Shown here one piece after another: positions 1 to 64,000 of a stretch of 64,000 bases of DNA (the first letter of the stretch is position 1; the number at the start of each line of letters is the position of its first letter). The DNA lies in the NCBI RefSeq assembly GCF_003149085.1, contig NZ_QGDT01000016.1:1-64000 (forward strand), read 5' to 3'. The translations under genes and the position numbers were made by a program. The DNA comes from Dyadobacter jejuensis (lineage in GTDB: Bacteria > Bacteroidota > Bacteroidia > Cytophagales > Spirosomataceae). The notes below the pieces were generated by a model, which was not told where the DNA came from, made no database searches, and was given only the letters and a program-made list of their open reading frames with translations.

Positions 1-160
1 ACAATTACCCAAAGGGGTCAATATGCTCCAGAATGAATCAAAAATAAATGTCTAGGGGGTCAATATACGCCAGAATGTCACTAGAAAACAAGCCAATAAT
101 GTGCTTTTAGCATTCATTATTACCCTGAGTACAAGGGGTCAACATGCTCCAGAATATCCA
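1..160. mobile_element. Right end of an IS21-like insertion sequence (partial)
   Basis: Three copies of a ~21-bp motif, GGGGTCAAYATRCKCCAGAAT, lie at 14-34, 56-76 and 135-155, all in the same orientation. Repeated subterminal blocks of this length are typical transposase-binding ends of IS21-family elements, and Bacteroidota IS21 ends with closely similar GGGGTCA...CCxGAAT repeats are what I recall; I could not run a search. The transposase genes (istA/istB) would lie left of the window. The outermost repeat is followed by ATATCCA, so the element probably ends with CA near 160. The exact boundary is inferred. Confidence 0.55.
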
Positions 161-358
161 CTCAATGCCGTTGTTCTATACAGTTATCAAAATAAAGAAG
201 TTCTGGAACTTCAGGGCTCCGTTTTTGGCTCTACCAACATACACCAATACTATTGTGATGGGGAGAAACTGGATTTGTTAGACCCCGTCCAATATGAAGA
301 TTTTAAGCAGAATCGCCTTGAAAAGTCAGTTCTGTACGGTACAAAAGTTTGGAACTAA
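156..358 (+). pseudogene. 3' remnant of a gene truncated by the IS21-like end
   Basis: A reading frame runs out of the last IS terminal repeat and continues for about 67 codons to a TAA at 356-358. The residues beyond the repeat (for example LDLLDPVQYEDFKQNRLEKS) look like an ordinary soluble protein C-terminus, while the upstream part of the frame is IS end sequence. I read this as the tail of a host gene whose 5' part was lost or displaced by the IS. I do not recognise the family. There is no credible start codon within the non-IS part. Confidence 0.4.
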
Positions 359-447
359 TTACCTTTTTAGTGCCACGCACAGATTATCCCTTTGGAACTT
401 TTAACCCCTTAGTTGCTGTCTCGTTCTCAAATGAATCGGACAGACAT

Positions 448-1473
448 ATGATTAAGAAAATAGGATTTTTATCTTTCGGGCATTGGTCGCACCAGCAGGC
501 TTATAATGCCCAGACGGCGAGTGACACGCTGCTACAGTCCATAGACCTGGCCGTGGCTGCCGAAGAGATCGGTTTAGATGGGGCTTATTTTCGGGTGCAT
601 CATTTTGCCTCTCAATTAGCATCACCATTTCCGTTGCTTGCGGCTATAGGCGCCAAAACAAGCAAAATAGAGATTGGGACGGGGGTAATTGATATGCGCT
701 ATGAAAACCCACTCTATATGGTGGAGGATGCCGGAGCGGCAGACTTGATCTCCGAGGGGCGGCTGCAACTGGGGGTAAGCCGGGGTTCGCCGGAACAAGT
801 GATAGACGGCTGGAGGTATTTTGGATATGAACCGGCTGAGGGAGAGACCGATGCGGATATGGGACGCCGTAAGGCCCTCGAATTCCTGGAAAGGCTAAAG
901 GGCAAGGGGTTTGCTCAGCCCAATCCGAACCCGATGTTCCCGAACCCTCCTGGCCTATTGCGGTTGGAGCCCCATTCCGAAGGATTACGGGAACGTATCT
1001 GGTGGGGTGCCGCCTCCAATGCAACGGCCGTTTGGGCCGCCGAAAATGGAATGAACCTACAAAGTTCGACCTTGAAATATGATGAAGGGGGTAAGCCTTT
1101 TCATGTGCAACAGGCGGAGCAGATTAGGCAATACAAAGATGCCTGGAAGAAAGCGGGATACCAGCGCGAACCAAGGGTGTCGGTAAGCCGGTCTATATTT
1201 GCATTGGTAAACGATCAGGATCGCTATTATTTCGGTCAGGAAGCGAATCGGAGAGATAAGATCGGAAATATCGAAAGGGGCAAGCAGGCGATTTTTGGTA
1301 GAAGCTACGCCGCAGAGCCCGATCAACTCATCAAAGAGTTGGCGCAAGACGAAGCGATTCAGGAAGCCGACACCCTCCTCTTGACGATACCCAATACGCT
1401 GGGAGTCGACTATAATGTACATGTGTTGTCCTCTATTTTGGACCATGTGGCACCTGGATTGGGTTGGCGCTAG
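448..1473 (+). CDS. Luciferase-like monooxygenase (LLM class flavin-dependent oxidoreductase)
   Basis: This 341-aa protein matches the bacterial-luciferase/F420-type TIM-barrel fold. It starts with a beta-1 strand (KKIGFLSFGHW), has the GLDGAYFRVHHF segment around residue 42, then IEIGTGVIDMRYENPLYMVEDAGAADLISEGRLQLGVSRG, the typical core of the family. It should use FMNH2 supplied by a reductase to oxygenate an unknown small molecule in the cytoplasm. The ATG at 448 is preferred; the frame stays open upstream to 349, but that extension (ELITFLVPRTDYPFG...) is not family-like. The gene converges on the ABC permease gene, with a hairpin between them. It stands alone, so the substrate cannot be guessed. 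Confidence 0.85.
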   Translation: MIKKIGFLSFGHWSHQQAYNAQTASDTLLQSIDLAVAAEEIGLDGAYFRVHHFASQLASPFPLLAAIGAKTSKIEIGTGVIDMRYENPLYMVEDAGAADLISEGRLQLGVSRGSPEQVIDGWRYFGYEPAEGETDADMGRRKALEFLERLKGKGFAQPNPNPMFPNPPGLLRLEPHSEGLRERIWWGAASNATAVWAAENGMNLQSSTLKYDEGGKPFHVQQAEQIRQYKDAWKKAGYQREPRVSVSRSIFALVNDQDRYYFGQEANRRDKIGNIERGKQAIFGRSYAAEPDQLIKELAQDEAIQEADTLLLTIPNTLGVDYNVHVLSSILDHVAPGLGWR

Positions 1474-1483
1474 CAGTGCCTCA

Positions 1484-1524
1484 TGGCATGGCAAGGCCGA
1501 GTTAAGCAGGGCGCTGCCATGCCA
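1484..1524. terminator. Hairpin between convergent genes
   Basis: A perfect 10-bp inverted repeat, TGGCATGGCA at 1484-1493 and TGCCATGCCA at 1515-1524, is separated by 21 bases. It sits between the monooxygenase stop (1473) and the convergent permease stop (1593). There is no T-run on either side, so it is at best a weak intrinsic terminator or an mRNA-end stabilising hairpin. Confidence 0.35.
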
Positions 1525-1592
1525 TTTGGAGTATAGCTGCATCCAGCGACGGCGCGGGACTACCAGTCTTTTATCTACGCTAATCTGCCAGA

Positions 1593-2624
1593 TCAGCTCC
1601 GGATCTCCCGGCGCATGAAAAGGTAGTAAGACAGTGCAAAACATAAAACCGTAGCTGCTAGCAATCCGCTAACCTGAGGCCAGACGATCATCAGGCTTTC
1701 CTTGAAGGGTAGGGGGGAAGGAATAGCCATGGCCATTTGCTCCATGGTTAACGGACCCAAACTACGAACCGAGGGCATCAACAAGGTGGTGGTAGCGTCG
1801 GTGTAAAGTTGGCTGGGGTCTAGGCGTAGAAAATTACTTATCAACTCTTGGTAAGCCAATGCCTGCTGGGGAGCAAGAAATGCTGGATCGGGAAACAATG
1901 CTTTGGTTACCAGATTGACGACAAGCTTGTAAAACACCGTTAGGAAAAGCCAGATGCCAATGCCCGTAAGGGCAGAGGTGGCCGTTTGCTTGAAGCGGAT
2001 GGAAAGTAAAATGGATAAACTAAGCCAAAATCCAACATAAACGAAGCTAATAAAAACGAAGGCGAAGATACGTAGTACCTCTTCGGGTTCAATTTTGACT
2101 CCCGTGATGAGCAGCCCTGCACCGATCATCAGCAAGGCAAGGGACACGAAGAGGCAGCCTACCATGACCATGGCGCTTACGAATTTTGATAGTATCAAGT
2201 TATCCCTATAAAGCGGCTGGGCCATGAGGCGCGTTAGGGTGCCGGCATTTTGCTCCGAATTGATGGTGTCAAACCCTAGGCTAATCCCTAACAGTGGCCC
2301 CAAAAAGCTAAGAAGTACATGAAAAGGAGGCAAGGTGCCATCGGTTGTGGTGAGGAGTTTCAGGTATAAAAATAGGCGATCGGGATCTTGCGTATTGGAG
2401 ACGGCCGATTTGATATTACTTAATGATACATATAGGGCACCGAAAAAAGTAAGCCCTATCAGCGATAACAAGACGATAAAACGCCAGCTGCGTAGGTGGT
2501 CGGCAATTTCCTTCCCTACCATAATGCTGAATGGACTTGCTGGAAATACAGCTCCTTCAGACGAATGATTGTAATCTTTATTTTTTAAAGAAAGACTTCT
2601 GGAAAACACGGTTAGGCTTTTCAT
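1593..2624 (-). CDS. ABC-2 type transporter permease (NosY-like)
   Basis: This is a 343-aa membrane protein with about six hydrophobic segments, beginning with RFIVLLSLIGLTFFGALYVS and ending with a last helix (LLAATVLCFALSYYLFM) and a short basic tail. The block KEIADHLRSWRF before the first helix and SLGFDTINSEQNAGTLTRLMAQPLYRD after the second are characteristic of NosY/ABC-2 permeases. It should pair with the ATPase encoded just upstream (2578-3585). The chosen start overlaps the ATPase gene by 47 bp; an internal ATG at 2522 (MVGKEIADH) would remove the overlap and give 309 aa. Together with the NEW3 protein it forms a three-gene export or membrane-remodelling operon whose substrate is unknown. 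Confidence 0.85.
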   Translation of the reverse strand: MKSLTVFSRSLSLKNKDYNHSSEGAVFPASPFSIMVGKEIADHLRSWRFIVLLSLIGLTFFGALYVSLSNIKSAVSNTQDPDRLFLYLKLLTTTDGTLPPFHVLLSFLGPLLGISLGFDTINSEQNAGTLTRLMAQPLYRDNLILSKFVSAMVMVGCLFVSLALLMIGAGLLITGVKIEPEEVLRIFAFVFISFVYVGFWLSLSILLSIRFKQTATSALTGIGIWLFLTVFYKLVVNLVTKALFPDPAFLAPQQALAYQELISNFLRLDPSQLYTDATTTLLMPSVRSLGPLTMEQMAMAIPSPLPFKESLMIVWPQVSGLLAATVLCFALSYYLFMRREIRS

Positions 2625-3585
2625 TGGTATTACTTTCTGCTAAGTTGTTTTCAAAATATTTCTCGTATATATCATCGAGTCCATATTCCTTTTTATGGAC
2701 CCCCGTCACATCCAGACCTTTATGAACAAAGAACCGAACGAGGCTGGGAGTAATATCGCTGAGGCACGAAATCTCCACCACATTATCGGTTACGGCAACT
2801 CGTTGTACTCGTTCGAGTCGATGCAGGTCGTCTTCAAACTCCCAAGGGGTAGGTACTGCCTCTGCTAAGCTGATACTAACCACGTTCGTTTCATTTTTGA
2901 AAAGACTTCGGGAAAGTTTATCGACACTCCCTTCTACCAGCATTTTACCACCTACGAATATCCCAACACGGTCGCAAACCTGCTGTACCTGATGCAGATG
3001 GTGTGATGATAATAGTACGGTGATTCCATGTTGTCGGCTGAGTTGACGAATCAGTTTTAGGAATTCTTTGACCCCGCTGGGATCAATCCCTAGCGTAGGC
3101 TCGTCGAGTATGATGACCTCCGGTTGCTTAATAAGCACATCGGCCAGGCCTAGCCTTTGCTTCATACCCCTGGAAAATGCGGAGGTCTTTTTGTCGGCGG
3201 CGTCACGGAGTCCGATGGCCGTCATGACTTCAAAGGCACGGTCTTTAACTTCGGCTTCTGGAATACCATTGAGCCTGCCGATATAAGTTAAATTTTCGAG
3301 AGCCGTCATGCTATCATAAAAGCCGACGCTGTCGGGCAGATAACCTACTTTTCTTTTTACAGCGATGGGGTTGGTGGTGGCATTATAGCCGCAAACGGTA
3401 GCCGTTCCTGCCGTGGGTTCGGTAAGCCCTAGCATCATCATAATGGTGGTGGTCTTTCCCGCACCGTTGGGTCCTAACAGACCGAATATCTCCCCTTTTT
3501 GAATGGTTAGGTCCAGGTTGTCAACGGCCTTTAGGCTACCATAGCATTTTGTCAAACCCCTCAATTCAATGATTGGCTTCTCCAT
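2578..3585 (-). CDS. ABC transporter ATP-binding protein (NosF/CcmA type)
   Basis: This 335-aa protein has a complete ABC ATPase in its first ~220 residues: Walker A GPNGAGKTTT, signature FSRGMKQRLGLADVL and Walker B VIILDEPTLGID, followed by the SSHHLHQVQQVCD switch region. The C-terminal ~110 residues are an accessory domain of the kind seen in drug or exopolysaccharide ABC-2 ATPases. It energises the permease encoded at 1593-2624 on the inner face of the membrane. It lies 5 bp after the NEW3 gene and overlaps the permease gene, so the three are almost certainly co-transcribed and translationally coupled. Confidence 0.92.
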   Translation of the reverse strand: MEKPIIELRGLTKCYGSLKAVDNLDLTIQKGEIFGLLGPNGAGKTTTIMMMLGLTEPTAGTATVCGYNATTNPIAVKRKVGYLPDSVGFYDSMTALENLTYIGRLNGIPEAEVKDRAFEVMTAIGLRDAADKKTSAFSRGMKQRLGLADVLIKQPEVIILDEPTLGIDPSGVKEFLKLIRQLSRQHGITVLLSSHHLHQVQQVCDRVGIFVGGKMLVEGSVDKLSRSLFKNETNVVSISLAEAVPTPWEFEDDLHRLERVQRVAVTDNVVEISCLSDITPSLVRFFVHKGLDVTGVHKKEYGLDDIYEKYFENNLAESNTNEKPNRVFQKSFFKK

Positions 3586-3590
3586 AATAC

Positions 3591-4451
3591 TTATCGTCTG
3601 CCGTATTTACGAATTAAAGAATATACAAGACCTATCGAGAGCAATATGACTATGATGCCGATCCAACCCGAAAGGAGGGACGTTTTAACGGTAATTCTAA
3701 AAGTCGAATTGGCGGATGCATTCGTATTCTTAGCAGTAAACGTGGTGATATAGTCGCCCGCGATCGTTTTGTCGGGGACTTTTACCTTCGCCTTAACGTC
3801 AACCGTTTTATTAGGATCGAGTCTGTCGATTTTGGATGGCTCAAAGGTCACGTCCCAGTGGGAGGGTGACTGTGCGGTCAACTCTACGTTTTCTAGCGGT
3901 AGGGTGGCGCTATTTCTGACGACCAGGTGTATCTCTTTGGTGCTTCCCTCAGTAAGTTCATCACTCAGCCGACCGGTAGGGGTAGTCAGCTCTATGCCAT
4001 AGGCTCCTTTTAAGGCCGCCTCCAAATTGAGGGTCAGACTGTCACTAGCCGATGTAGCCGTCACCAAAACACTGTATTTGGAAGGTTTTGAATCGGGGCG
4101 TGCTTTTAATTCTATGGTAACATCCTGCGATTTTTTTGCCTCGACACTGACGGAGGTAACCGGGCTACCCATAGTCATGTAAGTAACCGACCATCCGTCT
4201 GGTACCTGTGCCTGCAATTGGTAGATTTTTGTTTCGGACGTCCCGTTATATAGGACGGTGTTGTACCTGAACGTTTCATTGGCAGTGGCCTCTATATTCA
4301 TGAGGTTGGCTTTGAAGGAGGATGTGCCGCCCGTGGCGTTGGGTACTTGAGCGAAGAGGTGGGTGGTGGTTAGCAGTCCAGAAATAAAAAACACTAGCAA
4401 ACCATAAAACTGTAGATTGTACTTTTTTGAATTGGGACAAATAGTGGTCAT
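3591..4451 (-). CDS. NEW3 domain-containing exported membrane-anchored protein
   Basis: This 286-aa protein has an N-terminal signal sequence (FYGLLVFFISGLLTTTHLFA), two tandem immunoglobulin-like beta domains, and a C-terminal transmembrane helix (WIGIIVILLSIGLVYSLI) with a KYGRR cytoplasmic end. The pattern LPLENVELTAQSPSHWDVTF ... IDRLDPNKTVDVKAKVKVP is the classic NEW3 (alpha-galactosidase-associated) motif, and the first half repeats it less well (PDGWSVTY...). NEW3 proteins often sit upstream of NosF/NosY-like ABC genes, as here, and may act as an extracytoplasmic partner of the transporter. It is the first gene of the operon; its promoter should lie in 4452-4791. Confidence 0.8.
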   Translation of the reverse strand: MTTICPNSKKYNLQFYGLLVFFISGLLTTTHLFAQVPNATGGTSSFKANLMNIEATANETFRYNTVLYNGTSETKIYQLQAQVPDGWSVTYMTMGSPVTSVSVEAKKSQDVTIELKARPDSKPSKYSVLVTATSASDSLTLNLEAALKGAYGIELTTPTGRLSDELTEGSTKEIHLVVRNSATLPLENVELTAQSPSHWDVTFEPSKIDRLDPNKTVDVKAKVKVPDKTIAGDYITTFTAKNTNASANSTFRITVKTSLLSGWIGIIVILLSIGLVYSLIRKYGRR

Positions 4452-4791
4452 GATCTAATAAACAAAAGGTATTAAGTTCGATTTATTAAAAAATGGTTTG
4501 ACTGGTCCTAATGGAAGAACAGTCCTGAAATCTGAACCCAAAAATAATAAAACGCTAAAATTTCAAAAAAAATGAAATGGAATTTTTTTTTGAAATTTTT
4601 CGAGTTTTATTTGGATACTAAGCGAGCCAAAACAGCTCATGTCCGAAATAATGAGCGGGCTTGTATTTGAAAATGCTCGTTGGGTAGCGATTGTATTAGC
4701 TTGGTTCTATAATTCAGCTTAAATCCCCCTGCGAGTACAAAATGAGCCCTTGTTTATCGGATAGGTCAATCGAAAATAAGGATCATATTGA
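4452..4791. other. Intergenic region, no gene seen
   Basis: This 340-bp AT-rich stretch holds the 5' region of the minus-strand NEW3/ABC operon and the 3' flank of the small protein gene at 4792. A long A/T tract lies around 4556-4612. I see no open frame, tRNA or strong hairpin. Confidence 0.5.
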
Positions 4792-5040
4792 TTAACACCC
4801 TGCATAGGCCGCCCGGAAAACTCCATTGAGGGCGATGATTGTGTTTTCTTCGATTATCCTGCCATCGTTGAGTGCTATATATGGATTTGGAACATCCCTA
4901 TGAATTTCCTGAATAATTCCTTCGGCTCGTTCCAATCCGTTGAGGTCCAAAATCATTTCTGCTTTTGCCCCCCGGTTTTTACAATCGATTAACATTTCCA
5001 GAAAGGTTTCGGTCATTGATAAGGTTGTACGTAAGTCCAT
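4792..5040 (-). CDS. Small conserved-looking protein, possibly Rof-like
   Basis: This 82-aa protein is predicted soluble. The central part, AEMILDLNGLERAEGIIQEI then PYIALNDGRIIEENTIIALNGV, alternates beta-like strands in a way that recalls small Sm/Rof-like beta-barrel proteins (a strand with ALNDG, then a strand with IIALNGVF). This is resemblance only. Codon use and composition look coding, and no overlapping gene explains the frame. It stands alone beside a decayed hipA fragment and has no obvious operon partner. Confidence 0.55.
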   Translation of the reverse strand: MDLRTTLSMTETFLEMLIDCKNRGAKAEMILDLNGLERAEGIIQEIHRDVPNPYIALNDGRIIEENTIIALNGVFRAAYAGC

Positions 5041-5150
5041 ATATTTTGTGGTGGTTTCTTGCTGGTCAAGCAGATGGGTGAAACAAAATATTTCCTCTTT
5101 GTATACGCCACTACGTCACAAATGGTTCAATCCCATTTTTCGATACTTTC

Positions 5151-5443
5151 AATCATGGATTTGTGCTAACATCTAAGGGCTGGCGTCTGTCTCCGGCCTT
5201 TGACATTAACCCATCCATGGATCAAGATGGTCTTGCTATCAATATCGATATGGATGATAATTAACTGGATGTCGAGATAGCAAAACAGGTTGGAATATAC
5301 TTTCGTCTGGGTGAAAAGGAGATGAACCAAATCATAGATCAGGTCCAATCATCTGTTTCAAAATGGCAGGTGAAATAGGGATTTTCAGGGCTGAGCAGAT
5401 ATTGATGACTTCTGCTTTTCGGGTGTCCTATTTGGTGCTATGA
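5151..5443 (+). pseudogene. hipA: Decayed hipA C-terminal fragment (toxin kinase remnant)
   Basis: Reading from 5151 gives NHGFVLTSKGWRLSPAFDIN and on through DQDGLAINIDMDDN, then an in-frame TAA at 5238-5240, then LDVEIAKQVGIYFRLGEKEM...IIDQVQSSVSKWQ, a TAG at 5376-5378, and after a shift of reading frame at about 5375, GIFRAEQILMTSAFRVS to a TGA at 5441. This order matches the C-terminal third of HipA-family Ser/Thr kinases (NHGF..GW.LSPAYDLNPS..., then the final GI.RAEQ.LM..AF). Two stops and one frameshift mark it as dead. No 5' part or hipB antitoxin gene is visible upstream. Confidence 0.75.
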
Positions 5444-5507
5444 TACTCCTATTTTATTAGAACAAATACGGGTAGGAATGAACTCAGCCCTTATCGACCG
5501 GGTTGTT

Positions 5508-5587
<80 letters not shown>

Positions 5588-5599
5588 TATTAAAGCCCA

Positions 5600-5630
5600 C
5601 AAAAAAAGACTGCCTAAAAAGACAGCCTTA
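5600..5630 (-). terminator. Rho-independent terminator of tRNA-His
   Basis: Read on the minus strand, GGCTGTCT-TTTT-AGGCAGTC forms an 8-bp stem with two G-U pairs followed by a run of seven T. It directly follows the tRNA-His gene. The same hairpin family (GGCTGTCT...AGGCAGTC plus T-run) recurs downstream of the tRNA-Pro array at 55747-56004. Confidence 0.75.
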
Positions 5631-5636
5631 AAACTG

Positions 5637-5711
5637 GGAGGAAGACGGGTCTCGAACCCGCGACCTCTAGAACCACAATCTAGCGCTCTAACCAACTGAG
5701 CTACAACCTCC
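5637..5711 (-). tRNA. tRNA-His (anticodon GTG)
   Basis: On the minus strand the sequence folds as a tRNA: extra G(-1) typical of tRNA-His, D arm with AGCTCAGTTGGTTAGAGC, anticodon stem CTAGA/TCTAG with loop TTGTGGT (anticodon GTG), and T arm GCGGG-TTCGAGA-CCCGT. The acceptor pairs G(-1)-C73, G1-C72, A2-U71, G3-C70, G4-C69 and G7-C66, but positions 5-68 and 6-67 are U-U oppositions. CCA is not encoded in full. It is followed by a T-rich terminator at 5600-5630. Confidence 0.92.
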
Positions 5712-5731
5712 GTTTGAGGTCACAAAAATAC

Positions 5732-5793
5732 AAAAAGGTTTACAGCTTGCAACAAAATGGATAAATATTTTTTTGCTGCTGTAAACCTTTTTT
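5732..5793. terminator. Inverted repeat downstream of superoxide dismutase
   Basis: AAAAAGGTTTACAGC at 5732-5746 is complementary to GCTGTAAACCTTTTT at 5778-5792, with a 31-base loop. On the minus strand it lies just after the dismutase stop at 5807 and ends in T-run, so it can serve as that gene's terminator, separating it from tRNA-His. Confidence 0.55.
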
Positions 5794-5806
5794 ATGATCT
5801 ATTAAA

Positions 5807-6412
5807 TTATTTTGCTGCAACAAACAGAGCGTCAGCGGCTTTCCAGTCTACTACGTTCCAGTAAGCATCGATATAATCGGGGCGCTTGTTTTGGTATTTT
5901 AGGTAGTATGCATGCTCCCAAACATCCAGTCCTAAGATGGGGCTGCCTTTTACCTCAGCAATATCCATTAAAGTATTGTCTTGGTTGGGGGTAGAAGTTA
6001 CCGCCAATTCACCATCTTTTACGATAAGCCAAGCCCAGCCCGAACCGAAACGGGTAGCGGCGGCTTTTTTGAATTCTTCTTTAAAGGCTGAGAAAGAGCC
6101 AAATTTGGCGTCAATGGCCTTAGCAAGCTCACCAGTAGGTTCACCACCTCCGTTAGGAGAAAGTGACTTCCAGAAAAAGCTGTGGTTGAAATGACCACCT
6201 CCGTTATTGCGAACGGCTGCAGGAGCCTTGCTGATTCCGCTTAATATATCTTCAATGCTTTTACCCTCAAGTTCACTACCCGCAATAGCGGCGTTCAGAT
6301 TGTTTACATAAGCCTGGTGGTGACGGTCATGGTGTATTTCCATGGTAAGTGCGTCGAAGTTAGGCTCCAATGCATTATTTGCGTATGGTAAGGGATCTAG
6401 TGTAAATGCCAT
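5807..6412 (-). CDS. sodA: Superoxide dismutase, Fe/Mn family
   Basis: This 201-aa protein is full length for the family. It converts superoxide to hydrogen peroxide and oxygen in the cytoplasm. The metal ligands are recognisable: H27 in [13 protein letters not shown], the His in [11 protein letters not shown], and Asp/His in [12 protein letters not shown]. The GGG before HFNHS and the Gln in [11 protein letters not shown] are features of Mn-type or cambialistic enzymes rather than strict Fe types. The frame is open to 6463, but the start at 6412 ([11 protein letters not shown]) matches the conserved N-terminus. It is monocistronic, with a hairpin downstream. Confidence 0.95.
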
Positions 6413-6475
6413 CTTAAAAATGAAGTTTATGGTTAATATGATTAAACAGTAATTCTCTAACAATAGATAGTGGGA

Positions 6476-6928
6476 TTATGTTCTTAGCTTCGAAAAAAAG
6501 TTCTGCAATAGCGCTTTGCTTTCCTCAGCCATAATGCCTTCTATCAGTATGGTTTTAGGGTGTAAAAGATTCATGCCATAGCGGCGAAACCCTCGTTTTT
6601 CATCAGTAGCACCCATGACGACCCGGCTAATCTGCGACCAGTTGAGCGCTCCCGCACACATTACACAAGGTTCGAGGGTGACATATAGGGTGCAATTTTT
6701 AAGATATTTGGCACCCAAATGATCGGCAGCGGCCGTAATCGCCAGCATTTCGGCATGGGCAGTCACATCCTGAAGGCGCTCGGTTTGGTTATACCCTTTG
6801 CCCAATATGCGCTCTCCATGCGTTACCAAAGCTCCTACTGGTATCTCCCCCACTGCATAGGCTTCTTGAGCCAGCCTATAGGCCTCTTGCATAAAGTAAT
6901 GATCCATTAAATCGGCTTGTATATTCAT
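6476..6928 (-). CDS. tadA: tRNA(adenosine-34) deaminase TadA
   Basis: This 150-aa cytidine-deaminase-fold enzyme converts the wobble adenosine of tRNA-Arg(ACG) to inosine. The zinc-binding and catalytic motif HAE is at residues 58-60 and PCVMCAGA at 87-94. The N-terminal helix DHYFMQEAYRLAQEAYAVGEIPVGALV is typical of TadA rather than of free nucleoside or guanine deaminases, although a guanine-deaminase role cannot be fully excluded. It lies upstream of the dismutase gene on the same strand with a 63-bp gap, so co-transcription is possible. Confidence 0.88.
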   Translation of the reverse strand: MNIQADLMDHYFMQEAYRLAQEAYAVGEIPVGALVTHGERILGKGYNQTERLQDVTAHAEMLAITAAADHLGAKYLKNCTLYVTLEPCVMCAGALNWSQISRVVMGATDEKRGFRRYGMNLLHPKTILIEGIMAEESKALLQNFFSKLRT

Positions 6929-6959
6929 TTTTCTTTTGAACTGCTACCTAAATTCTAAT

Positions 6960-6994
6960 AAAGAGGATCGGGACTTTTTGTCGCGATCCCCTTT
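6960..6994 (-). terminator. Hairpin after the giant repeat-protein gene
   Basis: An imperfect 15-bp inverted repeat (6960-6974 with 6980-6994; two mismatches) with core GATCG...CGATC lies just past the stop at 7003 on the minus strand. It is followed by a T-rich CTTTATTAG sequence and probably ends the transcript. Confidence 0.5.
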
Positions 6995-7002
6995 ATTCAG
7001 GC

Positions 7003-10000
7003 CTAGGGCTTAAATACTCTCTGTACCTGGTTGAGGTCACCATTCTCGATACGGATCAGATAGATTCCCGACGACATAGCCGAGAAATCGAGTTCGCTAA
7101 ATGCTTCCCGAGTAGTCTTCTTTTTCAATACCACGCCTCTCGTATCGAGCAGCTGTATGGTAGCGCCCTCTCCCACAATCGTGTTGGTGATTTCTATTAA
7201 ACATTTTTGTTCGATTAGGGTAGGGTATACCTTCACCCATTCGGTTACTGGAGGTTCTACACCCAAAATGGGGTCTACCTGTACCCGAGCGGTCCCTTTT
7301 CCTAAGCCAGTTCCGCAGCCATTACTTACGGTAGTAATAGCATATGTGGTGGTTTTGGCAGGGGCCACTTCTATACTATAAGGAGTAGTGGTAGCCGTAT
7401 AAAGACTGTCGGTACTGCCGTTGTTGACATAAAACTGCCAGGGTCCTATTCCCGTGAGGGCCACATTCAATTGGGCCTTATCGCCGATGACGATCGTCTG
7501 GTTACCCGTTATTGTAGCAGTAGGAATCGGATTGATTTTTAATGTAATCTCACTGATGGTTCCTGGCTGGGTGAATTCAGGGTTGGGATTCTCACTGGCT
7601 ACCCGTACATAATAGGTACCTCCTTGGGTACTATCGGGTATGGTGGCCACTATCGACGAACCTGTTACCAAGGAAGGGATTGAATAGAAGGTGCTATCCC
7701 AAGTGGAAGTGCTGAGTTGTACGACCATTTTGCTGTCGGTAGGGAAGTCGCCAGATTTTTGGAAAAGAATCTGGAAATCGCCTCCTGCACAGGCCTCTGC
7801 CACCGACGGGTTGCCCGTGGTGATGGTGGGAACCAGTACATTGACAATGGCTACCCCCAATTGAATCCCCTTACCACAGGCATTGGAGACTTCGGTAACC
7901 GAATAGGTGGTGGTAACGGCCGGTTGAACGGGTACTTGAGTCGTGGACGTTGTAGAGGTTCCTGTCGTTCCGTCCGAAAGGGTATAGCTCCAGGGACCAT
8001 CGCTGGTGAAGGCCAGTTTGACCGAAGCGGTTTCACCAAATTTGATGGTAGAGTTTCCTGAAATCGTTGCGGACGGGAAAGCCTTAATATGAATTTTGAT
8101 CTCTTCTTTCGGACTCTCACATCCATTTACTTGTCCTGTTTGGGTAACATAGAAAGAGTAATCCTCTACCTTCTCCGTAAAGGGAGTAAAGGGGTAGCCC
8201 TGCCATTCTCCGTCTACTGTGCGGTACCATTTTAGCGCATAACCAGTGGCGTCCAAAATAGGAGCGGTCTCGCCTTGGCAATAAGCCAGGGAAGTGGTGG
8301 TGGCGGGTTTGGGAGTGGTGTTGACTTGTACGTCTATTTTGGTCCTGTCACCGGCACAGCCGTTGAGGGTTTGTCCAACATAATACGATGTGGTTCCTCC
8401 TGTTTCCGTCGATGGAACGGGGGCCGTTGGGCTGGCGGTACCTCCAGTAGCTACTGTTCCAAACCAATCGAGGGTGGCCCCCGTTTGAGGAGTGGCTTGT
8501 AGGGCAACGGCCTTGTCGAACTGGCAATATACCAGGCTTGGCTGAGGCAAGACCGGTAAGGCAGGAAGTGGCTTGACGGTGATCGTTTTCGCTACCCGAG
8601 TAGCACTCTCACAATTTTTGGCACTTACCTGTACTGCATAATAGGTAACGTCACCAGGAGCTTTTAAGTTGACCGTTGGTGTGGCCGTTAATGCGGTACC
8701 TCCTGTTGCTGCCGTATACCAGGCAATGGTGTTGCCGGTGGTAGGTGTTGCAGCAAAAGAATAGGTCTTATCGGCTTTTTCTTGACAAAACTCCTCGCCA
8801 ATAACGGTGGCTGCCGTAGGTGTGGGGTTTATAACGACACTTACCAGGCTCCGTGGCCCTTCACAGACCAGGTTGGTGGTGCCAACTGGATAGGTGGTAT
8901 TTTGAGAAACATAATAATTGGTGGTTCCAGCAGTAGTCGTTGAGGGTACAGGGGTACTGCTCAGCGGGGTAGTGGCTGTGGCTGTCGGATACCAGCTGTA
9001 AGCGGCACCAGAAGGTGTAAGGGCCGTGGCTGTGGTTCCTACACAATATTCGATTTGCGGAGTTACGGTCGGTGCCAGCGGTGTATCTTTTATGACCACG
9101 TCAATTTTAAGACGTGGACTTTCGCAGGCATTGGTCGTCGTTTGACTTACATAATAGCTGGTGGTGCCTACGGTAGTCGTTGGCGGTACTGGAGCGCTAG
9201 CGAGAGCCGTAGTTGCTGTGGCGGTGCTGTACCATTTTAATGCGGTTCCGCTAGCAGTAAGTGCCGCTGCGGTGCTATTTTGGCATAGCGTAACGGTAGG
9301 CATGGTGGTGGTAGGAAGTACAGAGAGGGCCTTCGTCGTCACTATAATTTCTGCCTTTTCACTTTCACAACCATTGACCGTCTGGGTTACAAAATAACTC
9401 TTGACTCCGGCTACGGTAGTAGTTGGTACGGGTGCAGTGGTCGAAGAGGTCGTGGCTGTTGCGGTGCTGTACCATTTAAGTGCCGTACCCGTTGCTGTAA
9501 GAGCCGTAGCGGTTTCGTTTAAGCAATAGGGGGCAGGGGTACTAATTACCGGAACTGCCGTTTCTATGACTACTACATCTATTTTGGCCCGAGGACTTTC
9601 ACAGGGGCCGACCGTTTGCGTTACATAATAGCTTTTGGTTCCTACCACAGCAGTTGAGGGAACTGGAGCCGTAGCTGTTCCCGTTCCGCCGGTGGCCGTC
9701 GTATACCATTTAAGTGCGGTGCCAGTCGCAGTAAGTGCCGTTGCGGTTGCTCCCTTACAATAGGTGATATTGGCGACTGTCGGTGCTAATACCGCACAAG
9801 CGGACACGGTAACGGTGATCAGTGCTCTCGCACTTTCACAGCTACCTACTGTTTGAGTGACCCAGAAACTCTGCGTACCAGCTGCTGTGGTAGAGGGTGT
9901 CGGTGCGGTAGTGACCCCTGCACCTCCTGTGGCAGTAGTATACCATTTAAGTGCCGTACCCGTTGCCGTCAATGCTGCTGGGGTATCGCCGACGGTATAG

Positions 10001-12315
10001 GAAACATTGGCGACGGTGGGTGCTGCCGGCGGCACACAAGCGGACACGGTTACGGTGATGAGTGCTCTCGGGCTTTCACAGCTGCCTACTGTTTGGGTTA
10101 CCCAAAAACTCTGCGTGCCTGCGGCCGTGGTAGTGGGTGTCGGTGCGGTAGTGACCCCTGCACCTCCTGTGGCAGTAGTATACCATTTTAGTGCCGTACC
10201 CGTTGCCGTCAATGCTGCTGGGGTATCGCCGACGGTATAGGAAATATTGGCGACGGTGGGTGCTGCCGGCGGCACACAAGCGGACACGGTAACGGTGATA
10301 AGAGCTCTCGCACTTTCACAGCTGCCTACTGTTTGAGTGACCCAGAAACTCTGCGTACCTGCTGCCGTGGTAGTGGGTGTCGGTGCGGTAGCGACGCCTG
10401 CACCTCCTGTGGCAGTAGTATACCATTTTAGTGCTGTTCCAGTAGCGGTTAGTGCTGCTGGCGTGTCTCCAACTGTATAGTTTACATTGGCAACGGTGGG
10501 TGCTGCTGGCGGCACACAAGCGGACACGGTAACGGTGATAAGAGCTCTCGGACTTTCACAACTACCTACTGTTTGGGTTACCCAAAAACTCTGTGTACCT
10601 GCTGCCGTGGTAGTGGGTGTCGGTGCGGTAGTGACCCCTGTACCTCCTGTTGCAGTAGTATACCATTTAAGTGCCGTACCCGTAGCCGTCAATGCCGCTG
10701 GGGTATCGCCGACGGTATAGGAAACATTGGCGACGGTGGGTGCTGCTGGCGGCACACAAGCGGAGACGGTAACGGTGATCAGTGCTCTCGGGCTTTCACA
10801 GCTGCCTACTGTTTGGGTTACCCAGTAGCTCTGAGTGCCTGCCGCCGTTGTAGTGGGTACTGGCGCTGCTGCTAAGGCGGTTCCTCCTGTAGCTACGTCA
10901 TACCATTTTAGGGCTGTTCCAGTAGCCGTCAATGCTACTGGCGTATCTCCAACTGTATAGTTTACATTGGCAACTGTCGGTGCCGCTGGTGGTGTACAAG
11001 CCGCGACTGTCACGGTAATGAGTGCTCTCGGGCTTTCACAGCCTCCAACGGTTTGTGTTACCCAGTAGCTCTGAGTGCCTGCCGCCGTTGCGGTGGGTAC
11101 TGGCGCTGCTGCTAAGGCGGTTCCTCCTGTAGCTACGTCATACCATTTTAGTGCTGTTCCAGTAGCCGTCAATGCTACTGGCGTATCTCCAACCGTATAG
11201 TTTACATTGGCAACTGTAGGAGCTGCTGGCGGTGTACAAGCCGCGACTGTCACGGTAATGAGTGCTCTCGGGCTTTCACAGCCTCCAACGGTTTGTGTTA
11301 CCCAGTAGCTCTGAGTGCCTGCCGCCGTTGTTGTGGGTACTGGCGCTGCTGCTAAGGCGGTTCCTCCTGTAGCTACGTCATACCATTTTAGGGCTGTTCC
11401 AGTAGCGGTCAGTGCTACTGGCGTGTCTCCAACTGTATAGTTTACATTGGCAACGGTGGGTGCTGCTGGTGGTGTACAAGCCGCGACTGTCACGGTGATG
11501 AGTGCTCTCGGGCTTTCACAGCCCCCAACGGTTTGAGTGACCCAGTAGCTCTGAGTGCCTGCGGCCGTTGTGGTGGGTACTGGTGCTGCTGCTAAGGCTG
11601 TTCCTCCTGTAGCCACGTCATACCATTTTAGTGCTGTTCCAGTAGCGGTCAGTGCTACTGGCGTATCTCCAACTGTATAGTTTACATTGGCAACTGTCGG
11701 TGCTGCTGGCGGGGCACAAGCGACTGTCACGGTAATGAGTGCTCTCGGGCTTTCGCAGCCTCCAACGGTTTGTGTTACCCAGTAGCTCTGAGTACCTGCT
11801 GCCGTTGCGGTGGGCACTGGCGCTGCTGCTAAGGCGGTTCCTCCTGTAGCCACGTCATACCATTGTAAGGCTGTTCCAGTAGCGGTCAATGCTACTGGGG
11901 TGTCTCCAACTGTATAGTTTACATTGGCGACTGTCGGTGCTGGCGGTAGGGCTGATATCGTAACTGCAGCACTCTCGGTACCCGTCACGGCGGGAGTGGC
12001 GCTAGTGATTCTAATTTTGTAGGCCGTACCTGCGGCGGCGGCGGCGGGAATGGTAGCAGTAATGGGTGTGCTAGTGCCAGAACCTATGGCCGTTGGGCTC
12101 GTAAAATCACCGGCATCATCGGAAAGTTCTACGGTATAGGTCGTTGAGGTAGGGAAAGTTCCGGTCGTTGCAAAGGCAACGGATACGGTGCTTCCTGCGC
12201 AAACTGCGCCCGGAGTAACGGTTCCAGTGGTGATAGTCTGTGCAAATGTGGTGGCCGCAAATAATACGAGCATCAGATTTACAAGAATATTTCTGGGGGT
12301 AAACAATTTTTTCAT
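7003..12315 (-). CDS. Giant secreted Ig-like repeat protein with T9SS C-terminal sorting domain
   Basis: This is a 1770-aa protein. An N-terminal signal peptide (ILVNLMLVLFAATTFA) is followed by an Ig-like module, then about 15 modules of ~80 residues of the Bacteroidota Ig-like type, each with pattern PTVANVNYTVGDTPVALTAT ... LKWYDVATGGTAL ... GTQSYWVTQTVGGCESPRA. The first nine or so, encoded near 9780-11970, are nearly identical; the later ones diverge. Two PKD-like segments precede the end. The last ~75 residues (VYPTLIEQKCLIEI...LLDTRGVVLKK...MSSGIYLIRI...VQRVFKP) are a type A T9SS sorting domain, so it should be exported by the gliding/Por system and displayed or released. It has no catalytic domain; an adhesin or structural surface role is inferred. 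Each repeat has a paired CESxRA cysteine. Confidence 0.85.
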   Translation of the reverse strand: MKKLFTPRNILVNLMLVLFAATTFAQTITTGTVTPGAVCAGSTVSVAFATTGTFPTSTTYTVELSDDAGDFTSPTAIGSGTSTPITATIPAAAAAGTAYKIRITSATPAVTGTESAAVTISALPPAPTVANVNYTVGDTPVALTATGTALQWYDVATGGTALAAAPVPTATAAGTQSYWVTQTVGGCESPRALITVTVACAPPAAPTVANVNYTVGDTPVALTATGTALKWYDVATGGTALAAAPVPTTTAAGTQSYWVTQTVGGCESPRALITVTVAACTPPAAPTVANVNYTVGDTPVALTATGTALKWYDVATGGTALAAAPVPTTTAAGTQSYWVTQTVGGCESPRALITVTVAACTPPAAPTVANVNYTVGDTPVALTATGTALKWYDVATGGTALAAAPVPTATAAGTQSYWVTQTVGGCESPRALITVTVAACTPPAAPTVANVNYTVGDTPVALTATGTALKWYDVATGGTALAAAPVPTTTAAGTQSYWVTQTVGSCESPRALITVTVSACVPPAAPTVANVSYTVGDTPAALTATGTALKWYTTATGGTGVTTAPTPTTTAAGTQSFWVTQTVGSCESPRALITVTVSACVPPAAPTVANVNYTVGDTPAALTATGTALKWYTTATGGAGVATAPTPTTTAAGTQSFWVTQTVGSCESARALITVTVSACVPPAAPTVANISYTVGDTPAALTATGTALKWYTTATGGAGVTTAPTPTTTAAGTQSFWVTQTVGSCESPRALITVTVSACVPPAAPTVANVSYTVGDTPAALTATGTALKWYTTATGGAGVTTAPTPSTTAAGTQSFWVTQTVGSCESARALITVTVSACAVLAPTVANITYCKGATATALTATGTALKWYTTATGGTGTATAPVPSTAVVGTKSYYVTQTVGPCESPRAKIDVVVIETAVPVISTPAPYCLNETATALTATGTALKWYSTATATTSSTTAPVPTTTVAGVKSYFVTQTVNGCESEKAEIIVTTKALSVLPTTTMPTVTLCQNSTAAALTASGTALKWYSTATATTALASAPVPPTTTVGTTSYYVSQTTTNACESPRLKIDVVIKDTPLAPTVTPQIEYCVGTTATALTPSGAAYSWYPTATATTPLSSTPVPSTTTAGTTNYYVSQNTTYPVGTTNLVCEGPRSLVSVVINPTPTAATVIGEEFCQEKADKTYSFAATPTTGNTIAWYTAATGGTALTATPTVNLKAPGDVTYYAVQVSAKNCESATRVAKTITVKPLPALPVLPQPSLVYCQFDKAVALQATPQTGATLDWFGTVATGGTASPTAPVPSTETGGTTSYYVGQTLNGCAGDRTKIDVQVNTTPKPATTTSLAYCQGETAPILDATGYALKWYRTVDGEWQGYPFTPFTEKVEDYSFYVTQTGQVNGCESPKEEIKIHIKAFPSATISGNSTIKFGETASVKLAFTSDGPWSYTLSDGTTGTSTTSTTQVPVQPAVTTTYSVTEVSNACGKGIQLGVAIVNVLVPTITTGNPSVAEACAGGDFQILFQKSGDFPTDSKMVVQLSTSTWDSTFYSIPSLVTGSSIVATIPDSTQGGTYYVRVASENPNPEFTQPGTISEITLKINPIPTATITGNQTIVIGDKAQLNVALTGIGPWQFYVNNGSTDSLYTATTTPYSIEVAPAKTTTYAITTVSNGCGTGLGKGTARVQVDPILGVEPPVTEWVKVYPTLIEQKCLIEITNTIVGEGATIQLLDTRGVVLKKKTTREAFSELDFSAMSSGIYLIRIENGDLNQVQRVFKP
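9780..11960. repeat. Near-identical 240-bp tandem coding repeats
   Basis: Within the 1770-aa gene a unit of exactly 240 bp (80 codons) recurs about nine times; phased copies begin near 10021, 10261, 10501, 10741, 10981, 11221 and 11461. Two subfamilies are visible: one coding KWYTTATGGAGVTTAPTP (about 9850-10720), another KWYDVATGGTALAAAPVP (about 10840-11880). Units within a subfamily differ by only a few bases, pointing to recent amplification or gene conversion. This stretch is prone to assembly collapse and copy-number change. Confidence 0.9.
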
Positions 12316-12387
12316 GTACAGGTTTATATTACTTTACCAGATTTCAGTTTAACGGTAAAGTTAGATATAATTTTCAAATACACGGAC

Positions 12388-15300
12388 TTAGGGTAGGATG
12401 CTTTTGTGATCGGTAATAGAGGCATAGACCGTATCTTGAATTCTACGTCTAATTTTATGGGTGTTAATTTGGTTGTTTCTGGCTGAGGGATATACCCGGT
12501 TAGAAAGGAAAATAAATGTCAAATCTTCATCTGGATCCATCCATACCATGGTTCCTGTAAATCCGCTGTGGCCAAAGGAGTTGGGCGAAACCATGTCAGA
12601 AACGTAGGAGCTATTGCCGGAGCTAGGCACTTTATCCCAGCCTAAGCCGCGATGATGGGCTTCATCGTATAGCCTACTGAAATAGGGTACCGTTTCTTTT
12701 TCGAATATTTTTTTATCGCCATACTGTCCTTTCCATAGGTTCATCTGGCAGAGGATAGCCAGGTCTTGAGCCGTACCAAATAGCCCTGCATGACCAGATA
12801 CTCCCCCTACCTCGGCGGCCATTTGATCGTGAACGGTGCCTTGAAGGAGCTGGTTTCGATAATGATGATCGAGCTCGGTAGGGGCTATTTGATCGGACGA
12901 AAACTGGTTAAGTGGATTGAATACGAGTCGTTTAAGGCCTAAAGGTGCGTAGATATGGTCGTTAACAAATTGGTCCATGGGGGCTTTTGTGATCCTTTCC
13001 ACTACCTTTTGAAGGGTTAGGAACCCTAGGTCGCTATACAAAAAACCATATTGGCCCGATCGTAGCCTTTTGGTGTTTAGCGGGGATTCGACAACCCACT
13101 TCCAAACCGAATCCTTGATAGCCGCTTTGGCATAGAGCTTGGGGGCGATGCGTAAGGAATAAACCGAATCGGGCTGGGAGCTATAGTACTCAGGCAAAAG
13201 TCCTCCTCCTTTGGTTTTGGTCCTATTCCACAGGGTGGGGTAAAACGATAGGAGTCCTGACTGGTGCAGCAGCAGGTTTCTAATGGTGATTTTTTCTTTG
13301 TTGGTTCCGATTAGCTCGGGTAGATAGTACGATGCACGCTGGTCGAGGTCTATTCGCTTTTGGTCATACAAAAGCATAATGGCCTGGAGGGTTGCCGTAA
13401 CTTTGGTTAGCGAGGCTAAGTCATATAAAGTTTGATCGTTAACCTTGTCTGTTGTGCGATAGTCCAAGGTGCCAAATTGACGGTTGTATACGATCTTTCC
13501 TTGACGAGCCACCAAAATCTGACAACCAGGAAAAGCCTTTTGGCTGATACCGTCCTGGGCTATGGATTCGATTTTTTGAAGCGTTTTGGAACTCATTCCT
13601 ACCTTTTCTGGGTGGGACGATGCCATTAAGTTTTCGCTAGTTGTATGCATCTTGATCCCTGTTCCCGCCTTGAAAGCATGGGTAGAGACCGGTAGCAAGC
13701 CCTTGGTAGGGGTTTCTCCAAATAACATTTGAGGAACAATTTCGAGTTGTTCAGCGCCACCGGCATTGGCGCATAAAAGGGCATCTACTTCTGGGAAGTA
13801 AGAAAGGCTATAGGCGGGGCCAAATACACAAAGTACCACCTTTTTGCCCTGGCCTTTTAATTGAGAAATAAAGGATACCGCTTTAGGGTTTACCCGGTAG
13901 TTGCGATTAGGCCGGCTGGAAAGTCCTTGTACCCCCACAATCACGGTCTTATAAGGTGCCAAATGGTCGAGCATTTCTGCGATTTCTTGCTGGGACCCTG
14001 GGCCATCATAGAAATTGTACCGGGGTATGGGGCTGATGGAGGTCACGCTCTCGTTGAAGGTAGAAGAGAGACTTCTTTCGCCAATAGAGACTACGGCTAA
14101 CTCTTCCTTTTGGTCTACCGGAAGGGGGAGAAGCTCTTCGTCGTTTTTCACTAAGGTGATCGACGCCTCACAAAGGGCTTTATATAGTGCCTGGCTGCTC
14201 TCCTGATTGAGATCGGCATACAAACCATCGATTTTTATAGGCTCGTAGTGATTTAGTCCCGCCCAATATTTACCCTGTAAGATTCTTTTAACCTTATCAT
14301 CAATTATTTTTTCACTGATTTCTTTTTTAGAAATCGCTTGTTTTATTCTTGCAATAGTTTCCCCCACATTTTCGGGGAATAGGAGTACGTCGTTACCAGC
14401 GATAAGGGCTTTAAGGTTAATTTCGGGGGCTTTTCCCGTTTTCGCTACGCCTCGCATATTCATGGCATCGGTAAATACAAGACCACGAAAGCCCATCTCT
14501 TTCCGGAGTAGGCCATTGATCACCTTGGTCGACAAGGAGCTGGGAAGCTGAGGGGTATTGTCCAAAACGGGTACATATAAATGGCCGCTTAATACTCCCA
14601 TAAGGCTGTCGGCGATCAATCTTCTATAGGGATAGAGGTCTGTCTCTTTGAGCTGTTCGCTAGAGTGGGTGAGTACGGGTAAGGTATAGTGAGAGTCGGT
14701 TCCGGTGTCGCCATGGCCAGGGAAGTGCTTGGCGGTGGCGATTACCCTTTCCTTTTGCAGCCCCTTCATATAGGCCACTGCCTTGCGACTTACATTGTCC
14801 CGGTCTTCGCCAAATGAGCGAACGCCTATTACCGGATTGTTGGGGTTACTATTGATGTCGGAAACTGGGGCGAAATTAATATGGGTCCCCAAGCGCTTAC
14901 ATTGACGACCTATGTCCTCCCCCATCTGATAGATGAGTTCGTCGTCCTGAATAGCGCCTAACACCATTTGTTTGGGGTAAGATATAGTGCTGTCTAAGCG
15001 CATCCCCAAGCCCCACTCGGCATCGATTCCTATAAATAAGGGGACTTTTGATTCGGATTGATAACGATTGGTCAGGCGCGCCTGACTAATAGGTCCCCCT
15101 TGAAAGAAAATTAAGCCTCCTAAATGGTATTCATTAATCAGTTTGTCGATATAATTGTAATGTCGGTTATCGCGGTTCGAATAGGTGGCGACCATAAATA
15201 ACTGGCCGATTTTTTCATCCAAGGAAAGGGAGGAAAGGGTACTATCCACCCATTCGGCCTCGGGTAATACCAAGATCGGACCATTGCTTTTTTTTGCCTT

Positions 15301-15456
15301 GACCACAGCCGGAGCTGCCACCTTTTTCTTTGTCTCGTGGGGCACACCTATCTTGTTGTTGATAAGCATGAGTGCTCCGGTTACGGCTGGGCAAAGTACA
15401 ATGAGTGCCAGTACCGTAAGCGACGCAAACGAGCGTTTTTTTAACCAAAATTTCAT
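12388..15456 (-). CDS. GH3 beta-N-acetylhexosaminidase fused to a serine beta-lactamase/esterase domain
   Basis: This 1022-aa exported enzyme begins with a signal anchor (ASLTVLALIVLCPAVTGALM). Residues ~70-400 are a GH3 NagZ-type domain with KHFPGHGDTGTDSHYTLP at 243-260 and the catalytic Asp of FTDAMNM at 330; then comes a GH3 C-terminal domain. Residues ~615-1010 form a class C beta-lactamase/penicillin-binding-like domain with SLTK (682-685), YSD (807-809) and HSGFTG (963-968). NagZ domains release N-acetylglucosamine from peptidoglycan fragments; the serine domain might act on peptide or ester bonds, so the fusion could trim muropeptides in the periplasm. This fusion is known across Bacteroidota. 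Confidence 0.9.
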   Translation of the reverse strand: MKFWLKKRSFASLTVLALIVLCPAVTGALMLINNKIGVPHETKKKVAAPAVVKAKKSNGPILVLPEAEWVDSTLSSLSLDEKIGQLFMVATYSNRDNRHYNYIDKLINEYHLGGLIFFQGGPISQARLTNRYQSESKVPLFIGIDAEWGLGMRLDSTISYPKQMVLGAIQDDELIYQMGEDIGRQCKRLGTHINFAPVSDINSNPNNPVIGVRSFGEDRDNVSRKAVAYMKGLQKERVIATAKHFPGHGDTGTDSHYTLPVLTHSSEQLKETDLYPYRRLIADSLMGVLSGHLYVPVLDNTPQLPSSLSTKVINGLLRKEMGFRGLVFTDAMNMRGVAKTGKAPEINLKALIAGNDVLLFPENVGETIARIKQAISKKEISEKIIDDKVKRILQGKYWAGLNHYEPIKIDGLYADLNQESSQALYKALCEASITLVKNDEELLPLPVDQKEELAVVSIGERSLSSTFNESVTSISPIPRYNFYDGPGSQQEIAEMLDHLAPYKTVIVGVQGLSSRPNRNYRVNPKAVSFISQLKGQGKKVVLCVFGPAYSLSYFPEVDALLCANAGGAEQLEIVPQMLFGETPTKGLLPVSTHAFKAGTGIKMHTTSENLMASSHPEKVGMSSKTLQKIESIAQDGISQKAFPGCQILVARQGKIVYNRQFGTLDYRTTDKVNDQTLYDLASLTKVTATLQAIMLLYDQKRIDLDQRASYYLPELIGTNKEKITIRNLLLHQSGLLSFYPTLWNRTKTKGGGLLPEYYSSQPDSVYSLRIAPKLYAKAAIKDSVWKWVVESPLNTKRLRSGQYGFLYSDLGFLTLQKVVERITKAPMDQFVNDHIYAPLGLKRLVFNPLNQFSSDQIAPTELDHHYRNQLLQGTVHDQMAAEVGGVSGHAGLFGTAQDLAILCQMNLWKGQYGDKKIFEKETVPYFSRLYDEAHHRGLGWDKVPSSGNSSYVSDMVSPNSFGHSGFTGTMVWMDPDEDLTFIFLSNRVYPSARNNQINTHKIRRRIQDTVYASITDHKSILP

Positions 15457-15626
15457 ATGCTCTTGTATTTATTGAGCGTGGGTAACTATGAATTAAACGT
15501 TGAGAAGTTTAATAAGTAACATAGTGTCTTAAAATTGCTGTTCTACAATAATAACCATTTTTTATAGGAAAAAACTCCTGAAAGGGGCCTTTTAAGCTAA
15601 TTCTAATAAATAGAGCTCCCCCTTAC
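15457..15626. other. Intergenic region, no gene seen
   Basis: These 170 bp separate the minus-strand GH3/beta-lactamase gene from the GldA-like gene. It is AT-rich and should contain the promoter of the GH3 gene. No hairpin with T-run or open frame is evident. Confidence 0.4.
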
Positions 15627-16346
15627 TTAGGTCTCAATACTTCGGGTAAGAGAAGCAAAGACTGCTTCGAGAGACTGCCCCGACTGCCTCAGGTTGTCTA
15701 ACGTGTCGTCCACAACGAGCCGTCCCTGGCTGATGAGGATCACACGGTCGCAAAGGGCCTCCACCTCTTGCAATATATGTGTCGAAAAAAGGATGGTCTT
15801 CTGTTGGCCCACTCGGCGTATAAGCTCTCTGATTTCGAGTATCTGATTGGGATCCAGCCCTGTAGTGGGTTCGTCCAGTATGAGCACTTCGGGGTCGTGT
15901 AGCAAGGCTTGTGCAAGGCCGACCCGTTGGCGGTAACCCTTAGAGAGTTGACCTATTTTTTTTCCTTTTTCGGAGAGCAATCCACATTCCTCCATGACCT
16001 GCAGGCTGCGTTGGGCCAATAGATCCCCTTTGAGCCCGTTGAGTTTTCCCGAAAATTCTAAAAATTCTTTAACATATAAATCCAGATACAGCGGGTTGTG
16101 TTCTGGAAGGTACCCTATCTTACTTTTTGCTTGTAGCGCCTCTATACTGAGGTCATGACCGGCCACGATGGCCGACCCCGAGGTAGGGCTCAGGTACCCC
16201 GTAAGGATTTTCATGGTCGTGGACTTACCCGCTCCATTCGGCCCTAAAAAACCAACTATTTCGCCTTTGGATAGGGAAAATGATAAACCGTCTATGGCCT
16301 TTTGGGCGCCGTAATATTTGGTTAGCTGATGAACTTGTAAGGACAT
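15627..16346 (-). CDS. gldA: GldA-like ABC transporter ATP-binding protein
   Basis: This 239-aa ABC ATPase has Walker A GPNGAGKST at ~37-45, signature LSKGYRQRVGLAQALL and Walker B VLILDEPTTGLD. The stretch IGYLPEHNPLYLDLYVKEFL is the hallmark of GldA, the ATPase of the GldAFG complex needed for gliding in Flavobacterium. It is about 60 residues shorter than typical GldA, having only a brief tail (LDNLRQSGQSLEAVFASLTR). gldF and gldG are not adjacent, which is usual in Cytophagales. The GldA assignment is therefore good at family level; a role in gliding is inferred. Confidence 0.8.
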   Translation of the reverse strand: MSLQVHQLTKYYGAQKAIDGLSFSLSKGEIVGFLGPNGAGKSTTMKILTGYLSPTSGSAIVAGHDLSIEALQAKSKIGYLPEHNPLYLDLYVKEFLEFSGKLNGLKGDLLAQRSLQVMEECGLLSEKGKKIGQLSKGYRQRVGLAQALLHDPEVLILDEPTTGLDPNQILEIRELIRRVGQQKTILFSTHILQEVEALCDRVILISQGRLVVDDTLDNLRQSGQSLEAVFASLTRSIET

Positions 16347-16426
16347 TTTCAGGCAAAATTATATTTTGTGAAAGCAGGAATTCGCTCGATGCATTCCCCT
16401 GCTTCCACAAAGTACCTGTTTTAAAG

Positions 16427-17587
16427 CTATACTTTCAAAAATAATTTCTTTTTAAACAGGTAATACATAAAGGCCCATTGAACTCCGATAAAGGCGAACA
16501 CTTCTCCCATTTTCTCAAGGGGGTCCGGAAGAAACTCTAGTAGCCCCCCAAATAGGGCATGGGCAGTATAGCTAAAGTTGATAAAGTCGCCTACCATATA
16601 AATGACAATCGAGTTCATCCCGATGACCACGAAAAAGAACGTCCATTTACGGTAGTTTAATACGTCGATAATCCAATAAAACAGTGCTAGTAATAAGGTG
16701 CTAAATCCTCCGGCACAGAGCACAAAAGAACTGGACCATAGGTTTTTGTTGATAGGGAAGAAATAGTCCCAAACCACACTCAACAATAAACTAGTGATAC
16801 CAGCAGCGACCAAATAAACGACTTTGCTATTCTGGCTGATAACTTCGTTTCCTTTCCTTAAAAGTTCTCCTGCAAATATGCCCATTAAGCCTGTGGCGAT
16901 AGCCGGAATGACGGACACTAAGCCCTCGGGGTCGTGTATGGTAAGGTATAATTTTCCTGGGATTAACATTTGATCGAAATAACTGGCAGGGTTACAGTCC
17001 ATCGTGAGTAGGCCTGCACCGCAGCCGGGTACCGGATAGAGCATCATAAAGGCATAATAGCCCAAGAGTAAGCCTGCAAACCAGATCCATCGGGCTTTCC
17101 AACTAAAATATAGGAAAAGGATTTGGGCAAACATTCCAGCGAGCCCTATACGAGCCAGCACACTACCATAGCGCATATTTTCCCATTCCGTTTGGAATAT
17201 ACCGTTATTATAAATGATCCCTAGTAATACCAAGATGATGCCCCTCTGTATGACTTTCCTGATGAGGTCGGAGGGGGGGATTCCTTTCTCTAAGCGACTT
17301 CCCAAAGAGAAGGGCGTAGATACTCCGGCCAGAAATAGGAAAGTAGGGAAGATAAGATCGTAGGCCCTGAATCCATGCCAATCGGGGTGAGTGAACTGAT
17401 GCGCTAAGGCGATGGCCCAAGACCAGCCAGTAACCTTAGCCAGTACAAAAAATATTTCTTCTCCCCCGGCTATCCAGAACATATCAAAGCCTCGAAGGGT
17501 ATCCAGAGAAAGCAACCGTTGGCTTTTACTTGGTTTGTTTGTTTGGGTTGGCTCTTCTACGAGCGAATTTTCTTTGGTGTTTGGCAT
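16427..17587 (-). CDS. DUF5009/HGSNAT-like acyltransferase family membrane protein
   Basis: This 386-aa polytopic membrane protein has about ten hydrophobic segments. The N-terminal signature SLDTLRGFDMFWIAGGEEIF and the following RAYDLIFPTFLFLAGVSTPFS are typical of the DUF5009 / heparan-alpha-glucosaminide N-acetyltransferase-like family, which includes transmembrane sugar acetyltransferases and YeiB-like proteins. It may acetylate amino sugars across the inner membrane; that is family knowledge, and no substrate evidence exists here. The ~50 residues before the first motif are hydrophilic and cytoplasmic. It is separated by 80 bp from the downstream GldA-like gene. Confidence 0.82.
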   Translation of the reverse strand: MPNTKENSLVEEPTQTNKPSKSQRLLSLDTLRGFDMFWIAGGEEIFFVLAKVTGWSWAIALAHQFTHPDWHGFRAYDLIFPTFLFLAGVSTPFSLGSRLEKGIPPSDLIRKVIQRGIILVLLGIIYNNGIFQTEWENMRYGSVLARIGLAGMFAQILFLYFSWKARWIWFAGLLLGYYAFMMLYPVPGCGAGLLTMDCNPASYFDQMLIPGKLYLTIHDPEGLVSVIPAIATGLMGIFAGELLRKGNEVISQNSKVVYLVAAGITSLLLSVVWDYFFPINKNLWSSSFVLCAGGFSTLLLALFYWIIDVLNYRKWTFFFVVIGMNSIVIYMVGDFINFSYTAHALFGGLLEFLPDPLEKMGEVFAFIGVQWAFMYYLFKKKLFLKV

Positions 17588-17810
17588 GTCCCTGCGTTCG
17601 TTAATTCATTATATAGCTATTCTACTGACAAATTCGCCAAAGATACTAGCCAAATCACGGGGAAATTATTTGGAGTCGAGAGATGTGGATGACATAGTTC
17701 GAAAAAACTGAAGTGAAGATTGGCCGTTTAATCAAATATTATAGGATTTATTCTATGGGAGTGGTTAAATTGTGGAGTCGTTAGTGTGGTTTTACTAAAG
17801 TAGATTAAAC
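17588..17810. promoter_or_regulatory. Divergent intergenic region
   Basis: These 223 bp separate the divergently transcribed DUF5009 gene (minus) and glycosyltransferase gene (plus), so both promoters should lie here. I could not pick a convincing -33/-7 pair for either gene. Confidence 0.4.
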
Positions 17811-19424
17811 TTGGAAAACATTTTGTTTTTTAAAGGGATTCTCTTGTTTCTTTTCCTGGCCATTACCTGGTTATTATGGAGGCACTCAATGAGGCGACAG
17901 CTTCAGGGCTCATCCGTGTCCCATAGCATGGTGTTAGCTGGCTTATTGCTACTTATTTTCCTATCCCGATGGATATATATGGTCAATGTGGAGCCTAATG
18001 TAGATGCTAGCACTTGGCTGGCGGCTTCACATTCCATCAGCTCCCTGCCCGACAAACTTTGGCTGATCCTCAATTATACCGATTCACGTCCCTTAACGGT
18101 CCTGCCTCTCTGGATGTTGCAGCTTTTGGGTGTGCCGCTGAGCTATCCCATGGCTGAGACCGTAGGGCTGGTATTTTGGCTGGTTACCATTATTTACCTC
18201 TATCGAACCTTTTGCCTATTCCTGCCGGCAGACAGAAGCCTGCTATTGGTATGGGTGATGGGTATGCTAATAGCAACTACATGGTACAACGATCATATAG
18301 GGTATAACTCCGAACATTTGAGTGTGATGTGCATCACCGTTTGTTCTTATTGGTACCTTCGTTTAGAAAAAAAGGGGAGCATGGAGTCGTGGCAAGTAGC
18401 TTTGCTGGGTGTCGTACTGGGAAGTCTACTCTATATCAAATTTCAAAATGTACCGATGGGGCTGGTAATTGCCGCTATGGCTCTTTGGAAGCTAGTTGGA
18501 CAAAAAAAATGGGCACAAGTTATTTTGCTCACGGTTGCGGGAGTAATGCCCACGCTCCTGATGAATGCCTACTTTTTTGTAAAAGGTAAAATAGGAGATT
18601 TTTGGGTTAATTATTTCTGGAACTACTTTTATTATTCCTATAGTACGCAGTTCCAGCCTATGCCAGTTGTCGAGCGCTTTGGGCCCTTTCGTACCCTTAG
18701 TTTTATGCTCAATAGTACCCATTCCAGATACTATTTTTTAGGAATACTTATAGGCCTTTTACTTTTGGTTTTATGGCCCAAAGATGGTCGTAGCCAGAAG
18801 GACAGGTTTTTGAAAATGAATAGAATCTTTTCGGTATTGTTGCTACTGAGCAGTCTCTATGCGAGCCTTCAAGCGGGAAATAATTTTGAGCATTATATCT
18901 TATACTTATTCGTCCCCCTGTTGTATTGTTTAGTGGTGTGGCTAGCCCATGCTCAGGTGCCAGCTCAAGGGTGGGCATTGGGGGTGCTTTTGGGCTTTTC
19001 TATGCTTCAGACTGCCCGAAATACCCTGACCAGGCACACCCTTGAAGCTCTGCCGAGTGGAGAGGAAGATCTGGTGATCATGAGAACGATTCAGGACAAC
19101 ACCCAACCCACAGACCCCATTGTACTTTGGGGCTGGGCCGATCGGTTATATTATTATACCCTTCGGCCATCGGGATATAGGCTTCCCCATACGCATAATC
19201 TATTTTTGGATTCAGAATTGTTAGATTACAGGGTCAAGAATTTTATGGATGATATCAAAACGACTCGACCAAAATTGATCATTGATTTGGCCCGTACTCC
19301 CTATTCTACTTTCAGCAACTTAGGAAAAGAGATAGCGCAATATCCGGTTATAAACGATTATATTAGAATGAATTACCAGTATAAAAAGACCAAAAATGGA
19401 ATCGTTTATTATATCCGGAAATAA
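17811..19424 (+). CDS. GT39-like membrane glycosyltransferase
   Basis: This 537-aa integral membrane protein has roughly eleven to twelve hydrophobic helices. The acidic residues after the first helices (VNVEPNVDASTWLAASHS) sit where GT-C enzymes of the PMT/ArnT type carry the catalytic Asp/Glu in the first periplasmic loop; the C-terminal ~100 residues form a soluble domain (VLWGWADRLYYYTLRPSGYR...). Members move sugars from polyprenyl-phosphate donors to lipids or proteins. The start is a TTG at 17811, fifteen bases after an in-frame stop; the next ATG would delete the first helix, so TTG is preferred. No sugar-pathway genes are nearby. Confidence 0.7.
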   Translation: MENILFFKGILLFLFLAITWLLWRHSMRRQLQGSSVSHSMVLAGLLLLIFLSRWIYMVNVEPNVDASTWLAASHSISSLPDKLWLILNYTDSRPLTVLPLWMLQLLGVPLSYPMAETVGLVFWLVTIIYLYRTFCLFLPADRSLLLVWVMGMLIATTWYNDHIGYNSEHLSVMCITVCSYWYLRLEKKGSMESWQVALLGVVLGSLLYIKFQNVPMGLVIAAMALWKLVGQKKWAQVILLTVAGVMPTLLMNAYFFVKGKIGDFWVNYFWNYFYYSYSTQFQPMPVVERFGPFRTLSFMLNSTHSRYYFLGILIGLLLLVLWPKDGRSQKDRFLKMNRIFSVLLLLSSLYASLQAGNNFEHYILYLFVPLLYCLVVWLAHAQVPAQGWALGVLLGFSMLQTARNTLTRHTLEALPSGEEDLVIMRTIQDNTQPTDPIVLWGWADRLYYYTLRPSGYRLPHTHNLFLDSELLDYRVKNFMDDIKTTRPKLIIDLARTPYSTFSNLGKEIAQYPVINDYIRMNYQYKKTKNGIVYYIRK

Positions 19425-19510
19425 GAAAATGACGACAGAGTGGGCCCGTTGAATATCATTTTTATCTAACTGTTCGTTTGGAAAGGCATAATCAATTATA
19501 TTCTGCAGCC

Positions 19511-19906
19511 ATGAAATCGAATTACAAAAATCTTTTGTTGGGGGTGATCGTGCTTTTATGCTTTTCTGTCATGCCTTCTTTAGCTCAAAAAGCGAAAGAT
19601 GGCCAGGCTATCGAGCAGACGACCTCCAAGTTGAATAACCGCCGTTTAGATAAGAATTTGGAACGGTATAAGGAGGAACTCGATCTTTCTAAAAAACAAA
19701 TCAAGCAGCTTTCCAAAATAGATAAACGCTATGCACGTTTAGAGCGGAAGGTGGACCGTAAGGACGGCACGCGCAAGGATAAAAGGCTGCTTTCGGAACA
19801 AAAACGTGAGGAGATGATTGAGGTGCTCAATGAGCAGCAGCAGGTTAAGCTGCAAGCATTGATCAAAAAAGGACGGTTTAGTTTCGATCAGTGGTTTGGC
19901 AAGTAG
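19511..19906 (+). CDS. Small secreted basic helical protein, Spy/CpxP-like in style
   Basis: This 131-aa protein starts at 19511 with a signal peptide (NLLLGVIVLLCFSVMPSLA, cleavage after LAQ). The mature part is highly charged and helical, KYKEELDLSKKQIKQL...RYARLERKVDRKDG...LSEQKREEMIEVLNEQQQVKLQALIKKG. The pattern LxLSxxQ...VLxxxQQxKLxAL resembles periplasmic LTXXQ/Spy-type chaperone or DUF4890-like proteins. A longer frame upstream to 19478 is less likely because the signal peptide would not be N-terminal. Periplasmic location is well supported; function is not. Confidence 0.7.
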   Translation: MKSNYKNLLLGVIVLLCFSVMPSLAQKAKDGQAIEQTTSKLNNRRLDKNLERYKEELDLSKKQIKQLSKIDKRYARLERKVDRKDGTRKDKRLLSEQKREEMIEVLNEQQQVKLQALIKKGRFSFDQWFGK

Positions 19907-19937
19907 TACGCTTGGCGCCTAAGCGCAATGACCTATG

Positions 19938-19974
19938 TTTACTTTTCGGGGCTATAGCAGCCCCGAAAAGTAAA
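19938..19974. terminator. Bidirectional terminator hairpin
   Basis: A perfect 16-bp stem (19938-19953 with 19959-19974; arms TTTACTTTTCGGGGCT and its complement) with a 5-base loop lies between the small secreted protein gene and the convergent sbcC. A/T-rich outer ends give weak T-tracts in both directions, so it probably ends both transcripts. Confidence 0.75.
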
Positions 19975-22900
19975 TTATAACCAACTCGGGATAATTTTGC
20001 TTCCTGTTTCGCTTTCTTCGATTTTTAAATACGTCTGTATTTCCTGTTGGAGATCTTCCACATGGCTGATGATCCCCACTATTCTATGCTCTTTCCTCAG
20101 GGTTTTTAGGGTTTCAAACACCGTTTGCAATGCGGCTTTATCGAGGGAACCAAAACCTTCGTCGAGGAAGAAGAAATTATGTTTGGACGCATTTCGTACG
20201 TGAATATGATCGGCTAGGGCCAAAGCCAGCGAAAGGGCGGCTTGGAATTTTTGTCCTCCCGAAAGGGTCTTTAGCAGTCGTAAATGGCCGCCATTGAGTA
20301 GGTCTCTTACCCAAAAGCTATTTCCCTCACCGAGCTCCAGGTGAAGCTGTTGGTGGGTCATTTGATGGAACCGACCATTGGCAGCCTGTATCAGATTCTG
20401 AAGATAGATACTGGAAGCATAATCCACGAATCCACTCGAACGGAATAGTTTTGCCAAATCGTTGAGGTGGTTTTTCCGGATGTCTAACCGCTCCTGTTCT
20501 TGGAGTAAGGTGGTTCTTTTGATGAGGTCCTCTTTGAGCTGCTTCAGAAGTCCTTCCAGGCGTCCCTCTTCTTTGGTCAATGTTTGTAATTGCTTCTGGA
20601 GGTGTTGGAGCTTACGGTTGGTAGCCTCATGCTGTTCGGGGTCGTAAGCAGAAATGGGGTTTTGTTCTTTCTGGTTTTGAAGGTCACGACGAATGGTATG
20701 GATTTGCAGGTCGAACCGGTCCAATGCGTTTCTTTCCGTACCAATATCCAGGTCGGAAAGAAGGACCTGCCCCACCCATTCTTCCGACTCGTAGGCATGT
20801 TGCAGTAGCCTTTGCTGAACGGCCTGTCCCAGGTTCTCAAACTCCGCTTGGTGCCGAGCTCTACTTTCTAGTAAGCTACGTTGCTCTCCGCCGAGTGCAT
20901 GAATTTGTTTCTCCAATTCGGCAATTTCCTTTTCGGTATGCTCGAACTTGGTTTTGACTTCCGTATATTTTTTTCGTAAATTCTCTACTCGATCAGTGAG
21001 TGCCTCGCTGTTTTTATGTCGATAGTCATCCAGTTGAATATTCGTTAGCTGGCCCGTTAAGGTGTCAATGGTGCTCTGCGCCTTGAGTACTTCATCCTTT
21101 AAGGACTGCAAGGGCGCTTCGAGTTTTTGCTGAATTTCTATTTCTTCCGCTTCTATGGCCACACTGGCTTCTTTGAGTAGTAGCTCTTGCTCCTTGATCG
21201 TCTTTTGTAGCTGAACGGTTTGCTCAAAGTAGCTTAGAAAACGGGCTGAGTCTTTCCTGTCAAATTGGGGCCAGACAAATAATTGATCGTGTTCCTCCAA
21301 GGCGACTTTCTCTTCGTTCCAACGCGACCTGATGGTCGTTTTTTGTTGTTCAAAACTAGAAATTTGCTGAAAAAGTCGGTCGATAGGAGGCTGAGCCTTT
21401 CTAAGCTCCTTTTCTTGTTGTTCAAGAAAGGCTTTTCGATCGGTCAGCTGTTTTAGCTGGGTATTGAATTCGTCGTTAGGATGCAGCAAGGCGGGGTGGT
21501 GTTCCGACCCGCAAAGTGGGCATGGTGCTCCGTCCTGTAGCTCGGTGGCGAATTGCTGTAGGCGCGCCTTGGTCTGCACTTCAAGGAACTTAGCCTCCAA
21601 TTCCTTCTTCTGTCCTGAGTGTTGCAAGAGCCACTTTTCTATGCTTTTTTCAAATTCTGAAAGTCCGCTGTCCGGTGCCAGTTCCAATTGGAAGTTAGTG
21701 GTCAGTTCGAGGAGGTATTTGCGCTTAAGCTCCTCCACTTCTTTTTGGTTTTGGTTCACCTGGTTGGCCTCTTCCAAGGTGGCAGTTTTCTTTTTTGTCA
21801 GTATTTCCAGCTTGGTATACCAGGCTTGTATCTTTCCTGTTTCGGTGAGGTCAGGAAGTTTGTTTTTATGGGCACTGGTTTCTTTTTCTAAGGCCGACCG
21901 GTCATTTTTTTTCTTTAAAAGGGCCTCTTTCCTTTCCTTTAAGCGCGCCTCCCCCCTCGTAAGGGCACCCATTTGCTGGTCGATCTGCTTGTTTTTTGAG
22001 GCGATAATAATGACCTTCTCTAGCTCCATAGCCTGATGAAGCAAGGCTTCACGGTTTTCGTAGGCTGGTAGCAGTCCAACTCTTTCCGACTGACGTTCGG
22101 TACGTGTAGTGGATAGTCGGTCGATCTGTGAAGCGAGTTTTTCTAGTTGTGACTCTTCTTGATGGAGGATCTCCGCAAGTCGTTTTTTTTGATCGAGTAG
22201 CGGTTTGAAATGAAGGGAGCATATTTCAAAAATTGCCAAGGAGGCTCTCCGTTGTTTCATTTGGCCTTCTTGGGCTTCCAGATCCTTGAGTTGCTGGGTC
22301 AGGATTCGAATATTTTCTAGAGCCAGTTTTTGTTTCTGAAAGGTCTCCGCCAGTAGTGTTAGGCTATTCACTTGCTCACTGGCCTTTCCTATTTCTAGTC
22401 GTACGGCCTCGTACATGCCCTCTTGCTGGGCGATGAGCTCGGTAGTGACGGCGGTCATGCCGGTAAGCTGCCCTTCCACATGGGCAATCGCCTCCTTGTT
22501 TTTCCCCATGAGGGTAGCCACTTTTCGGCTTAAATCGTACTTTTCCAATTGGAAAAGTTCTTTCATCATCCGGGTACGGTCGGCGTCGCGGAGCTCAATA
22601 AATTCTTGAAACCTTCCTTGAGGGATAATGATAGTCCGCCGGAAATTATCGTAACTGAGCCCTATGATGTCTTCAATGCTTTCATTCTCCGATAGGGGTA
22701 CCCATTGCTCTTCTTTCCAGGAATAGCCTTTCCTTTCGAAAGTCTTGACGTCTTTAAAGTTTTTACTGTTTCTACGCCCCCTTACAGTAAACCGATACCT
22801 GTTTCCATTCTTGCCGGCAATGCATTCGAAGTCTATTAGCAACTCGTCGGAGCGCAGGTTCATCATATTATAGGTCCGGTCGTCGCCCGATTTGTTGAGC

Positions 22901-23073
22901 CGTTCCGTATCCCCATAAAGGGCAAAGGTTATGGCTTCTAAAATAGAGGACTTGCCGCTACCTACTGCTCCGAAAATACCGAAAAGGGAGGCATTGGTAA
23001 GGTCGTCAAAATGTATTTCCTGCTCTTGTTGATAGGAATAAAGTCCCTTTATTTTCAGGTACTTAGGAATCAT
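19975..23073 (-). CDS. sbcC: SbcC/Rad50-type exonuclease ATPase subunit
   Basis: This 1032-aa SMC-like protein has the N-terminal Walker A GAVGSGKSS at 35-43, the Q-loop region RTIIIPQGRFQEFIEL at ~146-161, two long coiled-coil arms, a zinc-hook CPLC at 518-521, and C-terminal signature LSGGQKFQAALSLALALA with Walker B FFFLDEGFGSLD. SbcC with the SbcD (Mre11) nuclease opens hairpins and processes blocked DNA ends. The usual adjacent sbcD is absent on both sides, so the partner must be elsewhere. The end of the gene abuts the bidirectional terminator. Confidence 0.92.
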   Translation of the reverse strand: MIPKYLKIKGLYSYQQEQEIHFDDLTNASLFGIFGAVGSGKSSILEAITFALYGDTERLNKSGDDRTYNMMNLRSDELLIDFECIAGKNGNRYRFTVRGRRNSKNFKDVKTFERKGYSWKEEQWVPLSENESIEDIIGLSYDNFRRTIIIPQGRFQEFIELRDADRTRMMKELFQLEKYDLSRKVATLMGKNKEAIAHVEGQLTGMTAVTTELIAQQEGMYEAVRLEIGKASEQVNSLTLLAETFQKQKLALENIRILTQQLKDLEAQEGQMKQRRASLAIFEICSLHFKPLLDQKKRLAEILHQEESQLEKLASQIDRLSTTRTERQSERVGLLPAYENREALLHQAMELEKVIIIASKNKQIDQQMGALTRGEARLKERKEALLKKKNDRSALEKETSAHKNKLPDLTETGKIQAWYTKLEILTKKKTATLEEANQVNQNQKEVEELKRKYLLELTTNFQLELAPDSGLSEFEKSIEKWLLQHSGQKKELEAKFLEVQTKARLQQFATELQDGAPCPLCGSEHHPALLHPNDEFNTQLKQLTDRKAFLEQQEKELRKAQPPIDRLFQQISSFEQQKTTIRSRWNEEKVALEEHDQLFVWPQFDRKDSARFLSYFEQTVQLQKTIKEQELLLKEASVAIEAEEIEIQQKLEAPLQSLKDEVLKAQSTIDTLTGQLTNIQLDDYRHKNSEALTDRVENLRKKYTEVKTKFEHTEKEIAELEKQIHALGGEQRSLLESRARHQAEFENLGQAVQQRLLQHAYESEEWVGQVLLSDLDIGTERNALDRFDLQIHTIRRDLQNQKEQNPISAYDPEQHEATNRKLQHLQKQLQTLTKEEGRLEGLLKQLKEDLIKRTTLLQEQERLDIRKNHLNDLAKLFRSSGFVDYASSIYLQNLIQAANGRFHQMTHQQLHLELGEGNSFWVRDLLNGGHLRLLKTLSGGQKFQAALSLALALADHIHVRNASKHNFFFLDEGFGSLDKAALQTVFETLKTLRKEHRIVGIISHVEDLQQEIQTYLKIEESETGSKIIPSWL

Positions 23074-23108
23074 GAATGAAATGTAGAAGGTAAAAGATAG
23101 AACCGGGG

Positions 23109-24644
23109 TTAGGCATTAGAAGGTTGGTCGGCCAGTATCGCTAGCAGATCGTCCAGGTAGCTCCTGTCGTTGCTCAGCCTGGGGACTTTATTTTGCCCGC
23201 CCAATTTGTTTCTACTTCCCATCCAGCTATAAAAAGTTCCTGCCGGGGCTATATGGATGAGTGGAGGTAAGAGGGCCATGTCTTTATAGCGCTTGGCGTC
23301 GTAGTCCGAATTGACCTCTCGAAGCGATTCGTCTAGGATCCTGTTAAATTCCGCCTGGTCTGTTGGACTTTTGCTAAACTCGATGATCCACTCATGCCGC
23401 CCCCGGGAGCCGTCGCCCATGTATACCGGCCCGGCCGTGTAATTGGCTACCAGCGAATCGGTGCTGTTGGCCGCCGTCTTGATGGCATGGTCGGCGTTTT
23501 CTACGATCACTTCTTCTCCGAATGCATTGATAAAATGCTTCGTACGACCGCTAACCTTCAGACGGAAAGGGTCGATAGAGGTGAACTTGATGGTGTCGCC
23601 AATTAAATAACGCCACAGGCCGGCATTGGTAGAGATGACCAGGGCGTAGTTGACACCCACCTCCACCTCGTCGAGCAAGAGAGCCTTTGGGTGTTTCTGT
23701 CCTACTTGGTCGAGAGGGATAAATTCGTAGAAAATACCATAGTCGAGCATGAGTAGCATTTCTCCGATCTTATCTAAGTCGTCCTGAATGGCAAAGAAGC
23801 CTTCGGAGGCACTATAGGTCTCTAAATAACTGACTCCCTTCGAAGGGAAATATTTTTGGATAAACAAGTCGCGATAGGGTTCGAAAGATACCGCACCATG
23901 AACGAATACCTCAAAATCGGGCCATATTTCCAATAGGTTCGTTTTGTTATTCCTTTCCATGATGAGGTCCAGCAGTACAATGGTCCAAGTGGGTACGCCG
24001 AGGATACTCGTTACGTTTTCTTCAGAGCATATTTCTGCCATTTTCTCTAGCTTACTTTCCCAATGGTCCATCAGGGCAACGTCCAATGGCGGAGTGCGCA
24101 TGATTTCCCCCCAGGCGGGCAGGTTCTGCATGATTACCGCCGACACATCGCCTACCTGGGTATAGTCGTCGAAGGGATTGGCGTGGAGAGTTCCTCCTAT
24201 AGACAAGCCTTTTCCATCGAAAACTTTAGTGTCGGGGCGGTTCTGAATCAGCAGGGTCATCATGTCCTTGCCGCCTTCATAATGGCATTCTTCAAGCGCT
24301 TCGGGCGACACGGGAAGGAATTTACTTCGTGCGTTGGTCGTTCCCGACGACTTAGAAAACCATTCTATGGAAGAGGGCCATAGCACGTTGGCCTCTCCTT
24401 TGAGTACTCTTTCAATGTAAGGATACAGATCCTCATAGGTCGACACGGGCACCTGTTGCTGATATTCACGGATCGTTTTGATTTGGCCATAATTGTATTT
24501 GGAACCCCATTCGGTGTACCGTGCCGTTTCAAGTAACTCCGTAAACATGCGCTGCTGTGTTTCGATAGGTCTCTTCTTGAATTGTTCTATCCTCTCGTAG
24601 CGGCGATTGAGAAACCACACCGTCATGTCATTTACCAGCTTCAT
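23109..24644 (-). CDS. GH3 auxin-responsive-promoter family acyl-adenylating enzyme
   Basis: This 511-aa protein belongs to the GH3 branch of the ANL adenylating superfamily. Motifs are in order: SSGTTNARSKFLPVS (ATP/phosphate loop, ~100), TYSASEGFFAIQDD (motif 2) and GLWRYLIGDTIKFTSIDPFR with VSGRTKHFINAFGEEV (motif 3). Plant members join amino acids to jasmonate or auxin; bacterial members are common in Bacteroidota with unknown acyl substrates. The N-terminus FKKRPIETQQRMFTELLETARYTEWGSKY is typical. It lies 35 bp upstream of sbcC on the same strand, so the two may be co-transcribed. Confidence 0.88.
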   Translation of the reverse strand: MKLVNDMTVWFLNRRYERIEQFKKRPIETQQRMFTELLETARYTEWGSKYNYGQIKTIREYQQQVPVSTYEDLYPYIERVLKGEANVLWPSSIEWFSKSSGTTNARSKFLPVSPEALEECHYEGGKDMMTLLIQNRPDTKVFDGKGLSIGGTLHANPFDDYTQVGDVSAVIMQNLPAWGEIMRTPPLDVALMDHWESKLEKMAEICSEENVTSILGVPTWTIVLLDLIMERNNKTNLLEIWPDFEVFVHGAVSFEPYRDLFIQKYFPSKGVSYLETYSASEGFFAIQDDLDKIGEMLLMLDYGIFYEFIPLDQVGQKHPKALLLDEVEVGVNYALVISTNAGLWRYLIGDTIKFTSIDPFRLKVSGRTKHFINAFGEEVIVENADHAIKTAANSTDSLVANYTAGPVYMGDGSRGRHEWIIEFSKSPTDQAEFNRILDESLREVNSDYDAKRYKDMALLPPLIHIAPAGTFYSWMGSRNKLGGQNKVPRLSNDRSYLDDLLAILADQPSNA

Positions 24645-24754
24645 AAGCTTATCAATAGATTGAATTGTGACTTTGAAGTTATAAAAGTACTAAATAAAAA
24701 TGGTGGAAGACTCGCTTCGAAACGATTCCTCCACCAAAATTAAGCTGATATTTA

Positions 24755-25009
24755 TCAGGACTTCTTACTAAACTTTCGGTATAAAAATAGGAGTAGTACC
24801 GAACCTAGGACGGCTATGAATAAGCTTCCCAGGTCGAAACCGTCTACTGCACCAAAGCCAAGCATAGAAGAGATCCATCCGCCGACCACTCCTCCGGCAA
24901 TACCAATGATGATGGTAACAAAAAAACCCCCAGGATCTTCGCCAGGATGGATGGCCTTGGCTATGACACCCGCTATAAGACCCACGATGATCCATGTTAA
25001 AACGCCCAT
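24755..25009 (-). CDS. GlsB/YeaQ/YmgE family stress-response membrane protein
   Basis: This 84-aa inner-membrane protein has three hydrophobic helices: LTWIIVGLIAGVIAKAI, GGFFVTIIIGIAGGVVGGWIS and LGSLFIAVLGSVLLLFLY. The HPGEDPGGFFVTIIIGIAGG core is the signature of the transglycosylase-associated protein family (PF04226). Members are small, often stress-induced proteins of unknown mechanism. It stands alone between the GH3-family gene and the S41 protease gene. Confidence 0.9.
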   Translation of the reverse strand: MGVLTWIIVGLIAGVIAKAIHPGEDPGGFFVTIIIGIAGGVVGGWISSMLGFGAVDGFDLGSLFIAVLGSVLLLFLYRKFSKKS

Positions 25010-25111
25010 AATTCTTTAAGTTTTGGTATGTAAGTGATATAAAACCTAAATATAACAAAAACTGTGAGAATGCGTGATTTGGCTTCGGGAATCTTAATGA
25101 TAGGTGCTATT

Positions 25112-26497
25112 TCAGTCGAAAAACATATTGTCCCCTCCTGCTTTGTGGGACATCGTCGACATGATCTCGCTATGGGGTAGTTCCTTAGGGCCGGGCGTAA
25201 GGCTGCGTCTGGTAGTTCGGCTGCCGACGATTTTGAAGAGGGCCTCGCCGAGCAGCGGGTCGCGAGGGTCGCCAAAGGGATATAAGTTTAATCCTTCTAC
25301 TGCGGCGACGTCTGGCACGAACCCCAGGTTATAATCCGACTTCATCTGACTGTTAAAGGATTTTGTCACGATAGGTTGAAGTCCATACGTGATCCCCGCT
25401 TTTTTATTGGTAAGGGAGATGGAACCTACATTTTTTCCTACCGTCTTACCCCCGATAACCGTTACGGTCATAAAAGGCTTCAGTCCATTAATGAGCAGCT
25501 CACTAGCCGATGCGGTGCCAGTGGACGTAAGGATAATCAGGTTTTCTAAATCCTGGCCTATACTCTGGTCTTTCAGCGCAAAGGTGTCATAGAAAAATGT
25601 AGCTCCATATTCCTTTTCAAGATCTGGAGTGACTGTTTTATTATACTCTTTGATATAGAATTTATCTTTGTTGGTAACCTTGCCAATCAGACTCGCCAAA
25701 TGTGTGGCAGAACTCACATAGCCACCCGGGTTGTAGCGTAGGTCCAGGATAAGGTGCTTTACTCCATTATCTTTGAATTTTCCAATTACTGCCGTGAGCT
25801 CGTTGTCGTATAAGTCGTTATCGGCTTCATAGGGCTCTGGGTTAAACCTGTTATAGACCAGGTACCCGATGTTTTTTCCTTGGATCTGATAAAGGCTGTC
25901 AAAATATACCGGATCGGTTTGTAAGGTGAGTTTTTCTAGGGTTTTGGACTGGGTCGTGTTCACTTGGCCGAGGGAGTCCAAAGCCCCTAAAGTAAGGGCG
26001 AGTGGGCCGTCGGTATTCAGCAGTCGCTGATAATTGTCGCCAGTAAGGGCTTCGTTATTAATCCCAGTAAAGATGTTTCCTCTTTTGATACCCGCAGCCG
26101 ATGCGGGGGAGTTGGGCCATACGTAGGTGACTAGGCCTATGACGTTTTTGGTTCCAGAGGGGTAGTACGACAGTTTGAATTCCATACCCGTTGTTTTTTC
26201 ACTCCCACCTAGGCCAGCCAGTAGTTCGTCGGCACTTTCCTGAATCCAAGAAAACCGATCGCCGTCGGGCCTCAGGGTGGCGTCGTATTTATATAAAAGG
26301 GAATTGAATAGGTCTGTAGGAGACTGGGTGAGGTCGGGGGGTTGCGGTAGCTGATCGTTCCAGTAGTACCAATATTTCATCTGATCGTATATCCACTGGT
26401 TGGTTTCGGATACCGTGGCAGGCTCTACAGACTTCTCCTTGCACGACAAGGAGAAGGCAGTTAGTAAAAGGAATATAACAACTATTTTTGAGCGCAT
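25112..26497 (-). CDS. S41 family (C-terminal processing) peptidase, lipoprotein
   Basis: This 461-aa protein begins at 26497 with a lipoprotein signal (VVIFLLLTAFSLSC, lipobox Cys ~18). A ~45-residue helical region (WIYDQMKYWYYWNDQLP) precedes a PDZ-like domain (GLVTYVWPNSPASAAGIKRG) and the S41 catalytic core with nucleophile Ser in STGTASASELLINGLKP and the downstream Lys loop GGKTVGKNVGS. It should cleave C-terminal regions of exported proteins, anchored in an outer or inner membrane leaflet facing the periplasm. The frame is open 41 codons upstream, but that part lacks a signal peptide. It lies 9 bp after rocD on the same strand, so they share a transcript. Confidence 0.88.
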   Translation of the reverse strand: MRSKIVVIFLLLTAFSLSCKEKSVEPATVSETNQWIYDQMKYWYYWNDQLPQPPDLTQSPTDLFNSLLYKYDATLRPDGDRFSWIQESADELLAGLGGSEKTTGMEFKLSYYPSGTKNVIGLVTYVWPNSPASAAGIKRGNIFTGINNEALTGDNYQRLLNTDGPLALTLGALDSLGQVNTTQSKTLEKLTLQTDPVYFDSLYQIQGKNIGYLVYNRFNPEPYEADNDLYDNELTAVIGKFKDNGVKHLILDLRYNPGGYVSSATHLASLIGKVTNKDKFYIKEYNKTVTPDLEKEYGATFFYDTFALKDQSIGQDLENLIILTSTGTASASELLINGLKPFMTVTVIGGKTVGKNVGSISLTNKKAGITYGLQPIVTKSFNSQMKSDYNLGFVPDVAAVEGLNLYPFGDPRDPLLGEALFKIVGSRTTRRSLTPGPKELPHSEIMSTMSHKAGGDNMFFD

Positions 26498-26505
26498 GGG
26501 GCTAT

Positions 26506-27759
26506 TTATTGGAAGTTTAAAAATACCTCGGCAATGATGTCGCAAGCTTGATTGATCTGCGGGGCGTCGATAACCAACGGAGGTGCAAAGCGTATTTTGT
26601 TTCCATGCGTGGGTTTGCAAAGTAGGCCTTTTTCCATCATCTGGTAGCAGAGTTGATTAGCCGTATCGCTCTCTTCGGTATCGTCGATTACGATGGCGTT
26701 CAACAGCCCCTTACCTCTAACGATTTTTATGAGTGAACATTGTTGCTGTAGCTCTTGAATTCGACTCCTAAAAATTTGTCCCATGGCTTCGGCGTTATCC
26801 GCCAATTTCTCCTCCTCTACTACTTGAAGGGCGGCCATGGCTACTGCTGCGGCCAGGGGGTTACCTCCGAAAGTGGAGCCATGCTCACCGGGTAAGATCG
26901 TCAACATGACTTCGTCGTTGGCCAATGCCGCCGAAACCGGGAATACCCCTCCAGAAAGGGCCTTGCCCAAGACTAATATATCGGGTTTTACCCCTTCCCA
27001 GTCACAAGCCAATTTCTTGCCGGTGCGGCCTATGCCCGTTTGCACTTCGTCGGCAATAAACAGTACCTGGTATTGGGTACATAATCGGCGGACTCCGGCC
27101 AAATAACCCTCGTCGGGAACTACCACCCCTGCTTCACCCTGGATGGGCTCTACCATAAACCCAGCGATATTGGGGTCGTTTTGGAAGAGCGTCTCTAAGG
27201 CTGCCAAGTCATTATAGGCGACTATCTCGAAGCCAGGCAGAAAGGGTCCGTAATGACTGGTGCTGGATGGGTCGGTGGAAGCGGAAATCGCCGCCAAGGT
27301 TCTTCCCCAAAAGTTGCCAGTGGCATATACCGTTTTGGCCTGATTCGGTGCAATCCCCTTCACTTTATAAGCCCATTTACGGGTTAATTTTAAGGCGGTT
27401 TCTCCGGCTTCTACTCCCGAATTCATCATCAATACCTTGTCGTAGCCGAAATACTCGGCCATATATTGCTCACATACCCCCAACTTGTCGTTATAAAAGG
27501 CGCGAGACGTTAGCGTCAGTTTTTGAGATTGCTCAATGAGGGCCTGAACGATTTTTGGATGACAATGGCCCTGGCTTACTGCGCTATAGGCCGATAGGAA
27601 ATCCAAATACTGCTTACCGTCTACATCCCATACATGCACCCCCAATCCCTTTGTAAGCACCACAGGCATGGGTTTGTAGTTATGTGCTCCGAATCGAAGT
27701 TCTAAATCAATGGTGTTCTGGGTGGTGGAACTGGTCGTTGTTTCAGCAAATGCAGACAT
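26506..27759 (-). CDS. rocD: Ornithine--oxo-acid transaminase
   Basis: This 417-aa class III PLP aminotransferase interconverts ornithine and glutamate-5-semialdehyde in arginine/proline metabolism. Recognisable blocks are [26 protein letters not shown] at the N-terminus, [21 protein letters not shown] (PLP phosphate site), [15 protein letters not shown] and the PLP-lysine motif [34 protein letters not shown] completes the fold. The start at 27759 (MSAFAETT) is preferred over the frame's far end at 27846. An N-acetylornithine aminotransferase role is less likely given the N-terminal motif. It is divergent from the thiamine-regulated receptor. Confidence 0.9.
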
Positions 27760-27833
27760 AGGTAGGCCGTTTTTTATGATTGTAATATGTAAAAATACAA
27801 AATACTTGGTGGATATGTAAAATGACGACCTCC

Positions 27834-27864
27834 TTGTAACATACATTTTTGTAGACTACCTTTG
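27834..27864 (+). promoter_or_regulatory. Predicted Bacteroidota-type promoter for the TPP riboswitch transcript
   Basis: TTG at 27834-27836 and TACCTTTG (TAnnTTTG) at 27857-27864 are separated by 20 bases, matching the Bacteroidota -33/-7 consensus. Transcription would begin near 27871, just before the TPP aptamer. This is a pattern match only. Confidence 0.55.
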
Positions 27865-27875
27865 TGTCAAAATCT

Positions 27876-27955
27876 CAAAGGGGTGCCCTACCAAACGGGC
27901 TGAGATCATACCCATAGAACCTGATCCGGGTAATGCCGGCGAAGGGAGAGAAAGT
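27876..27955 (+). promoter_or_regulatory. TPP riboswitch (THI element)
   Basis: The sequence carries the conserved thiamine pyrophosphate aptamer blocks: AAAGGGGTGCC, then GGGCTGAGATCATACCC, then GAACCTGATCCGGGTAATGCCGGCGAAGGGA. The CTGAGA and the CCTGATC...GGTAATGCCGGCGxAGGGA parts contact the pyrimidine and pyrophosphate of TPP. It precedes the TonB receptor gene at 28076 by about 120 bp, which leaves room for an expression platform. No clear terminator is visible between them, so control of translation initiation is plausible but inferred. Confidence 0.95.
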
Positions 27956-28075
27956 TTCTCCAGAGCAATTTAATGGCCTTTTTGGTCCATCTTTTTTGTG
28001 GGAGTAAACTGGTAAATTTCAACTTTTTATATCACAAATAGGTGGCCCTTTGCCTGTTTCTAACACGTTACCAGC

Positions 28076-30532
28076 ATGTTGCGATACGTCTATGCCTTTA
28101 TGGCTATCTGTTTGTTTTTATTTTTGTCGGCCGGCAGTGCCCTCGCCCAGCGCACCATTTCGGGGCGTATTACCGATGCCGCCGATGGAAAGCCCCTGCC
28201 CGGCGCCACCGTCCAGGCTGGGGATATCCGCGGAACTTTCTCAACCGAATCTGGAGCTTTCGTTCTGGAGGGGATTTCTGAAAATATCACCTCCCTCAAA
28301 GTCTCCTACGTAGGCTATTCCACCATGGCGATAGCCCTTAAGCAGGATACTCAGAACCTCGATATTCGGTTACAAAAGAGCACCTTACAGGCCGATGAGG
28401 TAATTATCCATGCCACTCGGGTCAACGAGAAGAGCGCAATGGCCTATACCGATGTAAGTGCGGCCCAAATAGAAAAACAGAATCTGGGCCAAGACCTTCC
28501 TGTATTGCTCAATTTTACCCCTTCCTTAGTTAGCACCAGCGATGCGGGAGCAGGGGTGGGGTACACGGGTATCCGTATTCGAGGTTCCGATGCTACCCGC
28601 ATCAACGTGACGGTGAATGGTATTCCCTATAACGATGCCGAAAGCCAGGGGGTGTATTGGGTCAATATGCCCGATTTTGCCTCTTCGGTAAGTAGTATCC
28701 AAATCCAACGGGGGGTAGGGACCTCTACCAATGGTGCCGGAGCCTTCGGTGCCACCGTCAATGTGAACACCAATAGTTTTCAGCCTGAGGCTTATGCCGA
28801 ATTGAATAACTCGGCTGGGTCGTTCAATACTTTTAAGAATACCCTGAAGCTAGGTACCGGCCTCATCAAAAACAAATTCACAGTCGATGCCCGTTTGTCG
28901 CGTGTATCTTCGGATGGGTTCGTCGATAGGGCAGAGTCGGAGTTGCATTCTTATTACCTTTCGGCGGGGTATTTTGGCAAAAAGAGCTTTGTAAGGTTTA
29001 ATATGTTTTCGGGCAAGGAGCGTACCTATCAGTCTTGGTATGGAAGTCCCGAAGCCAAGGTGCGGGGGGATCGTCAAGGGATTCAGGACTATATCAGCCG
29101 CAACTATTTGGACGAAAAAGACGCCGCCAATCTGTTGAATTCTGACGACCGAAGCTATAATTATTATACATACAAGGATGAGGTCGACAATTACCGACAA
29201 GACCATTACCAGCTGGTGTCCTCGCATAGCCTTAGCGATGGCCTGACGCTCAATGTCAACGCTTTTTTGGTCCGTGGGTTAGGGTATTATGAGCAATACA
29301 GGACTCAGGATAGCTACAGTAGCTACAACCTGCCCAATGTGGTAATAGGGGCCGATACTCTCCAGTCTACCGATTTTATCCGTCGCCGGTTCTTAGACAA
29401 TTACTTTATGGGTACCACCTTTTCGGCCGACTATAATAGCTTTAAGAAATTTACGGCTAGTGTAGGGGGTGGTTATAACCGCTACGACGGCGATCATTAT
29501 GGACGGGTAATATGGGCTCGCAATGCCGGCCCTATTGAAAAAGACCACCAATACTACTTTAGTAACGGGCTCAAGCAAGACCTGAATTTCTATGGTAAGG
29601 GGTACTATCAGTTTACTGAGAAGCTCAATGCCTATGCCGATTTGCAAATGCGCTTTGTTTCTTATGGTATTGAGGGAGTGGACGATCATCTGGCCACTTT
29701 GGATATGGATCAGCAGTATACTTTTTTCAACCCCAAGGCGGGATTGAATTATGACTTTACGCCGGGAGGCGCCTTATATGCCTCTTATAGTGTGGGTAAC
29801 CGAGAGCCTAACCGGAGCGATTTTGTAGATGCCAGCAGAGGTTTGCTGCCCAAGGCCGAGCGGTTGCAGGACCTGGAGGCAGGTATGCGACTTCAAAAGC
29901 GTAATTGGGCATTTTCTGTGAACTATTATTACATGCATTATAAGGATCAACTCGTACTCACCGGGCAGATCAACGACGTAGGAACGGCCGTAAGAGCCAA
30001 CGTGCCCAAGAGCTTTAGGATGGGTGTGGAACTGGAGGGGGCCTTGGCTCTGAGTGATAAACTGAAGTGGAATGTCAATGCTACTTTTAGTGAGAATAAA
30101 ATTGCCAATTTTACCGAATACATACCCGATTACGATAACGGCGGGTATCAGACCTTCGATCATGGTCGTTCGGATATATCCTTTTCTCCTAAGATAATAT
30201 CGGGTAGCCAACTCAGTTACTCATTAGCCAAATCGCTCGAACTGGCCCTGTTGAGCAAGTACGTCGGCAAGCAGTACCTAGACAATACCAGCAATGACGA
30301 CCGCCGATTGGATGCTTATTTTACCAATGACCTACGCCTTACCTATACGCTAAAACCGAAATGGGCGCGAATGGTGGTGCTCAATGCGATGGTTAATAAT
30401 ATTTTCAACGAAAAGTATGAGTCCAATGGCTATACCTTCGGCTATATTGCCGGAGAAAGACTCATTCAGGAGAATTTTTACTATCCTCAGGCCGGCACCA
30501 ATTTTTTGGTGGGTGTCAATTTGAAATTCTAA
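28076..30532 (+). CDS. TonB-dependent receptor, predicted thiamine (TPP-regulated) uptake
   Basis: This 818-aa outer-membrane receptor has a signal peptide (AICLFLFLSAGSALA), a carboxypeptidase-regulatory-like domain (RTISGRITDAADGKPLPGATV..), a TonB plug (~residues 110-230 with YTGIRIRGSDATRINVTVNGIPYNDAESQGVYWVNM) and a ~22-strand barrel ending in aromatic NFLVGVNLKF. The TPP riboswitch upstream shows that it is repressed by intracellular TPP, so it should import thiamine or a precursor. The plug motif resembles Fe-citrate (FecA) type receptors, but the riboswitch argues for thiamine. No partner inner-membrane PnuT or TnrT gene is adjacent. Confidence 0.88.
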   Translation: MLRYVYAFMAICLFLFLSAGSALAQRTISGRITDAADGKPLPGATVQAGDIRGTFSTESGAFVLEGISENITSLKVSYVGYSTMAIALKQDTQNLDIRLQKSTLQADEVIIHATRVNEKSAMAYTDVSAAQIEKQNLGQDLPVLLNFTPSLVSTSDAGAGVGYTGIRIRGSDATRINVTVNGIPYNDAESQGVYWVNMPDFASSVSSIQIQRGVGTSTNGAGAFGATVNVNTNSFQPEAYAELNNSAGSFNTFKNTLKLGTGLIKNKFTVDARLSRVSSDGFVDRAESELHSYYLSAGYFGKKSFVRFNMFSGKERTYQSWYGSPEAKVRGDRQGIQDYISRNYLDEKDAANLLNSDDRSYNYYTYKDEVDNYRQDHYQLVSSHSLSDGLTLNVNAFLVRGLGYYEQYRTQDSYSSYNLPNVVIGADTLQSTDFIRRRFLDNYFMGTTFSADYNSFKKFTASVGGGYNRYDGDHYGRVIWARNAGPIEKDHQYYFSNGLKQDLNFYGKGYYQFTEKLNAYADLQMRFVSYGIEGVDDHLATLDMDQQYTFFNPKAGLNYDFTPGGALYASYSVGNREPNRSDFVDASRGLLPKAERLQDLEAGMRLQKRNWAFSVNYYYMHYKDQLVLTGQINDVGTAVRANVPKSFRMGVELEGALALSDKLKWNVNATFSENKIANFTEYIPDYDNGGYQTFDHGRSDISFSPKIISGSQLSYSLAKSLELALLSKYVGKQYLDNTSNDDRRLDAYFTNDLRLTYTLKPKWARMVVLNAMVNNIFNEKYESNGYTFGYIAGERLIQENFYYPQAGTNFLVGVNLKF

Positions 30533-30550
30533 AGTAAGGAAGTTGTCTAC

Positions 30551-30586
30551 AAAAGCCTGGGTGGTGGAGCTAACCCAGGCTTTTTT
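30551..30586 (+). terminator. Rho-independent terminator after the TonB receptor gene
   Basis: AAAAGCCTGGGT (30551-30562) pairs with ACCCAGGCTTTT (30573-30584) around a 10-base loop and is followed by a T-run. It ends the riboswitch/receptor transcript before hemE. Confidence 0.85.
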
Positions 30587-30663
30587 GTTTTCATACCTTA
30601 ATAAAATAATAAAAGGGCATTCATTTCTAAGAATGGATAGGCTTCCACTAACGAGTTTCTATT

Positions 30664-30671
30664 TACCTTTG
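30664..30671 (+). promoter_or_regulatory. Possible -7 box directly before hemE
   Basis: TACCTTTG (TAnnTTTG) lies five bases before the hemE ATG at 30676. If real, transcription would start at or next to the ATG and hemE mRNA would be nearly leaderless. I see no good -33 TTG element, so this is tentative. Confidence 0.3.
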
Positions 30672-30675
30672 CGGC

Positions 30676-31701
30676 ATGAAATTAGAAAATGACCTTTTAC
30701 TTCGGGCAGCACGCGGTGAGAAAACCGAACGTACACCCGTTTGGATGATGCGCCAGGCTGGGCGGATTTTGGCCGAATACCGGGCAGTACGTGAAAAAGC
30801 CGGCAGTTTTATACAGTTGGCCACTACGCCAGAGTTGGCTGCAGAGGTAACCCTCCAGCCAGTGGACCTGCTGGGCGTCGATGCTGCCATTATTTTTTCT
30901 GATATCCTGGTGGTTCCCGAAGCCATGGGCCTTCCCTACGAAATGGTGGAACAAAGAGGACCCGTGTTTCCGAAAACGGTAAAAAATACCGAGGAGCTAG
31001 CCAAGCTACGCATTGCCGACCCCGAAGCGGACCTCGGCTATGTGCTCGAAGCCATAAAGATTACCAAAAAGGCGCTGAATAATCGGGTGCCGTTGATCGG
31101 CTTTGCAGGTGCTCCTTTTACGATCTTTTGCTATATGACCGAAGGCAAGGGTTCCAAGACCTTTTCGGTGGCGAAGAAACTGCTATATACCGATCCCGTT
31201 TTTGCGCATACTTTGCTTCAAAAAATTACAGATAGCACCATAGCCTACCTAAAGGCACAAGCCGTAGTTGGTGCTAACTTACTGCAGGTGTTCGATTCTT
31301 GGGCGGGAATCCTTTCGCCGGCTCAGTACCGGGAATTTTCTTTGCCCTATATCAAGCAAATCTGCGATGCCATAACGGAAGTGCCCGTTACGGTATTTGC
31401 TAAGGGGGCGTATTTTGCCCGGGCCGAAATAGGTCAGCTGAGCTGTTCGGTGGTAGGCTTGGACTGGAACATGGATATTGCGGAGTCGCGCGCTTTGATT
31501 CCCCATAAAACCTTACAAGGTAACTTAGACCCCTGCGTACTCTATGGCTCTTATGATCAGATAAAAAAGGAAGTAAGACAGATGATCGGTCAGTTTGAGG
31601 GGCAACCTTATATTGCCAACCTAGGGCATGGGGTATACCCCGACACCAACCCCGATAAGGTGCGGTGTTTTATAGAAACCGTCAAAGAATATAGCCTCTA
31701 A
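30676..31701 (+). CDS. hemE: Uroporphyrinogen decarboxylase
   Basis: This 341-aa cytoplasmic enzyme converts uroporphyrinogen III to coproporphyrinogen III in heme synthesis. The two family signatures are present: [20 protein letters not shown] near residue 22 with the invariant Arg pair, and the block [20 protein letters not shown] around 140. The conserved Asp of [17 protein letters not shown] and the C-terminal [16 protein letters not shown] are also seen. Length matches the family. It is monocistronic, bounded by terminators on both sides. Confidence 0.97.
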
Positions 31702-31709
31702 AGGCGCCA

Positions 31710-31750
31710 GATGCTATTGCTAAAAAGAAACTGATTTTAGCAATAGCATC
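31710..31750 (+). terminator. Rho-independent terminator after hemE
   Basis: A perfect 16-bp stem (31710-31725 with 31735-31750; arms GATGCTATTGCTAAAA and its complement) with a 9-base loop follows the hemE stop by nine bases. The short TTCATT tail is T-poor, but the stem is strong. Confidence 0.7.
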
Positions 31751-31770
31751 TTCATTAATATAAAAATAGC

Positions 31771-32304
31771 ATGGGTGTACAACCGAAAAATAAATGCGTA
31801 TTTCTAGATAGGGATGGCGTTTTAAACGAAGATCTGAACGATTATTTATATAAACTGGAAGATTTAGTCATTCCTGATGGTGTAGGAGAGGCTTTACAAG
31901 CACTCAAAAAGGCAGGTTATTTGTTGATTGTAATTACCAATCAAGCGGGTATTGCCAAAGGGTTGTACCAAGCCGATGCCGTATATGCCATTCACGAGCG
32001 CATACAACAAGCCGGTGGCCATGTGATTGACGATCTCTATTTTTCTCCCCATCATCCGGAGTATTCGGGGCAGTCGCTCACCCGCAAACCCGACTCTTTG
32101 CTCCTCGAAAAGGCCATGGCCAAGTATCATATCGATCCCCTTCAATCTTGGATGATCGGGGACCGCTCTCGCGATATGCAAGCCGGTAAGAAGATCGGTG
32201 CCCAAACGATCCATATATTGCCGACCCCAGAAGGGAGTACCGGCGACTTCCATGCCACCAGCCTCCTAGAAGCCTCCAAAATTATATTGTCAGAAAAGGC
32301 CTAA
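31771..32304 (+). CDS. HAD-IIIA family phosphatase (GmhB-like)
   Basis: This 177-aa HAD hydrolase has motif I FLDRDGVLNED (D13, D15), motif II VITNQAGIAKG and motif III/IV RKPDS...WMIGDRSRDMQAGKKIG. The layout matches D-glycero-D-manno-heptose-1,7-bisphosphate 7-phosphatase (GmhB) and histidinol phosphatase. The zinc loop of GmhB (C-x-H...C-x-C) is not preserved: the segment reads YFSPHHPEYSGQSLTRKPDS with no cysteine, so this is a metal-loop variant and the true substrate is uncertain. It lies downstream of hemE past a terminator. Confidence 0.8.
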   Translation: MGVQPKNKCVFLDRDGVLNEDLNDYLYKLEDLVIPDGVGEALQALKKAGYLLIVITNQAGIAKGLYQADAVYAIHERIQQAGGHVIDDLYFSPHHPEYSGQSLTRKPDSLLLEKAMAKYHIDPLQSWMIGDRSRDMQAGKKIGAQTIHILPTPEGSTGDFHATSLLEASKIILSEKA

Positions 32305-32496
32305 TAGGGCCCTAGGTACTGTCGATTGATGTATGCCATAGGCATGTGGGATGGGTATGTCCAAATACTAGATCTAAATATAATATCAGATAATTTTGTT
32401 ATTGTGCAATTTTACGACCATATATTTTATATTATCATTATTTTTCGAAATAAATTATATATCCATTAGGGGTATGGCGAAATAAAACGACTCTCT
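32305..32496. promoter_or_regulatory. Intergenic region upstream of fecR
   Basis: This very AT-rich 192-bp stretch separates the HAD gene from the FecR gene and should hold the promoter of the uptake island. I see no terminator hairpin or clear ECF promoter. Confidence 0.35.
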
Positions 32497-33561
32497 ATGG
32501 GTAAAGGGACGAAGTTTGTTCTGATTGACTTAAAGAGATTGCTAAGAAATATGGGTATTTCAAAAGACTTGGTCATTCGATTTTTTAAGAATAACTGTTC
32601 GCCGCAGGAAGAAAGGGAATTGACAAATTGGTTGGCGGAGTCTGATGAAAATATTCAGCGCGCATTGCGATGGGTCGAGTCGTTATCCGACGAAGATGAG
32701 AAGCTTTTTCTAAAACTGATGTTATCGTCTGGTGAAGTGTGGGAAAAGGCCTCAGAAAGTATGGATCAAGATTTGCCAGGGGACAAGGTTATGGCCAAGG
32801 AGAAACCATTTCGGGGGTATATTCTAGGCCATATGCGTCGATATGCAGCTATTTTTATTGCATTCGTCGTGCTATCGGCCACGCTATTGTTTTATTATAA
32901 GTTGAATTACATCCATATCGCTACAGGATATGGAGAAATTAAGAATATTGAATTACCCGACGGATCGAAAGTGGTTCTGAATGGCAATAGTAAACTCCAC
33001 TATAGCCTCCTTCATGGGGGATTTAATAGAGAAGTTTGGCTCGAGGGGGAAGGCTTTTTTGATATCAGTCATACCACGGACCATAGGAAATTTAAGGTTT
33101 TTACCGAAAGTGGAAAGACTATTGAAGTGCTCGGAACGGAGTTTACTGTACTCGAACGAAGTGATATCAGTAGGGTCGTCTTGCAGTCGGGAAGTATCAA
33201 GCTCAGTATTCCTGAAACGGAGGATTTGATGATGCAGCCGGGGGATCTGGTGGAGATATCCGGGAATCAATTGCATACCGCCCAGGAGCCCGAAAAGGTT
33301 CGAGTCGATCCAGAGACGTATTCGTCTTGGACGACCGGTAAATGGAAACTTGAGGGTACCTCTCTTCAGGAGCTCTTACAAAAAGTTGAGAGCTGCTATG
33401 GAGTTCAAGTGACTGTCGATGATAAAGCCTTATTAGAGAGGCGGGTTTCAGGTTCTATTCCGTTGACGGATATAGGGTCCGACACGTTATTGCAAGATAT
33501 TGCTGACTTATTTCAGCTGAAACTAATTCGAAATGATAGGGAGCTAATTTTAAGTAAATAA
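32497..33561 (+). CDS. FecR family anti-sigma/sigma-regulator membrane protein
   Basis: This 354-aa inner-membrane protein has an N-terminal cytoplasmic helical region (residues ~24-105, with ELTNWLAESDEN), one TM helix at ~117-134, and a periplasmic FecR domain (IATGYGEIKNIELPDGSKVVLNGNS ... EVWLEGEGFFDI ... VEVLGTEFTVL-like) followed by a C-terminal STN-like segment (SLQELLQKVESCYGVQVTVDD). Such proteins bind the signalling N-domain of a TonB receptor and hold or activate an ECF sigma factor. The receptor with an STN domain follows directly (33756). The start could be internal, at 32551 (MGISKDLVIRFF), which is more typical. No sigma gene precedes it. Confidence 0.88.
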   Translation: MGKGTKFVLIDLKRLLRNMGISKDLVIRFFKNNCSPQEERELTNWLAESDENIQRALRWVESLSDEDEKLFLKLMLSSGEVWEKASESMDQDLPGDKVMAKEKPFRGYILGHMRRYAAIFIAFVVLSATLLFYYKLNYIHIATGYGEIKNIELPDGSKVVLNGNSKLHYSLLHGGFNREVWLEGEGFFDISHTTDHRKFKVFTESGKTIEVLGTEFTVLERSDISRVVLQSGSIKLSIPETEDLMMQPGDLVEISGNQLHTAQEPEKVRVDPETYSSWTTGKWKLEGTSLQELLQKVESCYGVQVTVDDKALLERRVSGSIPLTDIGSDTLLQDIADLFQLKLIRNDRELILSK

Positions 33562-33755
33562 TAGCCATATGGCATTCCTTTTATATTTATATACGTCTGA
33601 GCCGCACGCAGATGTGAAGTAAGTTATTTCATTCTCACACACATATTGGATGGCAACCGAGGCGCCTACGGCATCTACGGTAGCGTGTGCCCTCTTAAAA
33701 AAGGGGCGAAGCTGTTGCGTATAGATTAATAAGTCAAACATTTTAAGTCATTCCT
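33562..33755. promoter_or_regulatory. Intergenic region between fecR and susC
   Basis: 194 bp with no supported gene. It probably holds the promoter or leader of the susC/susD operon. No T-run terminator is visible. Confidence 0.35.
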
Positions 33756-36700
33756 ATGAAAATTTCTCACAGAATTTGGTATTACTTTTTACTAGGTATC
33801 GCCATGTTATCCGTGGCAAGCCCGGTGTCGGCGGGCAGCCCCATAGCCTCAGACGAGTCGAAATTCCAACAGGTTTTTTTGAAAGATCTTTTACGGGAAT
33901 TAGAAGGGCGTTATAATGTATCCATTGCGTATGAAACAGGCTTGCTAGAGAATATTTGGGTAAGCAAGAATGAGATCGATATCTTAAAGAACACTAAGAA
34001 TATCGATCAACAACTGGAAAGGCTCTTGAAGCCTAAAGAGATTGGGTATCGTATGGCCAGAAAGGGGTTCTATGTATTATATAAAAATGATTCCAAGAAA
34101 GAAGCAGAGACTCCTAAGGCCACTTCAAGCCAAGTAACGGAGATTTTGAAGGCCGATTTGACGTTATCGTATCAGAGTAAGACACTTGGGATTAGTGGGA
34201 CGGTTACCGATAAGGGGGGTGCCGAAGGTATACCAGGGGTCAATATCTTATTGAAAGGCACCAATATTGGTAGTGTCACCGATGCCTCTGGAAAGTACAC
34301 GATAGAGGTTCCCAATAGTGAGGGAGTACTCGTATTTTCGTTTATAGGATACAAGACCCAGGAAGTTCCCATTGCCAATCGGAATGTGGTGGATGTGGTC
34401 TTGATAGAGGATGTTCAGGCCTTAAATGAAGTAGTCGTAACGGCCTTGGGTTTCAAAGAAGTTGCCGATCGCTTGGGATCGACCAGTAGCAAGGTGAATG
34501 GAGATGCCATTGCCAAATCGGGGGAGACTAGTGTAATCAATGGTTTGGCAGGGAAGGCTGCCGGGGTACAAATTTCGCGGGCCGCTGGCGATCCGGGAGC
34601 CGCCTCTTTTATTCAGATCCGGGGGCAAAACACCCTTACAGGAAACACCCAGCCCCTCATCGTAATCGATGGAATACCAGTTAGCAATACCACCGAAGGA
34701 GGTACCTCGGGTGGAGTAGTACCTCAGTCCCGCCTCAATGACATTAATCCCAATGATATTGCTTCTATGCAAATTTTAAAGGGGGCATCAGCAGCGGCAT
34801 TATGGGGGTCGCGGGCGGCCAATGGGGTAATTTTGATAACGACCAAAAGGGGAGCGGAAGGTAAAATGAATATTTCATTCTCTTCTACCCTGTCTTTGGA
34901 TAAAATTAATAAATACCACCCCTTTCAGAGTAATTATGGCCAGGGGTCGGCTGGTGTATACAATCCCTTAGGGGCCAATGCCTGGGGCGATAAAATCGCC
35001 GACCGTAGCGGCGGAGCCGATGAAGTCAATACCAGTGGCGCATATTTTCAAGCCGAAGACGGCTCCCTTTATTACCCTATTATCACTAAGAACTCTAAGG
35101 AAGTTTATAACGATTCGAATTTTGATAAGGTTTTCCGCACGGGTTTATATGTGGACAATGCCATTAGTATCAGTGGGGGCGATGCTAAAACCACTTATTT
35201 CCTAAGCATTGGTGATGTCCGCCAAAAAGGGATTCAACGTGGGAATAGTAGTTACAACCGTACCACTGCGAGGCTTAATGTGGAGAAAAATTTTACTGAA
35301 AAGTTAAAACTCTCTACCAGCACTGCATATACCAAAAGTTATTCTGACCGGATCCAAAGAGGGAATAACTTGGCAGGAGCCATGGTGGGCTTGGCAAGAA
35401 ACCCCGCCGACTTCGATATTTCAGACTACAAAGGGAGCTATTATAGTAGTCCGACTGCTTCGCCCATAGAAGGCCGGCAGCGTGGCTACAGGAGCTACTT
35501 AGGAGCGGTGCCTAACCCTGCCAACAATAATGCATTATGGGCCTTATATGAGCAAGAAAACTCCACTGATGTGGATCGATTTATCAACAGCGCGGAGTTG
35601 TCTTTGAAGCCGGTTTCATGGATCGACATCATAGCCCGTGGGGGCATCGACACCTATACCGATCAACAGGTGAACTACTTCCCAGTCAACGATATCGTGG
35701 GTGCGGGGCAGGGCCAGTATAAGGATCAAATTACCAAGGAGACCCAGGTTAATGCCGATCTATTGGCTCGGGTAACCAAGGATATTAGTCCCAATATCAC
35801 TTCTACCTATGTGCTTGGGTTTAATATTAACAACCGCAAATATTATAATGTGGGGGTGACCATCAATGATTTTCTAGTGGCCGATGCACCAGTCAACTTT
35901 GCTAATGCGACCACCCAAAATCGTACGCCAGTAAATTCTCGGAGTGAGGTACGAACCACCCGTACCTATGCCACAGCCAATTTTGGACTCTATGATGCCG
36001 TATTCTTAAACTTATCTGGGGCGGCGGAGTCGGCCTCTTCATTTGGTAGCCTTTCCGACAAGACCTTCTATTACCCATCGGCCGACGTAGCCTGGTTGTT
36101 TACGAAGCTCCCCCTGTTCGACAATATTAGCGGGGTAGATTTTGGTAAACTTCGGGCGTCTTACGGGGTGGTAGGGGTGCAACCCTTACCTTACCGTTCC
36201 AATACGGTATTTTCGTCGGCTTCCTTCTCGGCCAGTCCATGGGGCGACAACTTGGTAGGCTCGCAGTTTGGAGAAGGGGCCTATGCCCAAAGCAGTTCTT
36301 TGGGAGATCAATATTTGAAACCCGAAAGAAAGACAGAATACGAGATCGGCATGGATCTTCGGTTTTTTGGCTCTCGCCTAAGAACTGGACTTACCTACTA
36401 TAATAATAAGGTCAAGGATGTATTGGTACCTGTTACATTGGCTCCATCTACGGGCTTCGCTACCAAATATACCAATGCTGCCGTATTGCAGAACAAAGGT
36501 TTCGAAATGGATATGACCTACGATGTGATTAAAAAAGGGGCCCTGACTTGGTCGCTTAGGGGCAACTTTACCCGCAACCGTAGTGAAGTACTCGACTTGG
36601 CAGGAACACAATCGCTCTATTTGGAAGGCGGTATCGAAAACTTTATGGATGCCAGAGCGGTTGTTGGCCAGCCTATAGGCGTGTTTTGGAGTAGTAAATA

Positions 36701-37355
36701 TGCCTTGAATGAGGATGGTACCCGTCAATTCGATAGCAATGGATTCCCTATTGCCGATCCCGTAACGGGTGTTGTAGGGAACCCCAATCCTGACTGGATC
36801 GGTGGCTTTGGAACCAGCTTGACCTATAAGAAATTTGGATTAGATATCCTCTTTGAAACCTCTCAGGGAGGGGACTACTTTAGCGGTACCCGTGGAGTGA
36901 TGTACAATTTCGGTACCCATGGGGATACCGGGAATGAAGTGACCTTGACTACCGATTTGAAAAACTATGCCGGTGCTACCATCCCTGCCGGTTCTACCGT
37001 AAGAGGTAATATAGAGGACTTCGGTGCTGGACCAGTACTTTTGGATCAAAGCTGGTATACCACATTAGGAAGTGGATTTGGTTCTCTGAAGGAGCAGTTT
37101 ATAGAAGATGGTAGCTGGACCCGCCTGCGCCAGCTTTCCTTGTCGTACCGTTTGGATAGTGACAAGTTCAAGGAACTTACCAAGTTACAGTCTGTAGACT
37201 TCGGAGTAACGGGAAGAAACTTGCTTTTATGGACCAAGGTAGTTGGCATTGATCCCGACACCAATATGTCGGGTGGACCTACCGGCCGGAATATGGACTA
37301 TTTTAATTCCCCAGGTACCAGATCGTTCATCTTCTCCATAAAAATTAACTACTAA
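33756..37355 (+). CDS. SusC/RagA family TonB-linked outer-membrane transporter with STN domain
   Basis: This 1199-aa receptor has a signal peptide (YFLLGIAMLSVASPVSAG), an STN domain (~residues 38-115, FLKDLLRELEGRYNVSIAYE), a carboxypeptidase-regulatory-like domain (GISGTVTDKGGAEGIPGVNILL), a plug (INGLAGKAAGVQISRAAGDP...FIQIRGQNTLTG) and a SusC barrel ending TRSFIFSIKINY. It imports oligomeric nutrients with the SusD lipoprotein encoded 52 bp downstream. The STN domain implies signalling to a FecR protein, fitting the gene just upstream. Length and end match SusC. Confidence 0.95.
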   Translation: MKISHRIWYYFLLGIAMLSVASPVSAGSPIASDESKFQQVFLKDLLRELEGRYNVSIAYETGLLENIWVSKNEIDILKNTKNIDQQLERLLKPKEIGYRMARKGFYVLYKNDSKKEAETPKATSSQVTEILKADLTLSYQSKTLGISGTVTDKGGAEGIPGVNILLKGTNIGSVTDASGKYTIEVPNSEGVLVFSFIGYKTQEVPIANRNVVDVVLIEDVQALNEVVVTALGFKEVADRLGSTSSKVNGDAIAKSGETSVINGLAGKAAGVQISRAAGDPGAASFIQIRGQNTLTGNTQPLIVIDGIPVSNTTEGGTSGGVVPQSRLNDINPNDIASMQILKGASAAALWGSRAANGVILITTKRGAEGKMNISFSSTLSLDKINKYHPFQSNYGQGSAGVYNPLGANAWGDKIADRSGGADEVNTSGAYFQAEDGSLYYPIITKNSKEVYNDSNFDKVFRTGLYVDNAISISGGDAKTTYFLSIGDVRQKGIQRGNSSYNRTTARLNVEKNFTEKLKLSTSTAYTKSYSDRIQRGNNLAGAMVGLARNPADFDISDYKGSYYSSPTASPIEGRQRGYRSYLGAVPNPANNNALWALYEQENSTDVDRFINSAELSLKPVSWIDIIARGGIDTYTDQQVNYFPVNDIVGAGQGQYKDQITKETQVNADLLARVTKDISPNITSTYVLGFNINNRKYYNVGVTINDFLVADAPVNFANATTQNRTPVNSRSEVRTTRTYATANFGLYDAVFLNLSGAAESASSFGSLSDKTFYYPSADVAWLFTKLPLFDNISGVDFGKLRASYGVVGVQPLPYRSNTVFSSASFSASPWGDNLVGSQFGEGAYAQSSSLGDQYLKPERKTEYEIGMDLRFFGSRLRTGLTYYNNKVKDVLVPVTLAPSTGFATKYTNAAVLQNKGFEMDMTYDVIKKGALTWSLRGNFTRNRSEVLDLAGTQSLYLEGGIENFMDARAVVGQPIGVFWSSKYALNEDGTRQFDSNGFPIADPVTGVVGNPNPDWIGGFGTSLTYKKFGLDILFETSQGGDYFSGTRGVMYNFGTHGDTGNEVTLTTDLKNYAGATIPAGSTVRGNIEDFGAGPVLLDQSWYTTLGSGFGSLKEQFIEDGSWTRLRQLSLSYRLDSDKFKELTKLQSVDFGVTGRNLLLWTKVVGIDPDTNMSGGPTGRNMDYFNSPGTRSFIFSIKINY

Positions 37356-37407
37356 TTCAATCTCACAACCTTGGAGAAGTTTTAAAGCTCCAAATGATAA
37401 ATCTTCA

Positions 37408-38865
37408 ATGAATATGAGACGAAACCATCTATCGAATAAGCTAATTCTGCTAATGCTGTTGGGTTTGTTTTCTTGTGAATCTCTAGTAGATAACATGAAT
37501 ACCGACCTGAATAACCCTACTGATGCATCGGCCACCTTGCTACTTACCGCAGCAGAGCTTGGAAACGTGTCGGTACAAGAGGGGCATTTGGCCAGGGTAG
37601 CCAGCATGTGGTCGGGATATTTTACCGGGTCCGATCGCCAGTATAAGGATATCTATAATTATAATGTCACCGGAGCCTCCTTCAATGATGTTTGGCAGTT
37701 TGTTTATCAATCCGTTGTAGAACAGACTCAGCTTATTATTGAGAAGTCGGAGGCGAGTAACAACCGTCTGATGCAAGGTATTGCCAAGGTGATTACCGCT
37801 AATGCCTTGGGGACTGCCACTGCTTGCTGGGGGGATATACCGTTTTCGGAGGCAGCAGACATAGAAAAGTTTCCTAACCCAGCGTTCGAATCTCAAACTG
37901 TCGTGTATGGTAAACTACAGGCCCTGCTCGACGAGGCCATTGCCGACCTAGAATCGGGGGCTGGAACCAGCCCGGGAGTGGCCGACATACATTTTGGAGG
38001 AGATTCCGATAAATGGAAAATGGCAGCCTATAGCCTCAAAGCTAGATTTTTCATGGAAACCAAAGAGTATGCACTCGCTGCTGCTGCTGCCGAAAAGGGT
38101 ATCAATGCGCCTGGAGCCTCTTGGGTAATGTATCATGGAAATACCCTGAATGTTAACGAGAACTTGATGTATGCCTATATAGCCAGAAACAGGGTGGGCG
38201 ATGTGGATGCCTCTTTGGCTTTGGTACCTAACTTGCTTAACCCTGGTAGTGCCACCTACAAAGGAAATGCGAAGACCGACGAAACCGCCCGTTACAAGTA
38301 TCAATATATGACCGTGAATGCTTCTGGTTCTGCCATACCCGTAACTCCCAACACCAGCAGTACTACTACGGCCAGAGGCCTATTTGGGCAAACGACCTCC
38401 TATCCGATGGTGAGCTATTCCGAAACTCTGTTGACGGCCGCTGAGGCTGCGGCTAGGACCAAAGGATTTGACGAAGGCCTTGCCAAACTGAACCTGTACC
38501 GGGCCTATTTGAATGGCGGTGGTGATCTAGATGCTACCTATAAAAGTGCCTATACCTTTAAATATGAGCCCTATGTTGAGGCTGATTTTGAACCTGGGGG
38601 CATGCTAAATCCCGATAATATGTCGGCTCAAAGCGCTTTGTTAAAGGAGATATTGATGGAACGCTACGTTAGCTTTAACGGGCAGATTATCGGTTTTAAC
38701 GATCTACGCCGTACCCGCAACGAAGCGGAAGGGGTGCAACTCCAGCCAGCAACAGGCTCCTCTCTACCAGAAAGGATGATATACAGCGAGGCGGAAATAA
38801 ACTCCAATACCAGTGCGCCTAACCCGGTGCCAGGATTGTTCGTTCCCACTGCGGTTAATTTATAG
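37408..38865 (+). CDS. SusD/RagB family lipoprotein
   Basis: This 485-aa surface lipoprotein has a lipobox (ILLMLLGLFSC) and the SusD-like all-helical TPR fold (PF12771-like). The Asn-Thr-Asp-rich start MNTDLNNPTDAS and later NALGTATACWGDIPFSEAAD match the SusD-like_2 group, where the Trp-Gly-Asp-Ile-Pro motif is conserved. It caps the SusC barrel and binds substrate. It follows SusC by 52 bp and is co-transcribed. The C-terminal LMERYVSFNGQIIGFNDLRRTRN is typical. Confidence 0.93.
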   Translation: MNMRRNHLSNKLILLMLLGLFSCESLVDNMNTDLNNPTDASATLLLTAAELGNVSVQEGHLARVASMWSGYFTGSDRQYKDIYNYNVTGASFNDVWQFVYQSVVEQTQLIIEKSEASNNRLMQGIAKVITANALGTATACWGDIPFSEAADIEKFPNPAFESQTVVYGKLQALLDEAIADLESGAGTSPGVADIHFGGDSDKWKMAAYSLKARFFMETKEYALAAAAAEKGINAPGASWVMYHGNTLNVNENLMYAYIARNRVGDVDASLALVPNLLNPGSATYKGNAKTDETARYKYQYMTVNASGSAIPVTPNTSSTTTARGLFGQTTSYPMVSYSETLLTAAEAAARTKGFDEGLAKLNLYRAYLNGGGDLDATYKSAYTFKYEPYVEADFEPGGMLNPDNMSAQSALLKEILMERYVSFNGQIIGFNDLRRTRNEAEGVQLQPATGSSLPERMIYSEAEINSNTSAPNPVPGLFVPTAVNL

Positions 38866-38890
38866 ATATTTACCCTAACGGGTGGATCCT

Positions 38891-38912
38891 TGCCAAGCCC
38901 TTGAGCTTGGCA
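38891..38912. other. Small RNA hairpin between susD and the first amidohydrolase
   Basis: TGCCAAGC (38891-38898) pairs with GCTTGGCA (38905-38912) around a 6-base loop. It has no T-run, so I read it as an mRNA-stability or processing hairpin inside the operon, not a terminator. Confidence 0.4.
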
Positions 38913-38950
38913 GGGATAAGATTTACCAATACTAAACAAATTAGGTCATT

Positions 38951-41900
38951 ATGCTTATGCCAAAGTACAAATCCCCTTTTAGCACGGTTTTTATTCGACA
39001 AGTTAAGCTGTTTCATGGCTTATGCCTTATTCTATTTTCTTTGGGAAATAACCCGGCAAGTGCTTCGGTAGGCGACACCACCCAGGTACGCCTGGTGGAA
39101 GGGACCAATATGGCCATAGCCGTTTCGCCCGACGGACAACAGATCGCCATGGATGTGCAGGGGACTATCTGGGTGGTGCCAAGAGCCGGTGGAAAAGCCA
39201 AGCCCATTACGGATGGTATGGGCGACGACCGCCAGCCTAGCTGGTCGGTCGATGGAAAGCGGGTGGCCTTTCAGTCTTTCAGAGACGGCTATTACCATAT
39301 ATGGGCCGTCAATAGCGATGGGACCGGTCTTGAGCAGCTCACTAGAGGGGTCTTTGACGAACGGGAACCTCAGTGGTCGCCCGACGGTAAGTCTTTGCTT
39401 TTTTCATCGGATCGTGCAGGGAATTATGACATTTGGAAAATGAACCTAGAGACTTTTGAGCTCACACAACTCACTACCGACCTAGCTAACGACTATTGTC
39501 CTGCTTACTCTTCGAATGGAGATGCGATCGCTTTCGTTTCGGAACGTACTCAGGCACCTGGCATATATCAGCTCACCAAAGATGGAAAAGAAACGCTTTT
39601 GGCGGCTCAGGCGGGTAAGCTCTATGCTCCCTCTTGGAATCCCGATGGTACCCATGTTTATTTTAACGCTTTTACGGGCAGTAGTAGCAGCCTCCTGGAT
39701 ATTGATGTGAAGCAACAAAAGGCGGTAGCTGTAACTCCTCCTGAAGAGGATGTATTTCCGTTCAGAACGAGTTGGTTGTCTGGAAAGGAGTTTGTTTATT
39801 CGGCCGACGGAAAAATAAAAAAGAAAATAGTAGGGAAAAAGGATGCCGAAATTATTCCCTTTGAGGCTTTAGTGACGGTAACGACCCCCAATTACACCCG
39901 TAAGCCTTATGATTTCGACAAGGGGGCTGGAAAGCCTGTGAAGGGAATAAAGGGACTGAATGTGTCGCCGGATGGTACCAAATATTTGTTCTCGGCGCTC
40001 GGCGATATATGGATGCTAAAAAAGGGGGAAACGGTACCAACTCCATTGACCAACGATCCTTATTTGGATGCTGACCCAACCTGGTCGCCCGATGGAAAGA
40101 CCATCGCCTTCCTAACCGACCGCACGGGACAGATGACCCTATGGCTGCATGATGTAGCTTCGGGAGAGCAAAAAGAGTTGGTAAAGCTGGATTACGATCT
40201 GAACTACCCGAGCTGGTCTCCTGATGGTACCCGAATTGCATTCTATATGGGGGACTCTAGGAATTCGTGGGGGATGGGGACCTTGCAGGCTGTAGATGTC
40301 AAAACAAAGGAGATCACCAAGCTTCACGATGCCCTATTTGTACCCAGCCAGCCGAGCTGGTCGCCCGATGGGAAGACCATCGCCCTATCCGGACTACAGG
40401 TTTATTCCACCCGCTTTAGAGAGGGTATTAACAAGATTATGCTCGTGTCGCTGGAAGGCGAGCCCGACCGATACGTATCCCCAGTAGAAGAGCGCTCCTT
40501 AGGAATGCGTGCCAAGAATGGTCCCGCCTGGTCACCCGATGGCAAATCGATGGCTTACGTTCAAGACGGTTCATTATGGGTGATTGCCGTTGATAGAAAA
40601 GGAGGGTTAGTAGGCCCCCCTCGCAGGCTTACCAACGAATTGACAGAAGTGCCTAGTTGGACTGCCGATTCTAAAACTTTGGTATACATGGCCACCGATA
40701 GTATCAAACAGATCCGTCTTTCGGATGGTGCCATAGAGGCTATACCACTTACACTGAATTGGGATTATAAAGCAGGTCAAGGGGTTACCGTGGTTCATGC
40801 AGGAAAGGTATTTGACGGGAAAAATGATCGGTACCTTATGAATATGGACCTTATCGTCAAGGACAACCGGATTCAAGACATTCTGCCTCATAAGGCGGGA
40901 AGAGCGGGAAACTTGGTAGACGCCTCGAATAAGACGGTTATCCCGGGATTATTTGAAATGCATACGCATCAGCATGCCATGACTGGGGAAAAGTTGGGTA
41001 GGTTATGGCTTTCCTTTGGGATTACATCCCTCAGAGAAACGGGAGCGGATCCCTATGATGCCTTAGAAAGGAAAGAGTCGTGGGATAGTGGTTCGCTGGT
41101 AGGTCCTCGCGAATTCTTTACCGGTGGACTTACCGATGGGAGTAGAATCTACTATGGACTAGCCAATAGTATTCATTCCACCGCTCAGCTGGATATGGAG
41201 TTGGAACGTTCCTCGCGCTTGGGTTACGATATGATCAAGACTTATGTACGGATGCCCGACATCTTGCAGCAAAGAATTACCGCCTTTGCTCATGCTCATG
41301 GAATACCCGTTTCGTCTCATGAAATATTCCCCGCCATGCGTTATGGGGTCGACCAAGTAGAACATATCGGCGGTACTAGCCGGCGGGGTTATTCTCCCAA
41401 GATCACTGCGATGAACCATACCTATCAGGATGTATTGGAGTTGCTTAAAAAATCGCAGATGAACATCACTCCAACCGCTTCTTTACAAGGAGGTTTCTAT
41501 GCCATGGCGGCCAAGAACCCTAGTTTTTATGATAACGTCCAATTCAATACCTTTTATACTCCTGAGTATATTAGTATCATGAAAAATGGGGCAAGTACCA
41601 TTGAAAAACGGTTGCCGGGGTATCTGAAAAACTTTGGTCAAATTCAGAAGACCGTAAAAAAACTCATTGACGGTGGGGCTAGGGTAACTGCTGGTACCGA
41701 CAGCCCATTTATCCCCTATGCGATGAGCCTGCATTCGGAGCTGCAATGCTGGGTAGATGGGGGCATTACTCCCTTCCAAGCCTTACGTTCGGCCACCATC
41801 TGGTCGGCCGAAGCGGTGGGGGTGAGTAAAGATCTGGGTTCTTTGGAAAAGGGAAAATTGGCCGATCTGGTGATTGTCGATGGGGACCCTTTGAAGAAAA

Positions 41901-41980
41901 TAGAGGATGCCTGGAATATTCAAATGGTGATGAAGAATGGTATTTTATATACGCTAGATCAGCTGCTGAAACGTCCCTAG
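38951..41980 (+). CDS. Secreted TolB-propeller/amidohydrolase fusion, first copy
   Basis: This 1009-aa protein has a signal peptide (FHGLCLILFSLGNNPASA), then ~570 residues of TolB/WD40-like beta-propeller with repeated SPDG blades (QPSWSVDGKRVAFQS, EPQWSPDGKSLLFSSDR, DPTWSPDGKTIAFLTDR), then an amidohydrolase TIM barrel. The metal set is complete: HTH at 671-673, Lys 763 in YDMIKTYV, His 790, His 805 and Asp 917 in TAGTDSPF. It hydrolyses an amide, peptide or cyclic bond; the propeller could gate or bind the substrate. It lies 86 bp after susD, so it likely processes what SusCD imports. The substrate is not deducible. Confidence 0.9.
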   Translation: MLMPKYKSPFSTVFIRQVKLFHGLCLILFSLGNNPASASVGDTTQVRLVEGTNMAIAVSPDGQQIAMDVQGTIWVVPRAGGKAKPITDGMGDDRQPSWSVDGKRVAFQSFRDGYYHIWAVNSDGTGLEQLTRGVFDEREPQWSPDGKSLLFSSDRAGNYDIWKMNLETFELTQLTTDLANDYCPAYSSNGDAIAFVSERTQAPGIYQLTKDGKETLLAAQAGKLYAPSWNPDGTHVYFNAFTGSSSSLLDIDVKQQKAVAVTPPEEDVFPFRTSWLSGKEFVYSADGKIKKKIVGKKDAEIIPFEALVTVTTPNYTRKPYDFDKGAGKPVKGIKGLNVSPDGTKYLFSALGDIWMLKKGETVPTPLTNDPYLDADPTWSPDGKTIAFLTDRTGQMTLWLHDVASGEQKELVKLDYDLNYPSWSPDGTRIAFYMGDSRNSWGMGTLQAVDVKTKEITKLHDALFVPSQPSWSPDGKTIALSGLQVYSTRFREGINKIMLVSLEGEPDRYVSPVEERSLGMRAKNGPAWSPDGKSMAYVQDGSLWVIAVDRKGGLVGPPRRLTNELTEVPSWTADSKTLVYMATDSIKQIRLSDGAIEAIPLTLNWDYKAGQGVTVVHAGKVFDGKNDRYLMNMDLIVKDNRIQDILPHKAGRAGNLVDASNKTVIPGLFEMHTHQHAMTGEKLGRLWLSFGITSLRETGADPYDALERKESWDSGSLVGPREFFTGGLTDGSRIYYGLANSIHSTAQLDMELERSSRLGYDMIKTYVRMPDILQQRITAFAHAHGIPVSSHEIFPAMRYGVDQVEHIGGTSRRGYSPKITAMNHTYQDVLELLKKSQMNITPTASLQGGFYAMAAKNPSFYDNVQFNTFYTPEYISIMKNGASTIEKRLPGYLKNFGQIQKTVKKLIDGGARVTAGTDSPFIPYAMSLHSELQCWVDGGITPFQALRSATIWSAEAVGVSKDLGSLEKGKLADLVIVDGDPLKKIEDAWNIQMVMKNGILYTLDQLLKRP

Positions 41981-42005
41981 CCCACTCTTTCTGGTCAATT
42001 TTAGG

Positions 42006-42044
42006 AAAAACAATATGCCAATGGTTCATTGGTGTATTGTTTTT
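42006..42044 (+). terminator. Terminator between the two amidohydrolase genes
   Basis: AAAAACAATATGCCAAT (42006-42022) pairs with ATTGGTGTATTGTTTTT (42028-42044), with one wobble position and a 5-base loop, ending in a T-run. It should attenuate transcription from the susCD operon before the second paralogue. Confidence 0.75.
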
Positions 42045-42107
42045 AAATTTTATTTTAGGCCCGTCCTCCTCACACATTCTATTTAAGATCATAAAATTAC
42101 TAAACCC

Positions 42108-45074
42108 ATGTTCAAACGGTACCTCGCTTCTCTACTCTGTGTCTTCATTTATTTGCCAAGTTTACAGGCTCAAACTTACCTCACCGATTCTGTCCGGGTC
42201 CGGTTGTCGGAAGGTACCAACATGGCAGCAGCCCTTTCCCCCGACAAGTCGACCATAGCGATAGATCTGCAAGGGACGATTTATTTGGTCCCTGTTGGGG
42301 GAGGCACAGGGATGGCCATAACCGATGCATTAGGCGACTGTCGACTTCCAACTTGGTCGCCTGATGGGGAGCGAATCGCCTTTCAGTCCTATCGCGATGG
42401 GAACTACCATATCTGGGAGGTGAATCGGAACGGGACTCAGTTACGACAACTTACCTTTGGGGTATTTCATGACCGAGAGCCAGACTATTCGCCCGATGGG
42501 AAAAAAATTATTTTCTCCTCCGACCGCAGTGGGAATTATGACTTATGGACAGTAGATGTAACAAATAATAACTTGAACAGGCTCACGACGGGGTTAGAAA
42601 ATGAATACTATCCTTCCTACAGTGCCGATGGTTCCAGTATCGTATATGTTTCTGAGAATAAAAGTCAGCCGGGGCTCTACCGTCTCGATGGGGAAAGTGC
42701 GCCAAAGCTTATTTATGAGACCAAAGAGAAGGTTCATAGTCCGGTATGGAATGCTACGGGCAGCCAAATCTTGTTTACCAAAGCTACCCATCAATGGAGT
42801 ACCCTTGAGGCGCTGGATGTTTCGACAAGGCAAACCACGCTGCTTACCGATTCCCTAGTGGATATATTTCCTTTTAAGGTAAGTTGGCTTACCGACACCG
42901 ACTATCTTTATACAGGCCAAGGGAAGCTCTGGAAGGGGAGCCTAGCCAATTCCGAAAAGGATAGCATTCCTTTTGAGGTTAACTTAAGCCTAGGGCGCCA
43001 CCGTTACACGCCTAAACAGCGCTCGTTCGACTTAAGTGTCTCCTTTAAGGTGCAGGGAATAAGAAGCCCGGTGGTATCGCCCGATGGGCAAAAGGTAGTC
43101 TTTACGGCCCTAGGCGACCTTTGGGTGCTCACCATAGGGCAAGCGCTCCCAGTTCGTATCACCCAGGGCCCTCACGTTAAGCTCGATCCGGTATGGTCGC
43201 CAGATGGTAAGCTGATAACCTATACCTCCGACAAGAATGGAGGAATGGATATTTGGAGTGTCGATTTGAAAAGTAAGAAAGAAGCGGTTCTGATACAGGC
43301 GGAGTCGTTATTGAAATTCCCCTCTTGGTCTCCTGATGGGCGGTATTTGGCGTACTATCAGGCTCAGGCGAATTCATACAGTAAATATAGCTTGCAGCTA
43401 TGGGATAAAACCACGGGGCAATCGAGGGCTATTGAGGCCGATTTTTTTGAAGGTTCTCAACCGACCTGGTTTCCAGATAGCAAGTCTATAGCCATTTCGG
43501 CGGTAGACCCTTTTTCGACCCGTTTTAGGGAAGGATTGAATAAAGTTCATATTTATGGGATTGATGGTACCTTCAAAAATAAGTTTTCACCCGTAGCTGA
43601 TAAAAGCCTAGGAACCAGAGGTAAAAATGGTCCCTTCGTTTCTCCAGATGGGAGTAAGATGGCCTACATTCAAGATAACCTTTTATGGATGGTACCTTTA
43701 AGTAGCCAGCAAGAAGTGGCTGGTCCGCCAGTTTGTTTGTCGTCGGAGCTGGCCGAGTCTCCTAGTTGGTCTGGAGATAGTCAACAAATCCTCTTTTTGA
43801 GCTCCGATCTCTTAAAGCGTGTTGATGTAGTTAAGGGGACCTTAGAGGCGATCCCGTTCGATCTGGAATGGAAAGCTAAAGGTAGTGACCAGCTCATGGT
43901 AGTCCATGCGGGCCGTGTGTTCGATGGCAAAAATGAAAAGTATTTACTCAATCAAGATTTGGTAATCAAAGGCAATCGGATCGAAGGAATATATCCACAT
44001 CAGGAGGGTAGAGCGGGCCAGTATATCGATGCCTCCATGCTGACGGTCATGCCCGGGATGTTTGAGATGCATACACACCAGAGCGCTTATCTGGGCGAAA
44101 AAGGTGGACGATTGTGGTTGGCGTATGGGGTTACTTCCATTAGGGAGCCCGGTACCGACCCCTACGATGCCCTCGAACGAAAAGAAGCTTGGGGAAGTGG
44201 AGCCCGGCTGGGGCCCAGAACGTTCTTTACCGGAGGGCATATGGAAGGGAATCGGGTTTATTACAACCGAAATACCAGTAACGTAGGTGGGTCTCAACTC
44301 GACCTAGAACTAAACAGAGCCGCTACGCTGGGTTACGATATGATAAAGACCTATGTAGGATTATCGGATATGCTGCAGAAGCGTGTCACCGACTTTGCCC
44401 ATCAAAACGGAATGTCGGTTTCCTCCCATGAACTTTATCCTGCTGCAGGTTATGGAGTCGATGCCGTAGAGCATATGGGAGCGACTAGTCGACGAGGCTT
44501 CTCTCCCAAACTTACGGCTTTGAACCATAGTTATCAGGATTTTATTACCATCATCGCCAAGTCCGGTATGTACATCACCCCAACCATCTCCTTACACGGT
44601 GGATTCTTTGCCCAGGTTTTATCGGATACTTCCTTTTTTAATCATGACCAGTTTAAGCTATTCTATCCCGAGCGTTTAGGCAAACAGTTGGCGGCTACTT
44701 CCAGGGCCATGCAGAGCCGGTTGGTTACCTACCCCCATGTAGAGTCGACGCTGAAAACTTTAATTAATTCGGGGGCACGGGTCACTCCTGGTACCGATTC
44801 GCCGATATTGCCCTCTGGCCTCAGCTACCATGCTGAGTTAAGAAGCTGGGTGAAGGCGGGAGTCAGTAATTTCCAAACGCTCAGGGCGGCTACCCTGTGG
44901 TCGGCCGAAGAAATAGGAGTTAGTAAAGACTTGGGAACTATAGAAGCCGGTAAGCTGGCAGATATGGTGCTTATAGACGGAGATCCACTAGTACATATCG
45001 AAGATTTGATAAACGTAAAAGGGGTGTTCAAAAATGGAACCTACCTCTCCGAAGAGCGACTTCGACATCCATAG
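42108..45074 (+). CDS. Secreted TolB-propeller/amidohydrolase fusion, second copy
   Basis: This 988-aa paralogue of the preceding protein has the same order: signal peptide (YLASLLCVFIYLPSLQA), TolB-like propeller with SPDG blades (LPTWSPDGERIAFQSYRDGN, DPVWSPDGKLITYTSDKNGG), amidohydrolase barrel. The metal ligands are kept: HTH at 655-657, Lys 747, the His in SSHELYP and VEHMGA, and Asp in TPGTDSP. Long stretches are near-identical in pattern (GMFEMHTHQSAY, DPYDALERKEAWGSG), so this is a tandem duplication that has diverged, especially in the propeller. It has its own leader after a terminator. Confidence 0.9.
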   Translation: MFKRYLASLLCVFIYLPSLQAQTYLTDSVRVRLSEGTNMAAALSPDKSTIAIDLQGTIYLVPVGGGTGMAITDALGDCRLPTWSPDGERIAFQSYRDGNYHIWEVNRNGTQLRQLTFGVFHDREPDYSPDGKKIIFSSDRSGNYDLWTVDVTNNNLNRLTTGLENEYYPSYSADGSSIVYVSENKSQPGLYRLDGESAPKLIYETKEKVHSPVWNATGSQILFTKATHQWSTLEALDVSTRQTTLLTDSLVDIFPFKVSWLTDTDYLYTGQGKLWKGSLANSEKDSIPFEVNLSLGRHRYTPKQRSFDLSVSFKVQGIRSPVVSPDGQKVVFTALGDLWVLTIGQALPVRITQGPHVKLDPVWSPDGKLITYTSDKNGGMDIWSVDLKSKKEAVLIQAESLLKFPSWSPDGRYLAYYQAQANSYSKYSLQLWDKTTGQSRAIEADFFEGSQPTWFPDSKSIAISAVDPFSTRFREGLNKVHIYGIDGTFKNKFSPVADKSLGTRGKNGPFVSPDGSKMAYIQDNLLWMVPLSSQQEVAGPPVCLSSELAESPSWSGDSQQILFLSSDLLKRVDVVKGTLEAIPFDLEWKAKGSDQLMVVHAGRVFDGKNEKYLLNQDLVIKGNRIEGIYPHQEGRAGQYIDASMLTVMPGMFEMHTHQSAYLGEKGGRLWLAYGVTSIREPGTDPYDALERKEAWGSGARLGPRTFFTGGHMEGNRVYYNRNTSNVGGSQLDLELNRAATLGYDMIKTYVGLSDMLQKRVTDFAHQNGMSVSSHELYPAAGYGVDAVEHMGATSRRGFSPKLTALNHSYQDFITIIAKSGMYITPTISLHGGFFAQVLSDTSFFNHDQFKLFYPERLGKQLAATSRAMQSRLVTYPHVESTLKTLINSGARVTPGTDSPILPSGLSYHAELRSWVKAGVSNFQTLRAATLWSAEEIGVSKDLGTIEAGKLADMVLIDGDPLVHIEDLINVKGVFKNGTYLSEERLRHP

Positions 45075-45297
45075 TGACGAGGTGGTAATTATTTATGTTT
45101 TAAGTGGTTACTACAATAGTGCTGGATGATATTTGTGATAAAATATAAATTAAGTATAATAATAAGTATATTTTAGAAAAAGACTTTTGATTAATTTAAA
45201 ATTTGTATTTTATGCTTGGTGGCGATTTATTATATTTATAAGCAAATTATAGACAGAATAATATTTTGAATGCATTTTCGCTACTGATATATCTTTT
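45075..45297. promoter_or_regulatory. AT-rich region upstream of the sigma factor gene
   Basis: These 223 bp of strongly AT-rich DNA precede the ECF sigma gene and should contain its own promoter. No strong hairpin follows the amidohydrolase stop at 45074, so read-through from the island is possible. Confidence 0.35.
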
Positions 45298-45858
45298 ATG
45301 AAAAAAGCCATATTTTCGGATCGGGAGATTTTATCTCAAATAGCCAAGGATGATAAATCTGCATTTAAGATTTTATTTGATCAATACTATCCCATTTTAA
45401 TACGGGTCCTGATGCAATACTCCAGGGATGAGGAGCAAATAAAGGATTGGACTCAAGAGATATTTATGAATTTGTGGATGGCCAGGCATACCTCGCACTT
45501 TCAAGATATCGAAAATGTAAAGGCCTATATGATTGTGGTGGCCCGTAACTATGCCATTCGGGTGTTGGGTAAGAAAAAACAATTGGTCACTCAAGCCTAT
45601 AGTGAATCGGCGGCTGAGGAAATCGCTGATCCTAATATTCAGGATCGGGTAGAGGAGTTGGAGCTTTTGAAGGCCTATCAAGACGTAGTGGCTAAGCTTC
45701 CTCCTCAGACTCAAAAGGCCTATTTACTCAGTAGAGAAAAAGGACTTACCTATACTAAAGTAGCGGAAGAAATGGGGTTGTCCGTTCGCACGGTAGAAAA
45801 TCAAATTTCACGGGCTTTGGCTATCTTACGCCAAGAGTTGACGTTGCTAATCGATTAA
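45298..45858 (+). CDS. ECF-type RNA polymerase sigma factor
   Basis: This 186-aa sigma-70 family protein has region 2 (FKILFDQYYPILIRVLMQYSRDEEQIKDWTQEIFMNLWMAR...) and region 4 (KLPPQTQKAYLLSREKGLTYTKVAEEMGLSVRTVENQISRALAILRQEL) with the helix-turn-helix. Size and layout fit the Bacteroidota FecI-like group that works with FecR proteins. It is encoded at the far end of the SusCD/amidohydrolase island instead of beside fecR (32497). I infer it is the sigma that FecR controls, but an unrelated target set is possible. Confidence 0.92.
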   Translation: MKKAIFSDREILSQIAKDDKSAFKILFDQYYPILIRVLMQYSRDEEQIKDWTQEIFMNLWMARHTSHFQDIENVKAYMIVVARNYAIRVLGKKKQLVTQAYSESAAEEIADPNIQDRVEELELLKAYQDVVAKLPPQTQKAYLLSREKGLTYTKVAEEMGLSVRTVENQISRALAILRQELTLLID

Positions 45859-45955
45859 CGAATATTGGACCGATACAAGGATACGATACCTGCCAAGGGC
45901 TCCACGAAAACAGCGCGCAGCTGAGTTTGAATTCCCTTCCTAAATAGCCATGGTA

Positions 45956-46081
45956 CTATACCGACTGCTGAGTAGCAGGAGTAGCTTTCTGAAGCGATCC
46001 GTAAGCTGGGCAAGCGTGCTTAGTACAAGAAGAAGCGGCAAGGGTGCCGCAGAGGGCCAATAAAACGAACAATTTTTTCAT
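45956..46081 (-). CDS. 41-aa mini-lipoprotein
   Basis: ATG at 46081 opens a 41-codon frame: MKKLFVLLALCGTLAASSC then TKHACPAYGSLQKATPATQQSV and TAG. It has a short basic n-region, a hydrophobic core and a lipobox ending in Cys 19. The mature peptide is only about 23 residues and keeps a C-P-A-Y motif, which I recall in tiny lipoproteins of other Cytophagales. Location should be an envelope membrane; function is unknown. It is upstream of, and divergent in spacing from, the sigma gene and precedes speA on the same strand by ~130 bp in the opposite order (speA ends at 46215). Confidence 0.6.
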   Translation of the reverse strand: MKKLFVLLALCGTLAASSCTKHACPAYGSLQKATPATQQSV

Positions 46082-46214
46082 GATACTGCTTTTAGATGAG
46101 TATTAAAGGCGTTGATTGCGGTGAATTAACATTGCTGACAGGCCAAAAATAATGAAAAGTTCTTTGAATAGTCGTATCAATAACGAACTCATTCAAAGAA
46201 CTTTATATTTTATT

Positions 46215-47687
46215 TTAATTTTTTGTTTCTTCCAATACCTCCACCTTACTCTCTTGAGAGGTTCCGGATTCTGTTTTTTCAGAGACGAAAGAGTCTTCCT
46301 TAAAACCTAGAATACGTAGCATGGTGTCGCTATTTTGTTCCGGAGCAAATACCCGTGTCACAATTTTTCCGTCTTCGTCCCGGTCTACCAACACATGTTT
46401 TGGAGCTGGGATAAGGCAGTGTTGTATGCCACCATAGCCTCCCAGGGATTCCTGGTAGGCACCCGTGTGGAAGAAACCAATGTACTGTGGTTTGTCGTCT
46501 TCAAAGATCGGCATGTACAAGTCGGCGCTGTGCATCTCACTATTATAGAAATCTTGAGAGTCGCAGGTCAGGCCACCCAAATTGACTTTCTGGTATGGAC
46601 TATTCCAATTGTTGATCGGAAGCATGATGTATTTCTGATTCATGCCCCAAGAGTCGGGAAGTTGTGTAATAAACGACCCGTTGATCATATACCAAAGCTC
46701 CTTGTCATTTTGTAGCTTTTTATCGATCACCTCGTAAATCACCGCCCCACTTTCCCCAACGGTATAGCTGCCAAACTCCGTAAATATATGGGGTACGGGT
46801 ACATTATTCTTGTTGCAGATCCATTGGATGTTTTCCACAATCTCGTCGATCATCTGCTGATAATCGTAGTTGGACTGCAACGAAGTTTGGATCGGTAATC
46901 CACCACCAATGTCGATAGAGTCGAGATCGGGGCAGATCTTTTTCATCTCGCAGTACTTGAACATAAAGCGGGTAAGCTCACTCCAATAGTAGGCGCTATC
47001 TTTAATTCCTGTATTAATAAAGAAATGCAATAACTTGAGCTTAAACTTGGGGTTTGGAGCTATCTTCTCCTTATAGAGTTCATTTACGTCATTATAGCGT
47101 ATTCCAAGTCTGGAAGTATAAAAAGCGAAGTTCGGTTCCTCGTCGGTGGCAATCCGGATTCCCAGATTCATAGAATCGGCGGTGACCATTTCTTCATATG
47201 CTTCTATTTCCTTCAGGTTGTCCAAGATGGGCATACAGTTGAAGCCCTCATTGATCAGCTCACTCAAATACTGGGTATATAGGGGGCGTTTGAAGCCATT
47301 GGCCAATATATACGTGTTTTTGCTGACCTTCCCTCTCCGGTATAGCTCCCTTATAATGGGTACATCGAATGAAGAGGAAGTCTCCAGATGTATATTATGT
47401 TTTAAAGCTTCTTCGAGCACAAAACTAAAATGCGACGATTTCGTGCAATAACAATAGGTATAGCTGCCCTTGTAATTATGCCTCTTGAATGCATTCCTAA
47501 AGAACATATTGGCATTCTCGATGTGTTCTCCAATCTTAGGGAGGTAGTTCAATTTCAATGGCGTACCGTGTTCCTTGATGATGTCCATCAGGGGTACATT
47601 GTTGAACAGCAATTCATGGTTGTCAACGTTAAACTCCATCGTGGGAAACTCGAACGTTTGCTGAATCAGGTCAATGTAGCTTTTCAT
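46215..47687 (-). CDS. speA: Arginine decarboxylase (type III PLP, SpeA-like)
   Basis: This 490-aa enzyme belongs to the alanine-racemase-fold decarboxylases (Orn/DAP/Arg group 2). Conserved parts include YTYCYCTKSSHFSFVLEEAL (PLP-lysine region), the glycine-rich SIDIGGGLPIQTS phosphate-binding loop, and the substrate Cys/Asp region LGGLTCDSQDFYNSEM. It makes agmatine and CO2 from arginine for polyamine synthesis. It is shorter than E. coli SpeA but of the length usual for the Bacteroidota form. The C-terminal ~20 residues are low-complexity (SEKTESGTSQESKVEVLEETKN). The gene has its own promoter region in 47688-48285. Confidence 0.85.
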   Translation of the reverse strand: MKSYIDLIQQTFEFPTMEFNVDNHELLFNNVPLMDIIKEHGTPLKLNYLPKIGEHIENANMFFRNAFKRHNYKGSYTYCYCTKSSHFSFVLEEALKHNIHLETSSSFDVPIIRELYRRGKVSKNTYILANGFKRPLYTQYLSELINEGFNCMPILDNLKEIEAYEEMVTADSMNLGIRIATDEEPNFAFYTSRLGIRYNDVNELYKEKIAPNPKFKLKLLHFFINTGIKDSAYYWSELTRFMFKYCEMKKICPDLDSIDIGGGLPIQTSLQSNYDYQQMIDEIVENIQWICNKNNVPVPHIFTEFGSYTVGESGAVIYEVIDKKLQNDKELWYMINGSFITQLPDSWGMNQKYIMLPINNWNSPYQKVNLGGLTCDSQDFYNSEMHSADLYMPIFEDDKPQYIGFFHTGAYQESLGGYGGIQHCLIPAPKHVLVDRDEDGKIVTRVFAPEQNSDTMLRILGFKEDSFVSEKTESGTSQESKVEVLEETKN

Positions 47688-48285
47688 TTATTTTATGTTC
47701 GCGGATAGCTAGTTAAAAACTGTGAGTATTTATTTCGGTACAAATATCTACAAATTCCGTTCTCTACAATTTTTTTTTGGAAAAGAACTTGTTAAGATCA
47801 TATAGGCAAGCCTTAACTGGGGGAAAATATGATATATGTTTTGATCTTTTTGCTAACAAGATTATGCCTTGAATCATTCCATACCCGATCAATTCATCCT
47901 TTAAAATATGGCCTTTATCTTCGGATACCCCAAGGTCGTACCATAACGCTTGGCATACTGGTTTTACAAAAATAGTTTTGCAAAAGGAATCAGGAGCAGT
48001 TCAAAGCGGTTAGAAGATAAGTATATCAATAAAAGACATTTTGATAGGATTATTATAATTGTACACGCCGCATTGTATGTGCCTAATATAGAGGATATGA
48101 TTTACTAGTGTAAATAATTAGGAACTGATATAGCAGGAATATATTAGTTCAATTCATTGATAATAAAATAGTTATGAGGATTTATTCTATTGTAGGTATA
48201 TATGGGGGCGAAATTCACGATGGAAACTTTGAACAGTTTTAAAGTTTTCTTAGTTTCTTTCATTGAAAAATCTAAAATTTGATCC
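47688..48285. promoter_or_regulatory. Long divergent intergenic region (speA / efflux operon)
   Basis: About 600 bp of AT-rich DNA separate speA (minus) from the TetR gene (plus). Both promoters should lie here. A stop-free minus-strand stretch of 78 codons (47767-48000) has no proper start; I do not treat it as a gene. Confidence 0.4.
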
Positions 48286-48909
48286 GTGAAAGAGAGAATA
48301 ATACAGTCATCTATGAATTTGTTTTGGCGATACGGCATTAAAAGCGTCACGATGGATGATATTGCCAAAGATTTGGGGATTTCTAAAAGGACTATCTACC
48401 AGCATTTTAAGGACAAGAATGAAATAGTAGAGAAGGTCATCAAAAGCAAGTTGAATGACGAGGAATGTCAAATGCAGGAATTAGAAGAGAACTCGCTAAA
48501 TCCTATTGACGAAATCGTAAATATATCTACCCATATCAGGGAAAGCTTGGGGAGTATGAACCCCTCCGTTTTATTTGATCTCAAGAAATACCATCCGGAA
48601 GGTTGGGCCTTGTTCCGTGAATTCAAAAAATCAATGGTCATCCAAAGTGTACGCGACAACCTGATAAAGGGCCAGCAAGCGGGATTGTTTCGACTCGATA
48701 TCGATGTGGAGGTCTTATCACGGCTGCGTATCGAGCAGATCGAGATGGCTTTCGATCCGAGTATTTTTGCCTTCGGACAGTTCGATATTGTAGAGGTACA
48801 AATACAGTTTCTAGATCATTTTGTAAGGGGAATTCTAAGTCCCGAAGGTTTTAATTATTACAATCAATTACCTAGTACAGCAACACAATCAAATACCCAT
48901 GAAAAATGA
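48286..48909 (+). CDS. TetR/AcrR family transcriptional regulator
   Basis: This 207-aa regulator has an N-terminal helix-turn-helix (RYGIKSVTMDDIAKDLGISKRTIYQHFKDKNEIVEKVI) typical of TetR proteins, followed by a helical ligand-binding domain. The start is GTG at 48286. The last codons overlap the TolC gene start (48899) by 11 bp, so regulator and pump are coupled in one operon. It probably represses this operon and is released by a pump substrate. Confidence 0.92.
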   Translation: MKERIIQSSMNLFWRYGIKSVTMDDIAKDLGISKRTIYQHFKDKNEIVEKVIKSKLNDEECQMQELEENSLNPIDEIVNISTHIRESLGSMNPSVLFDLKKYHPEGWALFREFKKSMVIQSVRDNLIKGQQAGLFRLDIDVEVLSRLRIEQIEMAFDPSIFAFGQFDIVEVQIQFLDHFVRGILSPEGFNYYNQLPSTATQSNTHEK

Positions 48910-50272
48910 ACGAAACCTTTACAGTCGATTGATGGCGATTGTAATTGTCTTATTTGCCGTTCAGAGCCAGGCACAAGATGCCGGCTTTTCGGTCCATGAG
49001 GCCATCGATTACGCTATCAACCACAATTTAAACATTAAAAGTGCTAAGCTGGACGCCGTGTCGGCCGAAGCGAAGATCGGGGAAGTCCGTGCTGCGGGTT
49101 TACCTCAGGTTGCGGCCAATGTTAACTTGACCGATAACCTGATCATTCAACGTTTCTTTCTTCCCGCCAACTTTGCCGATCCCAACGCAGCGGCCGACGC
49201 CCCACCGGTAGCGTTAAAATTTGGGGTAAAATATTCGGGAGCCGCATCGGCAACTTGGAATCAACTCTTGTTCAATGGGACTTATCTGGTAGGCCTCAAA
49301 GCGGCTGCCACCTATCGGGAGCTGGCCCAAAAGCAGGTAAAACAATCGAGAGTGACCGTGGCTGAAGCAGTGTCCAAAGCCTATTATTCGGCTCAGGTAG
49401 CCGAAGAGCGGGCCAAAGTGCTGGATTTGAATATTAGTAGAATCGACTCGCTGATGGCTGAAACCAAGGCCATGAATGAGAGTGGCTTCGTGGAGCTGCT
49501 CGATGTGAACCGTCTGGAAGTACAGCTCAATAATTTGCGTACCGAACGACAAAATGTTCAAAACCTCATCGAGCTTAGCTATACCCTGCTCAAATATCAG
49601 ATGGGAATGCCTCTGGATGAGCCCATCCGTTTAAAAGACTCCATCAAACAGGAAAATGTAGCGGCTATCAAAGCCGAGCTAGTACAGCCTCAGGTCGACT
49701 ATAATAACCGCATCGAGTACAGCTTGATGGATACCCAAAGGAAACTGGCCGATCTAGATCTTCGCAGCATTCGGAGTGGGTATCTGCCGGTATTGTCGGC
49801 CTCCATTGGCTACGGTCATAATAATGGCCGGGATAGCATGTCCGACTTATTTACTTCCAAATGGTTTAATAACTCGGTGCTGAGCCTAAACCTGCAAATT
49901 CCTATTTTCGACGGTTTGTCTAAGAAATACCAGATCGATCAGAAAAAGCTTGCATTGGATAAGGTTAAGGTAAACCAAACCCTACTGGAGCAATCCATTG
50001 ATTTGGAATCGGCACAGGCCGCCATCAATATCAAAAATGCAGTGGGCTCCTTGGAGAGTCAGGAACGAAACCTGGCTTTGTCTAGAGAGGTAGCTCGGGT
50101 CTCCAAAATTAAATACCAAGAAGGGGTAGGCTCTAATATAGAGGTTATCAACGCAGAGTCCTCTTTAAAAGAATCGGAGACCAACTATTTCGCTGCACTT
50201 TATGATTTGATTATTGCAAGAATCGATCTCCAAAAATCGAAGGGAGAGTTATATACCGGTAAGGAAAACTAA
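48899..50272 (+). CDS. TolC family outer-membrane efflux protein
   Basis: This 457-aa protein has a signal peptide (LMAIVIVLFAVQSQA) and the two internal OEP repeats of the TolC fold, with long coiled helices (AAEARIGEVRAAGLPQV-type motif at the first repeat: AKIGEVRAAGLPQVAANVNLTDN; second repeat LADLDLRSIRSGYLPVLSASIGYG). It forms the outer-membrane channel for the RND pump encoded downstream. The C-terminal end EGVGSNIEVINAESSLKESETNYFAALYDLIIARIDLQKSKG is canonical. Confidence 0.93.
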   Translation: MKNERNLYSRLMAIVIVLFAVQSQAQDAGFSVHEAIDYAINHNLNIKSAKLDAVSAEAKIGEVRAAGLPQVAANVNLTDNLIIQRFFLPANFADPNAAADAPPVALKFGVKYSGAASATWNQLLFNGTYLVGLKAAATYRELAQKQVKQSRVTVAEAVSKAYYSAQVAEERAKVLDLNISRIDSLMAETKAMNESGFVELLDVNRLEVQLNNLRTERQNVQNLIELSYTLLKYQMGMPLDEPIRLKDSIKQENVAAIKAELVQPQVDYNNRIEYSLMDTQRKLADLDLRSIRSGYLPVLSASIGYGHNNGRDSMSDLFTSKWFNNSVLSLNLQIPIFDGLSKKYQIDQKKLALDKVKVNQTLLEQSIDLESAQAAINIKNAVGSLESQERNLALSREVARVSKIKYQEGVGSNIEVINAESSLKESETNYFAALYDLIIARIDLQKSKGELYTGKEN

Positions 50273-50314
50273 TCTATTAAGAATTTATATTTGAAACTGC
50301 TACTTATAAATATC

Positions 50315-51448
50315 ATGAAAAAAAATATGTTATTGCTCGCTACCCTGGCCGTTCTATTGACAGCTTGTGGTGGTGAAAATAAGGAGGGACTTGCTGGTAA
50401 AAAAGAAGCCCTGGCCCAGTTGAAGGCCGAACAGAAAGAGGTGGAAAGCAATATAAAAAAGTTAGAAGCTGAAATAGCTCAATTAGATACGACTGCCACG
50501 GTTCAAACCAAAGTGAAGGCCGTGACCGTAGCGACCCTATCCGCCCAGACTTTTAAGCATTATGTAGAGTTACAAGGCACGGTAGATGCCAAAAATAGTA
50601 TATTGGTGACTCCGAAGACTGGAGGGGCCATCACTGCCATGAATGTTAAAGAGGGAGATTATGTGAAAGCCGGGACGGTTATTGGCCGCATCGACGACAA
50701 TATCCTCAGAGAGTCTATCGAAGAACTGAAAACCCAGCTTTCTTTGGTGACGACCTTGTATGAAAAGCAAAAAAATCTATGGGACCAAAAGATAGGGACC
50801 GAACTTCAATATCTGCAAGCCAAGAATAATAAAGAATCCTTAGAGAAGAAAATGGTGACCTTAAAGGCACAGCTGGCGCAAAATACCATCGTGTCGCCCA
50901 TGGCCGGAGTAGTGGACCAAGTGAATGTTCGCATAGGAGAAATGGCCTCGCCCGGCATGGGGGTAGTGCGGGTGGTGAACCTAAGCAACCTTAAGGTAGT
51001 GGCCAAAGTGTCCGATGTATTTGCAGGAAGTGTTAAAAAGGGAGATGAGGTTATCATCAATTTTCCTGGTATAGACAAAGAATATAATGGCCGTATCAGC
51101 TTCGTAAGTACTACTGTCGATCCACTTTCGAGAACGTTTACCATAGAGGCGAACCTTCCTTCTGACAGGTCGCTGAAGCCTAATATGATGGCTCAGGTGC
51201 AGATCAACGATGTTACCAAAAAGGATGCGCTGGTGATCGAACAGAATTATGTGCAAGGAACCGAAAAAGGTCAGGTTGTATTTGTCGCCGAAAGCAAAGG
51301 CGATAAAAAGATTGCCAAGTCCAGGATCGTGAAGACGGGGTTGAACTATAATGGTAAGATAGAGGTAATCGAAGGGCTTAATGCCGGTGATCAGCTCATC
51401 ACGATGGGATATCAGGAAGTGGCCGATGGTCAGGTTATTTCTTACTAA
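50315..51448 (+). CDS. RND efflux periplasmic adaptor (MFP) lipoprotein
   Basis: This 377-aa protein starts at 50315 with a lipobox (ATLAVLLTAC). It has a coiled-coil stretch right after the anchor, then a lipoyl/barrel-sandwich (VELQGTVDAKNSILVTPKTGGAITAMNVKEGDYVKAGTVIGRID), a helical hairpin, the beta-barrel domain and a membrane-proximal domain. It bridges the RND pump and TolC channel. It lies 42 bp downstream of tolC. The frame extends eight codons upstream, but that start lacks a good lipoprotein signal. Confidence 0.93.
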   Translation: MKKNMLLLATLAVLLTACGGENKEGLAGKKEALAQLKAEQKEVESNIKKLEAEIAQLDTTATVQTKVKAVTVATLSAQTFKHYVELQGTVDAKNSILVTPKTGGAITAMNVKEGDYVKAGTVIGRIDDNILRESIEELKTQLSLVTTLYEKQKNLWDQKIGTELQYLQAKNNKESLEKKMVTLKAQLAQNTIVSPMAGVVDQVNVRIGEMASPGMGVVRVVNLSNLKVVAKVSDVFAGSVKKGDEVIINFPGIDKEYNGRISFVSTTVDPLSRTFTIEANLPSDRSLKPNMMAQVQINDVTKKDALVIEQNYVQGTEKGQVVFVAESKGDKKIAKSRIVKTGLNYNGKIEVIEGLNAGDQLITMGYQEVADGQVISY

Positions 51449-51550
51449 AAATAGAGGAAATGGTACTAGCACCTTGCTAGAGGCAACAACACCTCTGGCA
51501 CTGAGCCCCCTACTTTCCTACATTTCCAACATTTAAAGCGCAGCAGACAA

Positions 51551-54500
51551 ATGAAATTTGATGAATACAAAACCTTGGGTTTTACCAATTGGTGCGTAGA
51601 GAATCGTACGACGATCTATATCTTTACGTTCATCATCACCTTGGCAGGCTTTTTGGTATATAACAGCCTGCCCAAGGAGCAGTTTCCCGACATTAAAATC
51701 CCTCAGATATATGTCAATACGGTTTACTTCGGAACAGCTCCTGCCGATATTGAAAACGTAATTAATAAACCCATCGAAAAGCAATTAAAGTCTTTGAGTG
51801 GGGTGAAAAAAATAAAATCCAATGCCTTGCAGGATGTATCGGTGATCCTGGTAGAGTTTACACCGAACGTTGAAGTGGAGGTGGCCCTGCAAAGGGTTCG
51901 CGATGCTTTGGATAAAGCTAAAAGCGACTTGCCACAAAACTTGGATTCGGGGCCTACTGCCCAAGATGTTAACTTTTCGGAGTTTCCTATTATGAACGTC
52001 AATATGGCGGGGAACTATTCTTTGAAACAACTCAAGGAGTTTGCCGAAGATTTGCAAGATGCGATCGAAGCACTCCCCGAAATAACCCGTGTGGATATAT
52101 TGGGGGCCCTCAACCGAGAGATACAGATCAATGTGGATCTGAATCGGATGAAGTCCACGGGTCTTACTTTTTATGATATACAAACAGGCCTTCAAGGAGA
52201 AAATATCAATATTTCGGGAGGAGACCTCAATGTAGACGGGGTTCGCAGAACCTTACGCGTAAAAGGCGAGTATACCGATGTAAGCCAGATGTCCAACCTT
52301 CGTATCCGTACCGGAACAGGGGCGGTGATCAGGCTGGGCGACATTGCCGAGGTGATCGATAGCTTCGAAGAGCAGCAGGACTTTGCTCGATTGGATGGGA
52401 AATCGGTAATTACCCTTAACGTGATCAAGCGGTCGGGAGAAAACCTAGTAGAAGCCGCCGATAAAATAGAAACGGTGATAGCGGATTATAAAGAGAACCG
52501 CTTTCCGCAAGGGCTCGATATCAAAATCACCGCCGACTCCTCCATACAAACCCGCGCCGACCTGCATGACTTGATCAATACCGTGGTGCTCGGATTTATA
52601 TTTGTGGTATGTGTACTCATGTTCTTTATGGGGATACGCGACGCCATTTTTGTGGCCCTGTCGGTACCTTTATCTGCCTTGGTGGCCTTCGTGCTGATGC
52701 CCATCATTGGGCCTATGATCGGTACGGAGTTTACGCTGAATACCATCGTGCTATTCGCCTTTCTGCTCGGTATAGGGCTGGTGGTCGATGACGCCATCGT
52801 GGTGATTGAAAACACCCACCGCTTGTTCAATCAACATAAGGATTGGACCATCCAACAGGCCGTAAAGGCAGCGGCAGGCGAGGTGTTTGTTCCCGTACTT
52901 TCTGGTACACTCACCACCGTAGCACCTTTCTTCCCCTTGCTTTTCTGGACCGGAATTGTGGGTGAGTTTATGAAGTTTATGCCGCTCACCCTCATCATCA
53001 CCCTGGGTGCCTCACTCTTTGTGGCATATGTGATGAATCCCGTTTTTGCGGTGACGTTTATGGGAAGGCACGAAGACGAAAAAGAAGCCCATGATACGAG
53101 TTTTAAAGCCATTCGTCGGCCCGTTATTATTCTAGCGGTAGCGGCGCTTGTCGGTTATTTCATCGATCGCGGTGTGGGTAACTTTATGCTATTTATCATG
53201 GTGTTCTATATTTTCAACCATTATATCCTGACGCCGAAAATTCTGGTACCTTTCCAGGATAGTCTACTGCCGGCGTTGAAAAACAATTATAGGAAATTGA
53301 TCGACTGGATGCTTAAGGGCTGGAGACCTGTTATTGCGGTGGTAGGGATGTTAGGATTACTTATTTTTTCATTTGTACTCACCGGCATCGTTAAGCCCAA
53401 AGTTCTCTTCTTCCCTAGTGGTGATCCCGATTATGTGTATGTATACAACAAACTACCTATAGGGACCGATGCCGTCGTAACGGACTCCGTGACGCGTATC
53501 ATCGAGAAAAAGGTGTTTGACGTACTGGAGCGCGAAGATGCCATGGGAATTGTCAATTCAGTGATTGCCAACGTAGGTAAGAATGCCGGTGATCCTTATA
53601 ACCCCGACCGCGCCGCTACTCCTCATAAGTCGAAGGTGACGGTGGCCTTCGTATATGGCACCGAAAGAGGTGGACGCTCGTCCCAGGAAATTCTAAACAA
53701 AATTAGAGACGAGGTGTCCGGAATACCAGGAACTGAGATTTCTGTGGAAAGAGAAGCCGTAGGGCCTCCTACCGGGAAACCGATCTCCATTGAGATATCC
53801 GGAGATGAGTTCCCCATACTTCAGGCATTGCAGCAGGATGTGTTGGATAAAATCGCCGATTCTGGTATCCAGGGGATCGACCAGCTACGATCGGATTTGG
53901 TGACCAACAAACCTGAGATCGTTATCGATATAGATCGCGAAAAGGCACAAAGAGAGGGGATCAGTTCCCAGCAGATTGCAGGCTCAATCCGTACCGCACT
54001 CTTCGGCTTGGAAGTGTCCAAATTCCGCGACCAAAAGGATGAGTATCCTATTATGGTGCGGTTAAAGAAGGACGATCGCGAGCAAATAGAGAATCTGCTA
54101 AGTATGAATATCGTTTACCGCGATATGAATATGGGAGGGGCTCTTCGCCAGGTGCCTATTTCCTCGGTAGCTAGCATCCGTTATTCTACTACTTTTAGCC
54201 AGATCAACCGTAAGGACCAGCGCCGCATCGTTACCCTTGGTTCCGATGTTGTGGATGGCTATAATGCCAACGAGATCGTGGCTCAGATAGAAGCGGAAAT
54301 TAAAGAGATGGACGTTCCTAATGGCTATACCATCAAAATGGGTGGGGAACAAGAAGAACAAGATGAGTCGATGGCTTTCTTAGGAACGGCCTTTGGTGCT
54401 GCCATCTTACTAATCTACCTGATTCTGGCTACTCAGTTCAATTCGGTGGTGAAGCCATTTATTATCTTCTTTACCATTTTGCTGTCGCTTATTGGGGTGC

Positions 54501-54982
54501 TATTAGGCTTTATTATCTTCAAAAAGGATTTCTCGGTGATTATGTCGGGAGTAGGTATCATTGCTTTGGCCGGTATTGTGGTTAAAAACGGGATCCTGCT
54601 CATCGAGTTTATCGAAGAGCTCCGAGGGAGGGGTTATCCCATGCGGGAGGCAATTATAGAAGGTGGGGCTATTAGGCTCACCCCCGTATTACTAACGGCC
54701 TCTGCCGCAGTATTGGGCCTTATCCCGCTAGCCTTGGGGATTACCGTCGATTTCGTAGGGCTGCTGCGCGACTTCTCTCCAGACCTCATCATCGGAGGGC
54801 CGAGTGCCGTGTTCTGGAATATCCTAGCCTGGACGATCATCTTCGGTCTTACCATCTCAACGGCTCTTACGTTGATCATGGTGCCCTGTATGTACTACCT
54901 CAACGAGCGCATCCGTGACAAATGGTTCCGCAAAGGCAAAGTCGAAGAGGTGAATCCTAACTGGAGAAACGAGACGATTTAG
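51551..54982 (+). CDS. RND family efflux pump inner-membrane permease
   Basis: This 1143-aa protein is an AcrB/HAE-type RND transporter. The N-terminus NWCVENRTTIYIFTFIITLAGFLVY begins TM1; then PN/porter domains, a TM2-6 block (VVLGFIFVVCVLMFFMGIRDAIFVALSVPLSALVAF) with LGIGLVVDDAIVVIENTHR (TM4 Asp pair), and the second half with AFGAAILLIYLILATQFNSVVKPFIIFFTI and ALAGIVVKNGILLIEFIEE. It is about 100 aa longer than AcrB because of two extra hydrophobic segments near residues 510-560 (VIILAVAALVGYFIDRG and FMLFIMVFYIFNHYIL). It uses the proton gradient to expel hydrophobic compounds. Substrate is unknown. Confidence 0.93.
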   Translation: MKFDEYKTLGFTNWCVENRTTIYIFTFIITLAGFLVYNSLPKEQFPDIKIPQIYVNTVYFGTAPADIENVINKPIEKQLKSLSGVKKIKSNALQDVSVILVEFTPNVEVEVALQRVRDALDKAKSDLPQNLDSGPTAQDVNFSEFPIMNVNMAGNYSLKQLKEFAEDLQDAIEALPEITRVDILGALNREIQINVDLNRMKSTGLTFYDIQTGLQGENINISGGDLNVDGVRRTLRVKGEYTDVSQMSNLRIRTGTGAVIRLGDIAEVIDSFEEQQDFARLDGKSVITLNVIKRSGENLVEAADKIETVIADYKENRFPQGLDIKITADSSIQTRADLHDLINTVVLGFIFVVCVLMFFMGIRDAIFVALSVPLSALVAFVLMPIIGPMIGTEFTLNTIVLFAFLLGIGLVVDDAIVVIENTHRLFNQHKDWTIQQAVKAAAGEVFVPVLSGTLTTVAPFFPLLFWTGIVGEFMKFMPLTLIITLGASLFVAYVMNPVFAVTFMGRHEDEKEAHDTSFKAIRRPVIILAVAALVGYFIDRGVGNFMLFIMVFYIFNHYILTPKILVPFQDSLLPALKNNYRKLIDWMLKGWRPVIAVVGMLGLLIFSFVLTGIVKPKVLFFPSGDPDYVYVYNKLPIGTDAVVTDSVTRIIEKKVFDVLEREDAMGIVNSVIANVGKNAGDPYNPDRAATPHKSKVTVAFVYGTERGGRSSQEILNKIRDEVSGIPGTEISVEREAVGPPTGKPISIEISGDEFPILQALQQDVLDKIADSGIQGIDQLRSDLVTNKPEIVIDIDREKAQREGISSQQIAGSIRTALFGLEVSKFRDQKDEYPIMVRLKKDDREQIENLLSMNIVYRDMNMGGALRQVPISSVASIRYSTTFSQINRKDQRRIVTLGSDVVDGYNANEIVAQIEAEIKEMDVPNGYTIKMGGEQEEQDESMAFLGTAFGAAILLIYLILATQFNSVVKPFIIFFTILLSLIGVLLGFIIFKKDFSVIMSGVGIIALAGIVVKNGILLIEFIEELRGRGYPMREAIIEGGAIRLTPVLLTASAAVLGLIPLALGITVDFVGLLRDFSPDLIIGGPSAVFWNILAWTIIFGLTISTALTLIMVPCMYYLNERIRDKWFRKGKVEEVNPNWRNETI

Positions 54983-55003
54983 AGTATAAACTAGCTGATT
55001 TTT

Positions 55004-55052
55004 AAAACATCCATCTTTGAGATAAAAAAAATATTTCATGGATGGATGTTTT
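55004..55052 (+). terminator. Terminator after the RND operon
   Basis: AAAACATCCATC (55004-55015) pairs with GATGGATGTTTT (55041-55052); the loop is 25 bases. It follows the pump stop at 54982 and ends with TTTT, separating the operon from the tRNA-Pro array. Confidence 0.6.
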
Positions 55053-55066
55053 ATGTAAAAGATTGC

Positions 55067-55074
55067 TACATTTG
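55067..55074 (+). promoter_or_regulatory. TAnnTTTG box in front of the tRNA-Pro array
   Basis: TACATTTG at 55067-55074 fits the Bacteroidota -7 consensus and lies ten bases before the first tRNA-half repeat at 55084. A matching -33 TTG is weak. Because no equally good box occurs directly upstream of the intact tRNA (55533-55540 reads TATTTTCG), this is the likeliest promoter for the whole array. Confidence 0.5.
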
Positions 55075-55083
55075 CAACCCAAT

Positions 55084-55538
55084 CGGGATGTGGCGCAGCT
55101 CGGTAGGGTGTCCCGCAGGGCGGAAAGGTCGCTAGAGTAAAAGAATATAAGAATAGAATAAGTAGTCACGGGATGTGGCGCAGCTCGGTAGCGTGTCCCG
55201 CCAGGGCGGGAAGGTCGCTAGAGTAATAGAATTAAGTAAACAGTCACGGGATGTGCTCGTGTTAAATATTTTCGGGATGTGGCGCAGCTCGGTAGCGTAT
55301 CCCGCAGGGCGGGAAGGTCGCTAGAGTGATAGAATTAAGTAAATAGTCACGGGATGTGGCGCAGCTCGGTAGCGTGTCCCGCCAGGACGGGAAGGTGTCA
55401 GAGTAATAGAATATAAGAATAGAATAAATAGTCACGGGATGTGGCGCAGCTCGGTAGCGTGTCCCGCCAGGGCGGGAAGGTCGCTAGAGTAATAGAATTA
55501 AGTAAACAGTCACGGGATGTGCTCGTGTTAAATATTTT
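55084..55538 (+). repeat. Upstream array of tRNA-Pro 5'-half repeats with GC hairpins
   Basis: Five copies begin with the tRNA-Pro 5' end CGGGATGTGGCGCAGCTCGG at 55084, 55169, 55273, 55350 and 55435; two short copies (CGGGATGTGCTCGTG) begin at 55247 and 55513. Each full copy keeps the acceptor 5' strand and D arm, then carries a hairpin such as TCCCGCCAGGGCGGGA where the anticodon arm should be, then AGGTCGCTAGAG and an A/T-rich tail ending in AGTCA. Unit lengths run 85, 104, 77, 85, 104 bp. The 55084-55349 block is duplicated at 55350-55615 with the intact tRNA in the final 77-bp slot; the two 104-bp units are identical. No T arm or 3' acceptor strand is present. Confidence 0.85.
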
Positions 55539-55615
55539 CGGGATGTGGCGCAGCTCGGTAGCGTACTTGCATGGGGTGCAAGAGGTCGCAGGTTCAAATC
55601 CTGTCATCCCGACCA
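55539..55615 (+). tRNA. tRNA-Pro (anticodon GGG), CCA encoded
   Basis: Full cloverleaf: acceptor CGGGATG/CATCCCG, D arm GCGC-AGCTCGGTA-GCGT, anticodon stem CTTGC/GCAAG with loop ATGGGGT (anticodon GGG), variable AGGTC, T arm GCAGG-TTCAAAT-CCTGT, discriminator A and encoded CCA at 55613-55615. It is the only intact member of the surrounding repeat array and is followed by a terminator at 55623. Confidence 0.97.
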
Positions 55616-55622
55616 ATAGTTT

Positions 55623-55650
55623 AAATGCTGTCTGAATGGACAGCATTTTT
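55623..55650 (+). terminator. Terminator of tRNA-Pro
   Basis: AAATGCTGTC (55623-55632) pairs with GACAGCATTT (55639-55648) around a 6-base loop, followed by further T. It begins eight bases after the encoded CCA. Confidence 0.85.
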
Positions 55651-55653
55651 GTT

Positions 55654-55966
55654 ATAGCGTAGCTCGGTATCGTGTCCCGCCGCGGCGGGAAGGTCGCAGA
55701 CTAGGCGTCCCCGATCCAATCCTGTCATCCCGACCAAATTGAAGAAAGGCTGTCTGCAAAGGCGGTCTTTTTTTATTTAGTGCATCTCGGTATCGTATCC
55801 CGCCGCGGCGGGAAGGTCGCAGACTAGGCGTCCCCGATCCAATCCTGTCATCCCGACCAAATTGAAGAAAGGCTGTCTGTAAAGGCAGTCTTTTTTATTT
55901 AGCGCATCTCGGTATCGTGTCCCGCCCCGGCGGGAAGGTCCCAAATAAATCCTGTCATCCCGACTA
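55654..55966 (+). repeat. Three downstream tRNA-Pro 3'-half repeats with own terminators
   Basis: Units at 55654-55736, 55778-55859 and 55900-55966 (spacing 124 and 122 bp) keep part of the D arm (AGCTCGGTATCGT or ATCTCGGTATCGT), a GC palindrome (TCCCGCCGCGGCGGGA in the first two, TCCCGCCCCGGCGGGA in the third), and the tRNA-Pro 3' end AATCCTGTCATCCCGACCA (the third ends CTA instead of CCA). Their 5' acceptor strand is lost, so they cannot close an acceptor stem. The first two are nearly identical. Each is followed by a T-tailed hairpin (55747-55774, 55870-55896, 55976-56004). Confidence 0.85.
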
Positions 55967-55975
55967 ATTATCGAA

Positions 55976-56004
55976 AGGTTGTCTTAAAATAGACAGCCTT
56001 TTTT
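55976..56004 (+). terminator. Last terminator of the tRNA-Pro array
   Basis: AGGTTGTCT (55976-55984) pairs with AGACAGCCT (55991-55999), then TTTTT. It is the same hairpin family as those at 55747-55774 and 55870-55896 within the array and at the tRNA-His gene. Confidence 0.8.
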
Positions 56005-56018
56005 CGTAACTTAACAAT

Positions 56019-56255
56019 ATGAACTTCGTGGTTTATATCTTGTTTAGTGCCTCTTTAGGTAAATACTATGTGGGTCAAACTCAGGACTTGGAAGTCCGTT
56101 TGCAGCAGCATAATTCAGGAAGGGGGAAGTTTACTTCTACAGGGGCTCCGTGGGCGGTTGTACACCAGCAGACCTTTGCAACTAGAGCGGAGGCTGTAAG
56201 GCTCGAAACTACCATTAAGAAACGCGGGATAAGGCGGTACTTAGAGGCTATCTAA
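56019..56255 (+). CDS. GIY-YIG nuclease family protein
   Basis: This 78-aa protein is a stand-alone GIY-YIG domain of the UPF0213/YhbQ type: FVVYILFSASLGKYYVGQTQDLEVRLQQHNSG supplies the GIY and YIG equivalents (VYI ... YYVGQT) and the catalytic Arg (LEVRLQQHN), and AVRLETTIKKRGIRRYLE carries the Glu. Such proteins may cut DNA, but most solo members have no known role. In Bacteroidota they are often found next to tRNA genes, as here. The ATG at 56019 immediately follows the array terminator. Confidence 0.9.
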   Translation: MNFVVYILFSASLGKYYVGQTQDLEVRLQQHNSGRGKFTSTGAPWAVVHQQTFATRAEAVRLETTIKKRGIRRYLEAI

Positions 56256-56508
56256 GGCCTTAGACTTTACCGACTCAGACTATGCCCCCCCAATCAGCGA
56301 CCAATTTACACCCCACTTTTGGTAGACGTCCGATTGGCCACTGGTCGCGGCGAATACTTGTCCATACCCTGAGTCCTAATAAATGCGGTAAGGGTTTGTA
56401 CGGGTAGAATCCCGAATGCGGATAGCCTTTTATTGGAATGGATGCCCGTTCGTTCTAATATTTTAAATTTTATTCTTTAAATTCAATTTTATTGCAAATT
56501 CGCTACTC
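56256..56508. other. Intergenic region, no gene seen
   Basis: These 253 bp separate the GIY-YIG gene from the GH32 gene. A loose GCGACCA...TGGTCGC inverted pair (about 56297 and 56341) is present but is short and widely spaced. The AT-rich end at 56455-56505 may hold the GH32 promoter. Confidence 0.35.
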
Positions 56509-58080
56509 ATGATTCATCGATTTACTATCAACAGATTGCATAAAGTCGGCGGCTGTAAGCTGCAGTTAAGCTCATTCATTGGGAAAATAATCATTTGCCT
56601 GTTTCTTATTTCCGCATTTGTAGGATCATCAGCCATGGCCCAGGAGCTTAGAGAACAATACCGCCCCCAGTTTCATTTTACGCCAAAAGCCAACTGGATG
56701 AATGATCCGAATGGTATGGTCTATCATCATGGTATATACCATCTTTTTTTTCAATACTACCCACATGACAAGGTCTGGGGGCCCATGCACTGGGGGCATG
56801 CCACGAGTAAGGACATGATTTCTTGGGAAGAACAGCCCATTGCCCTGTATCCTGATACGCTAGGCTATATTTTTTCTGGTAGTGCGGTGGTGGATAAAGC
56901 CAATACGGCCGGTTTTGGTAAGGATGCCCTGGTAGCCATTTTCACGCACCATGACCCGGTGCAGGAAAAACAAAAAACAGGTAGGCACGAAACCCAAAGC
57001 ATTGCATACAGCCTGGACGATGGTAAAACCTGGACGAAATATGAAGGAAATCCAGTGATCGAAAACCCGGGAATAAGCGATTTCCGTGACCCCAAAGTAA
57101 GGTGGTTTGAGCCTCAGAAAAAATGGATCATGACCTTGGCAACCAAAGATCGTATCACCTTTTATTCCTCACCGAATCTTAAATCATGGACCCGTGAAAG
57201 TGATTTTGGAGCCAAGGAAGGGGGGCATGGCGGTGTATGGGAATGCCCTGACCTATTTCCAATCATGCATGCTGGAAGACAAATTTGGGTGCTGATCGTG
57301 AACATCAACCCGGGTGGACCCAATAAAGGTTCGGCAGGCCAATATTTCCTTGGAGATTTTGATGGTAAAACTTTCACTCCCAACTCCAAAGAAACCAAAT
57401 GGCTGGATTTTGGAACGGACAATTATGCTGCCGTTACCTTCGCCAATACTGGTAGCCGGCAAATTTTGTTAGGCTGGATGAGCAACTGGCAATATGCCAA
57501 CGTGGTGCCGACCGATCCATGGCGTAGTGCCATGACCATCGCTAGAGAACTGGGCCTGAAAACCGTAGGAAAGGAGATTTACCTTACCTCTCTCACCGTA
57601 AAAGAACTGGATGTGCTGAACAGCACAGGCTTTTCGTTGAATCGTGTAAAAGTAAAAGGCCAACTCGATTTGACAGAAAAGGCAAAGAACAAAACTGGAC
57701 TATTCAGAATCGATTTGAAAACTAAAAATACGGCAGACTTCTCCATTGTATTGGCCAATGAGGTAGGCAATGAACTCATGGTGGGCTATGACAAAGCAGC
57801 AAACCAATATTACATCGATCGCACTAACTCCGGTAAGACCGATTTTGAAAAGGGATTTGGAAAGAAACACATCGCACCAAGATTTGCCACTGGCAGCGAT
57901 ATCCCCCTTACCTTAATAGGGGATGTAGCCTCCGTAGAGTTATTTGCCGATAACGGACTCACGGTAATGACCGATATTTTCTTTCCAGAAAAGCCAATGT
58001 CCAAACTGTCGATCAAATCCGTTTCTGGGATAACGATGGATCATTTGAAATATACCATTCTGAAACCTTCGGTGGAATAA
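56509..58080 (+). CDS. Secreted GH32 fructan hydrolase (levanase/exo-fructosidase type)
   Basis: This 523-aa protein has a signal sequence (IGKIIICLFLISAFVGSSAMA), then a GH32 five-bladed propeller: WMNDPNG at 63-69 with nucleophile Asp 66, FSGSAVVDK, FRDPKV (Asp 194 transition-state stabiliser) and WECPDLF with acid/base Glu 245. A C-terminal beta-sandwich follows. It should release fructose from levan, inulin or sucrose outside the cytoplasm. It stands alone, with no fructose transporter or SusCD neighbour. Confidence 0.93.
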   Translation: MIHRFTINRLHKVGGCKLQLSSFIGKIIICLFLISAFVGSSAMAQELREQYRPQFHFTPKANWMNDPNGMVYHHGIYHLFFQYYPHDKVWGPMHWGHATSKDMISWEEQPIALYPDTLGYIFSGSAVVDKANTAGFGKDALVAIFTHHDPVQEKQKTGRHETQSIAYSLDDGKTWTKYEGNPVIENPGISDFRDPKVRWFEPQKKWIMTLATKDRITFYSSPNLKSWTRESDFGAKEGGHGGVWECPDLFPIMHAGRQIWVLIVNINPGGPNKGSAGQYFLGDFDGKTFTPNSKETKWLDFGTDNYAAVTFANTGSRQILLGWMSNWQYANVVPTDPWRSAMTIARELGLKTVGKEIYLTSLTVKELDVLNSTGFSLNRVKVKGQLDLTEKAKNKTGLFRIDLKTKNTADFSIVLANEVGNELMVGYDKAANQYYIDRTNSGKTDFEKGFGKKHIAPRFATGSDIPLTLIGDVASVELFADNGLTVMTDIFFPEKPMSKLSIKSVSGITMDHLKYTILKPSVE

Positions 58081-58389
58081 CGCTGTCCTAGATATCTACC
58101 CCCGATGTCGAATTCCAGTTTGCAGAATCCCGACATTGGAGGTAGCTGAATTATGGTTGCTCTTTTATGCTGGAGTGGGCGGGATTATCAAGGTATAAAA
58201 TATACCACTGGAGCTCCTATATTAAGGGCCTGCATTTATCGGGGTAGGTCTTTAGATTTATTTGGTGTAATAATTTCAAGGAGGGGGGGCAAGCTTGCTA
58301 AAGGATATTCGCTGTTTGGTTAAGTATTTCAAATATTAAGTAATCCAGGTTTATTAGAAGTCATCGTAAATGGCTTAGTACTTCCAATA
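58081..58389. other. Intergenic region with a hairpin
   Basis: 309 bp between the convergent GH32 and YgjP-like genes. An imperfect 15-bp inverted repeat (58096-58110 with 58131-58145, core GATGTCG...CGACAT) lies just after the GH32 stop but has no T-run. Nothing else is seen. Confidence 0.45.
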
Positions 58390-59082
58390 TTATGCTAGTA
58401 ATTTTTCCAATTTCATTTTCCACTTTTCCCAGTCGTTCATTTCTTTGGTTTGTAAATCGATGAATTTTTGAGTGTGGTCCTGATGTACTAAATGACATAG
58501 TTCGTGAATGATAACATACTCAATACAGCCTTTGGGTGCTTTAATCAATTCAGGATTTAATATTATTTTTCCCTTTGGTGTGCAGCTTCCCCAGCGAGTT
58601 GGCATTTCCCGTAGTACTATTGAACTTGGCTCTACCTGATGTCTTCTGAACCTCTCAATTAGTGGTCGTGAAATGGTCTCAAACTTTATCCTAGCATGTT
58701 GCAAATACCAATCATTCAACAAGAGTGCAGCTCTTGACTTTTCCTTTACGGTGACTTCAATGAATTTGCCTTTTAATTTTACACCTTCATCGTTTCCATC
58801 ATGTACTAATAATCGGTATTGTCTGCCCAGATACAAATGGGTCTCACCACTAACATATTTTCGTTGCGTGGTCTTTGGGTGAAAAGAAAGGAAGTAACTC
58901 TGCTGTTTTATGATCCAAGGTGCTTTCTTTCTAATATCCTCTTTCACTTTTTCGATTGATGTGCCAGTTGGGGCTTTTACCAAGACGTCCATTTCTGGAG
59001 TTACGGTAATGCCCAGCGATTTTCGATCAGAGAACTCCAGACTAAAATCAATCGGCTTACTTCCAAATTGTATCGTTTCCAT
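58390..59082 (-). CDS. YgjP-like (M48-type) metallopeptidase domain protein
   Basis: This 230-aa protein carries the YgjP/DUF45 metal site H-E-L-C-H at 193-197 with a downstream His in HQDHTQKF, and the family block MPTRWGSCTPKGKIILNPELI at 160-180. The start at 59082 (METIQFGSKP) lies two bases before the hsdR stop codon region (59085), so the two genes are tightly linked; the frame also opens upstream to 59118, inside hsdR. YgjP-like peptidases are regular companions of type I restriction loci, but their role there is not known. Confidence 0.85.
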   Translation of the reverse strand: METIQFGSKPIDFSLEFSDRKSLGITVTPEMDVLVKAPTGTSIEKVKEDIRKKAPWIIKQQSYFLSFHPKTTQRKYVSGETHLYLGRQYRLLVHDGNDEGVKLKGKFIEVTVKEKSRAALLLNDWYLQHARIKFETISRPLIERFRRHQVEPSSIVLREMPTRWGSCTPKGKIILNPELIKAPKGCIEYVIIHELCHLVHQDHTQKFIDLQTKEMNDWEKWKMKLEKLLA

Positions 59083-59084
59083 CT

Positions 59085-62000
59085 TTATTTGTATCGAATT
59101 TTGGCTACTTCTAGGCAATCGTGTGCAATCTGGTCCATATCATTGAAAGACATCTCCACATTGTGTTTGTCTCGTACTTCGTCAATCAAATAATCTCCGA
59201 TATCTATGAGTAATTTGCCGGTAATATTAGTTTTTGATTGCCAATCAATTACAGGCTTTCCATCGTCTAATACAGACCCATGAATGAGATTGTCAATATG
59301 CAATGCCGTTTGTGTTGAAACCTCTTTTCGATTTTTTTTGTCTAAAATTTTATCCTTTAATGCTTCAGTAGTTAATCCATAAAATGCCTTTGCTGCATCT
59401 CTGCCATTCAGCTGTTCTGGCAGGTCTTTGTCTGTATGCGCCAGTACATGGTTCATGATATCTTGAACTCTGCTCAAGTATTGCGCTTCACTAATACGTT
59501 TGGCTTCATAATCGGCAATTGTTTCCTTCAACATTTGCGAAAATTTCTTATAAAAAGAGGGATCTTCATCCATTTTTTTGCTGATGTGTTTCGCCGTTCG
59601 ACTGGCAATTTTATCTGCCTTGGCCGCTTTACCCGTTGTGTTTTCTACTTCCTGCTGAAATTTATCCGTATCGAAAATATTTACCAATTCGGTAATGGTT
59701 TCAATTTTATCAGTAGTAATGTGGGTGTCGATCAATTTTTGAATCTGCCCCTCATATTGCTTATAGTCGATTTCATCGCTGTATCGCTCCACTACTGCCA
59801 AGCGCAGTTTCAGGAACATCGTTAGGTCTTCCTTATAGCGATTGATTGTTTTTAATTCTGTGCCATTGTGGAACTGGATCGACGATAAAGCCAATTTCAA
59901 ACTCTTGGCAAATGCGGCAAGTTTGTCATAAAATAAAACACGTATAGCTTCATCTTTCAGTAGTTGTTGATAAGCCTCTGCATCCCTTTTATTGGCTATT
60001 ACCTTGAAAATATCCCATAAATCCGAATATTTTTGAGGTAGCTTTTTTATTTCTTCAGAAATATTAATTATTGTACCTGCCAAGTCTTCTTCATCAAAAT
60101 CTTCAAATGAGGAATACAATTGTAAGGCATCGTCCAGATTTTCAATTACGCCGTAGTAGTCTATTATATAACCAAATTCTTTGTCTGGATATATACGGTT
60201 TACCCTTGCAATGGCTTGCAAGAGTTTATGGCCTAGAAGATTTCTTGTGAGATACAGCACAGTATTCTTAGGTTCGTCAAATCCTGTGAGTAGCTTATCT
60301 ACAACAATGATGATTTCAGGGTCTTTCTGGTTTTTGAATCGGCTAATGATATTCTTCTCATAACTCTTAGAGTTTCCATGTGCGTCCATCATTTTCAACC
60401 AAAACGACTTCACTTTTTCGGGAGATTTTTCATAGGCACTTTCTTCTCCTTCTCTATCATCGGAGGACGAAATCAATACCTCACTGCTTACAATGCCAAT
60501 TTCATCTAGATATTCTTTGTATTTGATAGCATTTACTTTTTTATCGCAAACCAACTGCCCCTTAAATGGGGTTTTACCTTGCCAATTATTACGAAAATGA
60601 TAGCTAATGTCCCAAGCGATCATGCGCATTTTCTGTTCGGCTGAATTCAAATGGTCATATCTGGCAAATTTCTTCTTGATGTCTGACTTTTGATAATCAG
60701 ACAAGGGTTCGGATACCATTCCGAAAAATGTATCCAAGGGGCTTGCATTTACATCTTGTTTGGCCATTCGGCCCTCATATAATAACGGTACAACGGCCTG
60801 GTCACTTACGGCTTGTTTGACTGTGTATGCGTCAATCACACCACCAAATTTTGCCGCGGTGCTTTTGTCTTTTTTGAAAAGGGGGGTTCCTGTCAGAGCA
60901 ATAAAACAAGCATTTGGTAATGTTTTTTGCATGTCAATATTAAATGTTCCATGCTGGGTTCGATGTCCCTCGTCTACCAATACAAAAATGTCGTGGCTCT
61001 CCAGAGGCTTATCGATTTTTTTTACGGCAGCTACAAATTTATTGATAATGGTAGTTACCACTGCATCACTTTTATTCTCTAGCAGTTCAACCAACCGCTG
61101 TCCGGTGGTTGCATTCTCAACAAATTGGCCACATTTTCTGAATGTACTGGTAATTTGACTATCTAAATCAGTACGGTCGGTAACCAGTACGATCTTTGGA
61201 TTACGAATACTGGGTTCCATTGCGATGGCCTGAGCTAACATGACCATGGTCAAAGACTTTCCGCTGCCTTGTGTATGCCAAATTACCCCGCCTTTCCGTT
61301 GGCCATTTTCTATGTTTTTTATTCTGTGCATCGATTTTTTGATGGCAAAAAACTGTTGATAACGGGCTACTTTCTTTTCGCCATTGTCGAACAAAACAAA
61401 ATTGAATGCAAGGTCCATTAATCTGTCAGGACGGCACATACCAAACAAATATTTATCCTGTTCGGTGGGTAGGATTTTCTCTTGTTCCAATGCATCAAAG
61501 TATTGACGAACATATTGGTAACGGTCTGTGAATAATTGTTGCTTATTTTCAGTTGAAAGCGGTTGGTTTTTGACCGCCTCTAATTCGTTTTTGTAGTTAC
61601 TTTTTTCTTCATCGCTGCTAAACTTTTCCTGCCACGTTGCCCAAAACTTTTCGGGAGTCGCATTGGTGGCATAGGTCGCCTCTTGTGTAGCAATGCTTAA
61701 TAGTAGTTGAGAATACACATACAAATTGCGGATACCATCTTCTTGTTGGTTTCGCAGATGCTGGCTGACAGCCTGTTTCAATGGCTCTTTCATAGCCGGT
61801 CGTTTGCACTCGATGATACAAAGGGGTATACCATTTACAAATAATACCAAATCGGGTCGGTAATGCTCTTTGCTGGTGCTGCGCATCACACTGTATTCTT
61901 TGGTTACATGAAATACGTTATTCCTTATGTTTTTCCAATCGATGTATTGCAGGGTAAAACTTTTTTTATCGCCATCCACACTTTGTTCCAGTGCCTCACC

Positions 62001-62312
62001 CAGCGTGAGTAAATTATAGGCTCTCTCACAGGCAGTAATATACCCCTCGTTCATGGGCAGGTTTTTCAATGCGAGTATGCCCCGTTCAATATTATCGTCA
62101 GTAAAAATGCTCGTTTTGGAAGCGCTTACCCTGATACTATTGATTTCCTTTAGTTGCTTCCGCAATATATCTTCTAGTAATACATGGGTAGTTTTCCCCC
62201 CTCTTAACCGTTCCGCTTCTGTCGGTCTTAAATAGGTATAGCCCAAATTTATCAGCATTTGTAGCGCCGGAATTTGGCTGATATCGTCTTCCTTAAAACT
62301 GGGTGTTTCCAT
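59085..62312 (-). CDS. hsdR: Type I restriction endonuclease subunit R
   Basis: This 1075-aa protein is the motor-nuclease subunit of a type I restriction system. The N-terminal PD-(D/E)xK nuclease site is D154, E168 and K170 (PDLVLF...CIIECK); the superfamily 2 helicase follows with Walker A TQGSGKS (347-353), DEGH (447-450), and later motif VDKLLTGFDEPKNTVLYL with the arginine motif QAIARVNR. The C-terminal region is helical and binds the methyltransferase. It translocates and cuts unmethylated DNA. hsdM and hsdS are not in the window and should lie to the right of 64000. Confidence 0.95.
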   Translation of the reverse strand: METPSFKEDDISQIPALQMLINLGYTYLRPTEAERLRGGKTTHVLLEDILRKQLKEINSIRVSASKTSIFTDDNIERGILALKNLPMNEGYITACERAYNLLTLGEALEQSVDGDKKSFTLQYIDWKNIRNNVFHVTKEYSVMRSTSKEHYRPDLVLFVNGIPLCIIECKRPAMKEPLKQAVSQHLRNQQEDGIRNLYVYSQLLLSIATQEATYATNATPEKFWATWQEKFSSDEEKSNYKNELEAVKNQPLSTENKQQLFTDRYQYVRQYFDALEQEKILPTEQDKYLFGMCRPDRLMDLAFNFVLFDNGEKKVARYQQFFAIKKSMHRIKNIENGQRKGGVIWHTQGSGKSLTMVMLAQAIAMEPSIRNPKIVLVTDRTDLDSQITSTFRKCGQFVENATTGQRLVELLENKSDAVVTTIINKFVAAVKKIDKPLESHDIFVLVDEGHRTQHGTFNIDMQKTLPNACFIALTGTPLFKKDKSTAAKFGGVIDAYTVKQAVSDQAVVPLLYEGRMAKQDVNASPLDTFFGMVSEPLSDYQKSDIKKKFARYDHLNSAEQKMRMIAWDISYHFRNNWQGKTPFKGQLVCDKKVNAIKYKEYLDEIGIVSSEVLISSSDDREGEESAYEKSPEKVKSFWLKMMDAHGNSKSYEKNIISRFKNQKDPEIIIVVDKLLTGFDEPKNTVLYLTRNLLGHKLLQAIARVNRIYPDKEFGYIIDYYGVIENLDDALQLYSSFEDFDEEDLAGTIINISEEIKKLPQKYSDLWDIFKVIANKRDAEAYQQLLKDEAIRVLFYDKLAAFAKSLKLALSSIQFHNGTELKTINRYKEDLTMFLKLRLAVVERYSDEIDYKQYEGQIQKLIDTHITTDKIETITELVNIFDTDKFQQEVENTTGKAAKADKIASRTAKHISKKMDEDPSFYKKFSQMLKETIADYEAKRISEAQYLSRVQDIMNHVLAHTDKDLPEQLNGRDAAKAFYGLTTEALKDKILDKKNRKEVSTQTALHIDNLIHGSVLDDGKPVIDWQSKTNITGKLLIDIGDYLIDEVRDKHNVEMSFNDMDQIAHDCLEVAKIRYK

Positions 62313-62335
62313 TACTTTATTATTTCATTTTGTGT

Positions 62336-62530
62336 CATATATAGAAAAGTGCGGTTACCTGTACATGTTAGTTCAGTTATGTATAGATTTTACCTATTCT
62401 CTTTATATGAGCCAAATTCTGTTGAAATTTAGGGGGCTATTGTTGTTTTGTAGAGAGTCTACTCAGGTAATTTTTCCTATACATATTTCGGAAACATGTA
62501 TAGAAATGTGGTTTTTCTATACATGTTTGG
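62336..62530. promoter_or_regulatory. Repeated palindromic motif between fic and hsdR
   Basis: A perfect 15-bp stem (AAACATGTATAGAAA at 62492-62506, its complement at 62514-62528) with a 7-base loop overlaps the fic stop codon. A degenerate copy (CATATATAGAAAAGTGCGG...CTGTACATG) lies at 62336-62367, just upstream of the hsdR start. CTATACAT-like half sites also occur at about 62379 and 62478. The spacing and repetition suggest operators for a dimeric regulator, with the long stem also able to end the fic transcript. Confidence 0.4.
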
Positions 62531-63599
62531 TTTGATTTACACTCGACAATAGGTTGTATAGGTCGGTATTGATGTAATAGTTATCCCTGCCCAATTTCAT
62601 CTTTTGCACAATACCAATCCGATCAAGTTCATCCAAATACTTGGTGGCGGTTATTCGGCTTACGTCCAAATCGTTCATTACAAAATCAATTTTGGTGTAA
62701 GGATGTTTAAAAAGATTGTTAATTAAATCTTGGCTGTAGAACTTGGTGTTCTCTCTTATTTTTCTCTTGTGCTTAAGCATCAAGTTCTTGATCCCTTCTA
62801 TTATTTTGATGGTTTGCAAAGAAGTCTGCTCTACCCCTGCAAGAATATAAAGCACCCATTCTTCCCAGGCACTCTCAGTTCTGACTTTTTGCAGCAAACG
62901 GTAATAGTCGGCTTTGTTTTGGTTGATATAACGACTCAAATACAAAATGGGTAGATTCAATAACCCTTCTTTTACGAGATACAAAATGTTGATAATCCTG
63001 CCTGTTCGGCCATTGCCATCATAAAAAGGGTGAATACTCTCGAACTGGTGATGGATCACCGCCATCTTCACCAGCGGGTCCCAATCGCTAAGTTCATTGT
63101 CATTGATAAACTTCTCCAGGTTATTCATCAAGACAAGCACTTCGTCATAGGTTTGTGGGGGTGTATAGACCGTCTCTCCAGTTTGTTCATTTTTAAGCTC
63201 TGTGCCCGGTACTCTTCTGAAACCTGCCTCATTTTGTTCAAGCTTTGCCTGCATCTGAAGGATATGGTTGTTGGATAAAAAACCTTGATACCTCACCGTT
63301 TCAAATCCCCAAAGCAATGCTTCGGCATAGTTGTGTACTTCTTTGGATGCAATAGATCTAAACTGCTTTTTCAGATAATCGCCTTGATATAATTCATCGT
63401 GGGTGGTGATAATGTTTTCAATGGCCGAACTGTCCTTTGCTTCCTGTAAAGAAAGTGTGCTGAGAAGTATATTTTCATTCGGAATGCTAAGAGCAGCACC
63501 TTTCATCTCGGCCAATGCACTGCGCGCAGCAGCTGTTTTCTTTAGAATGGCTTTGGTCTCTAAATCCATGGGCAAGGGGAGATGGGGGATGTTATACAT
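62517..63599 (-). CDS. Fic family AMPylating protein
   Basis: This 360-aa protein starts at 63599 (MYNIPHLPLP). It has the Fic N-terminal domain with inhibitory motif SSAIEN at 57-62 (S/T-x-x-x-E-N, class II self-inhibition), the catalytic Fic loop HPFYDGNGRTGR at 190-201, and a C-terminal winged-helix-like part (IDFVMNDLDVSRITATKYLDELDRIGIV). It transfers AMP to target proteins. It overlaps the GxxExxY gene by 8 bp and precedes hsdR. Fic proteins recur inside type I restriction loci; a role in control or defence is inferred. Confidence 0.92.
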   Translation of the reverse strand: MYNIPHLPLPMDLETKAILKKTAAARSALAEMKGAALSIPNENILLSTLSLQEAKDSSAIENIITTHDELYQGDYLKKQFRSIASKEVHNYAEALLWGFETVRYQGFLSNNHILQMQAKLEQNEAGFRRVPGTELKNEQTGETVYTPPQTYDEVLVLMNNLEKFINDNELSDWDPLVKMAVIHHQFESIHPFYDGNGRTGRIINILYLVKEGLLNLPILYLSRYINQNKADYYRLLQKVRTESAWEEWVLYILAGVEQTSLQTIKIIEGIKNLMLKHKRKIRENTKFYSQDLINNLFKHPYTKIDFVMNDLDVSRITATKYLDELDRIGIVQKMKLGRDNYYINTDLYNLLSSVNQTKHV

Positions 63600-64000
63600 T
63601 GTCTGAATCAGGATTAACAACATTAATGGATTTGCTTGATTTTGGGTGGTACTTGGGATTGAATATTTTCTTGAATTGTAAACTTGTAGCTCCAAAGTTG
63701 ATGAGTAGACCTATTGAAAAATCATAAGCCACCACATAGTTTTTGGCTTGTGCTAAATGAACATCTTCCAGATTGATTACTGCCTTCAATTCAACAATTA
63801 CTTTTTCTTCTACCACAAAATCGGCTCGTCTTGAGCCTACATTAATACCTTGGTAATAAATGCTTTGTTCTTGCTCTCTGACGAACGAAATACTAGCTCG
63901 TTCTAATTCAATAGCTAAGCAACGTTGATAAATTACCTCTTGAAAACCATTCCCGAGCGTGTTGTGCACCTTCATGGCACATCCGTTTATATTGTATGTC
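63592..64000 (-). CDS. GxxExxY protein (5' end beyond window)
   Basis: This nuclease-like protein family has its naming motif here as GFQEVIY, then a PD-(D/E)xK-like core (SRRADFVVEEKVIVELKAV) and NYVVAYDFSIGLLINFGATSLQFKKIF at the end. The first ATG in the window is at 63975, but the frame continues upstream to the window edge as TYNINGCAMKVHNTLGNGF, which matches the normal N-terminal part of the family. The start therefore lies to the right of 64000 and the gene is truncated by the window. It is coupled to fic by overlap. Confidence 0.85.
   Translation of the reverse strand, partial: TYNINGCAMKVHNTLGNGFQEVIYQRCLAIELERASISFVREQEQSIYYQGINVGSRRADFVVEEKVIVELKAVINLEDVHLAQAKNYVVAYDFSIGLLINFGATSLQFKKIFNPKYHPKSSKSINVVNPDSDNV

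Follow-up and report, generated by a model that had tools for sequence, protein, structure and literature searches.

The window, by which we mean the whole 64,000-nucleotide stretch of Dyadobacter jejuensis DNA (genome size 5.76 Mb), contains a six-gene locus on the forward strand with the order FecR-SusC-SusD-A-B-ECF sigma (Table 1; L numbers below denote the loci compared). A SusC gene recognized by TIGR04056 adjoins a SusD-like lipoprotein gene, so that the two form a SusCD pair. The SusC protein carries an N-terminal extension that looks STN-like by eye and to which Pfam STN assigned no score. Of the components of a FecI-FecR-type signalling system, FecR and sigma domains were detected with Pfam, with the sigma gene at the far end of the locus; the sigma factor scores slightly below the cut-off of TIGR02985 (124.9 vs 126.4 bits), and its gene occupies the same position in L005, L006, L007, L035, L036, L038 and L039. 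SusCD loci are customarily read as sugar-uptake loci. Pfam identified no carbohydrate-active enzyme among the six genes of 32497-45858, and the locus does not qualify as a polysaccharide utilisation locus. Elsewhere in the window there is a GH32 gene (at 56509) and, on the reverse strand, genes for a 1770-aa protein that contains 13 Ig_7 stretches and has a type IX sorting tail of borderline score (7003-12315), a glycoside hydrolase family 3 domain joined to a beta-lactamase-type serine hydrolase (12388-15456), a protein of the GH3 family, which we take to be the plant auxin-conjugating family (23109-24644, ~8 kb from the FecR gene), and the R subunit of a type I restriction enzyme (59085-62312).

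Table 1. Genes and other features of the locus, with window coordinates and the evidence for each assignment
Feature	Coordinates	Strand	Evidence or remark
FecR-type anti-sigma factor	32497..33561	+	Pfam FecR and FecR_C above cut-off
SusC/RagA-type TonB-linked outer-membrane importer	33756..37355	+	TIGR04056, 623 bits vs cut-off 368
SusD-like surface lipoprotein	37408..38865	+	Pfam SusD-like_2 4.9e-31; lipobox GLFSC by eye
Protein A, 1009 aa, double-propeller amidohydrolase	38951..41980	+	ORF list, Pfam, AlphaFold2 model
18-pair hairpin with T-rich tail in A/B gap	42006..42044	+	Terminator or attenuator candidate
Protein B, 988 aa, same architecture as A, clade B	42108..45074	+	ORF list, Pfam, tree
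ECF sigma factor, last gene of locus	45298..45858	+	Pfam Sigma70_r2 and r4_2 above cut-off

Proteins A and B are 48% identical over 986 columns; the genome has no full-length match to A besides these two, its two further matches being short. In both, PD40 and Amidohydro_1 exceed the Pfam gathering scores, and both begin with a hydrophobic stretch in which no lipobox is evident by eye. The first-pass annotation, made from the sequence, had described two exported proteins of ~1000 aa with amidohydrolase sites after SusD, which agrees with the open reading frames, the six metal ligands given below and the hydrophobic N-termini. AlphaFold2 models built from family alignments (mean pLDDT 91.5 for A and 92.0 for B) predict for A two propellers (~aa 42-312 and ~aa 333-605, the strands of the second continuing to ~aa 605) followed by an amidohydrolase barrel (~aa 610-1003). 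Residues 62-307 of the A model superpose on TolB (Z 26.7 over 244 residues). Fold searches carried out with the model of A reported as the nearest structures of the barrel (610-1003), effectively as ties, the Lys/Arg carboxypeptidase Cc2672 (3mtw, Z 35.6, 353 residues, rmsd 3.4), an Xaa-Pro dipeptidase (2qs8, Z 35.4), an amidohydrolase from Thermonema (9kov, Z 35.2) and a prolidase-like protein (2p9b, Z 35.0). Ranks 1-20 (Z 31.5-35.6) comprise dipeptidases, prolidases, carboxypeptidases and amide or carbamate-type hydrolases, several of them titled merely 'amidohydrolase', and ochratoxin-cleaving amidohydrolases (Z ~33) rank after the dipeptidases. The scores against the NCBIfam models NF051886 (Xaa-Pro dipeptidase equivalog; A: 125.6, B: 100.4, cut-off: 500 bits), TIGR02800 (TolB; A: 223, B: 202.4, cut-off: 343.15 bits) and NF033523 (Atxe2-type lasso peptide isopeptidase; A: 133.6, B: 93.9, cut-off: 400 bits) are all below the thresholds. 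We rejected the assignment of A and B as a lasso peptide isopeptidase or as TolB, since these NCBIfam matches cover the propellers only and catalysis is assigned to a barrel of the amidohydrolase type. The barrel is presumably M38-like and COG1228-like, labels that we take from general knowledge or from papers and not from a family score.

The predicted metal ligands of A (H671, H673, K763, H790, H805 and D917) are invariant in 86/86 family members and align column by column with those of all six Xaa-Pro-dipeptidase-like proteins compared, which come from the same bacterial family and of which four exceed the NF051886 cut-off. Judged from this alignment, the set is that of the binuclear subtype of the amidohydrolase superfamily (HxH, Lys, His, His, Asp), and both the metals and the carboxylation of the Lys residue are predicted. 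In the six dipeptidases, strands 1, 3, 4 and 5 are followed by longer loops than in the fused family, hence the chemistry of A and B could differ from that of the stand-alone enzymes. R732, Y735 and R811 are invariant in 86/86 rows, R811 being a gap position in the dipeptidases. The TG[GS]H motif in the strand-3 loop of the dipeptidases has no aligned counterpart in the fused family; the letters [TS]G[GS]H do occur in 10/86 rows, all from clade B (defined below) or its sister L046, and fall outside the dipeptidase column in this alignment. Position 727 is His in 11/86 rows, precisely the ten clade-B rows and L046, and Leu in A. Two reports on other amidohydrolases describe a histidine that assists in carbonyl polarisation (PMC13081902; PMC11511702). 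It is a guess that His727 of clade B is such a carbonyl-polarising residue, absent from A, alignments at this level of identity being unsure. A further variant, with Tyr after the strand-5 His and Asn replacing Glu930, is found in 20/86 rows.

The loci of the family were collected in one scan of genome contigs with the patterns FEMHTHQ and YDMIKTY, the choice of which biases the census. The best 80 of 108 relatives were kept, representing 78 distinct loci; with the window added and L080 omitted, the 78 loci counted belong to Bacteroidota (54), Actinomycetota (15), Pseudomonadota (7), Acidobacteriota (1) and Gemmatimonadota (1). The 86-row alignment omits L028, L048, L053 and L080 (genes split, cut short or incomplete); in L028 (927-3995) and L053 (9950-12977) the enzyme gene is split over two open frames each. 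Matches to A at E <= 1e-150 are present in 17/101 genomes of the bacterial family, its own included, and in 0/6 other sampled genomes of the genus, and the distribution of the locus is patchy. In a tree of the 86 rows, calculated with a quick method, a split separates A from B (29 and 18 rows on their respective sides), and each side includes a protein from Pontibacter silvestris (L011 and L046), which indicates that the split is either old or was spread by transfer. The tree also contains a third clade from Dyadobacter, named C. The gene order is SusC-SusD-A-B-ECF in the window, L005 and L038, SusC-SusD-C-A-M20-B-ECF in L006 and L007 (the former with two extra small ORFs), and SusC-SusD-C-M20-B-ECF in L035, L036 and L039. 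As read from these comparisons, the locus is built as a modular array in which individual members have been retained or lost, and A and B are old paralogues.

The hairpin between A and B, of which 4 pairs are G-C, has a z value of -5.4 for the 61-base stretch and of -2.5 over the whole A/B gap, and terminator-like sites in the region number 14, compared with 14.7 expected. It is not conserved, since the A/B gap of L005 contains no such hairpin and that of L038 contains one without an evident U-run; on these grounds the idea of a conserved regulatory terminator was dropped. Of the terminator that had been proposed at this position, the hairpin and its T-rich tail stand, at a site frequency no higher than expected.

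Analysis of the genomic neighborhood, based on the best 80 of 108 relatives, revealed SusC and SusD within 6 kb of the enzyme in 26/54 Bacteroidota loci (18/34 of those with full flanks) and in 1/24 loci outside Bacteroidota, thus SusCD is dispensable for the enzyme. M20 or M20D genes are found within 6 kb in 13/54 Bacteroidota loci from the same sample (8 from Dyadobacter, 3 from Pontibacter and 2 without a genus name); only 4 of the 34 Bacteroidota loci with full flanks have an M20 gene, and there is none in the window locus. The window genome has 10 M20 matches in its 5.76 Mb, 9 of them above the cut-off. The M20 proteins encoded between or beside the enzymes are dipeptidase-like (best NCBIfam matches PRK08201 or PRK09104, below cut-off), the three M20D proteins checked (two in L011 and one in L046) exceed the TIGR01891 cut-off, and the remaining M20/M20D assignments were made with phmmer. 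A different arrangement was found in L042 from Daejeonella (2114-13947), where SusC and a gene in the SusD position are followed by a class V aminotransferase (with a weak PvdN-like match), a Gfo/Idh-like protein, a double-propeller amidohydrolase and an RraA-like protein. The same order recurs in L049 (2250-13871); the genes of L042 other than that in the SusD position and the aminotransferase of L049 were checked with Pfam, the rest being assigned by clustering or size. These two loci appear to represent a different use of the same double-propeller enzyme.

The comparison of the window SusC with solved structures identified BT_2264 (5fq6) as the best match (309 bits, next 192). One report describes the BT2263-BT2264 and RagAB complexes as solved with oligopeptide ligands (PMC7782687). 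What sets the window SusC apart from these systems is the presence of FecR and ECF sigma genes next to it. The nearest SusC paralogue in the window genome is 58% identical (the next full-length one only 33%) and belongs to a locus of the order ECF-FecR-SusC-SusD-GGT (G000:C20; L091:3370-11840), which is a candidate for a second amide/peptide locus of the genome; the best solved relative of its gamma-glutamyltranspeptidase (GGT) is titled cephalosporin acylase. At E <= 1e-200 matches to the window SusC were found in 34/101 genomes of the bacterial family, at 40 places, 36 of which were fetched (omitted were the window's own, G017:C2, G098:C9 and G034:C1:3908295). According to phmmer, 21 of the 36 subfamily loci have an amide hydrolase within 6 kb of SusC: 10 a double-propeller amidohydrolase and 11 an M20, M20D, GGT, penicillin amidase or TldD/E protein. 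The same hydrolases were found at 0/20 other SusC loci of the window genome, nor did they occur anywhere in those stretches. The 15 subfamily loci without any of these hydrolases include L110 and L122, which end at a contig edge. Pfam confirmed the GGT in L091, penicillin amidase in L094 (twice), L096 and L101, and M20 together with TldD/E in L095, while the hydrolases of L103, L104 and L115-L118 are assigned by phmmer (in L115 the matching frame is short). Three of the 36 loci were themselves the source of queries, and the SusC query comes from an amidohydrolase locus; the proportion is 18/33 without the query loci and 8/23 if the amidohydrolase loci are removed as well, against 0/20 (p = 0.004) in a control that represents one genome and in which one locus, L136, ends at a contig edge. 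After SusD, Pfam detected no hydrolases of these kinds in L097 (PKD, FAD-oxidoreductase) or L099 (BNR-type repeats). Among the proteins encoded downstream in the control loci (49/51 scanned with Pfam), a Met-zincin (DUF4953) and a class V aminotransferase were identified, one each, among 25 of 71 families listed; the control loci are thus not free of all peptidase-like genes.

We propose, with a probability of roughly 0.6, that A and B diverged from each other long ago and are periplasmic, metal-dependent and probably binuclear enzymes that hydrolyse amides in the manner of dipeptidases or N-acyl-amino-acid hydrolases, acting behind a TonB-driven SusCD importer under FecR/ECF-sigma control. 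Since the relatives of the importer often adjoin other amide-bond cutters, the substrates are expected to be small peptides or acylated amino acids rather than sugars. The non-glycan amide or peptide substrate suggested by the first-pass annotation is thereby strengthened: the fold neighbors are of the dipeptidase type, and M20, GGT, penicillin amidase and TldD/E genes lie beside relatives. SusD and SusC would bind and take up a small compound with an amide linkage (oligopeptides and N-acylated amino acids are the most likely candidates), and other exported peptidases, such as the M20 proteins of related loci, may trim it first. A or B would then cut the amide bond with water activated by two metals, with carboxylated Lys763 as the bridge. 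Both propellers may serve as a common scaffold or as a size filter ahead of the barrel, A and B could divide the labor through differing loops of the catalytic pocket, and expression of the locus may be induced through the FecR/ECF pair.

It is possible, if rather unlikely, that A and B are N-acyl amidases and not peptidases, and that they remove different acyl groups from an imported N-acylated amino acid, acyl lactone or similar compound. Acylase-type families do occur near relatives (penicillin amidase, M20D and the GGT with its cephalosporin acylase-titled relative), and the ochratoxin-cleaving enzymes are among the near folds of A; moreover, one report describes the cleavage of taurine-conjugated bile salts by another amidohydrolase-superfamily enzyme (PMC13081902). 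However, the dipeptidase-like M20 proteins and TldD/E suggest peptides, and the peptide and N-acyl classes overlap to the extent that the sequence does not separate them.

As to where A and B differ, their barrels are 56% identical and their propellers 43%. The greater similarity of the catalytic halves, which the first-pass annotation had emphasized, is real, but the difference is moderate and widespread in the family: barrel identity exceeds propeller identity in 88% of the 3655 pairs formed by the 86 members. In 628 pairs of similar barrel identity the propellers are on average 48.5% identical (sd 3.7), and those of A and B are at the 7.5th percentile, i.e. somewhat more diverged than usual. 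Orthologs reveal the same gap, the values for barrel and propellers being 88% and 76% between A and the A protein of L005, and 78% and 60% between B and its L005 counterpart. Equal divergence of both domains, named in the first-pass annotation as an outcome contrary to its reading, is not seen in the window pair, but it is seen in the A/B pair of the sister locus L038 from Persicitalea (59.1% and 58.9%). Of the positions conserved in clade A (11 rows) as well as in clade B (10 rows), those that separate the two number 20/191 in the barrel and 5/173 in the propellers (p = 0.006); within the barrel they number 12/52 in beta-alpha loops and 8/139 elsewhere (p = 0.0012), with the loops taken from the secondary structure of the model, both p values being optimistic because the rows are related.

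In trees calculated for individual domains, A and B remain separate for the barrel as well as for propeller 2. L046 from Pontibacter silvestris (9956-12988) has a B-type barrel and a propeller 1 that groups with A-type Pontibacter proteins. For propeller 1 the placement of L046 inside clade B is rejected (p 0.0009), and it joins the A-type proteins of L011 and L025 with a support of only 67; for the barrel, a grouping of L046 with L011/L025 is rejected (p 0.0004); for propeller 2 the Pontibacter grouping is rejected (p 0.0014), in contrast to the B grouping (p 0.30). Also for propeller 1, neither an A clade with L038 (p 0.06) nor an L038 pair (p 0.116) is rejected. The low support of 67, the propeller 2 results and those for L038 do not favor an exchange. 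All these p values are liberal, because the groups were chosen after the trees had been seen. The trees suggest that propeller 1 was exchanged between paralogs in this one Pontibacter, which argues for specificity residing in the barrel pocket. Because barrels are better conserved than propellers family-wide and the clade-separating residues are enriched in active-site loops, the difference between A and B probably lies in the catalytic pocket.

That the propellers determine the substrate range of A and B, as the first-pass annotation read their faster divergence, appears improbable. The lower identity of the propellers and their position at the 7.5th percentile speak for it, but the trend is equally present family-wide and in orthologs, clade-separating residues are rare in the propellers, and propeller 1 and the barrel of L046 have different affinities; we therefore set aside the propellers as the better candidate for the seat of specificity. 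We consider it highly improbable that A and B open cyclic amides (hydantoins, dihydropyrimidines, diketopiperazines or lactams) like other branches of the amidohydrolase superfamily. The superfamily is indeed shared, imidazolonepropionase structures appear lower in the fold list of A (2bb0, Z 27.9), and a profile search also turned up hydantoinases and dihydroorotases; against this, the top 20 folds are of the kinds named above and Pfam identified no ring-catabolism enzyme among the six genes of the locus. No hydantoinase is among the 50 fold matches listed for A, which excludes nothing, and the cyclic imide mentioned in the first-pass annotation as a substrate gains no specific support, the nearest folds being dipeptidases and amide hydrolases. 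That A and B arose by a recent tandem duplication and are redundant, with no labor divided between them, is barely credible: they are adjacent on the same strand and share one architecture, but the tree with a Pontibacter silvestris protein on either side of the split, the recurrence of A-B, A-M20-B and C-M20-B orders in other loci, and the 20 clade-separating barrel positions speak against it.

Taken individually, the parts of the system are of known kinds, and the variant lies in the fusion to a dipeptidase-like barrel and in the context of the SusC subfamily. The COG1228-type dipeptidases and carboxypeptidases (Cc2672 3mtw, 2qs8, and the Sgx9260b/c prolidases 3mkv and 3n2c) have a similar barrel fold (Z 33.4-35.6) and share the six-ligand set, as aligned on NF051886-like relatives, whereas A and B are fused to two propellers, have shortened strand-1/3/4/5 loops and no aligned TG[GS]H, possess the invariant R732, Y735 and R811, and score far below the equivalog cut-off. 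The ochratoxin-cleaving ADH3 and its relatives (8ihs, 8yag) have a like fold and, according to their titles, hydrolyse amides, but unlike A and B they are ~400-residue chains without propellers. TolB resembles propeller 1 of A, which here is joined to an enzyme domain. The tricorn protease also has propellers joined to a hydrolase; its catalytic domain is a serine protease, unrelated to the amidohydrolase barrel. Its structure (1k32) was reported by Foldseek at rank 19 for A, presumably through the propellers, with a poor superposition (TM 0.24, rmsd 14.7). In a full-text literature search we found no title on a propeller-amidohydrolase fusion, which is weak evidence of absence, given that subscription papers are mostly outside the scope of such a search.

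We tentatively entertain a broader idea, to which we give less than even odds: this SusC/SusD subfamily could be a dedicated gate for small amide-linked compounds, served in different species by exchangeable exported amide hydrolases from at least five families (double-propeller amidohydrolase, M20/M20D, penicillin amidase, GGT and TldD/E); the propellers of the double-propeller enzymes, exchangeable between paralogs, would replace the shortened barrel loops as a lid and size filter of the active site, and the barrel pocket alone would set the specificity. If the subfamily imports peptides or acyl amino acids, non-glycan substrates could become predictable from the sequence of SusC. With A and B, the location of specificity in propeller-fused hydrolases can readily be tested.

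Outside Bacteroidota, the Actinomycetota loci L060, L062, L063, L065-L070, L072, L073, L075, L079, L081 and L082 belong to a separate 20-row clade of the tree together with the Pseudomonadota loci L061, L064, L074, L076 and L078, with no SusCD labels nearby. Two metagenome bins, L032 (labelled Thalassobius) and L051 (Rhodospirillaceae), are placed among the Bacteroidota copies, the former with SusCD, and their contigs are possibly misbinned.

Follow-up and report, generated by a model that had tools for sequence, protein, structure and literature searches.

Two phage systems stand close to the locus reported here. According to the available excerpts of the respective reports, the GIY-YIG homing gene segB of phage T4 lies between tRNA genes (PMC2988022), and SegB of phage T6 drives the tandem amplification of a tRNA-containing segment via short repeats (PMC13096335). 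In these excerpts, SegB and other free-standing GIY-YIG homing endonucleases lie beside or between tRNA genes of varied isotype, as does the element described below, whereas duplication of a tRNA half with a palindrome at the anticodon-arm position is a feature of the element that they do not describe for SegB (PMC2988022, PMC13096335). Furthermore, SegB is phage-borne, whereas the element is chromosomal, encodes a protein of about 80 aa and is not found in phage collections. The phage and plasmid collections yielded only distant matches, in records labelled Listeria or Staphylococcus, and the viral contigs contained no match to the element.

In fungal mitochondria, C-terminal duplications of atp6 and cob are flanked by GIY-YIG and LAGLIDADG ORFs (PMC6279837). 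These homing genes resemble the element in that a second copy of one end of the invaded gene lies with the nuclease gene, although the fungal cases concern organellar protein genes and the element concerns bacterial tRNA genes. Allomyces atp6 is reportedly a further case of a homing gene with a gene-end duplication, and we know of no conserved palindrome at the join of the fungal duplications. Short GC-rich mobile palindromes occur as REP/RAYT sequences, which are tied to a transposase gene, and as fungal GC clusters. The GTAG and CGTC REPs are palindromes of the REP type, as stated in the accessible part of the source (PMC3733652). REP/RAYT palindromes are dispersed, whereas those of the element are confined to tRNA loci. 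Tyrosine-integrase islands, and an insertion at the Caldiarchaeum tRNA-Thr gene with a displaced tRNA fragment (PMC3293823), share with the element the use of a tRNA gene as the insertion site and the duplication or displacement of a fragment; in contrast, they encode an integrase or recombinase, and a unit of the element encodes a GIY-YIG protein alone. The open-access literature searched contains no description of a tRNA-dwelling GIY-YIG element, in agreement with the view in the original prediction that no system of this form had been described.

The tRNA-Pro(GGG) array of Dyadobacter jejuensis

The window is the whole stretch of D. jejuensis DNA that was analysed, 64,000 nucleotides in length. 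It contains an intact tRNA-Pro(GGG) gene on the forward strand, identified by both ARAGORN and Rfam (61 bits), and this gene is present in a single copy in the genome. Beyond the array, the genome holds weak, partial matches at other tRNA-like places. Since the gene is single-copy and the outside matches are weak and partial, the array is not a product of chance. The Rfam search of the region revealed no other RNA family, with the intact tRNA alone above its cut-off. The features of the locus are as follows.

55067-55074 (+): Bacteroidota-type -7 box TACATTTG, taken to be the promoter of tRNA-Pro and lying 5' of half unit A
55084-55168 (+): 5' half unit A, consisting of tRNA positions 1-26, a degenerate palindrome (55111-55125) and a spacer
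55169-55246 (+): 5' half unit B, with a perfect palindrome (55196-55211)
55247-55272 (+): truncated 5' unit, only the acceptor 5' strand
55273-55349 (+): 5' half unit C, with a palindrome (55300-55314)
55350-55434 (+): 5' half unit A', the second copy of A, with a palindrome (55377-55392) carrying one mismatch
55435-55512 (+): 5' half unit B', the second copy of B, with a perfect palindrome (55462-55477)
55513-55538 (+): second copy of the truncated 5' unit
55539-55615 (+): intact tRNA-Pro(GGG) gene, single-copy in the genome
55623-55648 (+): terminator-like hairpin 3' of the tRNA, the sole pass in the strict scan
55655-55736 (+): 3' half unit 1, with D arm, palindrome (55675-55690) and 3' end with CCA
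55778-55859 (+): 3' half unit 2, with a palindrome (55798-55813) and 3' end with CCA
55900-55963 (+): 3' half unit 3, with a palindrome (55920-55935), ending in GACTA, not CCA
56019-56255 (+): 78-aa ORF for a GIY-YIG nuclease, the element's coding region, which directly follows 3' half unit 3

The composition given in the original prediction is borne out: five full 5' copies (beginning at 55084, 55169, 55273, 55350 and 55435) and two short ones (from about 55247 and 55513) precede the single intact tRNA, and three 3' units follow it. The 3' units comprise the D arm, a palindrome and the 3' end, and lack the 5' strand of the acceptor; the CCA end ascribed to all of them holds for two of the three, the other ending in GACTA. 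All eight full half copies have a TCCCGC...GCGGGA palindrome in place of the anticodon arm, as the predicted GC hairpin at this position implied. Five copies of the palindrome are perfect, and the remaining three (55111-55125, 55300-55314 and 55377-55392) are degenerate or shorter. The first three upstream units recur 266 bp further on, with 175 of 189 positions identical, and in the last slot of this duplication the half unit at 55273 lies opposite the intact tRNA, with 41 of 77 positions identical; both the duplication and the placement of the tRNA had been recognized correctly. The two kinds of half do not jointly yield a complete tRNA with a working anticodon, both of them carrying the palindrome, and the locus contains an intact tRNA as well. 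There is no support for the split-tRNA or small-RNA array that the earlier inventory implied; the half units correspond to the ends of a GIY-YIG element that is whole in relatives. That inventory described the half units and hairpins accurately but overlooked the GIY-YIG ORF. The spacers of the 5' units contain no recognizable ORF, and the nuclease gene appears to have been lost from them. The window array consists mostly of nuclease-less units, together with one nuclease gene.

The sigma-70 scan of the forward strand before the first half unit detected no promoter, which corrects the promoter-like box proposed at this position, but a Bacteroidota-type -7 box is present there. A TAnnTTTGCA box precedes tRNA-Pro in most of the Dyadobacter loci examined, both empty and filled. 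The RND gene is separated from the tRNA promoter by a stretch with an imperfect inverted repeat of 22 bp (55003-55053), probably the terminator of the RND operon. A terminator hairpin had been assigned to each downstream unit: hairpins followed by T runs do exist, but they are imperfect, and only the hairpin beside the tRNA passed the strict scan, a count not above that of the shuffles. For the half units of the window, folding does not surpass that of shuffled sequences (z from -1.1 to +0.4), and one complete unit from another Dyadobacter genome (G015) gave z = -2.15.

The 78-aa ORF matches Pfam PF01541 with an E value of 3.5e-15 and 56.5 bits (curated cut-off 22.6), and Tyr6, Tyr17, Arg27, His31 and Glu63 are invariant across 13 diverse members of the nuclease family. 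Judged from this profile match and the two Tyr, the Arg and the Glu of the active site, the ORF belongs to the GIY-YIG superfamily, and its sequence suffices to settle the fold. Its closest solved relatives by sequence are the UPF0213/stand-alone GIY-YIG (URI) proteins BH0048 (PDB 1zg2) and EF2693 (PDB 1ywl), which share its length class. A second GIY-YIG-like ORF in the D. jejuensis genome (L163, G000:C20:3887-4114) is interrupted by a stop, and the surrounding 3 kb contain no tRNA.

Complete and empty sites in Dyadobacter

In G015, three tandem 316-bp units precede the intact tRNA-Pro. Each unit is composed of tRNA positions 1-27, a 17-nt palindrome, TCCCGCTTGCAGCGGGA, at the anticodon-arm position, and an ORF for an 81-aa GIY-YIG protein. 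The unit encodes this protein alone and duplicates the 5' half of the tRNA, unlike an att-duplicating integrative element. The same RND-transporter gene precedes the tRNA-Pro locus of the relatives, where the sequence is readable across, and assembly breaks interrupt some arrays. One unit each is present in G050 and G010; G053 has one unit with a stop in the ORF, and G007 retains only the tail of the ORF. D. tibetensis (G043) resembles the window, with one 5' half, the intact tRNA and at least five 3' units; its GIY-YIG ORF ends the array at the start of another contig, the locus being split over two contigs. An intact nuclease of this kind was found in 8 of the 48 Dyadobacter genomes.

In two other genomes (G008 and G051), a near-identical leader runs directly into the same tRNA, and these sites are empty. 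Filled tRNA-Pro sites exceed them by 316 bp or by about three times that length. Accordingly, the nuclease gene is present or absent at one site among close relatives, with an intact alternative allele, as is characteristic of a homing endonuclease. The leaders of other seemingly empty sites (e.g., in G048 and G013) contain eroded remnants of 5' halves; the turnover of units therefore includes loss, and the emptiness of some sites may reflect loss, not a lack of invasion. The original prediction had regarded absence of the array from close relatives, with no RNA made from it, as grounds for abandoning it; the array is indeed missing from most relatives, yet the mobile unit is present in several.

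The element across Bacteroidota

Two samples were used for the wider survey, namely 42 loci from a scan of the genome collection and an even sample of 118 Bacteroidota genomes. In the latter, the nuclease family occurs in 69 of 118 genomes (46 of 67 genera). An intact tRNA lies within 700 nt of the ORF at 38 of the 42 collection loci and at 26 of the 29 best-per-genome loci of the even sample. Pooled, these amount to 64 of 71 loci, and in each of the 64 the nearest tRNA has the same orientation as the nuclease gene; farther out in the examined loci, the density of tRNA genes is about 0.3 per 10 kb. Fragments of tRNA and a palindrome usually accompany the intact tRNA near the ORF. About 15 isotypes are involved (Pro, Val, Ser, Lys, Asn, Asp, Met, Leu, Arg, Thr, Gln, Ala, Tyr, Phe and Glu), as called by ARAGORN alone; in some loci the isotype is that of the nearest ARAGORN gene, and a few of these genes (e.g., Phe, Glu and one Flavobacterium Lys) may be pseudo-tRNAs. 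Two arrangements were observed: a broken 5' half, the nuclease and the intact tRNA, in this order, or the intact tRNA, a terminator, the nuclease and a broken tRNA without the 5' acceptor strand. The exact half-unit pattern, searched for across the phylum, was recovered in its own genome and as one weak match elsewhere. This search was nearly empty because the half-site and the tRNA vary by lineage, and a protein search is therefore needed.

Tandem repetition is most extensive at one locus (L164, G107:C34), in which eight nuclease copies are spaced by about 365 bp, with about 20 copies genome-wide; the 6 kb examined there contain no intact tRNA. In Lunatimonas, nuclease copies are located at tRNA-Pro(GGG), while a nuclease-less, window-like array with the same palindrome is located at tRNA-Pro(TGG) (L. 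salinarum, L115, C111:183752-184197, partly masked as N). This pair of arrays suggests action in trans. In Lunatimonas, the tRNA-Pro(GGG) array closes with a unit (L074:3739-3805) whose end resembles the 3' half of tRNA-Asn, and one element may here join pieces of two tRNAs. A record titled as a Bifidobacterium breve MAG (L098) carries a Flavobacterium-type tRNA-Val element and is most likely a mis-assigned contig.

The palindrome is concentrated around the nuclease gene. Counted outside ORFs and intact tRNAs, GC-containing palindromes of 7-9 bp reach 3.18 per kb within 160 nt of the ORF, compared with 0.20 per kb farther away, and those with a YCCGM half-site reach 2.04 per kb beside the ORF, compared with 0.011 per kb far away (approximately 180-fold). 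The half-site approximates TYCCGMY and exists in lineage variants such as TCCCGCC, TTCCGAT, TCCTGAC, TCACGCT and TGGCGCC, among others, in which the symmetry is kept. Its usual place is the anticodon arm; since it falls within the D loop or beyond position 51 at some loci, this is a tendency, not a rule. A sequence that changes while its symmetry is retained would look like the binding site of a symmetric protein, or a required hairpin. A count of G-U pairs against mismatches gave no clear G-U excess, but terminators swamp this count, which does not separate an RNA hairpin from DNA symmetry. The D. jejuensis genome has six palindrome places, five of them inside the array, and Lunatimonas likewise has six, all inside its two tRNA-Pro arrays. 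This confinement to tRNA loci distinguishes the palindromes from dispersed ones of the REP type and speaks against the genome-wide, unrelated mobile hairpin that had been named as a possible refutation. Derivation of the palindrome from the acceptor stem was considered and rejected; it matches Dyadobacter by eye and fails in Lunatimonas, Flavivirga and Arenibacter.

The nuclease is under purifying selection, with dN/dS values of 0.03-0.23 for most pairs and higher values only in very recent tandem copies with few changes. In a tree of 74 nucleases, reduced to one row per family and isotype for change counts, the tRNA isotype requires 21 changes, compared with a mean of 27.1 and a minimum of 22 in 500 shuffles, whereas host family requires 19 changes in the comparable set, against a shuffle mean of 19.8. 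The tree thus tracks tRNA isotype and not host family. The tRNA-Pro lineage unites copies from Flavobacteriaceae, Chitinophagaceae and Spirosomataceae. Support is weak at many forks, and the AU test does not reject a clade made up of the Dyadobacter nucleases alone (p 0.12). This topology fits target-specific lineages that would move between hosts; ancient insertions inherited vertically with losses could produce a similar isotype pattern.

Proposed mechanism, alternatives and flanking features

These observations reveal an element that is located at tRNA genes of many isotypes, is present or absent among relatives, forms tandem repeats and encodes a conserved nuclease. The complete element is approximately 0.3 kb long and comprises an ORF of about 80 aa for a GIY-YIG protein and a duplicated tRNA half, in which a palindrome of 16-19 nt replaces the anticodon arm. 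One intact tRNA is retained because the element brings its own copy of the 5' half when it lies upstream, or of the 3' half when it lies downstream. Judging from sequence comparison, the window array probably represents a selfish, homing-like element of this kind in tandemly amplified and mostly decayed form; tandem amplification by T6 SegB, homing by T4 SegB and the fungal gene-end duplications may serve as precedents by analogy.

In the proposed mechanism, the nuclease would cut an unoccupied tRNA locus, generating a double-strand break, and repair from an element-bearing copy would install the unit and restore a complete tRNA, thereby accomplishing homing without an intron. The palindrome may mark or protect the occupied site, or it may be the dimeric recognition site of the nuclease. 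Relatives with an empty site have nearly the same tRNA as the intact one beside the element. With the tRNA body unchanged, a nuclease reading only this body would cut its own host, and therefore the site must span the flank or the cutting must be weak. The changed leader or tail beside the tRNA would destroy a flank-spanning target, and the intact tRNA could therefore survive. Where the element lies upstream, the nuclease is probably expressed from the tRNA promoter. The repeated tRNA halves would then recombine, allowing units to expand, contract and shed nuclease genes, with arrays of the window type as a late stage.

Several other explanations were weighed against this homing-like element. 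The half tRNAs and hairpins might be transcribed as small RNAs, decoys or regulators that serve the host, with the GIY-YIG protein either working as a processing nuclease or acting as a toxin, the pseudo-tRNA then being its target or antidote. Such a role would agree with the placement of the units, which follow a conserved tRNA promoter box and share the strand of the tRNA, with the purifying selection on the nuclease, and with palindromes that stay perfect although their sequence shifts between lineages. However, the half units of the window fold no better than shuffles, and occurrence in only 8 of 48 Dyadobacter genomes, often in decayed form, is unlike a host function; we consider this explanation unlikely. 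A still less probable proposal is that the pseudo-tRNAs shield tRNA-Pro by spoiling it as an integration site for islands that use its 3' half. In at least eight relatives (G040, G044, G005, G050, G053, G054, G018 and G017), the intact gene and a tRNA-Pro 3' half, from about position 31-33 to 75-79, are about 20-38 kb apart, which is the pattern that integrated islands would leave. Two of these relatives (G050 and G053), however, carry the element as well as a distant 3' half, and a shield leaves unexplained the nuclease and the like architecture at about 15 isotypes.

The two ordinary alternatives offered in the original prediction are both very improbable. Repeated att-site duplication by integrase-carrying elements would account for duplicated tRNA 3' ends, and islands do use tRNA-Pro in relatives, but it is contradicted by complete 316-bp units that encode the GIY-YIG protein and no integrase, by the duplication of the 5' half in many units, and by the replacement of the anticodon arm with a palindrome. 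Simple decay of tandem tRNA-Pro genes, without any element, can claim that the window units are imperfect repeats arising partly from the 266-bp tandem duplication, and the window copy is indeed partly eroded. It explains neither the nuclease ORF nor a palindrome whose half-site is common to unrelated tRNAs and taxa and which lies beside GIY-YIG ORFs, not genome-wide, and it is contradicted by the phylum-wide association between tRNA and nuclease.

Extended beyond Dyadobacter, the homing-like reading describes a phylum-wide group of minimal mobile elements of about 0.3 kb that parasitize chromosomal tRNA genes, each combining a single-domain GIY-YIG nuclease with a pseudo-tRNA half that bears the palindrome and leaves the host tRNA intact, with isotype-specific lineages, tandem amplification and nuclease-less arrays, such as that of the window, that may be maintained in trans; we regard this broader picture as somewhat more probable than its negation. 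If it is correct, more than half of the sampled Bacteroidota genomes host a selfish element hidden in essential tRNA genes, the element ranks among the smallest nuclease-encoding mobile units, and it shows how a parasite can settle in an essential RNA gene with no intron involved. It would also explain odd tRNA fragments and the tRNA-linked 'GIY-YIG nuclease family proteins' found in annotations. A half-site common to many isotypes poses a recognition problem, and the family is a possible source of small site-specific nucleases.

Farther along the window, a string resembling the tRNA 3' end, the second such, at 63499 was dismissed as chance. The reverse strand encodes a 1075-aa ORF at 59085-62312 that by eye resembles the HsdR subunit of type I restriction systems, and adjoining it, at 58390-59118, is an ORF for a possible SprT/YgjP-like hydrolase, likewise judged by eye.
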